From Desulfovibrionaceae bacterium (GTDB lineage Bacteria > Desulfobacterota > Desulfovibrionia > Desulfovibrionales > Desulfovibrionaceae), in NCBI GenBank assembly GCA_015709205.1, contig JACCQO010000009.1, positions 54,904 to 118,903 on the forward strand: 64,000 nucleotides of DNA. Direction: 5' to 3'. Made by a program: the position numbers and the translations under genes. Positions 1 through 64,000 of this stretch are shown piece after piece. Positions within the stretch are counted from its first letter, which is position 1. The number at the start of each line of letters is the position of its first letter. The notes under the pieces are model-generated. The model searched no databases, was not told the origin of the DNA, and saw only the letters and a program-made list of their open reading frames with translations.

Positions 1-109
1 CCGTGGCGACGATGAGCAGGCTGTCGGGCGAAATCTCGTAGATGTCGCGGACCTTGCCCCGGGAAAGGAGCGGATATTCCTTGATCTGCGTCTGGGTGAC
101 GACCTTCAT
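1..109 (-). CDS. purC: SAICAR synthetase, N-terminal fragment (cut by window edge)
   Basis: Only the first 36 codons are in the window. The reverse strand starts at ATG 109-107 and reads MKVVTQTQIKEYPLLSRGK, then VRDIYE and LLIVAT. The GKVRDIYE and LLIVAT blocks are the N-terminal nucleotide-binding signature of phosphoribosylaminoimidazole-succinocarboxamide synthase, which joins aspartate to CAIR in de novo purine synthesis in the cytoplasm. The gene is divergent from the exported repeat protein that starts at 451. A TTGACA hexamer on the minus strand (195-190) could be its -35 box, but I see no good -10. Confidence 0.85.
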   Translation of the reverse strand, partial: MKVVTQTQIKEYPLLSRGKVRDIYEISPDSLLIVAT

Positions 110-351
110 GGCGGCCTCTGGGGTTGGGGTTGCGAAACGGCGGACGGCTTCGGCCGCCGGAAGGCCAAAAAAACCTGTTCGGCCCGTTCTGTCAACCGTG
201 CACCTGCGGTCCGTGGTGGTTCGGCCGGAGCGGCCCCGCGGTCCTCAGTGTGTCCTAAGTCGGCCGGGCTACCGATGGACGGCCGCTCCGGACGTTCCGG
301 GCGGCGCGGCGGGCCGCCCCGGACGGTCCGGGACGGCCAGCCACGACGGCT

Positions 352-380
352 TTGCCTCGCACTGCGCTTGGTGGTACAAC
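352..380 (+). promoter_or_regulatory. Candidate sigma-70-type promoter for the VCBS-repeat gene
   Basis: TTGCCT (352-357), a 17-bp spacer and TACAAC (375-380) lie about 70 bp upstream of the ATG at 451. They sit in the otherwise featureless 341-bp divergent region between purC and this gene. This is pattern matching only. Confidence 0.35.
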
Positions 381-450
381 CCGACTTCCGGCCCTGGCCG
401 GAGGACCGGGGCGTACCCGGCGCAACATCATCTCAAGTCAAGGAGACGAC

Positions 451-2127
451 ATGAAGTCGATACGCGCACATATCGCCCGCGTCCTGCTGGGCATGCTGGC
501 TCTTCTGCTGCTGGCCGCACCCGGCGCGCGGGCCGAGGCGGTGAAGACCTTCGGCGTGCTGCCCTTCACCATCAACGGCCCGGAAAAGTACAACTACCTC
601 TCGCGCGGGGTGCAGGACATGCTCCTGTCGCGCCTGTACTGGAAGGACCACGTGGTCTCCGTGGACAAGGGCGCGCTCAAGGACGTGCCCGCGCCCCAGG
701 ACAACGCGGCGGCCGAGGCCGCGCGCGGGTCCCTGAAGGTGGACTACCTGGTGTGGGGGAGCCTGACGATCATGGGCAAGCAGGCCAGCCTGGACGTGAC
801 CGGCCTGGGCCCGGACGGCAAGAACTGGACGAACAGCGAGCAGACCGACCTGGACAAGCTGATTCCGGCCCTGGACGGCCTGGCCAAGCGCATCAACGCC
901 GACCTCTTCGGCCGCGAGGCCCCGGCCATGCCCGCGTCCGTTGCGCAGGAGGAGCCCAAGGAGCAGGTCCAGGTCATGAACCCGGGCCTGGTCTACAACC
1001 AGGTCAACCGCAACCAGGAGTTCTACCTCAATCCCGAATTCCGCTATGCGGGCGACTCGGACAACGCGGGCCGTATCCAGAGCCAGCGCATGCCCTTCAA
1101 GGCCAACGGCATGATCGTGGCCGACGTGGACGGCGACGGCGTCAGCGAGGTCGTGCTCATCGAGGACAGCCACGTGCACCTGTTCCGCCTCGTGGACCGG
1201 CAGCTGCGCCCCGTGGCCACCTACGACGCCTCGCCCAGCCTGCGCTGCCTGAACATCAACGCCCTGGACGTGGACCGCGACGGCCGCTTGGAGATCGTGA
1301 TCACGGCCGTGGAAAAGGACATCACGCCCAAGTCCTTCATCCTCAACGTGGTTGACGGTCGTTTTGTGGAAATCGAGAAGGACATCAAGTACTTCCTCGG
1401 CGTGACCAACCCGGCCCCCGAGTTCATGCCCGTGTTCGTGGGCCAGCGCCGCCAGCCCAACGGCCTCTTCGAGCCCAAGGTCTACGAGATGCTCATGACC
1501 CCCCACGGCGTGACCGAGGGCAAGCGCATGTTCACGCCCGAGAACGGCAACGTCTTCAACCAGACGTTCCTGCCCTACAAGTCGTCCTACAAGATCGTGC
1601 AGACCGATGCCGACGACCGCCTCAAGGTCTTCACGCCGACGGGCGACATGCAGTACCGCACCGACGAGATCTTTTCGGGCTCCGCCGTGGGCGTGGAGTA
1701 CTACAGCGTCATGCGCGGCCTGAACAAGAGCTACGCGGACATGTCCGACTACTACTACGTCCCCATCCGCTCCCTGGCCGTGGACCTGGACGGCAACCGG
1801 CAGTACGAGCTGCTGGTCAACCACCCCATCTCCATCGCCTCGCAGCTTTTCGGGCGCTACCGCTCCTTCCCCCAGGGTGAGATCCACGCCCTGTTCTGGG
1901 ATGGCGTAGGCCTGAACCTGCAGTGGAAGACACGGCGCATCAAGGGCTCGGTGCGCGACTTCGCCGTGGCCGACGCCGACGGCGACGGCAACCTGGACCT
2001 GTGCGTGTGCGTGACCACGCACCCGGGCACCTCCGGCCTGGCCGCGGTCAAGACCATGGTCCTGTTCTACCCCCTGAACACGGAAAAGATCTCGGCCCCG
2101 GTGCACAAGGAGTTTAAGGAGGAGTAG
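451..2127 (+). CDS. Exported VCBS/FG-GAP repeat protein
   Basis: The 558-residue product starts at ATG 451 behind AAGGAG (spacing about 5). A signal peptide covers residues 1-30 (hydrophobic core, then ARAEA), so it is exported. After cleavage, residues about 32-150 (KTFGVLPFTINGPEKYNYLS onward) resemble the TolB N-terminal/CsgG-like fold found in envelope assembly proteins. The rest carries several calcium-type FG-GAP/VCBS blades: DVDGDGVSEV, DVDRDGRLEI, DLDGNRQYEL and DADGDGNLDL. That suggests a beta-propeller in the periplasm or at the outer membrane. No enzymatic motif is visible, so the role is unknown. It is a single-gene unit closed by a strong terminator shared with the convergent hisD. 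Confidence 0.85.
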   Translation: MKSIRAHIARVLLGMLALLLLAAPGARAEAVKTFGVLPFTINGPEKYNYLSRGVQDMLLSRLYWKDHVVSVDKGALKDVPAPQDNAAAEAARGSLKVDYLVWGSLTIMGKQASLDVTGLGPDGKNWTNSEQTDLDKLIPALDGLAKRINADLFGREAPAMPASVAQEEPKEQVQVMNPGLVYNQVNRNQEFYLNPEFRYAGDSDNAGRIQSQRMPFKANGMIVADVDGDGVSEVVLIEDSHVHLFRLVDRQLRPVATYDASPSLRCLNINALDVDRDGRLEIVITAVEKDITPKSFILNVVDGRFVEIEKDIKYFLGVTNPAPEFMPVFVGQRRQPNGLFEPKVYEMLMTPHGVTEGKRMFTPENGNVFNQTFLPYKSSYKIVQTDADDRLKVFTPTGDMQYRTDEIFSGSAVGVEYYSVMRGLNKSYADMSDYYYVPIRSLAVDLDGNRQYELLVNHPISIASQLFGRYRSFPQGEIHALFWDGVGLNLQWKTRRIKGSVRDFAVADADGDGNLDLCVCVTTHPGTSGLAAVKTMVLFYPLNTEKISAPVHKEFKEE

Positions 2128-2148
2128 CCCTCCGTTCCGCCACACCGC

Positions 2149-2184
2149 AAAAAAAGGGCGCCCCCGAGGGGGCGCCCTTTTTTT
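2149..2184. terminator. Bidirectional rho-independent terminator
   Basis: A perfect 10-bp stem (2156-2165 pairs with 2168-2177) is flanked by seven A on the left (2149-2155) and seven T on the right (2178-2184). It can therefore end both the VCBS gene (+) and hisD (-). Confidence 0.9.
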
Positions 2185-2216
2185 GCGGCATGGCCGCCGC
2201 GCACGGCGCGGCGGCG

Positions 2217-3527
2217 TCAGTCGCCCTTGGTGCGCGCCTCCACGGAGCGGGCGTGGGCCTCCAGCCCCTCCAGGCGCGCCAGCCGCGCGATCTTGGCCCC
2301 GTGCTCGCGCACGTAGGAGCGCGGCGTGGCGATGCAGCTCGACTTCTTGGTGAAGGTCTCCACGGACAGGGCCGAGGAGAAGCGCGCCGTGCCCATGGTC
2401 GGCAGCACGTGGTTGGGCCCGGCGAAGTAGTCGCCCACGGGTTCGGGCGTGGCGTGGCCCATGAAGATGGCCCCGGCGTGGCGGATGGAGCCCACCAGGG
2501 CCCAGGGGTCGGCCACGGCCAGTTCCAGGTGCTCGGGCGCCAGCCGGTTGGCCAGGTCCACGCCCGCGGCCATGTCCGGCACGGTGATCAGGGCCCCCCA
2601 GTCGGCCAGGGCCGCGCGGGCGATGTCGTTGCGCGGCAGTCGCTCGAGCTGTTCGGCGAGCGCGGCGGGCAGCTTCTCGGCCAGGGCCGCGTCGGGGGTG
2701 ATGCACACGGCGCTGGCCAGAGGGTCGTGCTCGGCCTGGGAGAGCATGTCCGCGGCGAGCCAGGCCGGGTCGGCGGAGGAGTCGGCCAGGATGCAGATCT
2801 CGCTGGGCCCGGCGATCATGTCGATGGCCACCTGGCCGGAGACCAGCCGCTTGGCCGTGGTCACGTAGATGTTGCCGGGTCCGGCGATGACATCCACGGC
2901 CGGGATGGTCGCGGTGCCCAGGGCCAGGGCGGCCACGGCCCAGGCGCTGCCCACGGCGTAGATCTCGCGGATGCCGAGCAGGTGCGCGGCGGCGAGGATG
3001 TACGGGTTGAGCGTGCCGTCCCTGCGCGGGGGCGAGACCAGGGCGATCTCGGCCACGCCCGCCACCTGGGCCGGAATGGCGTTCATCAGCAGGCTGGAGA
3101 TCAGCGGGGTTTCGCCGCCCCGGCCGCCGGGCACGTAGAGCCCGGCGCGGTCCACGGGCCGCACGAGCTGGCCGAGCACAGCGCCGTCCGGGCCGGTGGT
3201 CCACCAGGAGCGCTGGACCTGGCCCTGGTGGAAGGTGCGGATGTTCTCGGCGGCCTCGGCGATGATCGCCAGGTCCGCGGGGTCCACGGCCTCGGCCGCC
3301 TCGGCCGCGGCCTGGGGCGGCACGGCGAGCATGGCCGGGGTGAATTCGGCGCAATCGAAGGCGCGGGTGTATTCGGCCAGGGCGTCGTCGCCGCGCTCGG
3401 CAACGGCGGCGAGCATGGCGCGCACACGGTCCTCGACCACGGCGTCGGGGTTCTGGCGTCCGGCCAGCCAGGTCTTCAGTTCCTTCCACTGGTCGGCGGA
3501 CGTGTAGTGCAGTCGGCGGCAGGGCAT
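2217..3527 (-). CDS. hisD: Histidinol dehydrogenase
   Basis: This 436-residue protein has the usual HisD length. It catalyses the last two steps of histidine synthesis, oxidising L-histidinol to L-histidine with two NAD in the cytoplasm. Family blocks are present in order: GLYVPGGRGG, AGPGNIYVT with AKRLVSGQVAIDM, AGPSEI, the zinc-ligand region SQAEHDPLA, the catalytic RLAPEHLE, and HAGAIFMGHATPEPVGDY. No other his gene is adjacent, so the pathway is scattered, as is common in this group. The gene is convergent with the VCBS gene and shares its bidirectional terminator. Confidence 0.96.
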   Translation of the reverse strand: MPCRRLHYTSADQWKELKTWLAGRQNPDAVVEDRVRAMLAAVAERGDDALAEYTRAFDCAEFTPAMLAVPPQAAAEAAEAVDPADLAIIAEAAENIRTFHQGQVQRSWWTTGPDGAVLGQLVRPVDRAGLYVPGGRGGETPLISSLLMNAIPAQVAGVAEIALVSPPRRDGTLNPYILAAAHLLGIREIYAVGSAWAVAALALGTATIPAVDVIAGPGNIYVTTAKRLVSGQVAIDMIAGPSEICILADSSADPAWLAADMLSQAEHDPLASAVCITPDAALAEKLPAALAEQLERLPRNDIARAALADWGALITVPDMAAGVDLANRLAPEHLELAVADPWALVGSIRHAGAIFMGHATPEPVGDYFAGPNHVLPTMGTARFSSALSVETFTKKSSCIATPRSYVREHGAKIARLARLEGLEAHARSVEARTKGD

Positions 3528-3661
3528 GGGGCCTCCTTTGTTCTCGGCACTGCGGCGGGGCGGTCGGCGGCAGGGCGGTCCGGGCCGCGTTCGTTGGCGT
3601 CGGCGTGTGACGTCCGTTGCCGCGCCGCGCGCAGGAGCGGTTCAATACCACGGCGCGGCGC

Positions 3662-3692
3662 AAAAAAAAAGCCGGGGCCCCAGGGCCCCGGC
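3662..3692 (-). terminator. Terminator of porin gene 1
   Basis: A perfect 10-bp GC stem (3671-3680 with 3683-3692) is followed on the minus strand by nine T (3670-3662). It lies directly downstream of the porin stop at 3727. Confidence 0.9.
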
Positions 3693-3726
3693 AGGTATGT
3701 GGCAGGCGAGCGCTAGGCGCTAAGTG

Positions 3727-5109
3727 CTAGAAGTCGTAGCTGAGATACACGACGAGCTTCATGGCGTCGTCGGGGTACGGATCGTTGCCGCCGCGACCGG
3801 CCACGTCCTTGTCGGCATCCACGGTCATCCAGGCAAGCTCGACCACGCCGAGCAGGTTGTCCATGATCTGGTAGCTGGTGTCCAGGTTGATTTCCCAGGC
3901 ATGGTCCTCTTCGGTGAAGGCGGAGCCGGCCAGGTCCTTGTCGTTGGTGCCCTTGTAGTAGACCACGCGCACGGTGTTGGTGAGGTTCTCGACGAAGCTG
4001 ATGTCGGCGAGAACCAGGCCAACGGCCATGACGCCGGTGCCGGAACCGGTCAGGGCGCCGTCGGTGCCCTCATCGGTGGGCGCATAGGCGGCGGCGGTGC
4101 CCAGGGTGGTGATGCCCCAGTTCGTGGAGGTGTTCAGCCAGGGCATCTGCTCGGAGCCGTCGGTGGCGTCGGCGTCGTTGCCCGAGCCGTAGTTGAACAC
4201 GATCATCGGGGTCATGAAGTCGAGCTTGTAGCCCAGGGCGGCATCCATGCGCCAGCCCTTGGCCTCGTTGGCCTCGACGTCGCAGGTGGCCGAACCCATC
4301 TGGAAGTCGGCCTGGAAGATGATCGGATCAAAGGCGGAGATGTTCAGGGTGGTACCGAGCCACCAGACTTCGGTGGGGTCGCCGTTGGCGGCGGACAGGC
4401 CGAAGTTGACGGCCGGGTTGTTCACACCGAGGGAATCCACGCCGGCCTGCGCGCCCATGTAGTACGGGGTGAAGGACACGCCGTCGAGCGTCACGGGCAG
4501 CAGCAGGCCCCAAGCGTCGAACTCGTCGTCCTTGGAGTCGGCGGCGTCGGCGTCGTTGGCGCCGATGTTGTTGTCGTACAGGCGGGCCCAGAAGGCCGTG
4601 GCGGAGATCATGTCGTTGAACTTGTAGCTGGCGGTGATGCCGGCCACGTCGTCGTCGATGATCGGGTTGGGGCCGATTTCGCTGGGCAGGGCCAGGCCCT
4701 GGATACCCATGGTCACGGCCAGGCCGGTGTTGGGCACGGTCCAGGCGAGCATGGCGCGCTTGGTTTCGATGTTCACGGCGTCGGCGCCGAGCTCACCACC
4801 GCCGGGAGAGGCGGTCTTGGCGTTGTCCTGGCCCCACTTGCTGTCGATTTCGAACCCGAAGGTGGCCTTCAGGTTCTCGGAGGCGATGGCGTCCAGGTAC
4901 AGGCGGGTGCGCTGCTCGGCCCAGAAATCGTCTTCGGACTGGCCATCGCCCTCGCCGGCCTGGTTGTCGGCGTCGTTGAAGTCGTAGTTGTCCAGCCAGG
5001 CGAACTGGAAGTGCAATTCGCCCTTGGCTTTCAACTCCACGGCGGAAGCCGTGGTGGCGAAGCCCATGACCAGGGCGGCCAGCGCGGCAACTGCGAGAAG
5101 CTTTTTCAT
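3727..5109 (-). CDS. Outer-membrane homotrimeric porin, copy 1
   Basis: The 460-residue precursor has a clear signal peptide (MKKLLAVAALAALVMGFA, cleavage near TASA-VEL). The mature protein starts VELKAKGELHFQFAW, is rich in Asp, Gly and aromatic residues, and ends with alternating beta strands and a terminal Phe (VYLSYDF), the mark of a Bam-assembled beta-barrel. It resembles the general porin of Desulfovibrio, which passes small solutes across the outer membrane. AGGAGGAAGG precedes the ATG. The next gene upstream is a close paralogue that agrees over most of its length; differences concentrate in presumed loops, for example residues 300-340. The gene is monocistronic with its own terminator. 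Confidence 0.88.
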   Translation of the reverse strand: MKKLLAVAALAALVMGFATTASAVELKAKGELHFQFAWLDNYDFNDADNQAGEGDGQSEDDFWAEQRTRLYLDAIASENLKATFGFEIDSKWGQDNAKTASPGGGELGADAVNIETKRAMLAWTVPNTGLAVTMGIQGLALPSEIGPNPIIDDDVAGITASYKFNDMISATAFWARLYDNNIGANDADAADSKDDEFDAWGLLLPVTLDGVSFTPYYMGAQAGVDSLGVNNPAVNFGLSAANGDPTEVWWLGTTLNISAFDPIIFQADFQMGSATCDVEANEAKGWRMDAALGYKLDFMTPMIVFNYGSGNDADATDGSEQMPWLNTSTNWGITTLGTAAAYAPTDEGTDGALTGSGTGVMAVGLVLADISFVENLTNTVRVVYYKGTNDKDLAGSAFTEEDHAWEINLDTSYQIMDNLLGVVELAWMTVDADKDVAGRGGNDPYPDDAMKLVVYLSYDF

Positions 5110-5192
5110 GTGGTCCTTCCTCCTATTGCATTAGGAACAATCGTATGCCTTTACCACAATACCTTGTAGCGGTTTATCGGAAGGTAGATGTA

Positions 5193-5250
5193 CTTGCAAG
5201 CGGAAAATGCCGGATTATTGACTCCGGTTAAAATTTTTTTACGGTCAAAG
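5193..5250 (-). promoter_or_regulatory. Porin upstream element, copy 1
   Basis: This ~57-bp block is shared with 6965-7019 upstream of porin 2. On the plus strand both copies contain CTTGCAAG, then a GGAAAATG-like word, TGACTC, AAATTTTTTT and ACGGTC in the same order. It lies 85-140 bp upstream of the ATG, so it probably holds the promoter and an AT-rich UP element or operator. CTTGCAAG could act as a -35-like box; no -10 is certain. Confidence 0.5.
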
Positions 5251-5423
5251 TTTTTTTACGCAAAAAGTCGCTAGGTTACGCGGATCGTTAGACATATCAA
5301 ACAGTTTTGTAGCTAGGAGGAAGTTCTATCCAAAAACGTAATGCCGTGCTTTTTTTGACACCGCCGCGGCCCTCGGAGGACATGACGAGGCCCCGCGGCC
5401 CGGTCGTCGCCGGCGCAGGACGC

Positions 5424-5455
5424 AAAAAAGGCCGGGGCCCCGAAGGGCCCCGGCC
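5424..5455 (-). terminator. Terminator of porin gene 2
   Basis: An 11-bp perfect stem (5430-5440 with 5445-5455, loop CGAA) is followed on the minus strand by six T (5429-5424). It closely resembles the terminator of porin 1, consistent with duplication of the whole transcription unit. Confidence 0.9.
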
Positions 5456-5491
5456 GGCATTGGCGTCAGCTTGCTGCGTACTTCGGTGTGC

Positions 5492-6877
5492 CTAGAACTT
5501 GTAGTCCAGGTACACGCCCAGGCGCAGGGCGTCGTCGGGGTAGGGATCGTTGCCAGCGCGGCCGGCCACGTCCTTGTCGGCGTCCACGGTGATCCAGGCG
5601 AACTCGATCAGGGTGGAGAGGTTATCCATGATCTGGTACTTGGTGTCCAAGTTGATTTCCCAAGCGTTGTCTTCCTCGGTGAAGGCGGCGCCGGCCAGAT
5701 CCTTGTCGGTGGTACCCTTGTAGTAGACGACCTTGATGGTGTTGCTCAGGTTGTCGATGAACTTGATGTCCAGCAGGGCGGCGCCGATGGCCATGACGCC
5801 GGTGCCGGAGTTGCCGGCATTGCCCAGAGCCTGGTCAAGGGTGGTGCCGGTGCCGGAAGCGGAACCGTCGGTGCCGGTGTTGGTGACGCCCCAGTTGGAG
5901 GAGGTGTTGATCCAAGGCATGGCCTCGGTGCCGTCGGTGGCGTCGTCGTCAGCGCCGGAACCGTAGTTGAACAGGATCATGGGGGTCATGAAGTCCATCT
6001 TGTACTGCAGGGCGGCATCCATGCGCCAGCCCTTGGCTTCGTTGGCTTCCACGTCACAGGTGGCGGAACCCATCTGGAAGTCGGCCAGGAAGACGAACGG
6101 GTCGAACAGGGTGACCTTCAGGTCGGTACCCAGCCACCAAACCTCGGTGGGATCGCCGTCGGCGGCGGAAGCGCCGAAGTTGCGGGCGTTGCCCAGGGTG
6201 GTGTCGACGCCGGCCTGGGCGCCCACGTAGTACGGGGTGAAGGACACGCCGTCCAGGGTCACGGGCAGCAGGAGGCCCCAAGCGTCGAACTCGTCGTCGG
6301 CGGACTCGGCGCCGTCGGCGTCGTTGGCGCCGATGTTGTTGTCGTACAGGCGCGCCCAGAAGGCGGTGGCGGCGACCATGTCGTTGAACTTGTAGCTGGC
6401 GGTGATGCCGGCCACGTCGTCGTTCAGGATCGGGCTGCCGCCCACGGCGCCGGGCAGGGCCAGGCCCTGGATACCCATGGTCACGGCCAGGCCGGTGTTG
6501 GGCACGGTCCAGGCCAGCATGGCGCGCTTGGTCTCGATGTTCACGGCGTCGGCGCCGAGCTCACCACCACCGGGAGAGGCGGTCTTGGCGTTGTCTTCGC
6601 CCCAACGGGAGTCGATTTCGAAACCGAAGGTGGCCTTCAGGTTCTCGGAAGCGATGGCGTCGAGGTACAGGCGGGTGCGCTGCTCGGCGAAGAAGTCGTC
6701 TTCGGACTGGCCGTCGCCCTCGCCGGCGTTGTTGTCGGCGTCATTGAAGTCCAGGTTGTCAGACCAGTTGAACGAGAAGTGCAGTTCGCCCTTGGCTTTC
6801 AGCTCAACGGCGGACGCCGTGGCGGCCATGCTCAGCACGAACGCGGCCACGATGGCGAGAGTGAGAAACTTTTTCAT
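5492..6877 (-). CDS. Outer-membrane homotrimeric porin, copy 2
   Basis: The 461-residue paralogue of the porin at 3727-5109 has a signal peptide (MKKFLTLAIVAAFVLSMAA, cleavage near TASA-VEL) and a terminal Phe (YLDYKF). Both porins share the blocks ELKAKGELHF, GEGDGQSEDDF, AEQRTRLYLDAIASENLKAT and CDVEANEAKGWRMDAAL. Divergent stretches lie around residues 290-345, probably surface loops. AGGAGGAAGG precedes the start. It probably forms another trimeric diffusion pore or allows loop variation, but substrate preference cannot be told from sequence. It has its own terminator and upstream element. Confidence 0.88.
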   Translation of the reverse strand: MKKFLTLAIVAAFVLSMAATASAVELKAKGELHFSFNWSDNLDFNDADNNAGEGDGQSEDDFFAEQRTRLYLDAIASENLKATFGFEIDSRWGEDNAKTASPGGGELGADAVNIETKRAMLAWTVPNTGLAVTMGIQGLALPGAVGGSPILNDDVAGITASYKFNDMVAATAFWARLYDNNIGANDADGAESADDEFDAWGLLLPVTLDGVSFTPYYVGAQAGVDTTLGNARNFGASAADGDPTEVWWLGTDLKVTLFDPFVFLADFQMGSATCDVEANEAKGWRMDAALQYKMDFMTPMILFNYGSGADDDATDGTEAMPWINTSSNWGVTNTGTDGSASGTGTTLDQALGNAGNSGTGVMAIGAALLDIKFIDNLSNTIKVVYYKGTTDKDLAGAAFTEEDNAWEINLDTKYQIMDNLSTLIEFAWITVDADKDVAGRAGNDPYPDDALRLGVYLDYKF

Positions 6878-6952
6878 TTAGTCCTTCCTCCTAATTGCGT
6901 TAGGAAAACAGTACTGACGCCTTTACCCATAATGCCTGAACTGAATTACCTC

Positions 6953-7019
6953 AGCCCCAAGGGGCTTGCAAGGGAAAAATGGCGTTTTTTTGACTCGGGT
7001 CCAAATTTTTTTACGGTCC
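6953..7019 (-). promoter_or_regulatory. Porin upstream element, copy 2, with small palindrome
   Basis: The block 6965-7019 repeats the element upstream of porin 1 (CTTGCAAG ... TGACTC ... AAATTTTTTT ... ACGGTC). Adjacent to it is a 6-bp inverted repeat AGCCCC-AA-GGGGCT (6953-6966) that the first copy lacks. It probably belongs to the porin 2 promoter. The rest of 6878-7068 is AT-rich leader. Confidence 0.5.
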
Positions 7020-7068
7020 AAAAAATTGGCTGCCGGAAACCAATTCGCCACATTATTTTTATAACAAA

Positions 7069-7096
7069 TTGATTTTTTTTATGTTTGACGTATTAC
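7069..7096 (+). promoter_or_regulatory. Candidate promoter for uvrC
   Basis: TTGATT (7069-7074), a 16-bp AT-rich spacer and TATTAC (7091-7096) lie about 85 bp upstream of the chosen uvrC ATG at 7180. Confidence 0.4.
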
Positions 7097-7179
7097 GCTT
7101 TTGTTGCGACCCGTTTGCGGATGGAAAAGGGGCGCGCACCCCTTTGACCGCAAGCCCGCGCGGCCCTACCATTCTGCGC

Positions 7180-9402
7180 ATGAACGCGCCCGATTCCGCC
7201 GCCATTCCCGAGAACCCCGGGGTCTATCTATATAAGGATGGATCCGGCCGGATCCTCTACGTGGGCAAGGCCAAGAACCTGCGCCGCCGGGTCCTGAGCT
7301 ATTTCGCGCCCGGCGCGGACCACGCGCCCAAGACCCGGGCCATGCTCGCGGCCGCGCGCTCCCTGGACTTCCTGATCACGGCCACGGAAAAGGAGGCCCT
7401 GCTCCTGGAGGCCGGGCTGATCAAGAAGCACCGTCCGCGCTACAACATCGTGTTGCGCGACGACAAGGGCTACGTGCTTTTCAAGCTGGACAAGGGCCAC
7501 GAGTTCCCGCGGCTGGCGCTCACGCGGCGCGTGGTGCGCGACGGCTCGGCCTACTACGGCCCGTTCACCTCGGCCCACGGCGCGCGCGAGACGCTCAAGG
7601 CCGTGCACGCGCTCTTTCCCCTGCGCCGCTGCAAGGACGCCGTGTTCCGCAACCGCGTGCGGCCGTGCCTCTACCACCACATGGGGCTGTGCCTGGGTCC
7701 GTGCTGCCTGGAGGTGGACCCGGCCCGCTACGCCGAACTGGTGCGCGGGGTGGAGCTGCTGCTCGCCGGGCGCACGCGCGAGCTCATCGAGCGTCTCACC
7801 GCGGACATGCGGGCCGCCAGCGAGGCGCTGCGCTTCGAAAAGGCCGCCGAGTTGCGCGACCGCATCCAGGCGGTGCGCGCCACGGTGGAGCGCCAGTCCG
7901 CGGTGCTGGCCAGGCCGCGCGACCTGGACGTCATGGGCGTGGCCGCGGTGCCCGGCGGGGAGGCGGGGAGCGGCGGCGGGCGCGGCGGCGTGTCCCTGGA
8001 GCTGCTTTTCGTGCGCCGCGGGCTGCTCATCGACAAGCGCAACTTCTTCTGGCCCGGCGCAGGGCCGGACGAGGTCGTGGACGTGGTCGGCGAGTTCGTG
8101 CTCCAGCACTACCGGCGCGGCCGGTTCGTGCCCGAGAAGATCGTGCTGCCGCCGTCCATGGACGACGAGGAGCGCATTCCGGCCGGTCCGCTGGCCGAGG
8201 CCCTGACCGAGATCCGCGGCGCGCGCGTGAGCGTGGGCCCGCCGCGCGGGCCGGACGAGCGGCGGCTTTCGGAGATGGCCCGGGCCAACGCCGCGCAGAG
8301 CGCGCGTGCGGCCCTGGACGGTGCGGCGGCGAACGTTGCGGCAAACGCTGCGGCGGACGCGGAAGAGGGCGCGGCGGACGAAACGGGGGACTCGGCGGGC
8401 GCGCGCTCGGCCGCGCGGGCCGAGGTCCTGGCCCGGCTGGCGGCCAAGCTGGGGCTGCCCGGGCCGCCCGCGCGCATGGAGGCCGTGGACATTTCGCACA
8501 CCGGCGGCGCGCAGGCGCGCGCCGGGCTGGTGGTCTTCGAGCACGGCGCGGGCGCGCCGGACCAGTACCGGGCCTACGGCCTGGAGCGCGCCGCGCCGGG
8601 CGACGACTACGGCGCGCTGGCCGAATGGGCCGAGCGCCGCGTGGCCTCGGGCCCGCCGTGGCCGGACCTGCTCGTGGTGGACGGCGGCCGGGGCCAGCTC
8701 GCGGCCGTGGCCCGGGCCCTGCACGGCGCGGGCGTGCGCACCGTGGGCGCGGGCGGCCGCATCGAGGGGCCGGGGAGCGGAGAGGACCGCACGGACGGGA
8801 TCGGGGATGGCCCGGAGGCCATCTCCGGGGCCGCTTCCCCTGTGGACGACATGCCCGTGTGGCGGCTGGCCTCGGTGGCCAAGGAGCACGCGGCCACGGG
8901 CGCGGCGCGGCGGCACGGCGGGGCCGAGGATCGCGTCTTCGTGCCCGGCCGCGCCAACCCGGTGCCCTTCCGGGCCAAGGACCCGGCCCTGCTCCTGCTG
9001 CGCAACCTGCGCGACGCCGTGCACCGCTTCTCCATCACGAGCCACCGCAAGGCCCGCGGCCGCCGCGCCCTGGGCGGCACCCTGACGACCCTGCCCGGCG
9101 TGGGCCCGCGCACCGCGCGGCTGCTCTGGGAGCGCTACGACGGCCTGGCGGACATGGTCCGCGCCGGGGAAAACGAGCTTGCACAACTGCCCGGTTTCGG
9201 AGAAAAAAAGGCGCGCGCCCTGTGGCTGGCCCTGCGCGCCCTGGCCCCGGACGGGGGGCCGGAGGCGGGCGTTGCGCACGGGACCGGCCCGGAGGCGCCC
9301 GACATCGAGGCGTCCGGCATTGGGGCGGCCGACATCGGGACGCCCGGCATCGGGGCGTCCGGGACCGAGACATCCGAAATCGGGACGTCCGACACGGAGT
9401 AG
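7180..9402 (+). CDS. uvrC: Excinuclease ABC subunit C with a repetitive C-terminal tail
   Basis: This is the nuclease subunit of nucleotide excision repair, which makes both incisions after UvrAB loading. The 740 residues contain the GIY-YIG nuclease (GVYLYKDG at 14-21, YVGKAK at 27-32), a Cys cluster (RRCKD ... RPCLYHHMGLCLGPC) matching the iron-sulfur region of UvrC, a UVR motif near 200-235, the RNase-H-like second nuclease (VDISHTGG near 436, VVDGGRGQL near 498) and a double helix-hairpin-helix (LPGVGPRTA, LPGFGEKKA at 633-685). E. coli UvrC is about 610 residues; the excess is an Ala/Glu-rich insert near 385-415 and a ~50-residue tail of GIGAS-like repeats. The in-frame ATG at 7069 adds 37 residues that do not look like UvrC and run through the promoter, so I chose 7180. 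Confidence 0.95.
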   Translation: MNAPDSAAIPENPGVYLYKDGSGRILYVGKAKNLRRRVLSYFAPGADHAPKTRAMLAAARSLDFLITATEKEALLLEAGLIKKHRPRYNIVLRDDKGYVLFKLDKGHEFPRLALTRRVVRDGSAYYGPFTSAHGARETLKAVHALFPLRRCKDAVFRNRVRPCLYHHMGLCLGPCCLEVDPARYAELVRGVELLLAGRTRELIERLTADMRAASEALRFEKAAELRDRIQAVRATVERQSAVLARPRDLDVMGVAAVPGGEAGSGGGRGGVSLELLFVRRGLLIDKRNFFWPGAGPDEVVDVVGEFVLQHYRRGRFVPEKIVLPPSMDDEERIPAGPLAEALTEIRGARVSVGPPRGPDERRLSEMARANAAQSARAALDGAAANVAANAAADAEEGAADETGDSAGARSAARAEVLARLAAKLGLPGPPARMEAVDISHTGGAQARAGLVVFEHGAGAPDQYRAYGLERAAPGDDYGALAEWAERRVASGPPWPDLLVVDGGRGQLAAVARALHGAGVRTVGAGGRIEGPGSGEDRTDGIGDGPEAISGAASPVDDMPVWRLASVAKEHAATGAARRHGGAEDRVFVPGRANPVPFRAKDPALLLLRNLRDAVHRFSITSHRKARGRRALGGTLTTLPGVGPRTARLLWERYDGLADMVRAGENELAQLPGFGEKKARALWLALRALAPDGGPEAGVAHGTGPEAPDIEASGIGAADIGTPGIGASGTETSEIGTSDTE

Positions 9403-9460
9403 GGCGGACGCGCGGGCCGCGCCGGGGGGCGCGGTCGGCGGTCGTGCGCCGGGTTCGACC

Positions 9461-9470
9461 GGGGGGGGGG
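9461..9470 (+). repeat. G10 homopolymer at the ribosome binding site of the next gene
   Basis: Ten consecutive G end 2 nt before the GTG start at 9473. The tract occupies the Shine-Dalgarno window, so its length would alter spacing and strength of translation initiation. Confidence 0.85.
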
Positions 9471-9472
9471 AC

Positions 9473-10528
9473 GTGAAGATTCTCATTCTCGAGGCCCAGC
9501 ATCTGCAACGGGCCCTGCGGCGGCTCGGGCACGACGTCCTGAGCATCGGCCGCCACGAGCGCGGCAGCAGCCACGACGTGATCCTCGAACAGCCCCTCTT
9601 CCACGCCGGGCTCGTGCGTCTGCTGGCCGAGCGCTCCTTCCGCCCCGACCTCGTGCTCTGGTGCGACGCGGGCTACACCCCGCGCGTCTTCGGCTTCGAG
9701 GCGCTCCCCGCCGTGACCATCGGCTTTTTCGTGGACACCTACTGCAACCCCTGGCACGTGCCCTACGCCGCGTCCTTCGACCTGGCCCTGGCGGCCCAGA
9801 AGAACGCCGCGGCCCTCATGGACGCGCACGGGGTGCGCGCGCGCTGGTTCCCGCTCTTCTGCAACCACGAGCGCGACCGCGACCCGGGCCTGGAGCGCGA
9901 CGTGCCCGTGAGCTTCGTGGGCACCATCGGCCACGGGCAGAACTCCGTGCGCCGGATCTTCCTGGACGCCTTCCGCCGCCGCCACCCGCTGTTCGCGACC
10001 TCGGGCGACTACGCGCCCGTGTTCAACCGCAGCCGCATCGTGCTCAACCAGAGCGCCGCGGGGGAGATCAACTACCGCCAGTTCGAGGCCGCGGCCTGCG
10101 GCGCGGCCGTGCTCGCCGAGGACACGGACCAGGGCCTCCACGACCTCTTCACCCCGGGCGTGGACATCCTGCCCACCTATCCGCGCGGCGACGCGGCCGC
10201 GGCCGCGCGCATCGCCCGCGCGGCCCTGGCCGACCCCGAGGGGCTGGCGCGCATCGCCCGGGCGGGGCGCGACGCCGTGCACGCGCGGCACACGGATCTG
10301 GCGCGCGCCGAAGAGCTGGTGCGCCTGGCCCGGGAGCTGGCGGCGGAAGGCGCGCCCGCGCGGAGGCTGGCCCGGGGCGAGGCCGCGCGCGCGGCCCTGG
10401 CGCGCACGTGCGCCTTCATCGTGGCCGACGCGGGCGTGCTGCCGCCCGATCACGTGCGCCTGTATCAGGCCCTGATTCGCGACTATCCCGCGCGCTGGCA
10501 GGCCATCGGCGAGCGCGGCCGGTCCTGA
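9473..10528 (+). CDS. Glycosyltransferase, CgeB/family-1-like
   Basis: The 351-residue protein begins at GTG 9473 (VKILILEAQHLQRAL); the same frame upstream overlaps the end of uvrC. The C-terminal half has EINYRQFEAAACGA and TDQGLHDLFTPGVDILPT, the nucleotide-sugar-binding block of CgeB-like family-1 transferases. The N-terminal half lacks the Gly-rich loop of most GT-B enzymes but keeps a Rossmann-like start. It probably transfers a sugar from a nucleotide donor to a surface glycan or protein; the acceptor is unknown. There are no membrane segments. It lies 70 bp after uvrC on the same strand. The only SD-like sequence is the G10 run, so expression may depend on tract length. Confidence 0.75.
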   Translation: MKILILEAQHLQRALRRLGHDVLSIGRHERGSSHDVILEQPLFHAGLVRLLAERSFRPDLVLWCDAGYTPRVFGFEALPAVTIGFFVDTYCNPWHVPYAASFDLALAAQKNAAALMDAHGVRARWFPLFCNHERDRDPGLERDVPVSFVGTIGHGQNSVRRIFLDAFRRRHPLFATSGDYAPVFNRSRIVLNQSAAGEINYRQFEAAACGAAVLAEDTDQGLHDLFTPGVDILPTYPRGDAAAAARIARAALADPEGLARIARAGRDAVHARHTDLARAEELVRLARELAAEGAPARRLARGEAARAALARTCAFIVADAGVLPPDHVRLYQALIRDYPARWQAIGERGRS

Positions 10529-10875
10529 CGCCGCCCGAATGCGCGTCGGACGGCGCTTCCGGACAGCGCCCGGGGCCGCGGCCGGGCCGGGCGGCGCGCG
10601 TTTGGGGGCCGTCGTCCGGCTCTCGGACCGGGCTCGGCGCCCGGCCCGCCCGGATGCGCGAAAAAGTGGCGTTCGACATGGAAATAATGTAGTTCTTGGA
10701 GAATTGGACGGTACAATGGCTGGAACCGGCCCGTGACCGGATGACGGGAAGGCGCGCGGTACCGGCCCGGGGGCGGCCGGATCAGCACCGGACCGCAGGC
10801 CCGGGCGCGGAAGTGGTGCGGCGCTTTCGGGGGCGCGTCAACCGGGCCGGAACACGGCCCGAGCGGGAGTGGCGA
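10529..10875. other. Intergenic region upstream of the SulP gene
   Basis: No convincing gene in this GC-rich stretch. An AT-richer patch at 10675-10730 includes TACAAT near 10713-10718, a possible -10, but I find no matching -35. An in-frame ATG at 10696 would add 60 basic, low-complexity residues to the SulP protein; I judged it non-coding. Confidence 0.5.
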
Positions 10876-13719
10876 GTGGCGCTTTTTCGCTGTGCATCGT
10901 GCGGATTCGAAAGATCCGTTCCGGACAAGCTGATCGGACGGGAAGCCAAGTGCCCGCGCTGCGGCGGGGTCGGGCACGTGACCGCCGACGGGCCCGCGCC
11001 CGGGCGCGCCCCGGAGCATGCCCAGGCCCAGACCCATGCCCATGCCGAGGCCCAGACCCAGGACCCCGGCGTGGCCATCGACGCCGCAGTGGCCTCGGCC
11101 CTGGCCGCCGCCCGGGAGCCCCTGTCCGGCGCCGCCGCGCCGTCCGCTCCGTCCCCTGCCGCCCCGGTTCCGCCCCCTGCCGCCGACGCGGCGCCCGCGC
11201 GCGGCGTGGTGCGCTGCCGCATGTGCGGCTACCGCGCCGAGGTGCCCGGCCGCCTGGTGGGCAAGGCCGCGCGCTGCCCGCAGTGCGCCAAGGCCGTCAC
11301 CGTGGAGCCCCTGCTGGATACGCCCCCGGACATTACCGACATCGACCTCGACGACCTCGAGGAGACCATCCGGCCGGTCCACCAGTCCGCGCCCGAGACG
11401 CGGCGCACCGCCGATCCCGTGGACCTGACCCTGGAGGACCCGCGGGAGGTCGCGCGCCGCCCCGGGCTGTTCTCCGGCAACCTGCCCAGAAACGTCCTGG
11501 CCGGGCTCGTGGGCGGGCTGGTGGCCACGGTCTTCAGCATGGCCTACGCCGCGCTCGTGTTCCAGGCCTCGCCCCTGGCCCGCCTCGTGCCCCACGGCAC
11601 GGCCATGGCCCTGGTCAGCTCCTGCCTGGGCGGGCTGATCATCGCGCGCATGAGCCGCGTGCCCTTTGCCGTGGGCGGCGCGGAGCTGGCCGGTTCGGTC
11701 ATGCTCGTGCTCCTGGCCGGGGACATCCAGAACCGCATGGCCGCCACCGCCGCGCCCGAGGCCATCGCCGCCACCGTGCTCGCGGCCATCGCCGTGGCCA
11801 CCTTCTGCACCGGGGCCGTGGTCTTCTTCGTGGGCCGCTTCAAGGACGGCGACTGGGTGCGCTACATCCCCTATCCCGTGGTCGCCGGACTCATGGGCGG
11901 TCTGGGGCTGATCATCCTCGGCAAGGCCTGGCTCCTGGTCACGGGCCAGCCCTTCACCTGGGCCACCCTGGCCGGGCTGCTCTCGCCCGCGCACCTGCGC
12001 GAGCTGCTCGCGCCGGAGCGCACGGCCGAGCTGCTGCGGTTTTCCTCCTGGTCGCGCTGGCTGCCGCCCGTGGTCATGGGCGCGGCGCTCTTCCTCGTGC
12101 TGCGGCCCTTCCGCAACTCCCTGCTCCTGCTCTTCCTGCTCGTCTTCGGCACCGGCACCTTCTACGCCCTGCTGCGCCATGCGTCCGTGTCCATGGACCA
12201 GGCCGCCGCGGCCGGGCTCTTCCTCTCCGGCTTCGACACGCTGGCCGAGGCGCGCACCGTGTTCGACACCGGTTTCCTCGCCCTGGTGCGCTGGGACGTG
12301 ATCTACGCCCACGCCCACTACGTCCTGGCCCTGGCGGCCATGACCGTGTCCCTGACCATGCTCAAGGTCACGCACCTGGAAGTGATCATGGGCCGCGAGC
12401 TGGACCTGGACGCCGAGTTCCGCGTCATCGGCGCGGCGGGCACGGCCTGCGCCCTGGCCGGCGGCATGCCCGTGACCCTGTCCCTGGGCAAGAGCCGCGG
12501 CAACCACGACATGGGCGCGGACGGCCCCCTGGCCGGGGTCGTGGGCGCGCTGGTCTGCGGCGCGGCCCTGCTGTTCCTGGGGCGGGTCCTGCCCTGGGTG
12601 CCCGCCTTCGTGCCCACGGCCGTGCTCGTGTACTTCGGGCTTTCCCTGGTGGTGCGCTGGGTCTTCAACTCGCGCCGCGAGCTCACGCACACCGAGGACT
12701 ACCTGCTGCTGCTGTGCATCTTCGCGCTCACCGCGGTGCTCGGCGTGCTCGTGGGGCTGTCCGTGGGCGCGGCCCTGGCGCTCATGGTCATGATCAGCCG
12801 CTACGGCCGCGTGCCCGTGGTCAAGCACATGCTCTCCGGCAAGAACCACCGCTCCAACGTGGACCGCGGGCCGGACCAGATCGCGGTGCTCGACGAGGTC
12901 GGCGAGTCGGTCTTCATCCTGCGGCTGCAGGGCTTCATCTTCCTGGGCACCACGCACGGCCTGCTGCGCATCATCCGCCGCCGCATGGAGCACCGCGACC
13001 TGATGCCCGTGCGCTACATCATCCTCGACTTCACCCTGGTCAGCGGCCTGGACTCCACCGTGGCCATCACCTTCACCAAGCTGCAGCAGCTGGCCTGGTC
13101 CCAGTCCGTCATCCTGATCTTCACCAACGTGCCCTTCGAACTGGAGGAGCAGCTCGCCAGGGGCGGGTTCGTGCTCAACGACCCGGACAAGGGCTCCGTG
13201 ACCTTCGTGAACCTCGACTACGCCATGGAGTGGTGCGAGAACCTGCTCCTGGAGGAGGAGGACGCCCTGGAGGAGCGCGCGCGGAGCATGGAGGACATCC
13301 TCAAGCCGGTCTTCCCGGCGCCCGGCCTGCTGCGCGAGCTCATCCGCCGCCTGGAGCGCGTCACCGTGGACAAGGGCCGGCCCGTGTTCCGCCAGGGCGA
13401 TCCATCGGATTCCATGTACTTCGTGGAGTCCGGCCAGGTGAACGTGGAACTGAACGTGGGCCGGAACAAGATTTTGCGGCTGAAGAAGATGGGCTACGGC
13501 ACGGTCTTCGGCGAGATGGGCCTGTACACGGACGCGCCGCGCTCGGCCGGGGTGACGGCCGCGGAGAACTGCGTGCTCTACCGGTTGTCGAACACGGCCC
13601 TGGAGGCCATCCGCATCGAGCTGCCCGAGCTGTATTCCGCGGTCAACCGGCTGGTGGTCAACCTCCTGGCCAAGCGCGTGGCCGAGGCCAACGTGCGCGT
13701 GCGCGACCTCTCGCGCTAG
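10876..13719 (+). CDS. SulP anion transporter with two N-terminal zinc ribbons, STAS and cNMP-binding domains
   Basis: The 947-residue inner-membrane protein starts at GTG 10876 behind GGAG (spacing 6). Domains in order: zinc ribbon 1 (C6xxC9 ... C26xxC29), an Ala/Pro/His linker, zinc ribbon 2 near 112-140 (CRMC ... CPQC), the SulP membrane domain about 205-640, a STAS domain from about 667 (IAVLDEVGESVF ... GLDSTVA) and a cyclic-nucleotide-binding domain about 825-940 (FRQGDPSDSMYFVESGQV, FGEMGLYTDAPRSAG). SulP proteins move sulfate, bicarbonate or other anions. Bacterial SulP-STAS-cNMP fusions are known; the paired zinc ribbons are the unusual addition and imply cytosolic metal or redox sensing. 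Substrate is not predictable from sequence. Confidence 0.87.
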   Translation: MALFRCASCGFERSVPDKLIGREAKCPRCGGVGHVTADGPAPGRAPEHAQAQTHAHAEAQTQDPGVAIDAAVASALAAAREPLSGAAAPSAPSPAAPVPPPAADAAPARGVVRCRMCGYRAEVPGRLVGKAARCPQCAKAVTVEPLLDTPPDITDIDLDDLEETIRPVHQSAPETRRTADPVDLTLEDPREVARRPGLFSGNLPRNVLAGLVGGLVATVFSMAYAALVFQASPLARLVPHGTAMALVSSCLGGLIIARMSRVPFAVGGAELAGSVMLVLLAGDIQNRMAATAAPEAIAATVLAAIAVATFCTGAVVFFVGRFKDGDWVRYIPYPVVAGLMGGLGLIILGKAWLLVTGQPFTWATLAGLLSPAHLRELLAPERTAELLRFSSWSRWLPPVVMGAALFLVLRPFRNSLLLLFLLVFGTGTFYALLRHASVSMDQAAAAGLFLSGFDTLAEARTVFDTGFLALVRWDVIYAHAHYVLALAAMTVSLTMLKVTHLEVIMGRELDLDAEFRVIGAAGTACALAGGMPVTLSLGKSRGNHDMGADGPLAGVVGALVCGAALLFLGRVLPWVPAFVPTAVLVYFGLSLVVRWVFNSRRELTHTEDYLLLLCIFALTAVLGVLVGLSVGAALALMVMISRYGRVPVVKHMLSGKNHRSNVDRGPDQIAVLDEVGESVFILRLQGFIFLGTTHGLLRIIRRRMEHRDLMPVRYIILDFTLVSGLDSTVAITFTKLQQLAWSQSVILIFTNVPFELEEQLARGGFVLNDPDKGSVTFVNLDYAMEWCENLLLEEEDALEERARSMEDILKPVFPAPGLLRELIRRLERVTVDKGRPVFRQGDPSDSMYFVESGQVNVELNVGRNKILRLKKMGYGTVFGEMGLYTDAPRSAGVTAAENCVLYRLSNTALEAIRIELPELYSAVNRLVVNLLAKRVAEANVRVRDLSR

Positions 13720-13775
13720 GCCCGCGTCCGGCGTCCCGTTCGGCCCGTTCGGCCCGCCCGGCCTGGCCTGCGCGG

Positions 13776-13819
13776 GCGATTCCCGAGCGATTTCCGAGCG
13801 ATTTCCGAGCGATTTCCGA
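13776..13819 (+). repeat. Four tandem 11-bp repeats
   Basis: Four head-to-tail copies of GCGATTTCCGA lie at 13776-13786 (one mismatch), 13787-13797, 13798-13808 and 13809-13819. They are followed by TAGTCCGAGCG, a partial copy, and end 28 bp before the ATG of the ABC-HlyD fusion gene. Their position suits a regulator binding array or leader element. Confidence 0.9.
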
Positions 13820-13847
13820 ATAGTCCGAGCGAACCCGAAAACCTCCC

Positions 13848-16800
13848 ATGCACGAACTGGCGCGACGTCTCTTCTCCCGGCCCGGCGCGGCCGCGGAACT
13901 GCTGGTGACCATGCTCTTCGTCACCATGCTCAATCTGGCGTCGCCCTTCTTCGTCATGCAGATCCTCAACCGCTACATCTCCTTCGGGTTCGACGGCACG
14001 CTCTTCTACCTCACCCTGGGCATGTTCGTGGCCCTGGCCCTGCTCTTCGGGTTCTGCCGGGTGCGCGACCGGCTGGCCGCCACCCTGGGCGCGCACCGCG
14101 ACGAGCAGGCCGCGGCCGAGGTCTTCGACGCCCTGGCGCGGGTCCGGCCCATGGCCGTGGACGCCCTGTCCAAGGCCCAGGCCCAGGACCTGATCACCCA
14201 CGTGCAGACCGTGCAGAACGCCTACGAGGGCCCCAACCTGGTGGCCATGCTCGAAGGGCCCTTCTCCCTGCTCTACATCGGCGCGGCCCTGTGCATCAGC
14301 GAGTCCCTGGCCTTCATCGGGCTCACGGGCATGGGCATCATGTACCTGGCAGGCTGGCTGGCCTCGGGCATGGGCTCGGGCGCGGCGGACCAGTACGAGG
14401 CGCTGGCCACGGAGCAGCGCGGCCACGCGGTCAGCGCCCTGTACGGCGCGGACATGGTCCGGGTGTTCTCCGGCGGGGCCTTTTTGCGGCGCATCTGGGC
14501 CGACCAGATCGCGCGCCTGGGCGCGCTGCGCATCAAGCTCTCGGAGAACCGCGAGTTCTTCAACTCCCTGTCGCGCATCGTGACCCTGCTGGTCTCCACG
14601 GTGCTCTACGCCGTGGGGGCCATGGAGGTGGTCCACGGGGACATGAACGTGGGCACGCTCATCGGCCTGAACATCCTCATTTCCCGCGCCGTGGGCACCA
14701 CGGCGCGCCTGGCGCGCACCCAGCGGCTCATCGACCGCGCCTCCAGGGCCCGCGCCGAGATCCGCCGCTTCCTGGACATGCCCAGCGAGTCGGCCGACGG
14801 CGCGCGCATCGAGGGGTACGAGGGCAGGTTGGAGCTCAGGGACCTGGCCATCGCCTTTCCGGTCCGGTCCGGCTCGAACGCGCCCGGTCCGGACGCTTCC
14901 GCTCCGCTCTTCTCCGGCCTGAACCTGCGGCTCGAACCCGGGGCCATGGCCGTGGTCGGCGGGCACAACGGCGCGGGCAAGACCACCCTGGCACGCATCC
15001 TCACCGGCCTGGTCCAGCCCACCGGCGGCGCGGTGCTCGTGGACGGCACGGACCTGCGCGAGATCGCGCTGCCCTGGTGGCGCACGCGGGTCATGTACCT
15101 GCCGCAGGAGCCGGTCTTCATGGGCGGCACCCTGCGCGACAACCTGACCATGGGCAACCGCGCCCTGGACCAGGAGACCCTCAACGCCGTGCTGCGCGAC
15201 GTGGACCTGGGGAGTTTTCTCTTCGCCGGCGCGCGCGGGCTGGAATCGCCGGTGGTGGACATGGGCCGCGCCCTGCCCCTGGGCGCGCGGCGCAGGCTGG
15301 CCCTGGCGCGCGCCCTGGTCGTGGGCGGGCCCGTGGCCGTGCTCGACGAGCCCACCGAGGGGCTGGACGCCGAGGGCTGCCGGGCCGTGTACCGGCTCCT
15401 GGCCCGGCTGCGCGGCGAGGGGCGCACCATCGTGGCCTTTTCCCACGACCCCGTGGTGGTCGCCATGGCCGATACCCTCGTGGACCTGGACGAGAAGCCC
15501 GCGCCCGGCGTGCGGGCGGGCCAGGCCGCCGTGCCCGCGTTGCCCGGCGGGATTCCCGCGTTGCCGCGCTTCGCCCCGGAGGAGCTGGCCGCGTCCGAGG
15601 CCGCGCCTCCGCCCGCGCCCCGGCCCGTGGGCCGCCGCACGCACGCGCTGCTCGCGGCCTACGCCCTGTTCTGCTTCTGTTTTCTGGGCTGGGCCCAACT
15701 CGCCACCCTGGACATCGTCTCCCTGGCCGCGGGCGAGGTCATCCCCAGCACGCGGGTCAAGCGCATCCAGCACCTGGAGGGCGGCATCGTGCGCGAGATC
15801 CTGGTGCGCGAGGGCGACCAGGTGCGGCGCGGCCAGCCGCTCGTGACCCTGGAGCGGACCATGCAGGGCTCCAGCGTGGAGGAGATCCGCGTGCGCATCG
15901 CCGGGCTGGAGGCCGACGAGGCCCGGCTGGTGGCCGAGGCCGAGGGGTTCGAGACACCGCGCTTTCCGCCCGGCCTGGAACGCGACTTCCCGGACGTGGT
16001 CGGGTCCGCGGTCAAGCTCTTCGAGGCCAGCCGCGAGCGGTTGGAGAACGAGGCGGCGGCCAAGCGGGAGGAGATCGTGCAGTTGGCCAACGACGTGGAC
16101 AAGACCACGGCCAGCCTGACCAACAACCGCAAGGCCTACGAACTGATCCAGAAGGAACTGGCCATCTCCGAGAGTTTGCTCAAGGACGAGCTGACCAGCG
16201 AACTGCAGCATCTGCGGCTGCAGCGCGCGGCCACCAAGCTGCGCAGCTCCATCCAGGAGGACGAGGCCGCCCTGGGCCGGGCGCGCGCCGCCCTGGACGA
16301 GGGCCGCCGCAACCTGGAGCACGTGGGCAACCGGTTCCGCGAGCAGGCCCGCGACGAGCTCATGCGCACCCGGCGCGACCTCGGCGAATTCCGCGAGCGG
16401 CTCAAGAAATACGCGGACACGCTCAAGCGCACCACGGTGCGCGCGCCCGAGGGCGGCGTGGTCAAGGCGCTCTACGCCCTGGCCCCGGGCGAGGTGGTCA
16501 AGCCCGGCGAGACCATCATGATCCTGGTGCCCACGCAGGACCTGCTCGTGATCGAGGCGCACCTGCCCCTGCAGGAGGTCGGCTTCGTGCACGCGGGCCA
16601 GGGCGCGACCATCCGCCTGGCCTCGCCGGACGCGCGGCGCTACGGGGAACTGCGGGGCAAGGTCACGGCCGTGAGCCCGGACGCCTTCACCGACGAGCAG
16701 GGCCGGGCCTACTACACCATCCGCCTGGCCACCGAGCGGGCCTTCTTCGAGAAGGACGGCAACCGTTACGACCTCTACCCGGGCATGACCGTGCTGGCCT

Positions 16801-16886
16801 ACGTGCACACGGGCATGCGCACGGTGCTCGAATACATCCTCTCCCCCTACTTCCTGGATTCCCCGGGCCACCTCGGCGCGAGCTGA
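13848..16886 (+). CDS. Fused type I secretion ABC exporter and HlyD-family adaptor
   Basis: The 1012-residue polypeptide joins two proteins normally encoded separately. Residues about 1-320 are an ABC exporter membrane domain of the PrtD/LapB type without a C39 peptidase. Residues about 330-560 are the ATPase: Walker A GGHNGAGKTT near 370, Q-loop YLPQEP, Walker B VAVLDEPTEGLD, switch His in AFSHDP. The signature loop is degenerate (LPLGARRR instead of LSGGQ). A Pro/Ala linker leads to a membrane segment at about 597-618, then a HlyD-like adaptor: lipoyl half GGIVREILVREGDQVRRGQP near 645-665, coiled coil 690-850, second lipoyl half with TTVRAPEGGVVK, and a beta-barrel. It would span the inner membrane and periplasm to meet a TolC-like channel, none of which is in the window. 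Substrate is unknown. Confidence 0.85.
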   Translation: MHELARRLFSRPGAAAELLVTMLFVTMLNLASPFFVMQILNRYISFGFDGTLFYLTLGMFVALALLFGFCRVRDRLAATLGAHRDEQAAAEVFDALARVRPMAVDALSKAQAQDLITHVQTVQNAYEGPNLVAMLEGPFSLLYIGAALCISESLAFIGLTGMGIMYLAGWLASGMGSGAADQYEALATEQRGHAVSALYGADMVRVFSGGAFLRRIWADQIARLGALRIKLSENREFFNSLSRIVTLLVSTVLYAVGAMEVVHGDMNVGTLIGLNILISRAVGTTARLARTQRLIDRASRARAEIRRFLDMPSESADGARIEGYEGRLELRDLAIAFPVRSGSNAPGPDASAPLFSGLNLRLEPGAMAVVGGHNGAGKTTLARILTGLVQPTGGAVLVDGTDLREIALPWWRTRVMYLPQEPVFMGGTLRDNLTMGNRALDQETLNAVLRDVDLGSFLFAGARGLESPVVDMGRALPLGARRRLALARALVVGGPVAVLDEPTEGLDAEGCRAVYRLLARLRGEGRTIVAFSHDPVVVAMADTLVDLDEKPAPGVRAGQAAVPALPGGIPALPRFAPEELAASEAAPPPAPRPVGRRTHALLAAYALFCFCFLGWAQLATLDIVSLAAGEVIPSTRVKRIQHLEGGIVREILVREGDQVRRGQPLVTLERTMQGSSVEEIRVRIAGLEADEARLVAEAEGFETPRFPPGLERDFPDVVGSAVKLFEASRERLENEAAAKREEIVQLANDVDKTTASLTNNRKAYELIQKELAISESLLKDELTSELQHLRLQRAATKLRSSIQEDEAALGRARAALDEGRRNLEHVGNRFREQARDELMRTRRDLGEFRERLKKYADTLKRTTVRAPEGGVVKALYALAPGEVVKPGETIMILVPTQDLLVIEAHLPLQEVGFVHAGQGATIRLASPDARRYGELRGKVTAVSPDAFTDEQGRAYYTIRLATERAFFEKDGNRYDLYPGMTVLAYVHTGMRTVLEYILSPYFLDSPGHLGAS

Positions 16887-16951
16887 CCGCGCACGAGTGT
16901 GGTCGAGCGGCCGGGCGGACGGTCGGGCGGGCCCGCGCCGCGCGGTCAGCT
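16881..16951. repeat. 11-bp inverted repeat spanning convergent stop codons
   Basis: AGCTGACCGCG (16881-16891) and CGCGGTCAGCT (16941-16951) are perfect inverted copies. Each contains the TGA stop of one of the two convergent genes. There is no T-tract, so termination activity is uncertain. Confidence 0.6.
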
Positions 16952-18280
16952 TTCGGCCGTGGTCTTTTCGCGCTCCGCGCGGCGCGCCTCTATGTCGCGC
17001 TGGATCAGGTCCCAGCGGTTGCAGGACGCGCGCAGGGCGCATTCCTCCTCCGTGGGGAAGGGGCCTACGAAGCGCTTGCGGCACACGGCGCAGCACGCGG
17101 GCACGCGGCCGCGCGCAAAGTGCGCGCGAAAGCGCCGGTAGGCCGGGGAACGCCAGATCGCGCCCAGGGAGGTCTCGGCCACCGAGCCGAAGCACAGCTC
17201 CGGCAGGCCCGACGCGCCGCCGTGGCCGAGCACGCGCCAGGGCCAGGGCCCGTCCGGCGCGTCCGTTGCGTCGGGCGTGCCGGGTGTGCCGGGTGCGCCG
17301 CTGCGGTCCGGGCCGGACAGCGCGCTCATGACGCAGGGGTGCACCGAACCGTCCACGGCCACGACCACGGCGCGGCCCACGTTTTCCGAACAGCGCGGCT
17401 GGGGCGTGAGCGGGCTGTCCAGGTGCGCCTCGATCTCCACGCCCAGGTCCCGGCCGCGCGCGCGCACCCGGGCCACGCGCTCGCGGAGCCGGTCCAGGGC
17501 GTCGGCGTCCCGGGCCAGCGCGGCGGCCGGGTCCAGGCCCACGGCCGAGGGCGGGAGCGCGGCCCCGGCCCCGGCGTCTTCCGGCCCACCGGCCCTTGCG
17601 GTTCCGATGACCCCGGCGCGGGCCAGGACCAGGGACAGGGAACTGACCACCACCTGGACCGCACCCAATTCCACGGCCAGTTCGGGCAGCCCGTCGAGTT
17701 CCGCCAGGTCCGGGGCCAGGAGCATGTAGGCCAGGTGCAGCCGGGGCCCGGGCCCGCCGGGCCGGGCATGGCCCGCCGCGCCGGAGCCGGCCGCGTCGGC
17801 CGCCGCGCGCGTCTTGGCCCGGGCGATGTGTCCGGCGGCGGCGCGCACGGCCGCGAGCCCGGCCCCGGCGCGCCAGCGCGCGTTGGCCGCCGCGCTCGCG
17901 CCCGCCAGGGACAGGGCCAGCACGTCCAGCCCGGCGGCCACCAGGGCCTCGGCCATGGTCTCGTCCAACCGCGTGCCGTTGGAGGTCAGGCTCACGGGCT
18001 TGCCCGTGGCCTTGGCCATGCGCAGCAGGGGCAGGAAATTGGGGTGCAGCAGCGTTTCGCCCCAGCCCTGGAGGTGGATGAAGCGCGTGTGCGCAAGCTG
18101 GGGCAGCAGCCGGGCGAACAGGGCCGGGTCCATGAAGGCGGCGGTCCGGGAGAGGCCCCGGTCCGGCCCCAGCAGGGTGTGCGCGCAGTAGGCGCAGTGC
18201 GCGTTGCAGACCGTGGAAAGCTCCACCTGCGCCCAGTCCAGGCGCGGCGGACGGTGTACGGAGAAGAACCTGTCGAGCAT
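16946..18280 (-). CDS. Radical SAM/SPASM domain protein
   Basis: The 444-residue protein starts at ATG 18280 (MLDRFFSVHRPPRLDW). Residues 25-32 are CNAHCAYC, the Cx3CxxC motif that binds the [4Fe-4S] cluster cleaving S-adenosylmethionine. QGWGETLLHPNF and SLTSNGTRLD are the following barrel strands. The C-terminal part has Cys-rich SPASM features (PRCSENVG, VHPCVMSAL, ELCFGSVAETSLGAIW, ACCAVCRKR) that would hold auxiliary clusters. Such proteins often modify peptides or act in cofactor synthesis; no precursor peptide is recognisable next to it. An upstream in-frame ATG at 18493 gives 71 extra low-complexity residues and was rejected. The gene is convergent with the ABC-HlyD fusion and divergent from the acyl-CoA dehydrogenase operon. 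Confidence 0.82.
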   Translation of the reverse strand: MLDRFFSVHRPPRLDWAQVELSTVCNAHCAYCAHTLLGPDRGLSRTAAFMDPALFARLLPQLAHTRFIHLQGWGETLLHPNFLPLLRMAKATGKPVSLTSNGTRLDETMAEALVAAGLDVLALSLAGASAAANARWRAGAGLAAVRAAAGHIARAKTRAAADAAGSGAAGHARPGGPGPRLHLAYMLLAPDLAELDGLPELAVELGAVQVVVSSLSLVLARAGVIGTARAGGPEDAGAGAALPPSAVGLDPAAALARDADALDRLRERVARVRARGRDLGVEIEAHLDSPLTPQPRCSENVGRAVVVAVDGSVHPCVMSALSGPDRSGAPGTPGTPDATDAPDGPWPWRVLGHGGASGLPELCFGSVAETSLGAIWRSPAYRRFRAHFARGRVPACCAVCRKRFVGPFPTEEECALRASCNRWDLIQRDIEARRAEREKTTAES

Positions 18281-18474
18281 GGCGCGGTCCTCAAGGTTCT
18301 CTCGCGCGGTGTTCGCGCGAAGGGAGCGGGGGATACGGGCTGCGCCGGACCCCGCCGACGGGTGCGGCGACCTTCGCAAACTACATCCGCCAAGGCGCGC
18401 GCGCAACCCACCATAATCGTCGGAAAACCAGCGCCCTGCGGGGCCCGGGGACCCGCATGGAAAGCCAAAAGACG

Positions 18475-18503
18475 TTGACGTGAAGGGGTTCATGCCGTAG
18501 CGT
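18475..18503 (+). promoter_or_regulatory. Candidate promoter of the acyl-CoA dehydrogenase/ETF operon
   Basis: TTGACG (18475-18480), a 17-bp spacer and TAGCGT (18498-18503) lie about 70 bp before the ATG at 18571. This is within the 290-bp divergent region shared with the radical SAM gene. Confidence 0.35.
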
Positions 18504-18570
18504 TCGCACTCGCAATTTTGCTACGTTGGAGATCCCCTCACCCCAACCACCGAGACCAGGAACATCACGC

Positions 18571-20676
18571 ATGGAATTTCTGCGCACTCTTCCCGGTGAC
18601 GACGTCCGGCAGATCATGTGGCGTTTCGCCGACCGCTTCGACCTCCAGATGGCCGTGCAGTCCGCACGCTCCATCGCCCGCACCGTCGTGGCCCGCCTCG
18701 TGGCCGACGGCGCGCGCAACACGCACGACTGGACCGAACAGAAGGCCCGGCTCCTGGACGCCTTCGACGCCTCCGGACTGACCTCCATCTACATGGACCC
18801 GCACCAGGGCGGCTTCATCGAAGGCCCCAAGAACCTGGCCCTGGCCCTGGTGGCCTTCGAACTGGCCTGGGTGGACGGCGGCGCGGCCACCGGCTCCCTG
18901 GCCGGCAACCTGGCGCTCGCGCCGATCCACGAAAAGGGCACCCCCGAGCAGCGCGACCACTACATGTCCCTGTGCGTGCCGCCCCAGCCGGGCGACGACC
19001 GCAAGGTCTGGCGCGGGGCCTTCGCGCTCACGGAACCGCTGCCCTTCGTGGGCGTGGACACCGGTGTGCTCGCCGGGCGCATGCGGGTGGCCGAGTGGAA
19101 GGACGGCGAGGAGCCCCTGCTCAAGGTCGACAAGCGCGGCCGGTTCATCACCAACATGCCCTTCGCGGACTTCGTGACCGCGGCCGTGGACTCCGGCGAC
19201 GAGCGCATCAAGGGCTCGTGCATGGTCATCCTGGAGAGGAACGACCCCGGCATCTTCGACGCCGGGTCCATGACCCTGAAGATGGTCCACCAGCTTTCCG
19301 CCACCTCGGACCCGGTCATCAGCGTGACCGTGCCCGCGAGCCGGATCATCGGCGGCTACACCGTGCAGGACGGCGTGATCGTGCCCAACTTCAGCCACGC
19401 GGAGATCATCGGCGCGGTCTTCCACCGCACGCGCATCCCCGTGGGCATCATGACCGCGGCCAAGCTGCTCTCGGCCGTGGAGCCCGTGATCCGCTACCAC
19501 CGCCAGCGCTTCCGGGGCGGCGACGGCGAGCCCGGCTCCCCGCGCCACGATCTGGGCATCCAGCAGAAGGAGGACGCCCTGCACCGCCTCGTGGACGTCT
19601 GGGCCATGGGCGAGGCCGCCGCGTCCCTGGGCTTCGACGCCGCGCGCAAGGCCGACCTCTTCGACCCCATGGAGCGCGCGCGCGAGGAATTCTTCGCGGC
19701 CGAGGGGATCACCGGCGGCCGCGCCCAGCTCATGGCCCTGCGCAAGAAGCAGGACCAGGCCGTGGAACTGGTCGCCGAGCGCGCCAAGGGACCGGACGGG
19801 CGCAACGACGCGCGCATCGCGGAGCTGGAGTCCGACCTGCTGGCGGCCTCCCAGGTCCTCGACGCCGAGCTCAACGTGATCATTCCGGCCTGCAAGCTGT
19901 GGAACACGGGCCAGGGCGCCACGATGATGCGCGAGGCCGTGTCCCTGGTCGGCGGCTACGGCATCACCGAGGACTGTCCCGGCTTCCTGGGCCACAAGTG
20001 GATGGACGCGCAGCTGGAGGCCACCTACGAGGGCCCCGAGGCCGTGCAGCGCCGCCACCTGACCGCGACCATGACCAACCCGGTCTTTCTGGCGCAGATG
20101 CGTGGCTGGATCGAGGAACTGGGCCGCATCGCAGCCGAAAAGCCCGGCATGGGCGCCTGCTCCCTGGCCAGCGCCATGCGCTTGTGGCTGTGGTCCCTGG
20201 ACTACCTGGCCGCGTCCAAGGACGCCGAGGGCCGCAAGCTCTACCACAACAAGCGCCAGGGCGTGACCTTCCCCCTGGCCGACGCCCTGTGCTGGCTGCT
20301 GGCCGCGCGCTGCCTCATCGCCGACGTGCTCGCCCTGGAGGAGAACGGGCCCATGAACCCGGTGGTCGCCGAGGGCCTGGAAGGCATGCTGCAGTTCTAC
20401 CGCGACGTGGCGGCGGTGCAGTGCGCGCGCGCCGCGGGCGAGGCCTCGCGCGTGTGCACCGAGCTGGTCTACGGCTACCACTGCCACCCGGACTGCGGCG
20501 GCGCGTGCTGCACCGAGTCCGGCCCGGACGCCGAGGTCTTTGCCGGGTCCGTGCGCTTCTCCGAGCTGCGCGCGGCCGTGGACGGGTGCCTGTCCGGCTC
20601 GCGGCTGGCCAAGGACCGCGCGGCCCGGGCCCTGACCCAGGTGATGATTCCCGAGGCCCTGGACTACCCGCTGTAG
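18571..20676 (+). CDS. Acyl-CoA dehydrogenase family protein, large form with C-terminal Cys cluster
   Basis: The 701-residue protein starts at MEFLRTLPGDDVRQ. Family features include the FAD/substrate segment (AFALTEPLPFVGVDTG), DAGSMTLKMVHQLSATSD, FSHAEIIGAVFHRTRIPVG and the C-terminal helical block with GGYGITEDCPGFLGHKWMD near residue 465 and EGPEAVQRR. It should oxidise an acyl-CoA to the enoyl-CoA and hand electrons to ETF. It is about 100-300 residues longer than typical dehydrogenases. Its C-terminus carries YHCHPDCGGACC near residue 634, a possible metal or cluster site. An ETF-QO-like gene, etfB and etfA follow on the same strand, making a complete electron path. Acyl substrate unknown. 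Confidence 0.85.
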   Translation: MEFLRTLPGDDVRQIMWRFADRFDLQMAVQSARSIARTVVARLVADGARNTHDWTEQKARLLDAFDASGLTSIYMDPHQGGFIEGPKNLALALVAFELAWVDGGAATGSLAGNLALAPIHEKGTPEQRDHYMSLCVPPQPGDDRKVWRGAFALTEPLPFVGVDTGVLAGRMRVAEWKDGEEPLLKVDKRGRFITNMPFADFVTAAVDSGDERIKGSCMVILERNDPGIFDAGSMTLKMVHQLSATSDPVISVTVPASRIIGGYTVQDGVIVPNFSHAEIIGAVFHRTRIPVGIMTAAKLLSAVEPVIRYHRQRFRGGDGEPGSPRHDLGIQQKEDALHRLVDVWAMGEAAASLGFDAARKADLFDPMERAREEFFAAEGITGGRAQLMALRKKQDQAVELVAERAKGPDGRNDARIAELESDLLAASQVLDAELNVIIPACKLWNTGQGATMMREAVSLVGGYGITEDCPGFLGHKWMDAQLEATYEGPEAVQRRHLTATMTNPVFLAQMRGWIEELGRIAAEKPGMGACSLASAMRLWLWSLDYLAASKDAEGRKLYHNKRQGVTFPLADALCWLLAARCLIADVLALEENGPMNPVVAEGLEGMLQFYRDVAAVQCARAAGEASRVCTELVYGYHCHPDCGGACCTESGPDAEVFAGSVRFSELRAAVDGCLSGSRLAKDRAARALTQVMIPEALDYPL

Positions 20677-20786
20677 GGGCGCTGCAGGGTGCGGTAGCCG
20701 CCCGCGGCCCGCGCCCGGACCGCGACGCATCCCGTTGCGGTCCGGCGCGCCGGGCCGGGGCGCGACGTTTTTCGGCCTCCCGGCCC

Positions 20787-20805
20787 GACCGGACCGCGTC
20801 CGGTC
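20787..20805 (+). other. Intra-operon stem-loop between dehydrogenase and ETF-QO genes
   Basis: A perfect 8-bp stem (GACCGGAC 20787-20794 with GTCCGGTC 20798-20805, loop CGC) lies in the 180-bp gap after the dehydrogenase. It has no T-run, so it is more likely an mRNA stability or processing hairpin than a full terminator. Confidence 0.45.
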
Positions 20806-20856
20806 GCTTGCGATATTTCTTCGACAACCTCCACGAACCTTCCCGACGAGCAGGCC

Positions 20857-22728
20857 ATGAGCGAGCAGACTCCTGAAATCGAACGCCAGACCATGCAGGT
20901 GGACATCGCCTGCGTGGGCTTCGGCCCGGCCATGTGCGGCTTCCTGACCACCCTGTCGCGCCTGCTGGTGCACGAGGACGGCACCCCGGTGGCCGAGTCC
21001 AAGGCCATGCCCGGCCTGCCGCCGCAGGTCATCTGCTACGAGCGCGCCGACGACGTGGGCTTCGGCGTGTCCGGCGTGGTCACCAAGGGCCGCGCCATCC
21101 GCAACTCCTACCTGCACCTGGACCTTTCCGAGATTCCCATGGCCGCGCCCGTGCAGGAGGAAAAGCTCGTCTACCTCCTGGACCCCGTGGGCGCGTCGCG
21201 CCGTTCCACCCTGCTGCGCCTGGCGGAAAAGGCCATTCCCCTGCTCGGCCGGGCCGCCGGGTACCGCAAGGAACTCTGCGCCGCCGAGCTGCCCTGGACG
21301 CCGGAATTCATGTCCAAGGAAGAGGGCATGGTCCTGTCCATGGGCCAGTTCACCCAGTGGGTGGCCTCCCAGGTCATGTCCACCGGGCTGGTCCAGGTCT
21401 GGCCGTCCATGCCCGTGGCCGCGCCGCTGCTCGACGGCAACAAGGTCCTCGGCGTGCGCCTGGCCGACCAGGGCGTGAACAGGAAGGGCGAACCCGACAT
21501 GGGCTTCATGCCCGGCATGGACATCCGCGCCGACCTCACGGTGGTGGCCGACGGCCCGGTGGGCCCGGTCTCCCGCGCCATCGACGAGCGGCTGGGCATG
21601 CCCGCGGGCAGGCACGTGCGCGACTGGGCCGTGGGCATGAAGGCCGTGGTGGACCTGCCCGAGGGCTGCGGGCTGCAGCCCGGCACCGTGCTGCACACCA
21701 TCGGCTACCCCGAGCCCGAAATCTTCGGTTTCCTCTACGTCTACCCGAACAACGTGGCCTGCATGGGCATCTTCGTGCCCTCGTGGTTCGACAACCCCGT
21801 GCGCACGGCCTACCGCTACCTCCAGCACTGGATGCAGCACCCCTACCTCTGGCGCTACCTTTCGGGCGGCACGCTGCGCTCCTGGGGGGCCAAGTCGCTG
21901 CAGGAGTCCGGCAGGCAGGGCGAGCCGTTCCTGGCGGGCGACGGGTACGCGCGCATCGGCGAGTGTTCCGGCTCCACCAACGTGCTCACGGGCTCGGGCG
22001 TGGACGAGGCCTGGGCCACGGGCAAGCACCTGGGCGAATCCGTGATCGAGCTGCTCAAGTGCTGCAAGCCCTTTACCCGCGAAAATCTCGAAGAGACCTA
22101 CGTGCGCCGCCGCCGCGCCAGTTGGGTGGAGGCCGAGGCCAAGATCGCGGAACACGCCCGCGACGGCTTCCAGCACGGCTTCGTCCCGGGCATGGTCGGC
22201 ATGGCCCTGGCCGGGTTCACCAAGGGGCGGCTGCGCTGGCCCGCGCGCATCAAGCGCCCGCAGGACCGGCTCCCGACCATCGAGGAGTACTACCGCGGCC
22301 GCATCCCGGGCGACGAGATCCAGGCCATCCGCGAGCAGTGCCGCGCCAAGGGCGCGTCGCTCCACGACGCGCTCATGGACCGCGCGGGCTGGCCCGCCGT
22401 GGAGCCGGACGGCAAGCTGCTCGTCTCGCACCAGGACGCCCTGCTGCTCGGCGGCAAGGTCCAGGCCCCGGCGGGCTATGCGGACCACGTGCGCTTCGCC
22501 GACCCGACCGTGTGCGAGAGCTGCTACACCAAGGTCTGCATCGAGGCCTGTTCGGGCCAGGCCATCACCACCAATCCCGAGGGCGGCGTGCCGCTCTTCG
22601 ACCGCGAGAAGTGCGTGCACTGCGGCGCGTGCCTGTGGAACTGCTCCAAGTCCCGGCCGGACGACGAGGAGCGCACCAACGTGCTCTTTTCCGCGGGCGC
22701 GGGCGGGCTGCATTCGGCCGAGAACTGA
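20857..22728 (+). CDS. ETF-quinone oxidoreductase-like FAD/[4Fe-4S] protein
   Basis: The 623-residue protein starts MSEQTPEIERQ. An N-terminal FAD-binding Rossmann motif (VDIACVGFGPAMCGF, residues 12-26), a middle flavin region (DLTVVADGPVGPVSRAID) and GSGVDEAWATGKHLGESVIE match the FixC/ETF-QO group. The C-terminus has a ferredoxin-like cluster domain: CESCYTKVC-x3-C (residues about 553-566) and CVHCGACLWNC (near 590-600). It should take electrons from reduced ETF and pass them to menaquinone or another carrier at the inner face of the membrane. It lies between an acyl-CoA dehydrogenase and etfBA, which fixes the role. Two cluster-type Cys sets hint at more than one iron-sulfur centre. Confidence 0.85.
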   Translation: MSEQTPEIERQTMQVDIACVGFGPAMCGFLTTLSRLLVHEDGTPVAESKAMPGLPPQVICYERADDVGFGVSGVVTKGRAIRNSYLHLDLSEIPMAAPVQEEKLVYLLDPVGASRRSTLLRLAEKAIPLLGRAAGYRKELCAAELPWTPEFMSKEEGMVLSMGQFTQWVASQVMSTGLVQVWPSMPVAAPLLDGNKVLGVRLADQGVNRKGEPDMGFMPGMDIRADLTVVADGPVGPVSRAIDERLGMPAGRHVRDWAVGMKAVVDLPEGCGLQPGTVLHTIGYPEPEIFGFLYVYPNNVACMGIFVPSWFDNPVRTAYRYLQHWMQHPYLWRYLSGGTLRSWGAKSLQESGRQGEPFLAGDGYARIGECSGSTNVLTGSGVDEAWATGKHLGESVIELLKCCKPFTRENLEETYVRRRRASWVEAEAKIAEHARDGFQHGFVPGMVGMALAGFTKGRLRWPARIKRPQDRLPTIEEYYRGRIPGDEIQAIREQCRAKGASLHDALMDRAGWPAVEPDGKLLVSHQDALLLGGKVQAPAGYADHVRFADPTVCESCYTKVCIEACSGQAITTNPEGGVPLFDREKCVHCGACLWNCSKSRPDDEERTNVLFSAGAGGLHSAEN

Positions 22729-22857
22729 TTTTCGGGCCGGGTCCGCCCGGTCCGCGCTGGGGACGGATTTCACCGGGCGGCCGCGCGGCCGCCGAGACCA
22801 TATCCGTGGCGATGCGCGCCGGGAGGCCCGGGCGCGGAACACGGCAAGGAGAACGTC

Positions 22858-23661
22858 ATGGCATACCATATCGTCGTATGCGGCAGCATCGTTCCGGACC
22901 CGCTCCAGACCCTGGAGCCGGTGGCCGGGCCCGCGGGCCCGGCGCTCAAGAACGAGATGATGCTGCCCGCGGTGCTCGATCCCTGGGCGGGCCACGCCCT
23001 GTACGAGGCCGCCAACCTGGCGGCCAAACATCCCGGCTCCAAGGTCACGCTCGTGGCCCTGGGCCCCAAGGCCAAGCTGCAGCAGGTCATGATGACCATC
23101 GCCCAGAAGGTGCCCTTCGAGCTCAAGGCCCTGGACGGCCCGGCGGGCGGGTTCGTGGACGCGGCCGAGACCGCCGCGGCCCTGGCCGGGGCCATCGAGT
23201 CCCTGCCCGGCCTGGACAAGGCCAACCTGCTGCTCTTCGGCGGCTGGCAGTCCGCCTCGCGCGGCACCGGCGCGGTGCTCCAGATGGTCGGCGAGCGCCT
23301 CGGCATCGTGGACCAGTTCCAGGGCGTGGACGAATGCGCGGTGCAGGCCGACGGGTCCCTGCGCATCAAGGAGCGCATCGAGGGCGGCAGCTACCTGGTC
23401 TCCGCGCTGGCCTCGCCCCCGGCCGTGCTCGGCTGGGCCACGGGCATGCTCCCCGAGCCGCCGAACAACCCCCAGGTGGGCATGGTCAACATGCGCACGG
23501 TGATGCCCGCGCTGCAGCAGGCCAAGCCCGCGCCGGTCGGCGCGGGCGGCGCGGCCTTCGAAAAGGTCGAGCTGCCCAGCCAGCGCCGCCAGACGCGCAT
23601 CGTCAAGGACACGCCCGTGGAGGACGTCGCCCGCGAGATCGTGGAGTGGATCCGCTCCTAG
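22858..23661 (+). CDS. etfB: Electron transfer flavoprotein beta subunit
   Basis: The 267-residue product has the usual EtfB length. It starts MAYHIVVCGSIVPDP behind AAGGAG (spacing 7). LDPWAGHALYEAANLAAKH and VTLVALGPKAKLQQVM are the adenine-nucleotide (AMP) binding strands of the alpha/beta ETF fold; LLLFGGWQSASRGTGAVLQMVGERLG matches the core block before the recognition loop. It pairs with EtfA (48 bp downstream) and carries electrons from the acyl-CoA dehydrogenase to the ETF-QO-like protein encoded just upstream. The canonical ADQDT-like segment is weak, so the nucleotide bound is uncertain. Confidence 0.85.
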   Translation: MAYHIVVCGSIVPDPLQTLEPVAGPAGPALKNEMMLPAVLDPWAGHALYEAANLAAKHPGSKVTLVALGPKAKLQQVMMTIAQKVPFELKALDGPAGGFVDAAETAAALAGAIESLPGLDKANLLLFGGWQSASRGTGAVLQMVGERLGIVDQFQGVDECAVQADGSLRIKERIEGGSYLVSALASPPAVLGWATGMLPEPPNNPQVGMVNMRTVMPALQQAKPAPVGAGGAAFEKVELPSQRRQTRIVKDTPVEDVAREIVEWIRS

Positions 23662-23709
23662 CGGTCCGGGCCGGAACCTGAACCAGGACGCACGTCCGGG
23701 ACACAGATC

Positions 23710-24735
23710 ATGGAAAAGATACTTTTTGTCGCACATACCGATGCGTCCGGCGCGCTGCCCAGGAACGCGCTGGAAACCCTGACCGCCGCCAAGGACCTGG
23801 CCGCCGGGCTGGGCGCGGAACTCGCGGTCGGCCTGGTGGGCGCGGACGTGGCCGCGGCCGCCGACTCCATCGCGGCCTGCGGCGCATCCGCCTTTCTGGG
23901 CGTGAGCGGGCCGGACTTCGCGGACAGCCGCTACTCCAGCGACGCCGCGGCCCTGGAGGCCCTGGGCAAAAATTCCGGGGCCACGATCATCGTGGGCCCG
24001 GCCACCTCGCGCTTCGCGCGCGTGTTGCCGGGCGTGGCCCAGCGCCTGGGCGGGGCCGTGGACACGCAGCTTGCGGGCCTGACCGCCACGAACGGGACCG
24101 TCTCGGCCGTGCGCTGGTTCTACCGCCAGCGCATGGAGGGCACGCTTTCGCGCACCGCCCGGCCCTGGGTGCTGACCATCGCGCCGGGCTCCTTCGCCCC
24201 CTTCGAGGGCGCGGGCTCCGCGACCCTGGAGAACGTGGGCGTGGACCTGGACGCGGCCTGCAAGCGCACCACCGTGGTCGGCATCGAGGCCCCGGCGGCC
24301 GACGCCCAGACCATCCGCCCGGACGCCGAGCTGCTCTTCGTGGCCGGCGCGGGCTGGACCAAGAAGCAGGCCGACGGGCAGGTGCACCTGGACGTGGCCG
24401 AAAAGTGCATCCTCGGCTTCCTGGACGCCACCAAGGCCTCCCTGGGCTCGTCCAAATCCCTGGTGGACATCTCCGGCGAGGGCCAGAAGGTGCTGCCCTT
24501 CATGAGCCACCTGCACCAGGTCGGCCAGACCGGCGCGACCCCGCGTCACCCCAAGGGGTTGGCCACCTGCTGCCACGGCGAGGAGCCGCACGTGGTCGGC
24601 TGGCGTTTCATCGGCGAGCGGCGCGCCGTGAACCTGGACGCGGGCTGCGGTTGGGCCCAGGGCAAGGCCGACGTGCTCTACGTGGCCGACGCCTTTGCCG
24701 TGGTCGCCAAGGTCAACGAGCTGCTGGCCGAATAG
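23710..24735 (+). CDS. etfA: Electron transfer flavoprotein alpha subunit
   Basis: The 341-residue product has an N-terminal ETF alpha/beta domain (MEKILFVAHTDASGALPRNA, TIIVGPATSRFARVLPGVAQ) and a C-terminal FAD domain (KSLVDISGEGQKVLPFMSHL, VGQTGATPRHP, YVADAFAVVAKVNELL). VGQTG is the classical FAD-site motif. The segment that normally reads IAVGISGAIQH is replaced by ATCCHGEEPHVVGWRF, with two adjacent Cys and two His, so flavin environment or redox tuning may differ from housekeeping ETF. It is last in the four-gene unit and is followed by a strong terminator. Confidence 0.87.
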   Translation: MEKILFVAHTDASGALPRNALETLTAAKDLAAGLGAELAVGLVGADVAAAADSIAACGASAFLGVSGPDFADSRYSSDAAALEALGKNSGATIIVGPATSRFARVLPGVAQRLGGAVDTQLAGLTATNGTVSAVRWFYRQRMEGTLSRTARPWVLTIAPGSFAPFEGAGSATLENVGVDLDAACKRTTVVGIEAPAADAQTIRPDAELLFVAGAGWTKKQADGQVHLDVAEKCILGFLDATKASLGSSKSLVDISGEGQKVLPFMSHLHQVGQTGATPRHPKGLATCCHGEEPHVVGWRFIGERRAVNLDAGCGWAQGKADVLYVADAFAVVAKVNELLAE

Positions 24736-24785
24736 CGCACGCAGGCGCGGCGGCCGCCAGACGGTCCGCTCATACGCATGTCTTG

Positions 24786-24818
24786 AAATCCCGCCGCCTT
24801 GCGGCGGGATTTTTTTTC
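24786..24818 (+). terminator. Terminator of the dehydrogenase/ETF operon
   Basis: A 12-bp stem (24786-24797 with 24801-24812, loop CTT) is followed by a T-run to about 24817. It separates the ETF operon from the receiver/PEP-like pair. Confidence 0.9.
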
Positions 24819-24870
24819 GCGCCGGACTGGCGGCCAGCGGCCCGGGGGCCGCGTGCGGCGCGCGGCGGGC

Positions 24871-24900
24871 TTGGCAAGGGGGCGGAATTTTTCGTATGCT
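24871..24900 (+). promoter_or_regulatory. Candidate promoter for the degenerate receiver gene
   Basis: TTGGCA (24871-24876), an 18-bp spacer and TATGCT (24895-24900) lie about 130 bp before the ATG at 25034. The spacer overlaps an inverted repeat TTTTTCG ... CGAAAAA (about 24888-24907). It does not fit sigma-54 spacing. Confidence 0.4.
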
Positions 24901-25033
24901 GCGAAAAAGCCGCAAAGGCTCCGGGCGCACGGGCGCGCGGGGCGCGGCGGCGGGCGGCCGTGCCGAGGCCGTTCGCCGGCGGGCCGACCCTGCGGGGATC
25001 GGCCGCAGGTACGGGGCCACACGGGGAGAGGCC

Positions 25034-25519
25034 ATGCAGCGTCATCGCGTGCTCTTGGTGGACGACGAGAGCCGGTTTACCGGGCGGCTGACCGCCGAGC
25101 TGGAGCGCTTGGGCGCTCCGGTGGAGCGCGTGGGCTCGGTGCGCGCGGCCGAGGAGGTCCTGCGCGGGGTCTGTACGGGCGCAGAGCCGGGCGCCGGGCC
25201 GGGCTCGGGTCTGGTCCCGATGGACCTGATCCTGGTGAATCTGGACGCGGTGGAGGCGGGCGCGCGCGCCGTGGCGCGGCTCAAGCGCGCGGCCCCGGCC
25301 GCCGAGATCGTGGCCCTGGCCGACCGGCCCTCCATGGAGGACGCGCGCGTGTGCATGGACATGGGCGCGTTCGACTACTTCGTGCGTTCCGCGCCCCTGG
25401 ACGAACTCCTGCTCATCCTGCACGACGCGGCCGAAAAGCTGCGCTACGTGGCCGAGGCCGCCACCTCGCCCTTTGCCGACAGCTGCGGCGCGTCCGCCGC
25501 ATCCGGAGGCCGCCCGTGA
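25034..25519 (+). CDS. Degenerate (pseudo-)receiver domain protein
   Basis: This 161-residue CheY-like protein has no output domain; the RBS is GGGGAGAGG. The N-terminal acidic pair is intact (VLLVDDE, D10-D11). Aligned with the receiver at 44227-44616, the phosphoacceptor Asp54 is Asn69 (DLILVNLD), conserved Thr82 is Ala96 (VALADR) and the Lys-Pro pair is Arg118-Ser119 (FDYFVRSA). The frame DARVCMDMGAFDY is otherwise very close, so the two are paralogues. A 12-15 residue Gly/Pro/Ala insert precedes the acceptor strand. It cannot be phosphorylated at the normal site and is probably a constitutive or protein-binding version. Its TGA overlaps the GTG start of the next gene by 4 nt, implying coupled translation. 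Confidence 0.85.
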   Translation: MQRHRVLLVDDESRFTGRLTAELERLGAPVERVGSVRAAEEVLRGVCTGAEPGAGPGSGLVPMDLILVNLDAVEAGARAVARLKRAAPAAEIVALADRPSMEDARVCMDMGAFDYFVRSAPLDELLLILHDAAEKLRYVAEAATSPFADSCGASAASGGRP

Positions 25520-26928
25520 CCCGCCAGGTGGCGGACAGGCCCGTGGCGCGCGCGCTGCGGCGGCTGTTGGGCCGCTCGGAGCCCCGGCGCTCGGACGTCC
25601 TGGCCGCCGAGGTCCTGCGCCGGGGCTGTCGGCGGCGCTTCCACACCTACCGCATGCTCCTCAACGCCCGGACCCGCGTGTTCACCGTGGTCCAGGAGCT
25701 GGACCGCGCCCTGGGCGGCAGCTGGCCCTTCGACGCCGCCTTCGTGCACACCCAGTGTGCGCGCGCCTCGGCCGGGGCGCTGCGCATGATCGTACACCTC
25801 AACGAACTGACCGGCGGCATGCACCGCACCCTGCTGGACCGCCACCGCGTCATCCACAACGAGCTCATGGCCCTGGTGGGCAAGGCCCCGGACCGCGACC
25901 TGGGGGCCGGGGCCATTCTCGACGGCCGGGCCTGTCCCATGGACCGCGCCGTGTGCATGTCCGGGCCCGAGGGCGCGGACTCGGCGGAAGCGGGCCAGCC
26001 CAGCCCGGACGCGGCCATGGGCTCGACCCTGGGCCGCAGCCTGGGCCCGGACGCGCGGCGGCGGCTCCTGGCCAATCCGGCCTGCGCCCTGCTCGCAGCC
26101 TGCGCCGCGCACATCACGCCCCTGACCATGGACGAGCCCGAATCCCTGCTCTTCACCCCGGACAACTGCCGCACCTTCCGCGACCTGGCCAGCTACTGCC
26201 ATCAGAAGGCCCGCGAGGCCATCGTGGAGCTGTGCGGCCGGGGCGGCCCGGGCATGGGCAGCAAGCAGCTCGTGTTTCGGGGCAAGGCCATGCAGTTCTG
26301 GGCCGTGGACCTGGCCGACGGGTTCTCCGGGGCGGTCCTGGGCCCGCGCGTGGGCTTCGACAATGTGGTGGCCGAGCCCGCGCACGCCCTGTGGCGCGGG
26401 ATGATGAGCGTGCCCTGGGAGGGCCCGCGCGTGGACGCGCGCGGCTTCCTCGCCGTGCTGGCCCAGGCGGCCTGCAACCACGAGATCGAGCCCGCCACCT
26501 CGGACGGCTTCGCCATGCGCAACCTCTTTCTGCTGGCGCGCGACTACGTGAACCTGGAGTGTCGTTTCGGCTTCCACTTCGTGTGCGTGGAGGCCCTGGC
26601 GGGCGACCGGCCCCTGGAGAACTTCCTCAGCTTCCGCTTTCTGGGCGGGGCCGCGGACATGCGCCGCAAGGTCATGCGCGCGCGCTTCGTGGAGAACATC
26701 CTGGCGCGCTACGGCTTCGTCTGCGAGGTGGTCGGCGACCGCATGACCGCGCGCCGCCAGCACGGCGGCCGCGAGCCCATGCTCCGGCTCCTGGAAGTGC
26801 TCGGCTACCTGCTCATGCACACCCGCCAGCTGGACATGATCATGGGCAACGAGACGGTCATGGCCGAATACCACGACCGGATCATGTACGACCTGCGCGA
26901 AAAGGTCGGGATGCCGCCGGGGTGGTAG
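25516..26928 (+). CDS. Short PEP-synthase-like paralogue lacking ATP-grasp and phosphohistidine domains
   Basis: The 470-residue protein starts at GTG 25516 inside the preceding stop. It aligns with both ends, but not the middle, of the two large PEP-synthase-like proteins at 44628-47369 and 51123-53930. Residues about 30-130 are the same helical N-terminal region (CRRRFHTYRMLLNARTRVF). Residues about 198-455 are the same unnamed C-terminal domain, with FTPDNCRTFRDL, MQFWAVDLADG, LWRGMMSVPWEGP, RFGFHF, FLGGAADMRRK, and HTRQLDMIMG. The PPDK_N ATP-grasp and swivel His domains are replaced by about 50 Pro/Gly/Ala-rich residues. It therefore cannot use ATP as the long forms might; it may be a regulatory or decoy partner. 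Function unknown. Confidence 0.8.
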   Translation: MTRQVADRPVARALRRLLGRSEPRRSDVLAAEVLRRGCRRRFHTYRMLLNARTRVFTVVQELDRALGGSWPFDAAFVHTQCARASAGALRMIVHLNELTGGMHRTLLDRHRVIHNELMALVGKAPDRDLGAGAILDGRACPMDRAVCMSGPEGADSAEAGQPSPDAAMGSTLGRSLGPDARRRLLANPACALLAACAAHITPLTMDEPESLLFTPDNCRTFRDLASYCHQKAREAIVELCGRGGPGMGSKQLVFRGKAMQFWAVDLADGFSGAVLGPRVGFDNVVAEPAHALWRGMMSVPWEGPRVDARGFLAVLAQAACNHEIEPATSDGFAMRNLFLLARDYVNLECRFGFHFVCVEALAGDRPLENFLSFRFLGGAADMRRKVMRARFVENILARYGFVCEVVGDRMTARRQHGGREPMLRLLEVLGYLLMHTRQLDMIMGNETVMAEYHDRIMYDLREKVGMPPGW

Positions 26929-26949
26929 GGCCCCGGGGCGCGCATCGGC

Positions 26950-26984
26950 AAAAAAAACGGCGGCCAGGGGCCGCCGTTTTTTTT
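26950..26984. terminator. Bidirectional terminator
   Basis: An 8-bp CGGCGGCC/GGCCGCCG stem (26958-26965, 26969-26976) is flanked by eight A and eight T, so it can end the PEP-like gene (+) and the nrdD unit (-). A G9 run (26985-26993) follows. Confidence 0.9.
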
Positions 26985-27013
26985 GGGGGGGGGAGGCTGC
27001 GCTGGAAGCGGGG

Positions 27014-27283
27014 CTACGGCCGGTCGTCGCAGTACCCGGCCGCGGTTTCGTCCGCGACCGGGACCCCGGCGATTTCGGCGATCCGGGCCAGCGACTTGCC
27101 GCGCTCCTGGGCCAGCTTCTTCCATTTGCGCTTTTCCTGCTTGAGCGCCTCTACGGTGTGCAGCAGGTTGAGGACGGTCTGGGCCGGATAGCCGTGGCTG
27201 GCGCGGCTGCCCCGGCGCAGTTCCTCGTCGTTGCGCTGCTTGATGGCGGCGAGCTGGTTGGCGTCGAGAATCATGGGCGGCAT
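27014..27283 (-). CDS. Small protein downstream of nrdD, unknown function
   Basis: The 89-residue product lies 12 bp after the nrdD stop, on the same strand and in the position where nrdG (activase) often sits. It has no CxxxCxxC motif, so it is not an NrdG. Sequence is mostly helical (LAAIKQRNDEELRRG, LLHTVEALKQEKRKWKK) and suggests a short coiled coil. Two ATGs are possible, 27283 and 27274; GGAGG lies only 2 nt before the first and about 11 nt before the second, so the start is uncertain. Co-transcription with nrdD behind the cobalamin riboswitch is likely. Confidence 0.65.
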   Translation of the reverse strand: MPPMILDANQLAAIKQRNDEELRRGSRASHGYPAQTVLNLLHTVEALKQEKRKWKKLAQERGKSLARIAEIAGVPVADETAAGYCDDRP

Positions 27284-27295
27284 CCCCTCCGGGGT

Positions 27296-29359
27296 TTACG
27301 CCGGAACGCTGAAGGGCTTCATGTCGTACTCGACGCGGTCGCGGTATTCCTGCTGCTTGCCCTTGTTCCAGCGGCTGACCGGGCGGTAGTACCCCACGAC
27401 GCGGGTGTACACCTCGGTCTCGCCGCCGCACGTGGGGCAGGCGAAGTGTTCGCCGTACAGGTAGCCGTGGTCCCGGCAGACCGAGAAGGTGGGCGTCACC
27501 GAGATGATGGGGATCTTGGTCAGGCGCATGGCCTTGAGCAGGAAGGACTTCACGCTTTCCTCGCTGGGCGCGGCCTCGCCGAGGAAGGCGTGGAAGACCG
27601 TGCCGCCGTTGTAGAGCGTCTGGAGCTTGTTCTGGTGCTCGAGGGCGGCGAGGACGTCCGGGGTCGCCCCCACCGGCAGGAGCGTGGAGTTGGTGTAGTA
27701 GGGCACGTCGCCGCCCGAGGTGTGGATGTCCACGTACAGGTCCTTGTCGATCTTGGCCAGCCGGTAGCAGGTGCCCTCGCCGGGCGTGGCCTCCAGGTTG
27801 TAGAGGTGCCCGGTCTCCTCCTGGAACTCCACCACGAGCCCGCGCAGGTGGTTGAGCACCCGTTGCATGAGGTCCTGCCCGGCGTCGGTGTCGATTCCCT
27901 TGCCCAGCAGGTTCAGGCACGCCTCGTGCCCGCCGATGAGCCCGATGGTCGAGAAGTGCCCCGCAAAGCCGTTCTTCAGGTAGCGGCGCGAGTACGGGAA
28001 CATGCCCGCGGCCAGGTTCTTCTCCACGATCTTGCGCTTGAACTCCAGGGAGTCGCGCGCCAGGGAGGCGTACTCGGTGACGAGGTCGAGGAAGTCGGCC
28101 TCGGTCTGGGCCAGGTAGGCCAGCTTGGGCAGGTTGAGCGTGACCACGCCGACGGAGCCGGTCAGGTCGCCCGCGCCGAACAGCCCGCCGGTCTTCTTGC
28201 GGATCTCCCGCAGGTCCATCTGCAGCCGGCAGCACATGCTCCGCACGTCCTCGGGATTCATGTCCGAGTTGATGAAGTTCTGGAAGTACGGGGCCCCGTA
28301 CTTGGCCGTCATCCTGAGCAGCAGCCTGCCCTCCTCGGTGTCCCAGGGGAAGTCCTCGGTGACGTTGTACGTGGGGATGGGGAAGGAGAATATCCGGCCG
28401 TCCGCGTCCCCTTCGAGCATCACCTCCAGGAAGGCCCTGTTGAACATGGCCATTTCCTCGGCGTACTCGCCGTAGGTGGAGTCCTGGAGCTTGCCGCCGA
28501 TGATCACGGGCTCGTCGGCGATGTGCTTGGGCGGCGCGAAGTCGAGCGTGAAGTTGGTGAACGGGCACTGGCCGCCCCAGCGGGAGGTGGCGTTGAGGTT
28601 GTGGAGCAGCTTCTGGATCTGCTGTTTCACGGCGTGCTGGTCCAGGCCGTCGTGCCGGATGAACGGGGCGAGGTAGGTGTCCACGTTGTTGAAGGCCTGG
28701 GCCCCGGCCCATTCGTTCTGCAGGGTGCCCAGGAAGTTGACCATCTGGCCGCAGGCCGCGTCGAAGTGCTTGGCCGGGGTGGACGAGCAGCGGTCGCGCA
28801 GGTTGAACCCCTCCAGCAGCAGGTCGCGCAGGCTCCAGCCCGAGCAGTACCCGGCCAGCCCGAAGGACAGGTCGTGGATGTGGAAGTACCCGTGCTTGTG
28901 GGCCATGCGCACTTCCTCGGGGTACTTCTCCAGCACGTACCTGGCCTGCACGGAACCCGCCATGTGCAGGATGAGGCCCTGGAAGGAGTGGGCCATGTTG
29001 GAGTTTTCGTTCACCCGCCAGTCGGTGTTCTCGATGTAGCTGTCGGTGACCTGGGTGATGTCGAGGAAGGCCTCGTTGTGGGCGCGCAGCTCCCGGCGCT
29101 TCTCCCGGTAGATGATGTAGCGTTCGGCGACCTTGAACAGGCGCCCTTCCATGAGCACCTGCTGGACCATGTCCTGGACGTGCTCCTGCTCGGGCACGTC
29201 GATGCCCTCCAGCTTGGCCTCGACCTTGCGGGCCAGCCGTCCGGCCAGCAGGGGATCCTTGATCCCGCTGCTCTTGAGGGCCTTGAAGATGGCGTCCCCG
29301 ATGCGCTTGGTGGACCAGGTCTCGATGCGGCCATCGCGTTTCTGAATCTGAACAGGCAT
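27296..29359 (-). CDS. nrdD: Anaerobic (class III) ribonucleoside-triphosphate reductase
   Basis: This 687-residue glycyl-radical enzyme makes dNTPs from NTPs under anaerobic conditions. The N-terminus is an ATP-cone (MPVQIQKRDGRIETWSTKRI, residues 1-90) for allosteric control. The catalytic barrel follows (HIHDLSFGLAGYCSGWSL, FDAACGQMVNFLGTL). The C-terminus has the zinc site CRDHGY ... CPTCGG and the glycyl-radical loop RVVGYYRPVSRWNKGK, radical Gly near 656. I chose MPVQIQ at 29359 because the ATP-cone starts there; an upstream in-frame ATG (29482) adds 41 residues that read through leader RNA. No activase gene is adjacent. A cobalamin riboswitch precedes it, so expression probably falls when B12 allows a B12-dependent reductase. 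Confidence 0.95.
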   Translation of the reverse strand: MPVQIQKRDGRIETWSTKRIGDAIFKALKSSGIKDPLLAGRLARKVEAKLEGIDVPEQEHVQDMVQQVLMEGRLFKVAERYIIYREKRRELRAHNEAFLDITQVTDSYIENTDWRVNENSNMAHSFQGLILHMAGSVQARYVLEKYPEEVRMAHKHGYFHIHDLSFGLAGYCSGWSLRDLLLEGFNLRDRCSSTPAKHFDAACGQMVNFLGTLQNEWAGAQAFNNVDTYLAPFIRHDGLDQHAVKQQIQKLLHNLNATSRWGGQCPFTNFTLDFAPPKHIADEPVIIGGKLQDSTYGEYAEEMAMFNRAFLEVMLEGDADGRIFSFPIPTYNVTEDFPWDTEEGRLLLRMTAKYGAPYFQNFINSDMNPEDVRSMCCRLQMDLREIRKKTGGLFGAGDLTGSVGVVTLNLPKLAYLAQTEADFLDLVTEYASLARDSLEFKRKIVEKNLAAGMFPYSRRYLKNGFAGHFSTIGLIGGHEACLNLLGKGIDTDAGQDLMQRVLNHLRGLVVEFQEETGHLYNLEATPGEGTCYRLAKIDKDLYVDIHTSGGDVPYYTNSTLLPVGATPDVLAALEHQNKLQTLYNGGTVFHAFLGEAAPSEESVKSFLLKAMRLTKIPIISVTPTFSVCRDHGYLYGEHFACPTCGGETEVYTRVVGYYRPVSRWNKGKQQEYRDRVEYDMKPFSVPA

Positions 29360-29380
29360 GGAATGTCTCGCGGCAGACCC

Positions 29381-29399
29381 CGCATCGCTAGGCGATGCG
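29381..29399 (-). promoter_or_regulatory. Hairpin just before the nrdD start
   Basis: A perfect 8-bp stem CGCATCGC/GCGATGCG (29381-29388 with 29392-29399) lies 22 nt upstream of the nrdD ATG. It may take part in riboswitch control of translation, since no strong Shine-Dalgarno is visible before the ATG. Confidence 0.45.
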
Positions 29400-29544
29400 T
29401 TCGGCGATCGTGGCGAAGGCCGACGGTCTGCGGGATTGCCGTTGGCGACCAAGCGGCGGCTGAACAGCCGATGATCCGGCAAAGGTTGTGGTGTCCGTGC
29501 TCGTCCGGCTGCGGCCTCCTCGGGCCGCTTCCGGCAGGATGCGC

Positions 29545-29723
29545 TTCAGGCAGGTCTTCTGGCTCTCCCTTCGTTCGCCCCGCCTTCCCGCCCTTGCGGG
29601 CAGTGGCGTGATCGGGACGAACGTCCGCGCGAACCGCGGACGGGGATTACAGCGGCGGGACCGCTCCGGTTTCGCACCGGATTCCCTTTTATGGCGTGGC
29701 AGCCACCTGAAGGACCTTGTGAC
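29545..29723 (-). promoter_or_regulatory. Cobalamin (B12) riboswitch upstream of nrdD
   Basis: Read on the minus strand, the leader contains the classic cobalamin aptamer elements in order: GGTGGCTGCCACG, AAAAGGGAATCCGGTGCGA with AACCGGAGCGGTCCCGCC and GCTGTAA, GCCACTGCCCGC with a paired GCGGGAAGG, and finally AGCCAGAAGACCTGCCT, the B12-box end. The aptamer binds adenosylcobalamin or a related corrinoid and normally represses. It sits 190 nt upstream of the nrdD start. The downstream 150 nt probably hold the expression platform; no T-run terminator is evident, so translational control is more likely. Confidence 0.93.
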
Positions 29724-29729
29724 GGAAAA

Positions 29730-29758
29730 AGAGTACCCCAAGGCCATGGCGGGCGCAA
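29730..29758 (-). promoter_or_regulatory. Candidate promoter of the riboswitch-nrdD transcript
   Basis: On the minus strand, TTGCGC (29758-29753), a 17-bp spacer and TACTCT (29735-29730) place the transcript start near 29723, just before the aptamer. Confidence 0.5.
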
Positions 29759-29821
29759 GGGGCAGGCCCCGCCGGAGGGGCGGTCTTGGCCTGGGTCGCC
29801 CCTGCGGGAGCCGCCCGGCCG

Positions 29822-31120
29822 CTACTCGAACGTGCGCGCGTCCACCAGGAGCGGCGCGCCGTCCGGCAGCTCCCGGGCCGCCTCGGCCGTGGCCGCGTCG
29901 TAGATCGCCAGGGCCGGGGCCAGCTTCATGACCGCGCCGAAGGCCGTGCGGAAGGCCGCCTCGTCCAGGGCCTGCGCGCCGCCGCGCACGGCCAGGGCCA
30001 CCTCCAACCGGTCCCTGCCGCCGGGGTTGGCGACGCGCAGCTGCCAGCGGGCCACGGCCGGAAAGTTCTCCATGACCCCGGCCGCCTGGGACGGGTAGAG
30101 GAACTGGCCCTTGACCTTGGCCGTGTCGTCCACGCGGCCGAGGATGCCCGCCAGCCGCCGCGCCGTGCGGCCGCAGGGGCACGCGCCGGGCAGCATGGCC
30201 GAAAGGTCGCCCGTGGCCAGGCGGATCAGGGGATAGGCCGGGTTGAACGGGGTCGCGACCACCTCGCCGGTCTCGCCGTCCGGCAGCGGCGCGCCCGTGG
30301 CCGGGTCGCAGATCTCCACCCAACAGCGCGAGGACAGGTGCATCCCCGCGCCCTCGGGACACTCGTAGGCGATGCAGCCCGCGTCCGCCGTGCCGTAACC
30401 CTGGCGCACGAGCATGCCGAACATCTCCTGCACCCGGGCGCGCAGCGCGTCAGTGAGCCGCTCGGCGGCCACGAAGGCCACCTGGAGCCGGAAGTCCGTG
30501 CGCGGGTCCAGCCCGGCGGCCAGGGCCTTCTCCCCGATCACGGCCAGGTAGCTGGCCATGCCCACGAACCCGGTCGCGCCCACGGCGCGCAGCAGGTCCA
30601 GCTGGACCTGGGTGTTGCCCGGTCCGGCGGGCACCACGGCGCAGCCGATCTCGCGCAGCGGCTCCTCCAGCATCAGCCCGGCCGGGGTCAGGTGGTAGCC
30701 GAAGGTGACCTGGACCACGTCGCACGGCCGGAACCCGCAGGCGTGGAAGGCCTCGGCCCAGCCCCAGTAGTCCGGCGCGTCGGCCTCGGGGTCCAGGATC
30801 GGCCCGGGCGATTGGTAGATGCGGCGCAGCGCGCCCACGGGCACGGTGAGCAGATGCGCCAGCCCGCGTTCGCGCTGCAGCGCGATGATGTCCTTTTTTC
30901 GCAGCGGCGGGATGCGCGCGAAGTCCTCGGGGGTGCGGATGGCGGCGGCGCTCAGCCCCGCCCGGGCCAGCCGGGCGCGGAATTCTCCGCTGTGCTCCGC
31001 CGCGTGGTCCGTCAGCGCCTTGAGCGCGCGCCATTTGCGCGCGCGCCGCTCCTCGGGGGCCAGGGTCTCCATCTCGCCGTAACACCCCGAACGACGGTCC
31101 GGGGCGGTGGAATGGGGCAT
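29822..31120 (-). CDS. Phenylacetate-CoA ligase-like AMP-forming enzyme
   Basis: The 432-residue protein starts MPHSTAPDRRSGCYGEM. It has the PaaK-type adenylation core: the N-terminal DHAAEHSGEFRARLARAG and FARIPPLRKKDI blocks, YGTADAGCIAYECPEG, GETGEVVATPFN and RLATGDLSAMLPGACPCGRT, where the paired Cys are typical. It should activate an aryl or short branched acid with ATP and CoA. Its place at the end of a Liv-type importer operon, with a second AMP-dependent ligase inside the same operon, suggests the imported acid is activated on entry. The usual partner of PaaK-like proteins in such bacteria is indolepyruvate oxidoreductase; it is not in the window. The gene sits 157 bp after livF. Confidence 0.85.
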   Translation of the reverse strand: MPHSTAPDRRSGCYGEMETLAPEERRARKWRALKALTDHAAEHSGEFRARLARAGLSAAAIRTPEDFARIPPLRKKDIIALQRERGLAHLLTVPVGALRRIYQSPGPILDPEADAPDYWGWAEAFHACGFRPCDVVQVTFGYHLTPAGLMLEEPLREIGCAVVPAGPGNTQVQLDLLRAVGATGFVGMASYLAVIGEKALAAGLDPRTDFRLQVAFVAAERLTDALRARVQEMFGMLVRQGYGTADAGCIAYECPEGAGMHLSSRCWVEICDPATGAPLPDGETGEVVATPFNPAYPLIRLATGDLSAMLPGACPCGRTARRLAGILGRVDDTAKVKGQFLYPSQAAGVMENFPAVARWQLRVANPGGRDRLEVALAVRGGAQALDEAAFRTAFGAVMKLAPALAIYDAATAEAARELPDGAPLLVDARTFE

Positions 31121-31277
31121 GCGTGCGGCTCCTTTGCTGTGGGCCTCGGGCGCGCCAGCGCGCCCGGAAACGGAACACGGGGCCGAAGACCGGGAACGTC
31201 GTCCAACGGGCGCGGGCTGCGCGACGGCGGCGCACGCCGCCCCGAAAACGGCGCACGCCGCGCCGCGCCGCGTCGCC

Positions 31278-32078
<801 letters not shown>

Positions 32079-32119
32079 GGCCGTCTCCCCCGCCGGGCGC
32101 GCCGGACGGCGTTCGTGGA

Positions 32120-33328
32120 CTACTTGCCCAGCCATTCCTTCTTGCGCTCCAGGTTCTGGGCCTTGAGGAAGACCATCCTGCCCTTTTCCAGCCTGTAGAG
32201 GAACACGCCCATGTTCGGCCGGTGGTCGTCCGGGAAGATGCTGATGGCCGGGGCCAGCCCCATGGGGTCGTAGTCGCGCAGGGTCTCCAGCGCGGCCTTG
32301 ACCGCCGGGCCGGTCAGCTCGCCCTTCTGCGCCGCGATGCGCATGCCCTCGGCCATGACCAGCATGGAGACGAAGCCGCGCGTGTAGTGCGTCATCTGCG
32401 GCTCGCCGTTCGTGACCTTTTTAATGACCTGCATGCCCGGCACGTCGTCTCCGTAGGCCGCCGCGGCCTGCAGGGAGACGTTGCCGTCGGCCGCGTCGCC
32501 CGCCAGCTTGAAGATGTTCTCGTCGCAGCCCCAGATGTTGGTGAAGAACACGGTCTTGAGCCCCACCTTGACCGCGTCCTTCATGATCACGGCCGTGGAC
32601 GGCGTGGTCCCGCCGATCCAGCAGAAGTCCGGCTTGGCCTTGAGCAGGGCGAGCATCTGCGTGGTGGCGTCGATGTCCTTGAGGCCCACGGTCTCCGTGG
32701 CCACGATCTCGAAGCCCAGTTCCTCGGCGTAGGCCTTGCCGCCGGGGATGGGCGCCAGGCCGTAGGGGTGGTCCGGATAGACGAAGGCGATGCGCGGGGC
32801 GCGCGATTCCTTCCAGCCGTCGCGGAAGTACTTGATGGCCGCACGCATCTGCGTGGTGTAGTCCGCCGCGATGATGAAGTTGTAGGGCGCGGTGGCCGGG
32901 TCGGTCAGGTGCGCGGAGTAGGAGGCCGAGAAGTACGGCATCTTGTCCTTGGTGGCGAAGCGCGCCAGGGCCTCGGTCACGGCCGTGCCGAACCCCTGGA
33001 TGCCGACCACGTGCTCGGAGGTCGTGAACCGTTTGTAGGTGGCGATGCCCTGCTGCGCGTTGTAGGCCGTGTCCGCCTCCAGCAGGGTGATGGGCACGCC
33101 GCCGATGCCCCCGTTGGCGTTGATCCAGGCCGCCCCGTCGTGGATGCCCTTGGCGTAGGGCTGGCCCACGGACGAGGTGGGGCCGGACAGGTCGATCATC
33201 GATCCGATCTTGTATTCCTTGGCCCAGGCCTGGGCGGCCGTCCCCCCGACCGTCCCCGCAATCGTCCCCGAGATCGTCAGCGCCGCCGCGAACAGCGCGG
33301 CCGACAGCAGATGCGCAAAACGTTTCAT
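32120..33328 (-). CDS. livK: Branched-chain amino acid-type periplasmic binding protein (LivK-like)
   Basis: The 402-residue precursor starts MKRFAHLLSAALFAAAL behind GGAGG (spacing 7). Its signal peptide has a GTIAGTVGGT stretch before the cleavage site near AQAWA-KE. The mature protein begins YKIGSMIDLSGPTSSVGQPY, the typical type-I substrate-binding start, with GGIGGVPITLLEADTAYN as the second hallmark. It delivers the substrate to LivHM. The ligand is not fixed by sequence; the neighbouring CoA ligases make an aromatic or branched carboxylate as likely as an amino acid. A longer frame extends upstream only as a shadow of livM. Confidence 0.9.
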   Translation of the reverse strand: MKRFAHLLSAALFAAALTISGTIAGTVGGTAAQAWAKEYKIGSMIDLSGPTSSVGQPYAKGIHDGAAWINANGGIGGVPITLLEADTAYNAQQGIATYKRFTTSEHVVGIQGFGTAVTEALARFATKDKMPYFSASYSAHLTDPATAPYNFIIAADYTTQMRAAIKYFRDGWKESRAPRIAFVYPDHPYGLAPIPGGKAYAEELGFEIVATETVGLKDIDATTQMLALLKAKPDFCWIGGTTPSTAVIMKDAVKVGLKTVFFTNIWGCDENIFKLAGDAADGNVSLQAAAAYGDDVPGMQVIKKVTNGEPQMTHYTRGFVSMLVMAEGMRIAAQKGELTGPAVKAALETLRDYDPMGLAPAISIFPDDHRPNMGVFLYRLEKGRMVFLKAQNLERKKEWLGK

Positions 33329-33354
33329 GTTTCCCTCCATGTGGGTTGATGCGC

Positions 33355-34398
33355 CTAGTGGGCGAACGGATAGAGCTTCCAGTACGCCCGGATCAGCCTC
33401 CAGCGATGCACCAGCCCCTCGGGCTCGAAGATCAGGAAGAGCACCAGGGCCAGTCCGAAAACGCCCTCCCTCAGGGCGGTTATCGACGAACTCACGTCCG
33501 GGAACCAGCCGGACAGGGCGGCGGCGAGCAGGTTCAGGGCCTCGGGCAGCACGGTGATGAACACCGCGCCCAGGATCGCGCCGAGCACCGAGCCCAGGCC
33601 GCCGATGATGATCATGGCCAGGTAGGAGACGGACAGGGCGATGTTGAACTGCTCGGCCGTGACGTACATGGTGTAGTGGCCCCACAGGCACCCGGCCACG
33701 CCCGCCAGGAAGGAGCTCGCGCCGAAGGCGAAGAGCTTGTAGCGGAACAGGCTCACGCCCGCGATCTCGGCCGAGAGGTGGAAGTCGCGGATGGCCACGA
33801 AGGCGCGGCCGAAGCGCGTGCGCATCAGGTTGGCCGCGCCCGTCAGGCAGAGCACGGTCACGGCCAGGATCAGGTAGTACATCTTCTGGTCCGTGTCGAA
33901 GGCCACGCCCAGGATCGTGGGCGCGTCCAGGAGCATGCCGTTGGACCCGCCCGTGACCGCGGACCAGTGCAGGAAGACGTATTCCAGGACGAGCTGGGCG
34001 GCCAGGGTGGCGATGGCCAGGTAGATGCCCTTGAGCCGCAGCGAGGGGATGCCGAAGACCATGCCGACCACGGCCGAGGCCAGCCCCCCGAGCACCAGGG
34101 CCACGGGAAAGGGCAACCCGTGCGTGGTGGCCAGTCCGGCGGCGTAGGCCCCCACGCCGATGAACGCGCCGTGGCCCAGGGATATCTGGCCGCACGCGCC
34201 GGTGAGGATGTTCAGCCCCACCGCGCCGATCACGGCGATGAGGATCAGGTTGCCCACGGAGACCAGGTAGGTGGAGAGCACCAGGGGCGCGCAGGCCAGC
34301 GCGAGCAGCAGCGCCGCCAGCCACGTGCGCTGGAACGTGGTGGGAAAGAGCCCGGCCTCGGCCGCGTAGGAGGTGAAGAACAGCCCGCACTTGCCCAT
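33355..34398 (-). CDS. livM: Branched-chain amino acid-type ABC permease (LivM)
   Basis: The 347-residue inner-membrane protein has about nine to ten hydrophobic segments. It contains the LivM hallmark ILTGACGQISLGHGAFIGVGA, followed by the EAA-like loop region AFVAIRDFHLSAEIAGVS, which contacts the ATPases. It pairs with LivH (one nucleotide upstream) to form the translocation pore. The C-terminus LIFEPEGLVHRWRLIRAYW is normal for LivM. Confidence 0.93.
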   Translation of the reverse strand: MGKCGLFFTSYAAEAGLFPTTFQRTWLAALLLALACAPLVLSTYLVSVGNLILIAVIGAVGLNILTGACGQISLGHGAFIGVGAYAAGLATTHGLPFPVALVLGGLASAVVGMVFGIPSLRLKGIYLAIATLAAQLVLEYVFLHWSAVTGGSNGMLLDAPTILGVAFDTDQKMYYLILAVTVLCLTGAANLMRTRFGRAFVAIRDFHLSAEIAGVSLFRYKLFAFGASSFLAGVAGCLWGHYTMYVTAEQFNIALSVSYLAMIIIGGLGSVLGAILGAVFITVLPEALNLLAAALSGWFPDVSSSITALREGVFGLALVLFLIFEPEGLVHRWRLIRAYWKLYPFAH

Positions 34399-34399
34399 G

Positions 34400-35287
34400 C
34401 TAGACCCGCTCGATTTCCCTGGTTCCGAACAGCCCGTAGGGCTTGATCATCAGGATGACCACCAGCACGGCGAAGGCCGCGACCTCCTTGAAGCCGCCCA
34501 GGCCGAGGAGATCCTTGGCCAGGCCGTCGCAGACGTTCTCCAGCACGCCGATGGCCAGCCCGCCCACGGCCGCGCCCAGGAGCGAGTCCAGCCCGCCGAG
34601 GATCACGGCCGGAAAGACCTTCAGGCCCATGTGCCCGAGCTGGGCGTTGATGCCGTTGATGTTGCCCAGGATCACGCCGCCCACCGTGGAGACCACCGTG
34701 GCGATGCACCAGGACAGGGCGAAGATGTTCTTGATGCCGATGCCCATGGACTGGGCGGCCTGCTGGTCGAAGGCCGTGGCGCGCATGGCCGTGCCGAGGC
34801 GCGAATACTTGAAGAACAGGCTGAAGACCAGGAAGAGCAGCAGCGAGAGGAAGAAGGCCGCGATGTACACCGGGGCCACGGGCAGCCCGGCGATGAGCAC
34901 GGGCTCGCTGGGCAGGACCTGGGGAAAGACCTGGATGTTCGTGCCCCAGAAAAGGCGCACCAGGGCCTTGAGCACCGAGGACAGGCCGATGGTGACCATG
35001 ATCACGCTGATGTGCGCCTCGCCGATGAGCGGGCGCAGGGCGAACCGCTCGATGGCCAGCCCCAGGACCACGGCGAAGCCCAGGGTGAGCACGAAGGCGA
35101 CCGCGAAGGGCAGCCCGGCCTGCACCGTGAGCCCGAAGCAGATGTAGGCCCCGGCCATGAGCAGTTCGCCCTGGGCGAAGTTGACCACCTGGGTGGCCTT
35201 GTAGATGACCACGAAGCCCAGGGCCACCAGCGAGTAGATGGACCCGACCACCAGGCCGTTGATCACGAGATGGAGGTAGTATTCCAT
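34400..35287 (-). CDS. livH: Branched-chain amino acid-type ABC permease (LivH)
   Basis: The 295-residue permease starts MEYYLHLVINGLVVGSIYSL. VNFAQGELLMAGAY and the loop AMRATAFDQQAAQSMGI are LivH signatures, the latter being the ATPase coupling loop. About eight membrane helices are seen. It ends one nucleotide before livM and follows the acyl-CoA synthetase gene by 27 nt, so these genes are translated from one transcript. Confidence 0.93.
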   Translation of the reverse strand: MEYYLHLVINGLVVGSIYSLVALGFVVIYKATQVVNFAQGELLMAGAYICFGLTVQAGLPFAVAFVLTLGFAVVLGLAIERFALRPLIGEAHISVIMVTIGLSSVLKALVRLFWGTNIQVFPQVLPSEPVLIAGLPVAPVYIAAFFLSLLLFLVFSLFFKYSRLGTAMRATAFDQQAAQSMGIGIKNIFALSWCIATVVSTVGGVILGNINGINAQLGHMGLKVFPAVILGGLDSLLGAAVGGLAIGVLENVCDGLAKDLLGLGGFKEVAAFAVLVVILMIKPYGLFGTREIERV

Positions 35288-35314
35288 GGCGTTCCCCTTG
35301 GCGTTTCTCCGGCC

Positions 35315-37237
35315 CTAGGCGCGCCCGGCCGGGCGCGCCGCCGTCGTTGCGTCGGCGATGCGGATGCGCCCGCGCATCTCGCGCACGCGGCCGTCCTGGT
35401 ACTGGATGCGCGCCGCGAGATCGATCTCGTTCGAGCCGTCGTAGAGCGCGGCGATGAGCGGCGCGTAGCGCTCGCCCACCGTGGCGCGGCGCACCTTGCG
35501 CGTGCGCGTCAGCTCGCCGTCGTCCGCGTCCAGCTCCTTGTAGAGCAGGGCGAAGCGGCGGATGCGCGTGGCCTCGGGCAGGGTGGCGTTGACCGCCGCG
35601 ATTTCCGCGCGCGCCAGCGCGTAGACCTCGTCCTTGGCCGCCAGGTCCTGGTAGGTGGTGTAGGTGATGCCCTGGGACTCGGCCCAGTGGCCCACGATGG
35701 CGAAGTCGATGCAGACCACGGCCGCGGTGTGCGCGCGGTCCTGGCCCAGGACCACGGCCTCGCGCACGTAGGGCGAGAACTTGATCTTGTTCTCCAGGAA
35801 CTGCGGGGAGAAGCGCGTGCCGTCCTTGAGGTGCATGACGTCCTTGAGCCGGTCGATGACCACGAGCTGGCCGGAGTCGTCGAAATGGCCCGCGTCGCCC
35901 GAGGCCAGCCAGCCGTCGGGCAGGGTTTCGGCCGTGGCCTCGGGGTTCCTGTAGTAGCCCTGGAACACGGCCGGGCTGCGCGAGAGGATTTCCCCTTGCT
36001 CGCTGATGCGGATCTCGGTCTCGGGGATGGGCTCGCCCACGGAGTCGAAGTTGATGGCCCCGTCGCGGTGGATGCAGGAGATGCCCGCGATTTCGGTCTG
36101 GCCGTAGATCTGCTTGAGGTTCACGCCCAGGGCGTGGAAGAAGCGGAAGGTGTCCGGCCCCAGGGCCGCGCCGCCCGTGGAGGCCGAGCGCACGCGCGAG
36201 AAGCCGAGGCGGTCGCGCAGGGCGCGGAACAACCCCCAGTCCGCCAGCCGGTAGGCCAGGCGCAGGCCGAGCGACGGCGCGCGGCCCGTGAGGCGGCAGT
36301 CCGCGTGGCGGATGCCCACGGGCAGGAGCCGTTCGTAGAGGAACCTCTTGAAGGGCGAGGTCTCCATGATGTCGCCGCGCACCTTGGCGGAGATGGATTC
36401 CCACACGCGCGGCGGCGAGAAGATCAGGTGCGGGCCGATCTCGCGCGTGTCCGCCTGCACGGTGTCCGGCTCCTCGGGAAAGTTCACGGTGAAGCCGTAG
36501 AGCAGGGACGAGGCCACGGCCATCATCTGCTCGCCCATCCAGGCCAGGGGCAGGAAGGAGACGAACTCGTCCGAGGGGCGGCGCGGGTCCACCGCGCCCA
36601 GGTTGGCGGCCATGGAAAGCAGGTTCTCGTGCGAGAGCATGGCCAGCTTGGGCCTGCCCGTGGTGCCCGAGGTGGTGGCGATCAGGCAGGTGTCCGAGGG
36701 GTCCGTGGCCGCGGCCCAGTCCTCGAAGCGCGCGGCGTCCGCGCGGCCGCGCTCGCGCAGGGCGTCGAAGGACAGCAGCCCGGGTTCGTCGTAGGCCGCG
36801 AGCCCCTTGGGGTCGTGGTAGACGATGTATTCGACGGCCGTGCCGGGCTTGAGCTCCAGGATCTTGTCCACCTGCTCCTGGTCCTCGGCCACGACCATGC
36901 GGCATTCCGCGATCTCGAAGACGTAGCGGATTTCCTCGGGCACGGCGTCCTGGTACAGGCCCAGGGCGATGCCGCCGATGGCCTGGATGCCGACCTCGGC
37001 CCAGAGCCATTCGGGCCGGTTGTCGCCGATAAGGATGACGATGTCGCCGCGCCCGAAGCCCAGGGACGCGGCCCCGGCCGCGAACTCGGCGGCCGCGTTG
37101 CGGTAGTCGGCCCAGGTGTGGGGCTGCCACACGCCCCATTCCTTTTCGCGCAGGGCGGTGCGGCCCGGGTGGCGGGCGGCCTTTTCGGCCAGCAGGCGGG
37201 GCAGGGTGGCCCCCTTGTAGATCGCGCGCGCGCCCAT
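35315..37237 (-). CDS. Long-chain-type acyl-CoA synthetase (AMP-binding) inside the Liv operon
   Basis: The 640-residue protein starts MGARAIYKGATLPRLLAEKA at ATG 37237, two nucleotides after the livG stop. It has the AMP-binding signature TSGTTGRPKLAMLSHEN, the QIYGQTEIAG adenylate motif, GWLASGDAGHFDDSGQL and VIDRLKDVMHLKDGTRFSP. These place it in the long-chain acyl-CoA synthetase group, which makes acyl-CoA from a free acid, ATP and CoA. Encoded between livG and livH, it probably activates the imported acid. AMP ligases within Liv operons are a recurring arrangement in deltaproteobacteria (established by general knowledge of the group). Confidence 0.9.
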   Translation of the reverse strand: MGARAIYKGATLPRLLAEKAARHPGRTALREKEWGVWQPHTWADYRNAAAEFAAGAASLGFGRGDIVILIGDNRPEWLWAEVGIQAIGGIALGLYQDAVPEEIRYVFEIAECRMVVAEDQEQVDKILELKPGTAVEYIVYHDPKGLAAYDEPGLLSFDALRERGRADAARFEDWAAATDPSDTCLIATTSGTTGRPKLAMLSHENLLSMAANLGAVDPRRPSDEFVSFLPLAWMGEQMMAVASSLLYGFTVNFPEEPDTVQADTREIGPHLIFSPPRVWESISAKVRGDIMETSPFKRFLYERLLPVGIRHADCRLTGRAPSLGLRLAYRLADWGLFRALRDRLGFSRVRSASTGGAALGPDTFRFFHALGVNLKQIYGQTEIAGISCIHRDGAINFDSVGEPIPETEIRISEQGEILSRSPAVFQGYYRNPEATAETLPDGWLASGDAGHFDDSGQLVVIDRLKDVMHLKDGTRFSPQFLENKIKFSPYVREAVVLGQDRAHTAAVVCIDFAIVGHWAESQGITYTTYQDLAAKDEVYALARAEIAAVNATLPEATRIRRFALLYKELDADDGELTRTRKVRRATVGERYAPLIAALYDGSNEIDLAARIQYQDGRVREMRGRIRIADATTAARPAGRA

Positions 37238-37239
37238 GC

Positions 37240-38022
37240 TCACCGTCCCAGGAACTGCGAGTCCTCGTCGCCCAGGTAGGCGCGCACGACCTCGGGGTTT
37301 TTCTGCACCTCCTCGGGGGTGCCCTGGGCCAGCACGGACCCGAAGTCCAGCACCACCACCGAGTCGGAAATGTCCATGACCACGCCCATGTCGTGCTCCA
37401 CCAGGAGCACGGTCACGCCCCATTCCTCGTTGATGTCCAGGATGTAGCGGGCCATGTCCTCGGTCTCCTCCAGGTTCATGCCGGCCATGGGCTCGTCCAG
37501 GAGGATCAGCGCGGGCTCCGCCGCCAGGGCGCGGCCCAGCTCCACGCGCTTCTGCACGCCGTAGGGCAGCCGCCCGGCCACCTGGTGGCGGTAGGGCGAC
37601 AGGCCCAGGAAATCGATGACGTCCTCCACGCGGCGGCGGTGCCGGTCCTCCTCGCGCCGCGCCGGGCCGAAGTAGAGGAGCGAGGCGAGCAGCCCGTAGC
37701 GCAGCAGCCGGTGGCGGCCGACCATGAGGTTGTCGAGCACGGAGAGACCCTTGAAGAGCGCGATGTTCTGGAAGGTGCGCGACAGGCCCAGGTTCGTGCG
37801 CCGGTGCGCGGGGATGGAGAGCAGCTCGCGGCCGTTCAGGGTGATCGAGCCGCAGTCGGGTCGGTAGCGGCCCGAGATGCAGTTGAGCATGGAGGTCTTG
37901 CCCGCGCCGTTGGGCCCGATGAGCGAGACGATGGACCCGGAGGCCACGGTGAAGCCCACGTCCAGCAGGGCGGCGATGCCCTTGAAGGTCAGGGTCAGGT
38001 TGTCGACGCGCAGCTCGGCCAT
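37240..38022 (-). CDS. livG: Branched-chain amino acid-type ABC transporter ATPase (LivG)
   Basis: The 260-residue ATPase has Walker A GPNGAGKTSM, LSRTFQNIALFKGLSVLDNL (the LivG Q-loop), signature LPYGVQKRVELGRAL in place of LSGGQ as is usual for LivG-like proteins, Walker B LILLDEPMAGMNLEET and switch His in LLVEHDMGVVMD. It works with LivF on the LivHM permease. It is followed at 2 nt by the acyl-CoA synthetase. Confidence 0.93.
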   Translation of the reverse strand: MAELRVDNLTLTFKGIAALLDVGFTVASGSIVSLIGPNGAGKTSMLNCISGRYRPDCGSITLNGRELLSIPAHRRTNLGLSRTFQNIALFKGLSVLDNLMVGRHRLLRYGLLASLLYFGPARREEDRHRRRVEDVIDFLGLSPYRHQVAGRLPYGVQKRVELGRALAAEPALILLDEPMAGMNLEETEDMARYILDINEEWGVTVLLVEHDMGVVMDISDSVVVLDFGSVLAQGTPEEVQKNPEVVRAYLGDEDSQFLGR

Positions 38023-38056
38023 GGGGCGTTCCCTCGGATTCGGCGACCGCTGCGGG

Positions 38057-38710
38057 TCAGCTCCATTCGTGCATGAAGTCCATGGGGCCGACCAGCCCGT
38101 AGCCGCGCTCCTGGAGCGCGGCCGCCACTGCCGAGGGGTCGTCCGTGGCCATGCGGATGACCACCAGGCGGCTGCCGTTGTGGAAAAAGGTGCCCGTGGA
38201 GATGATCGAGACGTCCATGTCCGCGATGACCGTGGACACGTCGCGGATCACGCCGGTGCGGTCGTCCACCTTGATGCAGATGCGCGAGCCGCCCTGCTCG
38301 TAGCCCATCTCCTCCACGAGCACTTCGAGCATCACCGAGCGGTTGATGTAGCCGATGAGCCTGCCCCGGTGGTTCATGACCGCCAGCCCGGCGAGGCGCT
38401 TCTTCCACATCTCGTGGGCCGCGGCCTCGATCTCCTTTTCCGGGGCCACGGTGACGATGTCGCGGCGGATGAGCTTGTCCACGGTGAGCTTGCTCATCAG
38501 GTACTTGAGCTCGTGCTTTTCCAGGGAGGTCATGACCGAGGGCAGCGCGGCCATGATGTCCTCCTTGCGCACGTAGCCCACGAGTTCGTCGCCGTCCTTG
38601 ACCAGCAGCATCCAGAGGTCCTCGGCGTCCAGGATCTTCTGGGCGTCCTTGACCAGGGTGCCGGGGGTGACCGTGTGGAAGTCCTTGAGCATCTTCAGGC
38701 CGACGAACAT
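38057..38710 (-). CDS. CBS-pair and ACT domain protein
   Basis: The 217-residue protein starts MFVGLKMLKDFHTVTPGTLV at ATG 38710. Residues about 8-125 hold two CBS motifs (VKDGDELVGYVRKEDIMAAL, VMNHRGRLIGYINRSVML), which bind adenine nucleotides. Residues about 137-205 form an ACT-like domain (DDRTGVIRDVSTVIADMDVS) that commonly binds amino acids. It leads the Liv operon and lies 34 nt before livG, so it may sense energy state and amino acid and adjust the transporter or the ligases. Such CBS-ACT proteins resemble AcuB. Longer in-frame starts upstream are not supported. Confidence 0.85.
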   Translation of the reverse strand: MFVGLKMLKDFHTVTPGTLVKDAQKILDAEDLWMLLVKDGDELVGYVRKEDIMAALPSVMTSLEKHELKYLMSKLTVDKLIRRDIVTVAPEKEIEAAAHEMWKKRLAGLAVMNHRGRLIGYINRSVMLEVLVEEMGYEQGGSRICIKVDDRTGVIRDVSTVIADMDVSIISTGTFFHNGSRLVVIRMATDDPSAVAAALQERGYGLVGPMDFMHEWS

Positions 38711-39008
38711 GGCGCGCTCCTTGTTGCGATCGCGAACGGGGCGATGCGCGGCGTGTAGAACGGGAAGGATGGGGGACGACACGGAATTTCCGTCAACGGT
38801 CGAATGCGCGCCGTCAGCGGCGTTCGCGCGCGGGAATTTTCGACCTTGCCCCAGGATAGCACGCGGGACGCGCCGAGGGGAAGGGCGGACGTGAACGGCA
38901 CGCCCCCGCCGCACGCTCGGATCGTGGTCCGAGCGCGCGGCGGGGGCGGGATTGCGCGGTGCGGGGAGACGAAGCGGCCGGATTGGTCGGCCGAATCAGC
39001 CGGACGGA
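38711..39008. other. Intergenic region upstream of the CBS-ACT/Liv operon
   Basis: No gene. A TTGACG hexamer on the minus strand near 38795 is a possible -35 for the Liv operon, but no -10 is clear. The far end holds the hairpin listed at 38901-38948. Confidence 0.4.
38901..38948 (-). terminator. Long GC hairpin after the adenosine-deaminase-like gene
   Basis: CGCCCCCGCCG (38901-38911) pairs with CGGCGGGGGCG (38938-38948), with an inner GCTCGGA/TCCGAGC stem. There is no T-run, so it may be a factor-assisted or weak terminator, or protect the 3' end. Confidence 0.5.
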
Positions 39009-40886
39009 TCAGTCGATCGAAAGAGGCGGCGCGGGGAAGGGGCGCTTCACGTCGCGCTCCATCTCCTGCCGGAGATCGCGCTCGAAGGTGGCGAAGCGCT
39101 GCTCCAGCTCCCACTGCAGCCGCGCCTTGGGGTTCGCGGCCAGGAACGCGGCGCAGGCCGCCGACGGCGTGGCCTGCAGGAACTGCGAGTCCTGCGGGAG
39201 CTGCGAGCTCTGCGGGAACTGCGAGTCCTGCGGGAGCTGCGAGCTCTGCGGGAACTGCGCGCCCTGCGAGGGCTGCAAACTCTGCGGGAACGGTCCGCCC
39301 TGCCCCTCCGGCGCCGGCTGCGCAGCGGCCCGGCACGGTTCGGCCGCGCGCGCGTAGGGCTCGGCCCAGAGGCTTTGGCCGCGCAGGAAGGCGTATTCCA
39401 GGCCGTTGCGCGAGACGGTCTTGAGCTGGGCGTAGGTCAGCCCGTGCTCGCGCACCGCGCGCACGTATTCGTTGGTCAGGTCCGTGCGCTCCACGCCCTC
39501 GTCGTCCGTGGAGAGCACCACGGGCACGCCGTGCGCCAGATAGGTGCGCAGCGGATGGTCCGCGCCCGTCACGCCGAGGATCTGTTCGTTGGAGGTCAGC
39601 AGGATCTCCACGGCCACGCGCCGCTCGGCCATGCGCGCGAGCAGGTCCGCGGCCCCGTCCTCGTCCATCACGTCCACGCCGTGGCCGATGCGCCGGGCCA
39701 GGGCCACGTCCACGGCCTCGCGGACGTGGAAGCGCAGCTCGCGCGGCGGCACCAGCCCCAGGGCCAGCTCGCCCGCGTGCAGGTGGATGGCCATGGCGTC
39801 GCCGCCCGTGCGCGCCAGGTAGCCCACCAGGCGCATGTGCGCGCGGTAGTTGGCCAGGGCGCGCGGGTCGTCCTCCGGGGCCACCAGGGTGGCGGCGACC
39901 ACGCGCTCGTCGCGCCGCGCCAGCTCCTGGGCGAAGACCAGGTCCGCGAAGGTCTCGGCCGGGGGCGAGAGACGGTTGACCTGGGCGATGTAACGTACGG
40001 TCACGTTGCAGCCCGGGTCCGGCGCGTCGCCGTCGCAGGCCAGGACCTTGCGCGCGCGGGCCTCGATGCGGTCCAGGAAGGCCGAACTCTCGGCCACGGA
40101 TCTGGCCAGTCCGGCGTCCAGCAGCCGTTGGCGGGTCGCGGCCAGGTGCGCGTCGCTCAGGCCCTCGGGGTCGTCCGGTCCGGTCGTGAGCTTCGCGGCG
40201 CGGGCGATGCGCTTCACTCCCGGCCCGGCCAGCCCGGAGATCAGCTCCAGGTAGAGCTCGTTCTGGTGCCCGGCGCGCGAGCGGACCTCGGCGAGCATGT
40301 CGCCCACGCGCACCGGGTTGTGGGACACCGGGGCGTAGTTGCCGAAGGTGGCGAAGAAGCGGTCGTGGTCCGGCGCGCCGGTCTTGGAGAACGCGGTGCC
40401 CGGGTACATGGACAGGGCCCGCAGCGCCCGGGTGCGCAGAGGCGAGCCGGACATGGCCGCGGCCGCGGGCGCGCGGCCCGTGGCGTTGCAGGGCGGCGGG
40501 GTCAGCGCGCCCGTGGCCGTGTCCACGCAGTCGCCGTCCGCGGCGGCCCAGGCCAGGTAGCTTTCGGCGTAGACCGCGCCCGTCAGGTGGCTGTGCAGGT
40601 CCGCGCCCTTGGGCAGGCGCTGGAGCAGGGCGCGCAGCTCGGGCGGCCGCTGGGCGGCGCGGTCCAGGGCGTCCTGCGGGGTGAGGCGCGGCTGGAGCAC
40701 GGCCAGCGGCGGCAGGGACTGCGGGGCCGGACGCGGCGTGCAGCCCGCCGCGAGGGACAGCGCCAGGACGGCCGGCAAGAGGGCCCGCAACAGGGGCAGG
40801 AACGGGATGCGGACGAAAAGGGACGGCGCGGCGAGCGGCCGTGCGGCGCGACCGGGACGGTCGGGACGGAGCTGGACGTTGGGCAT
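39009..40886 (-). CDS. Adenosine deaminase-like lipoprotein with repetitive insert
   Basis: The 625-residue precursor starts MPNVQLRPDRPGR. A basic N-terminus, a hydrophobic stretch and the lipobox LSLAAGC mark a lipoprotein, so it acts outside the cytoplasm. Metal-dependent amidohydrolase motifs follow: GADLHSHLTGA (HxH metal site), IHLHAGELALG, RRIGHGVDVMDEDG and VVLSTDDEGVERTDL (canonical STDDP). These fit the adenosine deaminase family, which deaminates adenosine or related amines. An FPQSSQ/LPQDSQ repeat insert lies near residues 545-570, followed by a Cys-containing tail. The true substrate is uncertain because exported members are poorly studied. Earlier in-frame ATGs (40937, 41048) run through a C10 tract and lack a signal sequence. 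Confidence 0.8.
   Translation of the reverse strand: MPNVQLRPDRPGRAARPLAAPSLFVRIPFLPLLRALLPAVLALSLAAGCTPRPAPQSLPPLAVLQPRLTPQDALDRAAQRPPELRALLQRLPKGADLHSHLTGAVYAESYLAWAAADGDCVDTATGALTPPPCNATGRAPAAAAMSGSPLRTRALRALSMYPGTAFSKTGAPDHDRFFATFGNYAPVSHNPVRVGDMLAEVRSRAGHQNELYLELISGLAGPGVKRIARAAKLTTGPDDPEGLSDAHLAATRQRLLDAGLARSVAESSAFLDRIEARARKVLACDGDAPDPGCNVTVRYIAQVNRLSPPAETFADLVFAQELARRDERVVAATLVAPEDDPRALANYRAHMRLVGYLARTGGDAMAIHLHAGELALGLVPPRELRFHVREAVDVALARRIGHGVDVMDEDGAADLLARMAERRVAVEILLTSNEQILGVTGADHPLRTYLAHGVPVVLSTDDEGVERTDLTNEYVRAVREHGLTYAQLKTVSRNGLEYAFLRGQSLWAEPYARAAEPCRAAAQPAPEGQGGPFPQSLQPSQGAQFPQSSQLPQDSQFPQSSQLPQDSQFLQATPSAACAAFLAANPKARLQWELEQRFATFERDLRQEMERDVKRPFPAPPLSID
39180..39290 (-). repeat. 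Coding tandem repeat, 18-bp unit
   Basis: About six imperfect 18-bp units encode alternating FPQSSQ and LPQDSQ, with an exact 36-bp double unit repeated twice, inside the lipoprotein gene. Confidence 0.85.
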
Positions 40887-41001
40887 GGCGTGTCCTGCGC
40901 GCAGGCGCGGGTTGGCGGTGGGCGTTGAAGGCTGCATAGCACGCCCGGGCCTGGGCCGGAAGATGCGCGCAAGGGCGCGCGGAACCAGGGGCCACGGGCG
41001 T

Positions 41002-41011
41002 CCCCCCCCCC
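41002..41011. repeat. C10/G10 tract upstream of the lipoprotein gene
   Basis: Ten consecutive C (G on the coding strand) lie about 115 bp before the chosen start of the deaminase-like lipoprotein, between it and the cheX-like gene. Confidence 0.85.
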
Positions 41012-41058
41012 GCGGATGCGCACGGACGCGCACGGGCGCGGTGCGCAACGGCGCGCCG

Positions 41059-41535
41059 TTATTCGTTGTCGGAGAGCGAGATCTCCACCACCAGGTTGCC
41101 GTCGGGCGTGGTGAAGGGGATGGAGAGGATCGGCTGCTTGGAGATGTGGTTGAGGGTATGGTTCTTCCCGGTGATCACCGAGGGCGTGGAGGCCTGGAAG
41201 TTGAGGCCGTCGTTGGCCAGGTGCACGCGGGCTTGGCCCGCGATCATGTTGGTCAGCTCGCCCACGGCGTCCACGATATCCTCGTTGATCTTGGTGAAGG
41301 ACTCCCCGAGCATGTTGGAGACGATGGCCAGGATGCACTTCTCGTCCAGGGACAGGGAGATCACGCCGCGGGCGTGGCCGGTGATGCCGATCAGGCCGGT
41401 GACGTCGCCCGTGGAGGTGCGGGCCGTGTTGATGTAGGGCTTGCCGGGCGTGGCCTGGACCATGGCCATGGTCCCGAGCACGTCGACCACGGCCAGGAGA
41501 AAGGGATTGATGTAGCGGACATCGTAGCGGGACAT
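41059..41535 (-). CDS. CheX-like chemotaxis protein
   Basis: The 158-residue protein starts MSRYDVRYINPFLLAVVDVL. DAVGELTNMIAGQAR carries the E-x2-N motif that forms the active site of CheC/CheX/FliY CheY-P phosphatases, and the final strand region (VVEISLSDNE) fits CheX. It should speed dephosphorylation of a CheY-type receiver in the cytoplasm. It is downstream of HDOD- and cheR-like genes on the same strand, and the closest receiver is the one at 44227, divergently transcribed. A hairpin precedes it (41584-41608), so it may also have its own control. Confidence 0.85.
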   Translation of the reverse strand: MSRYDVRYINPFLLAVVDVLGTMAMVQATPGKPYINTARTSTGDVTGLIGITGHARGVISLSLDEKCILAIVSNMLGESFTKINEDIVDAVGELTNMIAGQARVHLANDGLNFQASTPSVITGKNHTLNHISKQPILSIPFTTPDGNLVVEISLSDNE

Positions 41536-41583
41536 TGGTTGTGTTTGTCGGCTACCCGGGCCCTCTGTCAAGGAGAAAGACGC

Positions 41584-41608
41584 GCGGGCCGGGAAAACCC
41601 CGGCCCGC
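41584..41608 (-). terminator. Hairpin between HDOD and CheX-like genes
   Basis: A perfect 10-bp stem GCGGGCCGGG (41584-41593) with CCCGGCCCGC (41599-41608) is followed on the minus strand by a pyrimidine-rich TCTTTCTCCTTG. It is probably a weak terminator or attenuator. Confidence 0.5.
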
Positions 41609-41624
41609 GAGAGGGGAATAGCGC

Positions 41625-42680
41625 CTAAAGGAAGGAATGGAAAAGATCTTCGATGTGCTCGTCGAACAGCCCCACGATGTTCGCGAGCTCGCCGGACTTG
41701 ATCGGCAGCCGCTCCCAGGCGCCGGGTTCCAGGCCGGGCAGCACGAACAGGTAGCCGCTGGAGATGTCCATGGCGTTGGCCATGTTGTCGGCCAGTTGCA
41801 GGATCGCGGCGGCCATGGGGTCCTTGGCCTTGGAGGGCGCGTGGTGGTGGGCGATGTTGTCCACCAGGGCGGGCGGCAACTTCCATTCGTTGAGCAGCAT
41901 GGTGCCCAGTTCCGCGTGGTCGAACCCGAGCACAGCGGCCTCGGCCTCCATGATCGGCACCTGGTTCTCGCGGGCGAAGAGCAGGAACTGCACCGAGGCA
42001 TAGGGGAGCTTCTTGAAGAGAATCAGCCGCCCCACGTCGTGCAGGAGCCCGGCGGTGAAGAAACGGTCGGGCTTGATGCCCACGACCTTGGAGGCGATGA
42101 GCTTGGCGAACACGCCGCAGCTCACGGAGTGTTTCCAGAAGGCCCTCATGTCCACGAGTTCGGGCGGGATGTCCTTGAAGGCCTTGGTGGCCGAGATGCC
42201 CATGGCCAGGTTGGAGACCTCCTCGATGCCGGCCAGGGAGATGGCGTGGGCCACGTCCTCCACGGTGTCGATGAGCCCGTAGAAGGGGCTGTTGACCAGC
42301 TTGAGCAGCTTGGCCGTGAGGTCCACGTCGGTGTTGACCACGCGGGCCACGTCCTCGGCCGAGCTCTTGGAGTTGTCCAGGACCTCGCGGATGCGGAAAT
42401 AGATGTCCGGGAAGCTGACGAGCTGCACCTCGCTGTCCACCAGCTCCCAGGGGGTCACGACTCCGGGGGAGAAGGTGTCGCGCAGGTATTCCAGGTTCCG
42501 GGCCAGGCGCACGTCCTCGGCGGGCGGCTCCCAGCCGTCGGCCAGGGCGGCGGCCGTGCGGAACACGGTGATGCGGTAGAGTTCGACGATGGCCTCGTTG
42601 TCGGGGTCCGCGTAGGCGAAGAAGGGGCGGACGTACTCCTCGCTGAAGGTCATCTGTTCGGCGGCGATCTGGGCGGGCAT
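41625..42680 (-). CDS. HDOD domain signalling protein
   Basis: The 351-residue protein starts MPAQIAAEQMTFSEEYVRPF behind GGAGG (spacing 9). Residues about 115-310 form an HDOD domain: DVDLTAKLLKLVNSPFYGL, ISLAGIEEVSNLAMGI, FWKHSVSCGVFAKLIA, TAGLLHDVGRLILFK and LGFDHAELGTMLLNEWKLP. HDOD proteins are HD-like but often lack phosphohydrolase activity; they appear in chemotaxis, c-di-GMP and cell-cycle signalling. The N-terminal ~100 residues have no recognised domain. It lies between cheR- and cheX-like genes, so a role in methylation-linked or CheY-linked signalling is likely. Confidence 0.85.
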   Translation of the reverse strand: MPAQIAAEQMTFSEEYVRPFFAYADPDNEAIVELYRITVFRTAAALADGWEPPAEDVRLARNLEYLRDTFSPGVVTPWELVDSEVQLVSFPDIYFRIREVLDNSKSSAEDVARVVNTDVDLTAKLLKLVNSPFYGLIDTVEDVAHAISLAGIEEVSNLAMGISATKAFKDIPPELVDMRAFWKHSVSCGVFAKLIASKVVGIKPDRFFTAGLLHDVGRLILFKKLPYASVQFLLFARENQVPIMEAEAAVLGFDHAELGTMLLNEWKLPPALVDNIAHHHAPSKAKDPMAAAILQLADNMANAMDISSGYLFVLPGLEPGAWERLPIKSGELANIVGLFDEHIEDLFHSFL

Positions 42681-42754
42681 GTCTTCAATCCTCCGTGGCG
42701 GTCGTGCTTCCTGTTGCTTCCTTGTGCGTTGCGGCTCGGGTCCGGGCTTGCGGC

Positions 42755-43732
42755 CTATTCCTTGTGGTAGCAGATGCCTCCGGGCTTGTTCACGGGAACA
42801 AAGGCGCGCGAGATATTGTGGATGGACTCCGAGTGCCCGAGGAACAGGTAGCCGCCGGGAAGGAGATTGTCGTAGAAGGCGGTCACGGCCTTCTTCTTCA
42901 TGGCATCGTCGAAGTAGATGATCACGTTGCGGCAGAAGACGATGTGCGAGCGGGGCACGCGCTTGACGGCCAGGGGGTCGCTCAGGTTGATGGGCCCGAA
43001 TTCGACCATCTTCTTCAGGCGCGGCTTGACGCGGAAGCCCCCGCCCTCCTCGGGGTCGAAGTACTTGGCCACGATGCCCTTGGGCGTGGTGCGCAGGGTG
43101 CGCTCCAGGTAGAGCCCCTCGCGGGCCAGGCGGAGCATGGCCGGGGAGAGGTCGTTGGCCGTGATGCGGATTCTCCAGCCGATCACGGACATGCCCAGCA
43201 CCTCGCTGATCATGATCGCCAGGGTGTAGGGCTCCTCGCCCGAGGAGCAGCCCGCGGACCAGATGTTCAACTCCTTCTTGCCCGCCTTTTCCTGCTCCGC
43301 GATCACGGATTTGAGGATGTCGTTCTGGAAGATGGCGAGCTGGCGCACGTCCCGGTAGAAGCTCGTCTCGTTGGTGGTGATCTTCTCGCAGAGCTGGTCC
43401 ATCTCGTTCATGCGGTTTTTGTCGAACTGCAGAAATTGATGGTATTCCTTGAAGGTCTTCAGGCCCAGCTCCTCCAGCCTGCCGCCCAGCCTGTTCTCCA
43501 GCAGGTAGCGCCGGTTGGGCGAGATGCTGATGCCGGTCTTGGCGTAGATGAAGCTGCTCAGGGCCTCGAATTCCTCTTCGGTGATCTTGACGGCCTTGCG
43601 CAGGGAAAGGCCGCGCGTGGGCAGGCTGCCGGCCGTCAGGCCGCTGGCCAGTCCGCCCCGCACGCCGCCGGGCAGCGGCGCCTTGGGGTCTGCGCCCCGT
43701 TGTCCCAGGCTGGTGGAAGAAAAAAGGGACAT
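42755..43732 (-). CDS. cheR: CheR-type protein-glutamate methyltransferase
   Basis: The 325-residue product starts at ATG 43732 (MSLFSSTSLGQRG); AAGGAG lies 9 nt upstream and overlaps an alternative ATG at 43741. The N-terminal helical CheR domain begins at ITEEEFEALSSFIYAKTGI. The SAM-binding core has IWSAGCSSGEEPYTLA, ITANDLSP and HIVFCRNVIIYFDD. It adds methyl groups from SAM to glutamates of chemoreceptors. About 45 extra residues, Gly/Pro-rich, precede the CheR domain. It is first of the cheR-HDOD-cheX set, divergent from the sigma-54 receiver operon. No chemoreceptor or CheB is in the window. Confidence 0.93.
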   Translation of the reverse strand: MSLFSSTSLGQRGADPKAPLPGGVRGGLASGLTAGSLPTRGLSLRKAVKITEEEFEALSSFIYAKTGISISPNRRYLLENRLGGRLEELGLKTFKEYHQFLQFDKNRMNEMDQLCEKITTNETSFYRDVRQLAIFQNDILKSVIAEQEKAGKKELNIWSAGCSSGEEPYTLAIMISEVLGMSVIGWRIRITANDLSPAMLRLAREGLYLERTLRTTPKGIVAKYFDPEEGGGFRVKPRLKKMVEFGPINLSDPLAVKRVPRSHIVFCRNVIIYFDDAMKKKAVTAFYDNLLPGGYLFLGHSESIHNISRAFVPVNKPGGICYHKE

Positions 43733-43876
43733 CGTGCTCATCTCCTTCTGTGGGGTCTGTGACGTCCGGCCCCGCATGCGCTCGACAGTTCGACACGCGG
43801 AAAACCGTATGCTCGCACAGTAGAGGCAGGACCGGGTGAAGTAAATGATTTTTCGGAAACGAACGACTGCTCGCAC

Positions 43877-43980
43877 ATTCTCTTCCTCCCGAAACGCCCC
43901 CCCTCTTCTCCTTCCCCTCCCCGGCCGAAGCCTTCCCTCCCCCACCCCCTGGCTCGCCCTTTTTTCCCCTCCGTCGCGCT
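43877..43980. other. Pyrimidine-rich tract in the divergent cheR/receiver region
   Basis: About 100 bp of the plus strand are almost all C and T, with several C6-C7 and CCTTCCCTCC blocks. The 494-bp region 43733-44226 otherwise contains the sigma-54 promoter and upstream sites of the receiver operon. Confidence 0.6.
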
Positions 43981-44050
43981 TCGGTGTGTTGGCCCCTCTG
44001 CCGTTCTGGGCCGCCGCGCCGGAGAGGCAAAAAGGCGCAACACACGGCTG

Positions 44051-44068
44051 TTGCGCAATTTTGCGTAT
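44051..44068 (+). promoter_or_regulatory. Candidate activator site for the receiver operon
   Basis: TTGCGCAATTTTGCGTAT lies about 70 bp upstream of the -24 box at 44120. Similar words occur at 56806-56836 at the same relative distance before the second sigma-54 promoter. This spacing suits an enhancer-binding protein site. Confidence 0.5.
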
Positions 44069-44119
44069 GTAATATCTTGAAATGATGTTGCTAGATAAAA
44101 GCGCGCAAACCCTTGCTTC

Positions 44120-44135
44120 TGGCACGGGGGTTGCT
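44120..44135 (+). promoter_or_regulatory. Sigma-54 promoter of the receiver/PEP-like operon
   Basis: TGGCACGGGGGTTGCT matches the -24/-12 consensus exactly: GG (44121-44122), 10 bp, GC (44133-44134). It is about 90 bp before the ATG of the receiver at 44227. Confidence 0.88.
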
Positions 44136-44226
44136 CCTTTCCGGGGAGAGAACCCGGCGTGATTGCGTGTTTCTGCGCGAAATGGGGCGGCGGTCGCCCC
44201 GGGGGCACCAGAAGGAGGAGAACGCC

Positions 44227-44616
44227 ATGAGCCGTATGCGTGTGCTGTTGGTGGATGACGAGGCCGATTTCCGGGCGCTGCTGCTCAAGCGCATGACCCA
44301 TCGCGGCGTGGACGCGATGGCCGTCGGCGACGGCGAGGCCGCCCTGGCGGCGGTGGCCGAGGGACATTTCGACGTGGTCGTGCTCGACGTGCGCATGCCC
44401 GGCATGGACGGCATCGAGGTGCTCCGGCGGCTCAAGCGCGACCACCCGGACGTGGAGGTCGTGCTCCTGACCGGGCACGCCAGCATCGAGGCCGCGCGCA
44501 CGGGCATGGACCTGGGCGCCTTCGACTACTGCATCAAGCCCGTGTCCATCAACGACCTGCTGGTGACCCTGCAGGAGGCCGTGGCCAGGCGCCGCCTGGC
44601 GGCCGGAGCCGAATAG
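44227..44616 (+). CDS. Stand-alone CheY-like response regulator
   Basis: This 129-residue single-domain receiver starts MSRMRVLLVDDEADF behind AAGGAGGAG. All catalytic residues are present: D10-D11, phosphoacceptor D54 (VVVLDVRMPGMDG), T82 (LLTGH) and K104 (YCIKPVS). It has no output domain, so it signals by protein contact. The adjacent downstream gene (11 nt) is the first PEP-synthase-like protein; two histidine kinases follow, and a CheX-like phosphatase lies divergently. Its close paralogue at 25034 has lost the phosphoacceptor. Transcription from the sigma-54 promoter upstream is likely. Confidence 0.95.
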   Translation: MSRMRVLLVDDEADFRALLLKRMTHRGVDAMAVGDGEAALAAVAEGHFDVVVLDVRMPGMDGIEVLRRLKRDHPDVEVVLLTGHASIEAARTGMDLGAFDYCIKPVSINDLLVTLQEAVARRRLAAGAE

Positions 44617-44627
44617 GGGGAGAGGCC

Positions 44628-47369
44628 ATGGCGCGCGTGCTCATGGAATTGGTGCGGTCGCTGTTCGGCGGCGCGCAGGGCGACCCGGAGCGCGATCGGG
44701 AACTGGTGCTCGCGCACCGGGACCGCTGCCTGCACTTCAAGACCCTGCTTTCCGCCAACAGCCGGGCCCTTTCGGCCATGACCGACATCGAGGACGCCCT
44801 GGACGGCGAGCGCAGCTTCGGCATGCCCTTCGTGCGCGAGCGCTGCACCACCTCCCTGGTGGAGGTGCACCGCATGGTCGCCGCCCTGGACGGGCTCACG
44901 CCCGACCGCTACCGGGAGCTCTTCACCCGCTACGACCTGGTGCGCTCGCGCGTGGAAAAGGCCCTGGAGGCGGCCTCGGACCGCTCCACCGGGCCGCTGT
45001 GCCTGCCGTTTTCCAAGATCCGCATGAGCCACGCCGCCGAGGTGGGCGGCAAGATGGCCGTGCTCGGCGAGGCTGAGTCGCGGCTGCCGTGCCGCACGCC
45101 CGGCGGGTTCGTGGTCACGGCCTCGGCCTTCCGCCGCTTCGTGGACGGCTCCGGCCTGGGCGCGGAGATCGCCCGGCGCATCCAGGCCGCGGGCGAGATG
45201 GACGCCGAGGAGAGCGAGATCGTCTGCCGCGGCATCCGCGAACTCATTTTGGGCGCGGAACTGCCCCAGCCCCTGCTCACGGCCCTGCGCGCCCAGGTGG
45301 ACGCGCTGGTGGTCCGGTTCGGCCCCGGCGTGGGCCTGGCCGTGCGCTCCAGCGCCGTGGGCGAGGACGCGGCGGGCGCATCCTTCGCCGGGCAGTTCCG
45401 CACCGTGCTCGGCGTGCTGCCGGACGGCGTGGAAGGGGCCTACAAGGACGTGGTCGCGGCCCTCTGGACGCCCGCGGCCCTGGCCTACCGCGCCGGGCGC
45501 GGCCTGCTGGACCAGGACGCGGCCATGTGCGTGGGCGTGCTGCCGATGATCGACGCGGCCAAGGGCGGGGTGGCCTATTCCAAGGATCCCCTGGACCCGG
45601 CCTCGGGCGACGTGCTCGTGGAGGCCGCCTGGGGGCTGCCCGCCTCGGTGGTGGACGGCTCCCTGGAGCCGGACCGCTTCCGCGTGCCGCGCAACGGCGA
45701 CGGCGTGGTCGAGGTCTCGCCGGGCCGCAAGGGGCACATGGTCGTGCTGGCCCCGGAGGGCGGCGTGGCCCGCGTGCCCGTGGAGACGGGCCGCGCGGAG
45801 CAGCCCTGCCTGACCAAGGGCGAGAGCCTGCGCGTGGCCGAGCTGGCCATGGGCCTGGAGCGCCTCTTCGGCGTGCCCCAGGACGTGGAATGGGCCATCG
45901 ACGCGTCCGGCGTGCTCGTGCTCCTGCAGAGCCGCTCCCTGGGGCTCATGGAGAGCGTGCCGGAGCCCGCGCTGCTGGACGTGCTCGGTCCGCGCGAGGA
46001 GGGCGAGGTGCTCTGCCGCGGCGGGGTCACGGTCTCGCCGGGCGGGGCGTACGGCCCGGCCCACGTGCTCCGTTCCGAGGCCGAGGCCGACGACTTTCCC
46101 ACGGGCGGCGTGCTCGTGGCCGTGGCCCCGGAGCCGCACCTGGCCCTGCTCCTGCCCCGGGCCGGGGCCGTGGTCACGGAGCGCGGCGGCCGCACCGGCC
46201 ACCTGGCCACCGTGGCGCGCGAGATGGGCGTTCCGGCCATCTTCGGCCTGCGCGACGCCGCCACCCAGCTGCAGGGCGCGGGCGTGGTCACGGTGGACGC
46301 CACCAACTGCCGCGTCTGGCGCGGCGTCCACGACATCCCGCGCATCGAGCGGCGCGGCCCGGGCGAGCGGCTGCGCGGCAGTCCGGTCTGGCGCGTGCTC
46401 AAGCAGGCCGCCGCGCACATCGTGCCCCTGAACCTGCTCGACCCGGACGCCAGGGAATTCTCTCCCGAGGGCTGCAAGACCCTGCACGACATCACCCGCT
46501 TCTGCCACGAGCAGGCCGTGCGCGATCTCTTCGAATCCGGAAGCGATCTGCCCGTGGGCGCCTCGCGGCGGCTGGTCAGCGGCACGCGCATGCAGTTCTG
46601 GGTCGTGGACCTGGGCGGCGGCATCGCCGCGCCCGCCACGGCCGATGCCCCGGCCGCCCCGGACGAGGGCCAGGCGGCGCCCGCCCCGCCCGCCCCGACC
46701 ACAGCGGACCTGGACGTGGAGCGCATCGTCTGCCGCCCCATGCGCGCCCTGTGGCGCGGCATGACCTCCGTGCCCTGGGAGGGCCCGCCCGCGCCCGACG
46801 CGCGCGGCTTCCTCTCGGTCATCGCCCAGGCCGCGTCCAACCCGGACCTGGACCCGGCGCGCGCCTCCAGCTTCCAGGAGCGCAGCTTCTTCCTCATCTC
46901 CAAGGATTTCTGCAGCCTGCATTCGCGCTTCGGGTTCCACTTCAGCATCATCGAGGCCCTGCTCGGCGACAGCCCGGCCGAAAGCTACGCCAGCATGCGC
47001 TTCAAGGGCGGCGCGGCCGACCCGGAACGCCGCGCGCGGCGCGCGCACATGGTCGGCGAGGTGCTGCGCGACATGGGCTTTTCCGTGGACGTGCGCCGCG
47101 ACGCGCTGACCGCGCGCATCGAGGGCGTGGAGCCCGCCGAGCTGGAGGCCCGGCTCGAGGCCCTGGGCTTCCTCAGCCTGCACACGCGGCAGATGGATAT
47201 GGTCATGGGCGACCCGGTGCGCACGGGCGAATGCCGCGCCCGGCTGCTGCGCGGCCTGGCCGCGCTGCCGGGCGGCGGCGGGTTGGCCGCGCCGGCCGCC
47301 CCGGGCTCGTCCGGCCCGCAGGACGCGTCCGCGCCCACGGACGCCACGGCCGGAAGGACCACGGCATGA
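44628..47369 (+). CDS. PEP-synthase-like protein A: ATP-grasp and phosphohistidine domains with novel C-terminal domain
   Basis: The 913-residue protein begins with an extra helical region (about 25-115). A PPDK_N-type ATP-grasp follows (VGGKMAVLGEAE near 140; VRSSAVGEDAAGASFAGQ near 238; EAAWGLPASVVDGSLEPD; DVEWAIDASGVLVLLQSRS near 420-440), then the swivel domain GGRTGHLATVAREMGVPAIF with phosphorylatable His525. PEP synthase would continue with a PEP/pyruvate TIM barrel. Here, from about 597 to 880, an unrelated domain follows, shared with the proteins at 51123 and 25516 (QFWVVDLGGG, LWRGMTSVPWEGP, FKGGAADPERRARR, HTRQMDMVMG). It may move phosphate from ATP to His and then to an unknown acceptor, as in rifampicin phosphotransferase, or serve as a sensor. 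The operon position links it to the receiver and HK1. Confidence 0.85.
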   Translation: MARVLMELVRSLFGGAQGDPERDRELVLAHRDRCLHFKTLLSANSRALSAMTDIEDALDGERSFGMPFVRERCTTSLVEVHRMVAALDGLTPDRYRELFTRYDLVRSRVEKALEAASDRSTGPLCLPFSKIRMSHAAEVGGKMAVLGEAESRLPCRTPGGFVVTASAFRRFVDGSGLGAEIARRIQAAGEMDAEESEIVCRGIRELILGAELPQPLLTALRAQVDALVVRFGPGVGLAVRSSAVGEDAAGASFAGQFRTVLGVLPDGVEGAYKDVVAALWTPAALAYRAGRGLLDQDAAMCVGVLPMIDAAKGGVAYSKDPLDPASGDVLVEAAWGLPASVVDGSLEPDRFRVPRNGDGVVEVSPGRKGHMVVLAPEGGVARVPVETGRAEQPCLTKGESLRVAELAMGLERLFGVPQDVEWAIDASGVLVLLQSRSLGLMESVPEPALLDVLGPREEGEVLCRGGVTVSPGGAYGPAHVLRSEAEADDFPTGGVLVAVAPEPHLALLLPRAGAVVTERGGRTGHLATVAREMGVPAIFGLRDAATQLQGAGVVTVDATNCRVWRGVHDIPRIERRGPGERLRGSPVWRVLKQAAAHIVPLNLLDPDAREFSPEGCKTLHDITRFCHEQAVRDLFESGSDLPVGASRRLVSGTRMQFWVVDLGGGIAAPATADAPAAPDEGQAAPAPPAPTTADLDVERIVCRPMRALWRGMTSVPWEGPPAPDARGFLSVIAQAASNPDLDPARASSFQERSFFLISKDFCSLHSRFGFHFSIIEALLGDSPAESYASMRFKGGAADPERRARRAHMVGEVLRDMGFSVDVRRDALTARIEGVEPAELEARLEALGFLSLHTRQMDMVMGDPVRTGECRARLLRGLAALPGGGGLAAPAAPGSSGPQDASAPTDATAGRTTA

Positions 47370-47497
47370 ACGCTTTCACGGGAGTATCCGGGTATCCAAC
47401 CACCTCCGGACCGGCGCCATCGGGAAAGGCGCCGGGCCTCCCCATACGGGCGTCCGGCGCCTCCCTACCGCCGGACGCCCCCTGCGGGGAAAGGTAG
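47366..47497 (+). CDS. Possible 43-residue coupled small protein
   Basis: An ATG overlaps the stop of PEP-like protein A (ATGA, 47366-47369) and opens a 43-codon frame (MNAFTGVSGYPTTSGPAPSG ... CGER) ending 6 nt before the HK1 start at 47504. Position and overlap suggest translational coupling, but composition is Pro/Gly/Ser-rich and no family is recognised. It could be a coupling leader rather than a functional protein. Confidence 0.3.
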   Translation: MNAFTGVSGYPTTSGPAPSGKAPGLPIRASGASLPPDAPCGER

Positions 47498-47503
47498 ACG
47501 CGC

Positions 47504-49145
<1,642 letters not shown>

Positions 49146-49153
<8 letters not shown>

Positions 49154-49367
49154 GATCCGCTGCCAGTGGGGCGGGTAGGACCCGCTGCCAGTGGGCGAAC
49201 GTCGAGTGCCGCGGGGAGATGTGGCTTTCCCCCGTTCGCATCTGGAGATGGGGAGAGCGGAGAGGCCTCTGTTGGTGGGTGAATGGGCGGGTAGGACCCG
49301 CTGCCGATCGTCGAACGGCGGGTGCTGCGGGGAGATGTGGCTTTCTCTCGTTCGCAGCTGGAGATGG
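49146..49367 (+). repeat. Intergenic repeats between the two kinase genes
   Basis: A 25-bp unit (GCGGGTAGGAYCCGCTGCCAG ...) occurs twice in tandem (49146-49170, 49171-49195). Its first 19 bp recur at 49287-49305. The ~81 bp starting at 49171 and at 49287 are two similar copies (GGGGAGATGTGGCTTTC and CTGGAGATGG in both). GCGGGT-AGG-ACCCGC is an inverted repeat. The first unit starts within the HK1 stop region. No gene is supported in 49154-49595. Confidence 0.8.
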
Positions 49368-49595
49368 AGGGAGACCCGTCGATGCGGGCGGCCGCTGGAG
49401 GCGCGATGCCATTGAAATTTTCCTCCGCTTGCTGCCTGGGGCGGAGGGGGACGGCGGACCCGATAACGGGCGGGTCCGGCCAGGGCCGGGACGACGCCGG
49501 GGTGACGGTCCCCGGGGAGTGTGAACGGGTCCGGCGGCGGCGCTCCGGGGAGTCGGGGGCGCGCCGCCGGGCCGCAACAGGGACGGGAGCGAAAC

Positions 49596-50606
49596 GTGGA
49601 CGAGACGAGAACGGAATCCGGGAGTGACGGTGGCGGCAGGGCCGGGGCCGAGGCCTTCTGCTGCCGTATGGCCCATGAGCTGAATACGCCCCTGGCGATC
49701 ATCGGGCTGGAGGTCGCCAGTCTGGAGCGGCTGCTCGGCGGCGCGGCCATCAGCCCGCCGGCCTGCGATGCCTCGGTGCGCGACCGCGTGGCCGAGATCC
49801 GCACTCAGGTGGACCAGGCCGGGCGGGTGGCGCGGACCATGCTGCAGCTGGCGCGCAACGACAGGGTGGCCGAGGAGCCCGTGAGCCCGGCGGACGCGGT
49901 GCGCACCGCCGTGGCCCGCGCGCGCCGTCGCGGCGCGCTCTCCGCTCCGGGCGCGTCGAGCGTGGCGATTGCGCCGGACGCGCCGGACGAACCGCGCAGC
50001 CTCGGCGCGCACCTCACGATCTGCGTGGTCGGGGATCGGGCCGAGACCGCCTGCCTGAGCACGGATCCCGTGCTCCTGGGGCAGGTGCTCGACAACCTGC
50101 TGGACAATGCCCTGCGGGCCGTGGCCGAGGCCGCCGCAGACCGCGCCGAGGCGGCCCGCGTTTGTGCCTTTGCCGGATCGGCGGGTTCGGCGGGTGCGAA
50201 AATTGCGCAAAGGCCGGGAGCCGTTGCGCCGGTCGCCGGATGTGTGGAGGTGCTGGTGCGCGCCCCGTCCGGAGGCGGCGTGGAGATCGAGGTGTCCGAC
50301 GACGGTCCGGGCGTGCCCGAGGGACTACGCGAACGCGTCTTCGAGCTCTTTTTCACCACCCGGCCGCACGACGGTGGCAGCGGCATCGGCCTGGCCCTGT
50401 GCCGGGACATCGCCGCGCGCCTGGGCGGCGGGCTGGAGCTGCGCACGGCCGAACTGGGCGGCGCGTGCTTCGTGCTCCGCCTGCCCGCATCCTGCGCCGC
50501 CGGGCGCGTTCACGGCCCGCAGCGGGCCCGGGGTCGGGCCGCCGCATCCGTGCACGTCACAGCCCCCCACGCGCCGGCCCGGTGCGAGGAGGCCGCCACA
50601 GGCTAG
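49596..50606 (+). CDS. Soluble histidine kinase (HK2)
   Basis: The 336-residue protein starts at GTG 49596 behind GGGAG (spacing 6). It has no membrane segment and almost no sensor: the H-box FCCRMAHELNTPLAIIG begins at residue 21, with phospho-His27. The HATPase shows GQVLDNLLDNALRAV, VSDDGPGVPEG and GSGIGLALCRDIAARLGG, plus an Ala/Gly-rich insert around 185-215. It may be a cytoplasmic partner kinase or phosphatase acting on the receivers nearby, or it may get its signal by binding PEP-like protein A or B. A strong terminator follows. Confidence 0.88.
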   Translation: MDETRTESGSDGGGRAGAEAFCCRMAHELNTPLAIIGLEVASLERLLGGAAISPPACDASVRDRVAEIRTQVDQAGRVARTMLQLARNDRVAEEPVSPADAVRTAVARARRRGALSAPGASSVAIAPDAPDEPRSLGAHLTICVVGDRAETACLSTDPVLLGQVLDNLLDNALRAVAEAAADRAEAARVCAFAGSAGSAGAKIAQRPGAVAPVAGCVEVLVRAPSGGGVEIEVSDDGPGVPEGLRERVFELFFTTRPHDGGSGIGLALCRDIAARLGGGLELRTAELGGACFVLRLPASCAAGRVHGPQRARGRAAASVHVTAPHAPARCEEAATG

Positions 50607-50633
50607 GCCGCCGCAACAAGGTTCCCTGCCGCC

Positions 50634-50690
50634 GCGGAGCGCGGCCGTCGCGTCTTGCCCTTGACGCGGAGGTCGCGCTCCGCTCTTTTT
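50634..50690 (+). terminator. Terminator of the receiver/PEP/kinase unit
   Basis: GCGGAGCGCG (50634-50643) pairs with CGCGCTCCGC (50674-50683), with an inner CGCGTC/GACGCG stem, followed by TCTTTTT (50684-50690). It ends the plus-strand unit before the convergent PEP-like gene B. Confidence 0.8.
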
Positions 50691-51122
50691 CGCATTCGGC
50701 GCGCAGGGCTCGACGCAGGGGGCCGCTCCGGGCGGGCCCGCCGAATGCGGGACGTGGCGGGAGCCGGAGCGGGACGCGAGGGGGCGGGGGCCCGGCTGCC
50801 GGGCGCTGCGGGCTCGACGCGGATCGGGCTTCCGGGCGGGGAAGGCCGACGGGGCGGCGCATCGGGCCGCATTCGATCCGGGGGACATCCCATCGGGCGA
50901 AAGTCGATTCGGCGAAAACCGATCAAGAGGATATTCGATCAAGGGACATCCGATCGGGCGGAGCGCCAGGGACGGCCGCCAGGGCGGTGCGTGGGGCGCG
51001 CTGTCGCGCAGCCGTCCCGCCGCCGCTTGTCCGGCACTTGGGCCCGCTGTCTTGGCTCGGCGTTTCGGTCCCGTTGCGCGAACGCCTTGATCCGGCCCGG
51101 GAATCCGGCCTGGAGTCGATCC
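50691..51122. other. Convergent intergenic region with short direct repeats
   Basis: No gene is supported. GGGACATCC-[C/G]-ATCGGGCG occurs at 50882-50899 and 50943-50960, and CGATCAAG at 50920-50927 and 50936-50943. These GATC-rich words lie in the gap between HK2 and PEP-like gene B. Confidence 0.55.
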
Positions 51123-53930
51123 TCAGCGCGCCCGCGCGCCCCCGCTGGGGCCGTCGCCCCCGCTGGGGCCGTCGCCCCCGTTGGGGCCTTCGTTCTCGTT
51201 GGGCGGGGTCGCGCAAGGGGCGGTCTCCCGGTCCGCGCCGGGTTCGGCCTCGGTCCGCTGCCCTGCGGGCGGCTCCGCGTAGGGCGAAAAGTCGTAGCGC
51301 CCGGCCAGGAAGCACTGCGCGGCCAGGGTCACGCTGTTTTCGTCGGCCATGAGCATGTCCAACTGCCGGGTGTAGATCAGCAGCCGCCCCATGGATTCCA
51401 GCACCACGTACAGCTCGGCCGCCGGGCGCTTGGTCAGCCGCGCGGCCACGCGGTCGCCCACGGTCTCCACCGTGAACCCCTGCCGCGTGAGGATCAGCGC
51501 GATGGCCCGCACGCGGCGTTCGCGGCGCACGTCGTCCGCGGCCCCGCCCCGGAACTGGAAGCTCACGTAGTTGTTGTCGATGCGCTCGCCGCACCAGGCG
51601 TCGAGCACGCCGTAGTGGTAGCCCACGCGCGAGCTGAAGTTCAGGTAGCGGTCCGAGACCACGGCGTAGCTGCGGTCGCCGAAGCGCTGGCCGCCCTGGT
51701 TGGGCGGCTCCAGCATCTGGCGCGTCACGACCGAAAGCAGCCCGCCCAGGTGCACGGGACGCGGCTCGCGCCGGGCCACGGCCGGGTCGGTCATGCCCGT
51801 GAGCAGCGCGCGCAGCGGGGCCGAGAGCACCGCGTCGAGGGACACGCCGCCGTTTTTGCCCGTGGCCGGGGCCGCCGCGTCCAGGCCGCCGCCGATGTCG
51901 ATGGCGTAGAGGTCCACGGGCAGCCGTGCGTCGATCTTCACGGCCCCGCCACTGCCCGTGGTCATGTCCGAGAGCCGGAACATCTCGGCGTAGGACATCT
52001 CGTGCGCGTAGCGCATCAGGTCGTGCACGGTCTGCACGTGCTCGGGCGTGAAGGTGCGGGCCTTGGGATCCGTGAGGTTCAGCGGGGTGGAGAGTTCGGC
52101 CACGCGGGAGAGGACGCGGTGCACCGGGGTGTCGAGCATCAGCGGCCGCCGGGGCCTGGAGAGGCGCATCAGCTCCGGCACCAGCCCGCGGTACACGCGG
52201 CCCGAATGGGCGTCCACGGTCACGCGCATGCCTTCCTCCAGCACGCGCAGCGCGCCCGGGAGGTTGAAGACCGTGGGCACGCGGAACTCCCGCGCCAGGG
52301 AGGCCAGGTGCCCGGTGAGGCTGCCGACCTCGGCCACCAGGGCCGCGGCGCGGTGCAGCACCGGCCCCAGCCGCGGCGAGGACTTGGGCGCCACGACCAC
52401 GGCCCCCCGCGGCACCTCGGCCAGATCCGTGTCCGGCCCGACCAGGGCCACCAGTCCCGCGCCCACGCCCGGGCAGGCGCATTCCCCACCGGAAAGCAGC
52501 ATCTGCGCGCCCGGCACCGCGGGCGTGAGCCGCGTGGCCTCCGCGTCGATGCGCAGGGGCCGCGTCTGGAGGATGAACAGCCGCCCGCGCTTGTCCACGG
52601 CCCATTCCACGTCCTGGGGCGCGCCGAAGTGGCGCTCCAGGAGCTGGCCGTAGGTGGCCAGTTCCACCAGTTCGTCCTCGGCCAGGCAGGGCAGCCCGGC
52701 CTGGGCCTCGGAAAGTTCCTCGGCCACGGTGCCGTCGGCCTCGGACGCCCCAGACGCGCCGGACGCGCCGCGCGCGTCCCCGTCGGGGCCGTCGCCGTGC
52801 AGCGTCTCCTGCGCGCACACGAAGCGCCGCGTCTTGCGGCCGATCTCGCTCTCCACCACGCGCGGCGGGTCGCCGCGCACCAGCCGCCAGCCGTCGGGCG
52901 TGACCTCGCCGTCCACCACGGACGTGCCCAATCCCCAGGCCCCGTTGACCACCAGCCGGTCGTCGGCCGGGTCCGTGGGGTTGCGGGTGTAGAGCACGCC
53001 GCTGCAGCGCGCGTCGACCATGGCCATCACGGCCACGCTCATGCCCGTTTCCTCCGAGGGGATGCCATGCAGCAGCCGGTAGGAGACCGCGCGCGGGGAA
53101 AAAAGCCCGGCGAGCACGCGCTTGTAGGCCGTGAGCACGTTGCGGCGGCCCACGTTGAGCAGGGTCAGGTACTGCCCGGCGTAGGACAACCGCCCGTCCT
53201 CGCCCAGGGCCGAGGAGCGCAGGGACACGCGCAGCCCGGCGTCGCCCGTGCGCGCGCGCAGGTCGTCGAAGGCGTAGAGCACTTCCCTGGCCAGGTCCGG
53301 CGGGACGTCGGTCTCCAGGATGCGCCGCTGCAGGGTCGCGCAGCGTGCGGCCAGGGCGGCCTCGTCCGCCGGGTCCACGTCCTGCTCCATGGCGCGCAGC
53401 TCCGCGGGCAGCCCGGCGGCCACGGCCACGGCCCAGTAGCCCGCCGTGGTCACGGCAAAGCCGGGCGGCACGGGCATGGCCGCCCGGGAAACCAGTTCGC
53501 CCAGGTTGGCGTTCTTGCCGCCCACCAGGTCGGCCATGTGCCGGTCCACCTCGGCATGGGCCAGCACCAGGGGCTTGCGCGGCGGGGTGAAGGGCGTTTC
53601 GTAGGTGTGCGCCAGTTCGCCGGCGAGCCGCTCGGCCACGGCCGTCAATCCCTTGTGCCGCCCGCCGGAAAGATCGCGCAGGCTCTGGGCCATGGCCACG
53701 GCGTCGCGGCCCATGCGCGTGGCCAACTGGCGCACTTGGCCCAGGCCGAAAACCACGTCCCCGGCCATGAGTTGCTCGACCTCGGCCATGAGTCCGGAGA
53801 GGCGCGCGTTGGCGTTGAGCAGGGCGCGGAACAATTTGTACTTGTTGCGAAAGGTTTCGGCGTCCACGACCTGCTGCGGCGCGGTCTGCGCAGCCGGGCG
53901 GCGGAACAGGCGGGAAAACAGGCCGGCCAT
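51123..53930 (-). CDS. PEP-synthase-like protein B, paralogue of protein A
   Basis: The 935-residue protein has the layout of protein A: helical N-terminus (FRNKYKLFRALLNANARLSG), ATP-grasp (LVGGKNANLGELVSRA, VSLRSSALGEDGRLSYAGQY, NGAWGLGTSVVDGEVTPDGW, DVEWAVDKRGRLFILQTRPL), swivel GSLTGHLASLAREFRVPT with His541, and the shared C-terminal domain (STPLNLTDPKARTF, RSYAVVSDRYLNFSSR, FQFRGGAADDVRRERR, YTRQLDMLMAD). The ATP-grasp matches PEP synthase more closely than that of A. An extra Gly/Ala/Asp-rich insert sits near residue 385 and the C-terminus ends in GGDGPS repeats. It lies 46 bp after the sigma-54 activator gene on the same strand and is convergent with HK2. Catalytic His is retained, PEP barrel absent; the acceptor is unknown. 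Confidence 0.85.
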   Translation of the reverse strand: MAGLFSRLFRRPAAQTAPQQVVDAETFRNKYKLFRALLNANARLSGLMAEVEQLMAGDVVFGLGQVRQLATRMGRDAVAMAQSLRDLSGGRHKGLTAVAERLAGELAHTYETPFTPPRKPLVLAHAEVDRHMADLVGGKNANLGELVSRAAMPVPPGFAVTTAGYWAVAVAAGLPAELRAMEQDVDPADEAALAARCATLQRRILETDVPPDLAREVLYAFDDLRARTGDAGLRVSLRSSALGEDGRLSYAGQYLTLLNVGRRNVLTAYKRVLAGLFSPRAVSYRLLHGIPSEETGMSVAVMAMVDARCSGVLYTRNPTDPADDRLVVNGAWGLGTSVVDGEVTPDGWRLVRGDPPRVVESEIGRKTRRFVCAQETLHGDGPDGDARGASGASGASEADGTVAEELSEAQAGLPCLAEDELVELATYGQLLERHFGAPQDVEWAVDKRGRLFILQTRPLRIDAEATRLTPAVPGAQMLLSGGECACPGVGAGLVALVGPDTDLAEVPRGAVVVAPKSSPRLGPVLHRAAALVAEVGSLTGHLASLAREFRVPTVFNLPGALRVLEEGMRVTVDAHSGRVYRGLVPELMRLSRPRRPLMLDTPVHRVLSRVAELSTPLNLTDPKARTFTPEHVQTVHDLMRYAHEMSYAEMFRLSDMTTGSGGAVKIDARLPVDLYAIDIGGGLDAAAPATGKNGGVSLDAVLSAPLRALLTGMTDPAVARREPRPVHLGGLLSVVTRQMLEPPNQGGQRFGDRSYAVVSDRYLNFSSRVGYHYGVLDAWCGERIDNNYVSFQFRGGAADDVRRERRVRAIALILTRQGFTVETVGDRVAARLTKRPAAELYVVLESMGRLLIYTRQLDMLMADENSVTLAAQCFLAGRYDFSPYAEPPAGQRTEAEPGADRETAPCATPPNENEGPNGGDGPSGGDGPSGGARAR

Positions 53931-53976
53931 GGGGCCTCCTTGAGCGCCGTCGGGCGCGACGCGCTTGCGCCGCGCC

Positions 53977-56775
53977 CTACGACGCGATTTCGTACCGTGT
54001 GGCCGGGCCGCGCCCGGTCTTCTGCAGCAGCCCCCGGCGCACCATGTCCTGCAGGTCGTAGACCGCGGTGCGCGACGGCAGGTCCCCGCCGACCATCTCC
54101 TCGTAGTCCGCGCGCGAGATGCGCCCCATGGCCGCGATGTGCGGCCAGGCCTTTTCCTGGCGGGGGTTGAGGCCGGGAGGCGGGCCTGCGGGCCGCTCGG
54201 CGGCCGCGCGGCGGCGCGCCGGGGGCGCGGGGGACTCGGAAGAGGACATGGACCCCGGGCCGGGCTGGGCCTGGGCGGGACGCGCCGGAGAGGGCGCGTC
54301 GCGGTCGGCGGTCCGCTCCCTGGGCCTGTCCGTGGACCTGTCCACGGATCTGTCTGGGGATTTGTCTGTGGGCCTGTCTGCGAGCTTGTCCGGCGCCTTG
54401 TCCGCGGGCCGTTCCGCAGTCTTGTCCACGGTCGCGCCTTCGCGCCCGGAACCCTGGCCGGGCTCGGCTCCGCGCGGTTGCGCGGCGGCGGGCTCGGCCG
54501 CCGGCACGACGTCCTCCACGGCCATCTCGTCCAGGTCCTCCAGGGGCCAGGGCACGATCTGCTCCGTGCGCTCGGCCTCCAGGTGGATGTCCGCAGCCTG
54601 GATCACGGCGTGGTCGCTCATGACCGCGGCGCGGGTGATGGCGTTGACCAGTTCGCGGATGTTGCCGGGCCAGTCGTAGGTGCGCAGCTTTTCCAGGGCC
54701 CCGCGCGACAGGGCCAGTCCCTGGCGCGCGGCCAGGCGCTCGGCGTTGCGCAGATAGTGCCAGGCCAGCGAGGGGATGGATTCCGGGTGTTCGCGCAACG
54801 GCGGCGTGTGGATGCTGACCACCTTGAGGCGGAAATAGAGATCCTCGCGGAATTCGCCCCGGCTGATGCCCGCCACCAGGTCGGCGTTGGTGGCCGCGAT
54901 CACGCGCACGTCCACCTCGATCTCGTCGTCGCTGCCCAACGGCTTGATGCGGCGCATGGCCAGGGCGCGCAGCAGCGACTGCTGGACGCGCGGCGAGGCC
55001 GATTGGATCTCGTCCAGGAACAGGGTGCCGCCGTTGGCCTCCAGGAAGGCCCCCTTGCGGTCCAGGCGCGCCTCGGTGAACGCGCCCTTGACGTGCCCGA
55101 AGAGGGTGTCCAGGAGCAGGTTCTCGTCCAGGGCGCCGCAGTTGATGGAGATGAAGGGCCGCCCGGCGCGCCGGCTGTGCGCGTGCACGGCCTCGGCCGC
55201 GAGCTGCTTGCCCGTGCCCGTCTCGCCGACCACGAGCACGTCCACGTCCACGGACGCGGCCTTGATGATCTCGGACTTGAGGCGGTCGATCTTGGGCCCG
55301 AAGCCCACGATTTCCGGGATGCTGTCCCCGGGCAGGCCCGGGTTCACGGCGGGCAGTTCGTCCTCCAGGGGCGCGCGCTCCTTGAGGTTGGCCTCCATCA
55401 GGGCCTGCTCGTGGCGGGCCAGGTCCTCGCCCTGGCGACAGATGACCTCGATGAGCCCGTTGATGGTTTCGGTCAGCAGCCGGGTTTCGTAATTTTTCGA
55501 GGTCAATACCAAGGGCTTGAATTTGCCTTTTTCGCGCAAACCCGCGACGGATCGCGCAAGATTCATGATCGGCCGGGTCAGGATGCGACTGATGACCAGG
55601 ATGATCGCGGCGATGACGAAGATGGTCGAGAGGGTGACCACGAACATCAGGTCCAGGTGGCGGTAGCCCGCGGCCATGGTCAGCTTGGAGCGGTCCACGA
55701 AGGCCAGGCCCCAGTGCACGGTGGCGTTCTGGCCGGGCGCCGACGAGAAATACACCGGCGCGTAGGCCATGTAGTAGTTCTTGACCTCCTTGGCGTTGAT
55801 CCCGTCGTCGTGGGCCGCGATCAGGCCGAAGCGGCGTTCGCGCACGTCGGTGATCATCTGCCAGTAGGGCTGGTTGGACGAGGAGGGGCGGAAGGCCACG
55901 TCGAACCCCGGGCGGCCCAGGGCTCCTTCCAGGCCGGATCGCGCCAGATAGGTGGACAGGGGAGCATTGGGCTGCTCCACGGGCTCGGACTGGAAGAGCA
56001 TCCAGCCTTCGGTGTCGAAGATGTAGGAATAGCGCACCTCGTCGCTGCGCGGGTAGCCCCAGATCGGGGACTTGGGCGAGTTGTAGAGCGAGAGGATGTC
56101 GCGCACGCGGGAAACGTCGAGCCCCAGGGTCAGCAGCCCGGTCCGGCCGTCGCCGTCCGGATCGCAGGGCGTGGAGAAGCGCAGCACGTGGGCCGTGAGC
56201 CGGTGGCCGGGATTGTACCGGGTCGGCGCGGGATAGGAAACCTGGAGGATGCGCGAAAGGGCCACCTGGCCGATGCCGGATTCGGCGGCCTCGTCGAACA
56301 GGCGCAGGGGGGACGGGTCGGACGGGCCCAGTCCCTCGCCCTCCAGGGTGGCGATGCTGCCGTCCTCGCCGGCCATCAGAAAGATGCGCCCGTCGCCCGA
56401 GGGCGGCAGGTAGCTCAGTTCGCGGTAGCGGAGGCCGCCCGAGGCGCGCGTGCGCTCCAGGAAGGCGCGCAGGTGCCGTTCGTCCATGGACGGATCGCGC
56501 GCCAGGAAGAGCAGGTCCTGGCGGCAGGTGGAGAGCAGGCTTTCGATGTCGTGGGCAATGGCCAGGGTCTGGACCTTGACGTTGCGCTGCAGGGCGATGT
56601 CCAGGAAACTCAATGAGATCTGGTAGCCGAGATACCCCGTGACCGCGAGGATCGCCATCACCGAGGGGATCAGGGTGAGCATGAGCCGGAAATTGAGGGC
56701 CTGGGGCCAGAATCCGATGAGCGGGGTTCTGCCCTGGCTGGAAAGAAAAGGAAAATTGCCGTTGTACAAGCCCAT
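53977..56775 (-). CDS. Membrane-bound sigma-54-dependent activator with Cache-like sensor
   Basis: The 932-residue protein starts at ATG 56775 (MGLYNGNFPFLSS) behind GGAGGGG. Two membrane helices (about 31-52 and 375-398) flank a ~320-residue periplasmic Cache-like sensor. HAMP follows near 400-450. The AAA+ domain (about 490-720) has Walker A GETGTGKQ, the sigma-54 contact loop GAFTEA (canonical GAFTGA), Walker B GGTLFLDEI, and WPGNIRELVNAI. After a long charged linker of D-R/D-K-P repeats, the C-terminus (about 865-932) is winged-helix-like (NPRQEKAWPHIAAMGRISRA, SRTAVYDLQDMV) rather than a Fis-type helix. It probably drives the sigma-54 promoters at 56881 (divergent) and 44120 in response to a periplasmic ligand. 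Confidence 0.9.
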   Translation of the reverse strand: MGLYNGNFPFLSSQGRTPLIGFWPQALNFRLMLTLIPSVMAILAVTGYLGYQISLSFLDIALQRNVKVQTLAIAHDIESLLSTCRQDLLFLARDPSMDERHLRAFLERTRASGGLRYRELSYLPPSGDGRIFLMAGEDGSIATLEGEGLGPSDPSPLRLFDEAAESGIGQVALSRILQVSYPAPTRYNPGHRLTAHVLRFSTPCDPDGDGRTGLLTLGLDVSRVRDILSLYNSPKSPIWGYPRSDEVRYSYIFDTEGWMLFQSEPVEQPNAPLSTYLARSGLEGALGRPGFDVAFRPSSSNQPYWQMITDVRERRFGLIAAHDDGINAKEVKNYYMAYAPVYFSSAPGQNATVHWGLAFVDRSKLTMAAGYRHLDLMFVVTLSTIFVIAAIILVISRILTRPIMNLARSVAGLREKGKFKPLVLTSKNYETRLLTETINGLIEVICRQGEDLARHEQALMEANLKERAPLEDELPAVNPGLPGDSIPEIVGFGPKIDRLKSEIIKAASVDVDVLVVGETGTGKQLAAEAVHAHSRRAGRPFISINCGALDENLLLDTLFGHVKGAFTEARLDRKGAFLEANGGTLFLDEIQSASPRVQQSLLRALAMRRIKPLGSDDEIEVDVRVIAATNADLVAGISRGEFREDLYFRLKVVSIHTPPLREHPESIPSLAWHYLRNAERLAARQGLALSRGALEKLRTYDWPGNIRELVNAITRAAVMSDHAVIQAADIHLEAERTEQIVPWPLEDLDEMAVEDVVPAAEPAAAQPRGAEPGQGSGREGATVDKTAERPADKAPDKLADRPTDKSPDRSVDRSTDRPRERTADRDAPSPARPAQAQPGPGSMSSSESPAPPARRRAAAERPAGPPPGLNPRQEKAWPHIAAMGRISRADYEEMVGGDLPSRTAVYDLQDMVRRGLLQKTGRGPATRYEIAS

Positions 56776-56805
56776 CCCACGCCCCTCCTTGCGCCTTTTC
56801 CTCAC

Positions 56806-56836
56806 TTGCGCAATCACCGTTTGCGCGATTGCGTAC
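56806..56836 (+). promoter_or_regulatory. Candidate activator sites for the TauE/SafE operon
   Basis: TTGCGCAAT (56806-56814) and TTGCGCGATTGCGTAC (56821-56836) lie about 60-76 bp upstream of the -24 box. They resemble TTGCGCAATTTTGCGTAT at 44051-44068. They may also serve the divergent activator gene. Confidence 0.5.
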
Positions 56837-56880
56837 CCCTAACTAGCTGCATATTCGAAAAAAAGTCAATGTGAATGTTT

Positions 56881-56896
56881 TGGCATGCAGGTTGCT
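56881..56896 (+). promoter_or_regulatory. Sigma-54 promoter of the TauE/SafE operon
   Basis: TGGCATGCAGGTTGCT fits the -24/-12 consensus: GG (56882-56883), 10 bp, GC (56894-56895). It is 138 bp before the first gene of the operon and next to the divergent sigma-54 activator. Confidence 0.88.
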
Positions 56897-57034
56897 ACTC
56901 TTTCATGCGCAATGCGTGCCGAATTATTGTGCAAGGTGCGCTGCGGATCAAGGAACAAGGCGTCGGGGGCGGCAGCCGGGACCCTGAGCGGGGGCGAACG
57001 CCCAGACGCGACACAACAACACGGAGGAAGGAAG

Positions 57035-57334
57035 ATGATTCGGAAACTTATGCTGCTTTTGGGCGCGTTGGTGGCCGGGCAATCGTGGCTGGCCAAGGCC
57101 GCCTGGGCCGGAGGCAAGAAGGCCTCCGAACTGGTCGTGGTGGCCGACACCAGGGTGTTGAAGTCCGGCGTGATGATCTACTTCGCCGACCTCTACAACA
57201 CCAACATTCTGCTGTTCGCCATCTGGGCGGTGGTCCTCACGGCGGGCCTGGGGTGCTTCCTGGGCTTCTTCATGGACAAGATCATGGGCATGACCGGCCT
57301 TGACCTGACGTCCCGCAAGATCGTGGAACACTAA
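57035..57334 (+). CDS. Small inner-membrane protein, first gene of TauE/SafE operon
   Basis: The 99-residue protein starts MIRKLMLLLGALVAGQSWLA behind GGAGGAAGG. Residues 4-22 are a membrane anchor or signal sequence (possible cleavage near AAWAG). A second hydrophobic span lies at about 58-80 (ILLFAIWAVVLTAGLGCFLG). No family is recognised. It lies 26 nt before the TauE/SafE gene, so it may be an accessory subunit of the exporter. Confidence 0.8.
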   Translation: MIRKLMLLLGALVAGQSWLAKAAWAGGKKASELVVVADTRVLKSGVMIYFADLYNTNILLFAIWAVVLTAGLGCFLGFFMDKIMGMTGLDLTSRKIVEH

Positions 57335-57360
57335 ACCGAAAGGGCTCCTGGGAGGACGCT

Positions 57361-58386
57361 ATGGAATGGTTGTACATGTACATGCCCATCGCGGGCGTGA
57401 AAATTCTCTGGCCTGGTCTGGTGCTCATCGGTTTCTCGGTGGGCGTCATCGGCGGCTTCTTCGGCATGGGCGGCGCCTGGATGGTCACGCCCGGCCTGAA
57501 CATCCTCGGCTTCCCCATGGCCTTCGCCATCGGGACGGACATCGCCCACATCGCGGGCAAGTCCATGGTCTCCACCATCCGGCACTCCAAGTTCGGCAAC
57601 GTGGACTATAAATTGGGCATCGTGATGCTCGTGGGCACCATGGTGGGCATTGAAATAGGCGCCCAGCTGGTCATGTTCCTGGAGCGCATAGGAACTGTCG
57701 GCAGCGTGGTGCGCTGGGTCTACGTGGTCTTCCTCGCGCTCATCGCCTGGATGGTCTTCTACGACTACTTCAAGGCCGTCTCGAACAAGAAGAAGGGCAT
57801 CACCTCCGAAAAGGGCGCCGAGGGCGTGACCTGGTACAAGACCCTGCACAAGCTGAATATCCCCCCGATGATGCACTTCCACGCCTCGGGCTTCACCTGC
57901 TCCATGTGGCTGCCCATCATGGTTTCCCTGGCCACCGGTATCCTGGCCGGCTTCCTGGGCATCGGCGGCGGCCTGCTGCGCATGCCCGCCCTGGTCTACC
58001 TCATCGGCTGCCCGACCCACGTGGCCGTGGGCACCGACCTCTTCGAAGTCATGATCTCCGGCCTGTACGGCGCCTTCACCTACACCCTGAAGGGCCGCAT
58101 TGAGATCGTGGCCGTGTTCGTGATGCTCACCGGCGCCGCCATCGGCGCCCAGATCGGCACCGTGGCCACCAAGTACTCCAAGGGCTACGGCATCCGCCTG
58201 GCCTTCGGCATGGCCGTGCTCTGCTGCGGCATCTCCATCGTGCTCAAGCAGCTCAAGTACAACACCCCGGCCGCCGTGCTCATCCTGAGCACCATCGGCG
58301 TGATCTGCCTGTACATCATCAAGATCATGCTCACCGGCGCCGCGCAGGAGCTGCGCGAGAAGAAGGCCAATCAGCAGGCCCAGTAA
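57361..58386 (+). CDS. TauE/SafE family exporter
   Basis: The 341-residue inner-membrane protein has about eight helices in two repeats, each with the family motif: VIGGFFGMGGAWMVTPGLN (about 29-47) and AGFLGIGGGLLRMPALVYL (about 198-216). TauE/SafE proteins are thought to export sulfite, sulfonates or sulfoacetate and related anions. The loop between the repeats is longer than usual (YDYFKAVSNKKKG ... HKLNIPPMMHF). The adjacent sigma-54 promoter and activator give ligand-controlled expression. Confidence 0.92.
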   Translation: MEWLYMYMPIAGVKILWPGLVLIGFSVGVIGGFFGMGGAWMVTPGLNILGFPMAFAIGTDIAHIAGKSMVSTIRHSKFGNVDYKLGIVMLVGTMVGIEIGAQLVMFLERIGTVGSVVRWVYVVFLALIAWMVFYDYFKAVSNKKKGITSEKGAEGVTWYKTLHKLNIPPMMHFHASGFTCSMWLPIMVSLATGILAGFLGIGGGLLRMPALVYLIGCPTHVAVGTDLFEVMISGLYGAFTYTLKGRIEIVAVFVMLTGAAIGAQIGTVATKYSKGYGIRLAFGMAVLCCGISIVLKQLKYNTPAAVLILSTIGVICLYIIKIMLTGAAQELREKKANQQAQ

Positions 58387-58411
58387 CCCTGGCCCAAAGG
58401 AGCCCACAACG

Positions 58412-58750
58412 ATGATCAAGAGAATCCTGAAAACCCTGATGGTGGCGCTGCCTCTGGCGCTGCTTCTGATCGGACAGGCCCACGCCGCGGAAGTGATCCA
58501 GGGCAAGTGCCTGACCTACGACAAGGCCGCCAAGACGCTCAGCGTCGAGGAATACGACATCAACTTCAGCAAGGAATACCCCTACGGGCATCCCACGGGC
58601 ATCGAGTCGGTCGTCGGCGTGGCCGAGGCCCAGATCGGCATCGAGCCCGAGGCCGGGGACATCCTGCGCATCGCCTTCGTGGCCGAGGGCGACGCCAAGA
58701 AGGCCCTCAAGATCATGAACGTCTCCAAGCAGGATCTGCGCAAGAAGTAG
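58412..58750 (+). CDS. Small periplasmic protein in the TauE/SafE operon
   Basis: The 112-residue precursor has a signal peptide (MIKRILKTLMVALPLALLLI, cleavage near AHA-AE). The mature part (VIQGKCLTYDKAAKTLSVEE) looks like a compact beta domain with one Cys, and I recognise no family. It follows the exporter by 25 nt, so it could be a periplasmic partner that binds the exported anion or a metal. Confidence 0.8.
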   Translation: MIKRILKTLMVALPLALLLIGQAHAAEVIQGKCLTYDKAAKTLSVEEYDINFSKEYPYGHPTGIESVVGVAEAQIGIEPEAGDILRIAFVAEGDAKKALKIMNVSKQDLRKK

Positions 58751-58807
58751 CATCGGTCGCGGCGGGGCGGTTGCGCGCAGGTGGCCGTCCCGCCGCGGCT
58801 TCACAGG

Positions 58808-58857
58808 GGCCCCGCGCCGCTTCCGGCCGATCCCCCGCCGGAAGCGGTCGCGGGGCC
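58808..58857 (+). other. Strong intra-operon hairpin
   Basis: GGCCCCGCG-CCGCTTCCGGC (58808-58827) pairs with GCCGGAAGCGG-T-CGCGGGGCC (58837-58857), a 20-bp stem with one bulge and a 9-nt loop. There is no T-run. It lies in the 168-bp gap between the third and fourth genes of the TauE/SafE operon and probably sets mRNA stability or relative expression. Confidence 0.75.
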
Positions 58858-58918
58858 TGCAAACGAAAAGGGCCGCTGGGCCCATAAACGGAAAGGACGC
58901 ACGCGGAGGAGCGAGACC

Positions 58919-59158
58919 ATGCGCGGAGCAAGAGAAGTATCGGAACGGCTGAACACCCGGCAGCGCATCGTGGTCCTGGCCATGGACGCGGCCCTGCTGG
59001 CCGAACTCACGGGCACCATCTACGTCTTTTCGGGCAACCCCGATACCATGACCGCAAATTTCATCAAATATTTCCTGCCGATGCTTCTGGTCACCGTGTT
59101 CGTCGCGCGGCGCTTCATCCGCCTGTTCGACGACAACAGGCCGGAGAAGGCGGCCTAA
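58919..59158 (+). CDS. Small two-helix membrane protein in the TauE/SafE operon
   Basis: The 79-residue protein starts MRGAREVSERLNTRQRI behind GGAGGAG. Two hydrophobic spans (about 18-39 and 50-69) are separated by a short polar loop. No family is recognised. It is preceded by the strong hairpin and lies 16 nt before the next membrane protein, so the last two genes form a tight pair. Confidence 0.75.
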   Translation: MRGAREVSERLNTRQRIVVLAMDAALLAELTGTIYVFSGNPDTMTANFIKYFLPMLLVTVFVARRFIRLFDDNRPEKAA

Positions 59159-59174
59159 GGCCGCGGGCCGGCGC

Positions 59175-60011
59175 ATGAGCATGAGGACGTACCGCTGGTT
59201 GACGGTCGCCGCCGCCCTGTTGCTGGTCGTGGCCGCGGCCGATGGCCTGTACAAGGGCTTCGGCGAGAGCAAGCAGCTGTTCCGCGTGGTGGTCGGCGGC
59301 GAGGCGCCGGTCAGCGGCGACCTCTACATCCCCTCGGGCGAGAAGGGCGTGCGCCTGCATGCCGAGGCCTCCGGCCAGGTGGGCCAGGCCCTGTCCCGCT
59401 ATGTGGACTACAAGCCCAAATCCCCCGATTTCGACCTGCGCTTCATCGAACTCAAGGGCCGCCTGTGGCGCGCCACGCTCTACGCCCCCCTGGGCGCCAA
59501 GCCCGGCGAAGCCTCCCTGCAGGTCTATTTCCGGGGCTACGACCCCGGCCCGGAAAGCAAGCGCTACACCGTGCGCATCTATCCCGACCAGGCCGCGCTC
59601 AACGCCGATCTGACCAGCTATCTGGAGCGCTACCTGGGGTTGCAGCCCTGGTGGCTAGTGGTCGGGCTCATCCCGGTGATCCTGGCCCTGTTCTGGGTCG
59701 TGTACCGCCAGACCACCCAGGAGGAGGCGCAGCTCATCGGCATGGGCATCGGGCCGATCTACAAGCTCGCCAAGCGCGGCGCGGACTGGGAGGTGGTCTT
59801 CGGCCTGGGCCGCGTGCACGGCGTGCGGGCCGGCGACGAGCTGGCCATTCTCGACGCCCGGTACAACCGCGTGGGCACCCTCGTGGTGGATCAGGCCGAA
59901 GAGGACTTTTCCGCCGCCGCCTTGCCCATGGGCAGCGACATCAAACCCGGATATTTCGTGGTCCGCTCCGACGCGGCCGCGGCCGTGGCCGCGTCGGTCA
60001 AGACCGCCTGA
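59175..60011 (+). CDS. Membrane protein with periplasmic and cytoplasmic domains, end of TauE/SafE operon
   Basis: The 278-residue protein starts MSMRTYRWLTVAAALLLVVA. An N-terminal helix (about 7-24), a ~130-residue periplasmic beta-rich domain (FRVVVGGEAPVSGDLYIPSG), a second helix (about 157-178, WWLVVGLIPVILALFWVVY) and a ~95-residue cytoplasmic tail can be seen. The tail has a repeated strand pattern (VHGVRAGDELAILDARYNRV). No family is recognised. It may couple the periplasmic exporter partners to a cytosolic signal. Confidence 0.75.
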   Translation: MSMRTYRWLTVAAALLLVVAAADGLYKGFGESKQLFRVVVGGEAPVSGDLYIPSGEKGVRLHAEASGQVGQALSRYVDYKPKSPDFDLRFIELKGRLWRATLYAPLGAKPGEASLQVYFRGYDPGPESKRYTVRIYPDQAALNADLTSYLERYLGLQPWWLVVGLIPVILALFWVVYRQTTQEEAQLIGMGIGPIYKLAKRGADWEVVFGLGRVHGVRAGDELAILDARYNRVGTLVVDQAEEDFSAAALPMGSDIKPGYFVVRSDAAAAVAASVKTA

Positions 60012-60144
60012 ACAGACGCGGTGCGCCCTTCCCCCTCTGCCGGACGTACCGCTTGACATACCGCCGGGCGCGCCGGGAACCCCTCCCAGGCGCGCCCGGC
60101 ACCCCTCCGCGTTGCCGGACCCTCCCGACAGCGTGGGCCCCACG

Positions 60145-60180
60145 CAAAAAGCCCGCCCTGCGCATGTGCACAGGGCGGGC
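60145..60180. terminator. Terminator between the TauE/SafE operon and the RRM gene
   Basis: A 10-bp stem GCCCGCCCTG (60151-60160) with CAGGGCGGGC (60171-60180) is preceded by five A (T-run on the minus strand), so it mainly ends the RRM gene and may also stop the operon from the left. Confidence 0.8.
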
Positions 60181-60214
60181 TCGTTGCTTCGTCTGCAGCG
60201 CCTGGGCGCGCGGA

Positions 60215-60478
60215 CTACCAGCGCTTGGGGGCGGCGGCGCGAGGCCGGGCCTCGTTGACCTTCAGGTTGCGGCCGCCGAAGCTGGAGCCGTCCAGGGCGG
60301 TAATCGCCTCGTCCGCGCCATCTTCCATCTCGACGAAGCCGAAGCCGCGCGGGCGGCCGGTGTCGCGGTCTTCGACCAGCTTCACGGACACGACCGAGCC
60401 GTACTGGCTGAACGTGGAACGGACTTCGTCTTCGGTGGCGGACCAGGGCAAATTGCCGACGTAAATGTTCTTGGCCAT
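60215..60478 (-). CDS. Small RRM RNA-binding protein
   Basis: The 87-residue protein is one RNA recognition motif: RNP2 IYVGNLPW (residues 5-12) and RNP1 RGFGFVEM (residues 44-51), then NLKVNEARPRA at the end. Such short bacterial RRM proteins bind single-stranded RNA and are often cold- or stress-induced. AGGAG precedes the ATG. The gene is single with its own terminator; an AT-rich upstream region of about 250 bp follows. Confidence 0.95.
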   Translation of the reverse strand: MAKNIYVGNLPWSATEDEVRSTFSQYGSVVSVKLVEDRDTGRPRGFGFVEMEDGADEAITALDGSSFGGRNLKVNEARPRAAAPKRW

Positions 60479-60828
60479 CTCAAGTCTCCTGACAGTGGCT
60501 GAAAGTGTTGAAAGGTATTGAGTAGGGGCGGAGTCGAGAGAATGACGAGACGCCGTTGTAAACCCAATAGTCTTTTTACCTGCCTTCGGGACATCCGAAA
60601 GCGCCTTGCCCGTATGCAGTAAAACATGCAGGCATTCGTGTACGGCTGTAGTCGTTCTCTGCGTCGCTGTCCAGAACTATTTGATGAAATTTTCGCCGGG
60701 GCGCAAAAAATATTTTTGCGCGAAAACAACCGCGCAAAATGGCAAAAATCTCCTGTTGTAAACTGCAAGAAGCATGCACGAAACAGTTGCCGATTCGGCC
60801 CCGGCGCGTCTGTTTGCGCCGCGCGGGC
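60479..60828. other. AT-rich intergenic region upstream of the RRM gene
   Basis: No gene. It holds a perfect palindrome GCGCAAAAA-ATA-TTTTTGCGC (60701-60721) followed by CGCGCAAAATGGCAAAA, a candidate operator or promoter region for the RRM gene. A long leader RNA is possible, since the palindrome is about 220 bp from the ATG. Confidence 0.5.
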
Positions 60829-60860
60829 AAAAAAGAAGGGCCGCGCACCGTGCGCGGCCC
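60829..60860 (-). terminator. Terminator of the TRAP transporter operon
   Basis: A perfect 10-bp stem GGGCCGCGCA (60838-60847) with TGCGCGGCCC (60851-60860) is followed on the minus strand by TTCTTTTTT. Confidence 0.9.
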
Positions 60861-60909
60861 CCGGGAGCGGAAAAGGCGGGGCCGCCGCCCAGCGCGGCGA
60901 CCCCACCCG

Positions 60910-62184
60910 TCAACGCAACAGGTTCGGCAGGAAGGTGATCAGCTCCGGCAGCAGCGTGAGCACGGCCAGCGTGCCCAGCAGCGAGAGCAGGTAGGGCATG
61001 GACGCGCGCATCACACGCTCCAGCGGCACCTTGGTGATCGCGCTGGCCACGAAGAGGTCCAGCCCCACCGGCGGGGTGATGCAGCCGATGGCCAGGTTCA
61101 CGACCATGAGCACGCCGAAGAACAGCGGGTCGATGCCCAGCTTCTCGGCCACGGGCAGGAAGATCGGGGTCAGGATGACCACCGCGGCCGAGGCGTTGAT
61201 CAGCGTGCCGATGATCAGCAGCAGGACGTTCATCATCAGCAGGAACACCACGGGCGAGGAGGTCAGCGAGACCACCCAGGCGCCGATGTGGTGCGGAATC
61301 TCGAGGTTCGTCAGCATCCAGCCGAAGACCTTGGCCGCGCCCACGATGAACATGATCAGCGTGGTGCCGATGACCGCCTGGAAGATGATCTTCGGAAAAT
61401 CCCTGATCCTCAGCTCGCGGTAGACGAACATGCCCACCACGATGCCGTAGACCGCGGCCACGGCCGCGGCTTCCGTGGGCGTGAAGATGCCGCCGTAGAT
61501 GCCGCCGATGATGATCACCGGCGTCATCAGCGCCCAGAACGAGTCCTTGAAGGCCTTGAGCACGTGGAGCGGAGAGAAGGTGCCCTCGGCCGGAATGCCC
61601 TCGCGCTTGGCGATGACCCAGCTCACCAGGCACATGGTCAGCCCCATGAGGATGCCCGGTACGAACCCGCCCACGAACAGGTCGCCGATGGACGTGCCCG
61701 CGATGACGCCGTAGACCACCAGGGTGATCGACGGCGGAATCACGATGCCCACCGTGCCGCCCGCGGCCACGATGCCCGTGGCCAGCTCGCGGCGGTAGCC
61801 CTTGCGCTCCATCTCGTCGACCATGGTCGAGCCGATGGCCGCCGTGGTCGCGGCCGAGGAGCCGGAAATGGCCGCGAAGAACATGCCCGAGACCGCCACC
61901 ACCTGGGCCAGGCCGCCCGTGAACGAGCCCACCAGGGCCTGGGCGAAGTTCACCAGCCGCTTGGTCACGCCGCCCGCGGACATGAACGTGCCCGCGAGCA
62001 TGAAGAACGGCACGGCCATGAACGAAAAGGAGTCGATGCCCGAGTACATGATCTGTGTGATCATCACCTGGGGCATGTCCATGAACTGAAAGAGGATGAA
62101 GGACACCGACAGGGCCAGGGCGAAGGCCACAGGCACTCCGGCGGCCGTCATGGCCAGAAACGACAACAGCAATGCGGCTTCCAT
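60910..62184 (-). CDS. dctM: TRAP transporter large permease (DctM)
   Basis: The 424-residue inner-membrane protein has about twelve hydrophobic segments. It starts MEAALLLSFLAMTAAGVPVAFA and has MEAALLL/FMAVPFFMLAGTFM, ISGSSAATTAAIGS and GGTVGIVIPPSITLVVYGVI, all DctM signatures. It forms the Na-driven transport path for the substrate handed over by the periplasmic DctP. It lies 10 nt after dctQ and is closed by its own terminator. Confidence 0.95.
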   Translation of the reverse strand: MEAALLLSFLAMTAAGVPVAFALALSVSFILFQFMDMPQVMITQIMYSGIDSFSFMAVPFFMLAGTFMSAGGVTKRLVNFAQALVGSFTGGLAQVVAVSGMFFAAISGSSAATTAAIGSTMVDEMERKGYRRELATGIVAAGGTVGIVIPPSITLVVYGVIAGTSIGDLFVGGFVPGILMGLTMCLVSWVIAKREGIPAEGTFSPLHVLKAFKDSFWALMTPVIIIGGIYGGIFTPTEAAAVAAVYGIVVGMFVYRELRIRDFPKIIFQAVIGTTLIMFIVGAAKVFGWMLTNLEIPHHIGAWVVSLTSSPVVFLLMMNVLLLIIGTLINASAAVVILTPIFLPVAEKLGIDPLFFGVLMVVNLAIGCITPPVGLDLFVASAITKVPLERVMRASMPYLLSLLGTLAVLTLLPELITFLPNLLR

Positions 62185-62194
62185 AACGGCCCTC

Positions 62195-62746
62195 CTAGCG
62201 TTTGCCGGACTCGGGTTCCACGGTGACCTTGCCCACGTCGGGCGAGCCCAGCGAACCGCCGCCGCCCTTGGGCCGGGCCGCGAAGGCCCGCGCGATGCGC
62301 ACGGTGTCCTTGAACAGGTACAGGAGCATCAGGCACGCGCTCACCGGGATGATCACGTAGACCGCGCTCATGGAAATGCCCAGCCCGGGCGCCGTCTGGA
62401 AGGTCATCACCGAGGTCATCTTCGACCCCTGCACCAGGAGCAGCAGGATGAACACGTAGCTGCACAGGTTCACGAAGATCTCCAGCGCCAGGCCCGCCGG
62501 CGTGCCCTCCAGCTTCTTGGCCAACAGCTGCACCGCCAGGTGCCCGCTCTCGCCCATGATCAGCGCCGAGCCCAGGAACACCACCCAGACGAACAGAAAT
62601 CGCGCCAACTCCTCGGACCACGCAAAGGTGTAGCCGAAGAAGTAGCGGGAAATGACCTGGAAAAAGATCAGCGCCAGCATCACCGACATGGCGACCACGG
62701 ACACCGCGTACAGCGCCGCGTGCAATCCCTTGAAGAACTTGTCCAT
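62195..62746 (-). CDS. dctQ: TRAP transporter small permease (DctQ)
   Basis: The 183-residue protein has four membrane helices and starts MDKFFKGLHAALYAVSVVAM. FQVISRYFFGYTFAWSEELARFLFVW is the DctQ hallmark (cut here to its core). It stabilises the complex with DctM and helps dock DctP. A longer in-frame start at 62806 has no similarity. A glycine-rich C-terminal tail (ARPKGGGGSLGS) is slightly longer than typical. Confidence 0.93.
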   Translation of the reverse strand: MDKFFKGLHAALYAVSVVAMSVMLALIFFQVISRYFFGYTFAWSEELARFLFVWVVFLGSALIMGESGHLAVQLLAKKLEGTPAGLALEIFVNLCSYVFILLLLVQGSKMTSVMTFQTAPGLGISMSAVYVIIPVSACLMLLYLFKDTVRIARAFAARPKGGGGSLGSPDVGKVTVEPESGKR

Positions 62747-62809
62747 TCGTACTTCCCCCTTGCGGAAGCCGCGCGGGGCGGAACAGCACCGCCCCGCACG
62801 GAACAAAGG

Positions 62810-63784
62810 CTACTTCTTCAGGGCTTCGACCTTGTCGATGTTGTCCTGGCCCACCACGTCCGCAAACATCGCGTACACCGGCTTGGTGGCCTTCTGGAAC
62901 GGCTCGCGGTCGACCTCGATGACCTCGATCTGGCCCGTGGCCTTGATCTTGTCCCAGTACTCCTGGTCCTGGGCCGCGGAGAGCTCGCGCTGCCAGGCGA
63001 CGGCCTCGGTCGCCGCCTGCTGGACGATGGCCTTCTGCTCGGCATTCAGCTTGCCCCAGGCCATCATGGAGATGAGCACCGGCTCCGGAGCGTACGCATG
63101 GGCCGTCAGCGACGCGTACTTCTGCACCTCGAAGAACCGCTTGGTCCAGATGTGCGCGCTCGGGTTCTCCTGGCCGTCCACCGTGCCCTGCTGCATGGCC
63201 GAATACAGCTCGCCGAACGCCATGGGCGTGGGAGAGGCGCCCAGGGCCTTCATCATCTCGACGTAGATCTTGTTGTTCATCACCCGGATCTTCAGCCCCT
63301 TCATGTCCTCGGGCGTCTTGACCGGGCGCACGTTGTTGGTCATGTGGCGGATGCCGTTCTCCATGTAGCCCAGCAGCTTGATGCCCTTGGCTTCCATGGG
63401 CTTGCCCAGGTCCATGCCCACGGAATCCAGCGACGCGAACGCATGCGCGCGGTCCTTGAACAGGAACGGCAGGTCGAACAGCGAAATCTGCGGCTGGAAC
63501 TGGCCCAGCACCGCCGTGCCCACCAGCGCCATGTCCACCGTGCCGTAGATCAGCCCCTCGACCAGGTCCTTCTGGCCGCCCAACTGCGAGCTCGGAAACA
63601 CCCGCACCTCGATCTCCCCGCCCGATTTCTGGGCCACCAGCTCGGCGAACTTTTCGGCACCCTTGCCGTACGGATGCACGGGCTCGGCAATGTGTCCCAG
63701 CTTGAGCACCACCTTGGCCTGCGCAGGAACCACGAACGCCACAGCCAGCAACAATGCCACCACAATAGCAGTCAGCCTCTTCAT
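62810..63784 (-). CDS. dctP: TRAP transporter periplasmic binding protein (DctP)
   Basis: The 324-residue precursor has a signal peptide (MKRLTAIVVALLLAVAFVV, cleavage near AQA-KV). Mature features are LKLGHIAEPVHPYGKGAEKF, FPSSQLGGQKDLVEGLIYGT, GLKIRVMNNKIYVEMMKALG with the conserved Arg in RVMNN that binds the ligand carboxylate, and QQGTVDGQENP. It catches a C4-dicarboxylate or related organic acid. AAAAGGAGACGAC precedes the ATG. It heads the DctPQM operon. Confidence 0.95.
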   Translation of the reverse strand: MKRLTAIVVALLLAVAFVVPAQAKVVLKLGHIAEPVHPYGKGAEKFAELVAQKSGGEIEVRVFPSSQLGGQKDLVEGLIYGTVDMALVGTAVLGQFQPQISLFDLPFLFKDRAHAFASLDSVGMDLGKPMEAKGIKLLGYMENGIRHMTNNVRPVKTPEDMKGLKIRVMNNKIYVEMMKALGASPTPMAFGELYSAMQQGTVDGQENPSAHIWTKRFFEVQKYASLTAHAYAPEPVLISMMAWGKLNAEQKAIVQQAATEAVAWQRELSAAQDQEYWDKIKATGQIEVIEVDREPFQKATKPVYAMFADVVGQDNIDKVEALKK

Positions 63785-64000
63785 GTCGTCTCCTTTTGCA
63801 AATAATTCAAAGTATTGCTTAGCCTTCCCAAACCTGCCTATGAGCCTCTATTGTTTCGTCTACGACACCTTCGTGAAAAAAAAATGTTCCGAGCGTAAAC
63901 GCAAAACTCTGCATTTCACCCATTTTGTCCATTTTGCTCACAGGGAAGGCGCGGGGGAAGGGGAGCGGGCGAAGAGCTGGGGGGAGGCGGGGAGGGGAGG
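63785..64000 (-). promoter_or_regulatory. Upstream region of the TRAP operon
   Basis: The coding-strand sequence holds tandem CAAAATGG words (plus-strand positions 63920-63927 and 63929-63936, 9-bp period) plus a third partial copy at 63911-63918, a possible operator. An A9 run lies at about 63877-63885. No clear -10/-35 pair is visible and no gene is supported; the last 60 bp are purine-rich. Confidence 0.45.

Follow-up and report, generated by a model that had tools for sequence, protein, structure and literature searches.

A PEP-synthase-like protein family with an undescribed C-terminal domain, linked to receivers and TauE-type permeases in sulfate-reducing bacteria

Sulfate reducers carry many TSUP permeases, which published accounts describe as having unknown substrates (PMC5840216, PMC4641369), and two published sets of genes come closest to the locus analysed here. 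The first is the 'nitrate cluster' (DVU0251-DVU0245; Dde_0597-0605) of Korte 2014 (PMC4001038), mutants of which are resistant to nitrate but not to nitrite. Its reported gene order is a TauE permease (DVU0251), DVU0250, a binding protein (DVU0249), a kinase (DVU0248), a receiver (DVU0247), a PEP-synthase-like protein (DVU0246) and a phosphatase (DVU0245). The resistance is shared across several of these genes: D. vulgaris mutants of DVU0251, DVU0250, DVU0247 and DVU0246 are reported to grow equally with and without 100 mM nitrate, and DVU0245 mutants to remain nitrate-sensitive (PMC4001038). Since DVU0245 comes next after DVU0246 and is sensitive when mutated, we infer that polarity does not explain the DVU0246 phenotype. 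According to the same source, the D. alaskensis phosphatase mutant is also resistant (fitness +2.08), DVU0248 is annotated as a pseudogene, and the pooled and single-mutant data conflict for DVU0250 and DVU0248. The hypothesis of its authors is a leaky thiosulfate transporter through which nitrate enters.

The second set is the DVU0151 regulon of Kazakov 2015 (PMC4641369), in which DVU0151 is predicted to control DVU0150-DVU0146. The regulon is listed there under transmembrane transport, and the paper describes nine sigma-54 operons with TSUP or PSE transporters of unknown substrate. In the open-access literature we found no paper on the protein family described below, on its new domain or on its recurrent linkage, the component operons having been published separately.

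Gene content of the locus

By the window we mean the whole 64-kb stretch of DNA analysed, which corresponds to contig positions 54904-118903 of a source genome of 4.25 Mb in 120 contigs. Gene calls and domain scans divided the block at 44120-60011 into three units (Table 1). The first plus-strand unit encodes, in this order, a receiver, a PEP-synthase-like protein (hereafter referred to as A), kinase 1 and kinase 2. The minus-strand unit encodes a sigma-54 activator and, after an interval of 46 bp, a second PEP-synthase-like protein (B), which is 33% identical to A. The second plus-strand unit, divergent from the activator, encodes a DVU0150-family protein, a TauE permease and three further genes up to 60011. 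The original prediction, made from the sequence alone, had placed a receiver, A, B, two kinases, an activator and a TauE operon in this block, and all of them were found among the open reading frames by their Pfam and NCBIfam matches. The two-component parts are complete by domain, the kinases having HisKA and HATPase_c and the receiver its phospho-Asp and Lys.

Table 1. Features of the window, with positions counted from its first letter
Feature	Position	Strand	Properties
Degenerate receiver, second family locus in the window	25034..25519	+	Response_reg 29.2 bits, just below cut-off 30.2; phospho-Asp replaced by Asn, conserved Lys by Arg
Family member with N- and C-domains only	25516..26928	+	No ATP-grasp or His domain; no Pfam match; GTGA overlap with degenerate receiver
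TTGCGCAA palindrome, candidate activator site	44051..44058	.	69 bp upstream of A-unit promoter
Sigma-54-type promoter, receiver-A unit	44120..44135	+	TGGCACGGGGGTTGCT; exact match to TGGCAC-N5-TTGCW
Receiver, stand-alone, 129 aa	44227..44616	+	Response_reg 101 bits; phospho-Asp and Lys present
A, PEP-synthase-like, 913 aa	44628..47369	+	Helical N-domain, ATP-grasp PF01326, His swivel PF00391 (His525), new C-domain ~578-880
Histidine kinase 1	47504..49153	+	dCache_1, HisKA, HATPase_c
Histidine kinase 2	about 49521..50606	+	HisKA, HATPase_c; no sensor domain found by domain scan; start uncertain, 49521 or 49596
B, second PEP-synthase-like protein, 935 aa	51123..53930	-	Domains as in A
Membrane sigma-54 activator, DVU0151 type	53977..56775	-	GAFTEA loop; no Fis-type HTH by Pfam; start ATG 56775 or GTG 56817
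TTGCGCAA palindrome	56806..56813	.	75 bp upstream of TauE-operon promoter
Sigma-54-type promoter, TauE operon	56881..56896	+	TGGCATGCAGGTTGCT; one mismatch to TGGCAC-N5-TTGCW
DVU0150-family small protein	57035..57334	+	NF040783 112.9 bits, cut-off 70
TauE/SafE (TSUP) family permease	57361..58386	+	PF01925 146 bits, cut-off 32.6
Small protein, signal-peptide-like start	58412..58750	+	Weak DUF4881 resemblance, 23.9 bits, below cut-off 27
Small hydrophobic protein, 79 aa	58919..59158	+	No Pfam family above cut-off
278-aa protein, final gene of TauE operon	59175..60011	+	Hydrophobic segments, N-terminal and internal

Sigma-54 promoters had likewise been predicted before the plus-strand unit and before the TauE operon, and a pattern search located a site at each place. 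These are the only two sites in the 64 kb that match TGGCAC-N5-TTGCW with at most one mismatch, and each heads one unit; the number of sites by itself is non-significant (2 seen, 1.9 expected in shuffles). Across the loci compared, 17 of 19 rows have a sigma-54-type site before the DVU0150/TauE operon (15 of 17 after removal of two overlapping duplicates), and only 4 of 19, the window counted, have one before the receiver-A unit. The palindrome TTGCGCAA occurs in three exact copies in the window, against 1.0 expected, and the copies upstream of the two promoters are suggestive only.

The block resembles the DVU0151 regulon in having an odd-loop AAA+ activator without a Fis-type HTH, a divergent TauE-type operon that begins with a DVU0150-family gene, and a sigma-54-type promoter. 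The main text of PMC4641369 contains neither 'phosphoenolpyruvate' nor 'TauE', so A and B lie outside the description given in that main text. With the nitrate cluster, as described in PMC4001038, the block shares the clustering of TauE, receiver, PEP-synthase-like protein and kinase, whereas the phosphonate-type binding protein and the dual-specificity phosphatase are the nitrate cluster's own and the block has the DVU0150/DVU0151 parts instead; a scan of its ten genes found no protein of either of these two kinds.

Domain make-up and distribution of the family

A and B both matched PPDK_N (240.7 and 285.9 bits, respectively) and the PEP-utilizers mobile domain (65.1 and 59.8 bits) in Pfam, and neither matched the PEP-utilizers_C barrel (PF02896) in the same scan. 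A C-domain of about 300 residues takes the place of the barrel. The scores of A and B against the PEP synthase model TIGR01418 (287.8 and 291.0 bits) were far below its curated cut-off of 739.75, and those against the rifampin phosphotransferase model NF041857 were 196.6 and 199.5 bits, with a curated cut-off of 999. The PTS enzyme I model TIGR01417 gave 23.1 bits for A (cut-off 341.7) and did not list B. The source genome encodes eight PPDK_N proteins, of which only one (C92) also has the PF02896 barrel; the other PF02896 match in this genome (C64) lies in a frame of enzyme-I size.

None of the 78 family members scanned, three of them from the window, had a Pfam match in the C-domain, and the PDB offered no usable sequence relative of it. 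A was modelled with AlphaFold from 89 sequences (mean pLDDT 87.3). PDB matches of this model are to PEP synthase, rifampin phosphotransferase and PPDK, and the model predicts long helices at residues 20-113 and a mixed alpha/beta C-domain. The C-domain modelled alone (pLDDT 86.5) gave no convincing fold match, and its predicted secondary structure contains no barrel. By their conserved catalytic residues, A and B belong to the superfamily of predicted ATP-dependent phosphohistidine enzymes, and their acceptor is likely to be other than pyruvate.

We searched for the family with a profile of the C-domain (profile A1). Of the order's 248 genomes, 203 contained the domain. A draw across the whole phylum yielded it in 107 of 297 genomes, 10 of the 107 belonging to the source genome's own family, and the source genome alone has nine matches. 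Among named relatives, examined as the best 80 of 323, the labels are mostly of Desulfobacterota (for example, Desulfosarcina widdelii, Desulfacinum infernum and Pseudodesulfovibrio). Three of these best 80 are labelled Myxococcales, Myxococcota or Anaeromyxobacter, one Magnetobacteriaceae and one Betaproteobacteria, taxon labels that may be wrong as many of the records are metagenome bins. The C-domain is undescribed and the family is widespread, being present in many sulfate-reducing bacteria.

Operon linkage and co-erosion of conserved sites

The original prediction depended on linkage to receivers, kinases, TauE and sigma-54 activators being conserved in relatives, and the neighbourhood counts show that it is. 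The linkage set comprised 120 regions from 36 genomes, one per genus, together with the own-genome loci and the window, which gave 156 C-domain rows. Up to 5 kb from the C-domain, there was a receiver in 132 of these rows, a kinase in 90, a TauE gene in 48 and a sigma-54 activator domain in 36; within 8 kb the numbers rose to 140, 119, 83 and 56, respectively. Receiver density was 0.40/kb in the bin directly upstream, compared with 0.06-0.13/kb in the bins 8-12 kb upstream. For the 151 members of the tree, a distance of about 8 kb took in a receiver or kinase in 136 cases and a TauE gene in 74; eight members had no partner nearby, some of these lying by contig ends. As a statistical assessment, we used 10,000 random rotations of nine genomes, seven consisting of one contig and two of two contigs. 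A TauE gene lay within 8 kb of 17 of the 38 members in these genomes, against a mean of 1.26 and a maximum of 9 in the rotations; conversely, only 16 of their 70 TauE genes were so linked. Among the 57 named relatives with enough upstream flank, loci chosen with an A- and type-4-like query, 54 had a receiver, 44 a kinase and 41 a TauE gene.

Four operon types recur on the tree. Type 1 has the order TauE, 251-aa protein, phosphonate-type binding protein (PF12974), kinase, receiver, PEP-synthase-like protein and dual-specificity phosphatase; its 27 members are accompanied by a receiver (24), kinase (21), binding protein (22), phosphatase (25) and TauE (12). The nitrate cluster of PMC4001038 is assigned to this type by its gene order and annotation. 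The source genome has a type 1 operon of its own (L012), including the binding protein and the dual-specificity phosphatase. Type 2 consists of an activator, receiver and kinase beside TauE, an Alph_Pro_TM protein, a PEP-synthase-like protein and a receiver. Its first PEP-synthase-like copies all have TauE, the Alph_Pro_TM protein and the receiver (15/15 each), and eight loci have additional copies, one third copy being cut by a contig end.

Type 3 is the arrangement in the window: DVU0150/TauE, activator and B. Of 20 B-type genes, 15 have the sigma-54 activator and 14 a TauE gene, and they mostly face receivers on the other strand instead of sharing an operon with them; in 5 of the 20 loci the B-type gene is convergent with an A-type member. 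The partners of A-type genes are their own receiver and kinases and, in relatives, further receivers; a receiver lies directly upstream in 19 of 19 cases, and TauE is near in 6 of 19. Type 4 has the order kinase, receivers, TauE and PEP-synthase-like protein (n=24), with TauE directly upstream in 14 and a receiver in 22, and this order was also present in records labelled Myxococcales and Anaeromyxobacter (L205 and L245). No fusion of a PEP-synthase-like protein with a receiver, kinase or permease domain was found.

All seven of the ATP-grasp and His positions considered remain intact in 131 of the 156 members, including A and B. A stand-alone receiver lies within 450 bp of 85 of the 156, and 77 of the 79 distinct adjoining receivers keep the phospho-Asp. 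The only same-strand receiver among them that has lost the Asp is that at 25034-25519 of the window, which overlaps by four bases the family member lacking both ATP-grasp and His domains. These domains are also absent from a second member (L074, below the score cut), which adjoins TauE and in whose 20-kb region no receiver was found. An adjacent receiver accompanies 4 of 14 rows without His525, as against 70 of 131 intact members; in L119, L153 and L156, His525 is lost and the adjacent receiver with its Asp is still there.

The C-domain contains a conserved polar site (H620, D621, R624, H627, R767, H771, D825 and D857), which erodes together with His525. The whole site is kept in 121 of 134 intact members, compared with 5 of the 14 rows that lack His525. 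Fisher's test gives p 9e-6, and 2e-5 once duplicates and one truncated row are removed; shared ancestry is corrected for neither in this test nor in the conservation counts. The full-length members L083, L119, L139 and L165 have lost His525 and kept the C-domain site. The type 2 middle copies show eroded ATP-grasp motifs with the swivel His kept, in a GHLATxARE-like loop, in 8 of 8 cases; the ATP-grasp replacements differ between genomes, and all eight copies have R624 changed to His in the C-domain site. Their ATP-site erosion is one ancestral loss retained through eight genera. A His kept in proteins without an ATP site would need to be charged from outside, and these ATP-dead copies suggest that phosphate passes between proteins, although the retained His could be structural.

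A candidate phosphotransfer circuit

We tentatively favour, at slightly short of an even call, the reading that A and B are ATP-charged phosphohistidine proteins that act together with stand-alone receivers in switching or energising TauE-type permeases. The swivel histidine (His525 in A) would receive phosphate from ATP bound by the ATP-grasp domain, in the manner of PEP synthase, and the phosphate would then move to or through the new C-domain and protein partners, not to pyruvate. The most likely partner would be the stand-alone receiver. A and B, together with the histidine kinases, would set the state of the TauE-family (TSUP) permease once it has been synthesised, by turning it on or energising it, and the DVU0151-type membrane sigma-54 activator would set its transcription. 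The phenotype shared by the permease, receiver and PEP-synthase-like mutants in the account of the nitrate cluster points to the permease or its expression as the target, and not to the imported compound. The export of a sulfur compound, which the original prediction envisaged, is not borne out, since the sole published phenotype, that of the related operon (Korte 2014, PMC4001038), points to uptake.

We think it rather improbable, though worth weighing, that A and B instead phosphorylate or activate a small molecule held by the C-domain, for instance a transported sulfur, sulfonate or phosphonate compound, with transport coupled to trapping and the receivers and kinases having regulatory roles only. 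Such an enzyme would fit the nearest sequence and structure matches, which are PEP synthase, PPDK and rifampin phosphotransferase; the polar site of the C-domain would suit a ligand, and 22 of the 27 nitrate-cluster-type operons include a phosphonate-type binding protein. However, the most constant neighbours are receivers without an output domain, and the His is kept in copies that have no ATP site. In the related operon, moreover, loss of the protein is reported to have the same phenotype as loss of the permease (PMC4001038), which loss of a downstream enzyme need not give.

It is also improbable, in our judgement, that A and B are energy-state sensors, with ATP, AMP or pyruvate-like compounds as ligands, that act on the sigma-54 activator or the kinases and so affect the permease through expression only. 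The many nitrate-cluster-type and type 4 loci that have no activator in the stretch read, and yet have TauE or solo receivers, argue against this, whereas the position of B-type genes after a DVU0151-type activator in 15 of 20 loci and the frequent sigma-54-type promoter of the TauE operon (17/19 rows) are what it would lead us to expect.

General clustering of signalling genes with shared inheritance, and no joint function, seems very unlikely. Two-component genes abound in these genomes, with 0.02-0.14 receivers/kb even in the bins 8-12 kb away, but the receiver density next to the gene is higher (0.40/kb) and TauE genes are nearby more often than expected (17/38 members). Desulfobacterota also share one operon order with two records that carry the label Myxococcales or Anaeromyxobacter, and for one operon type the published nitrate data (PMC4001038) weigh against such an explanation. 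The idea that a barrel had been overlooked and that A and B are ordinary PEP synthases or dikinases after all, a doubt raised by the original prediction itself, we reject with hardly any reservation, for in spite of PPDK_N and PEP-utilizers matches far over the cut-off they have no PF02896, which the C92 protein of the same genome has together with PPDK_N, their TIGR01418 scores fall far short, and the C-domain has no Pfam match in 78 members and a predicted mixed alpha/beta, non-barrel fold.

A single protein family with an undescribed domain is now tied, in four recurrent types of operon, to a good share of the TSUP permeases of sulfate reducers, and its place near receivers and a transporter of the sulfur-compound type suggests a new ATP/phosphohistidine control of uptake or export. 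If our preferred reading of A and B as ATP-charged partners of the receivers is true, a phosphohistidine protein that transfers phosphate from ATP joins the known ways of driving receivers, and the published nitrate-resistance mutants acquire a molecular reason, which is relevant to the control of oil-field souring. The question of permease switching would then be directly testable in D. vulgaris.

Among phosphohistidine systems, PEP synthase and PPDK share with A and B an ATP-grasp domain followed by a swivelling phosphohistidine domain, with the catalytic residues conserved. A and B differ from them in the new C-domain of about 300 residues in place of the PEP/pyruvate barrel, in an extra helical N-domain, and in the receivers and TauE alongside. 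Rifampin phosphotransferase and the PigC/RedH ligases have ATP-grasp and His domains related by sequence to those of A and B. In PEP synthase, PPDK and rifampin phosphotransferase the same two domains act on a small acceptor, and in rifampin phosphotransferase and the PigC/RedH ligases they serve other acceptors; we know of no link of rifampin phosphotransferase or PigC/RedH to signalling. The PTS is a protein phosphotransfer chain that controls transporters. It is conceivable, if somewhat unlikely, that the family represents a new class of phosphorelay and an ATP-fuelled counterpart of the PTS, in which ATP would charge the swivel His, phosphate would be exchanged via the C-domain with stand-alone receivers and between ATP-dead paralogues, and TauE-family oxyanion permeases would be gated in Desulfobacterota and, by label, Myxococcota. 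The swivel domain of PTS enzyme I is related to that of A and B, but enzyme I is fuelled by PEP through its barrel and has no ATP-grasp domain, whereas A and B have the ATP-grasp domain and no PEP barrel.

Tandem copies of the family

Family members, which are PEP-synthase-like proteins, are encoded in tandem at L010 (contig C12 of the window's own genome, G000), L117, L142, L066, L113, L123, L171 and L133. At all eight of these loci, one middle copy has a dead ATP-grasp domain while its swivel His is present, and in every such copy (8/8) R624 of the polar site in the C-domain is replaced with His.

Receiver genes at the window's loci

The window's second family locus lies outside the block 44120..60011, and its family-member gene, encoding N- and C-domains only, is overlapped by a degenerate receiver gene. 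Upstream of this locus are genes for an acyl-CoA-dehydrogenase-like protein and for ETF, as well as a hairpin resembling a terminator. Unlike its relatives, which have a receiver gene at the position matching the inter-kinase gap, the window has no detectable receiver gene there.

Coordinates of the features
Feature	Location	Description
SulP protein	window 10696-13719	single chain with sulfate-permease (SulP), STAS and cyclic-nucleotide-binding domains
Second family locus	window 25034-26928	
Intergenic stretch between the two kinases	window 49154-49520	repeated 'CGGGTAGGACCCGCTGCC'-like units
L074 member	G009:C1 9696-11411	weak member of the family that lacks the ATP-grasp and His domains

TauE genes and the DVU0150 family

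No receiver was found across the 20-kb region of the L074 member, which a TauE gene immediately precedes. At L009 (G000:C15), two TauE genes flank a family member, near which lie glycogen-phosphorylase-like and universal-stress-protein genes. A C-domain profile search revealed no C-domain protein in G112 and G222, genomes of ~1.6 Mb each; both retain the DVU0150 family, whose small protein is encoded before TauE in the window's operon.
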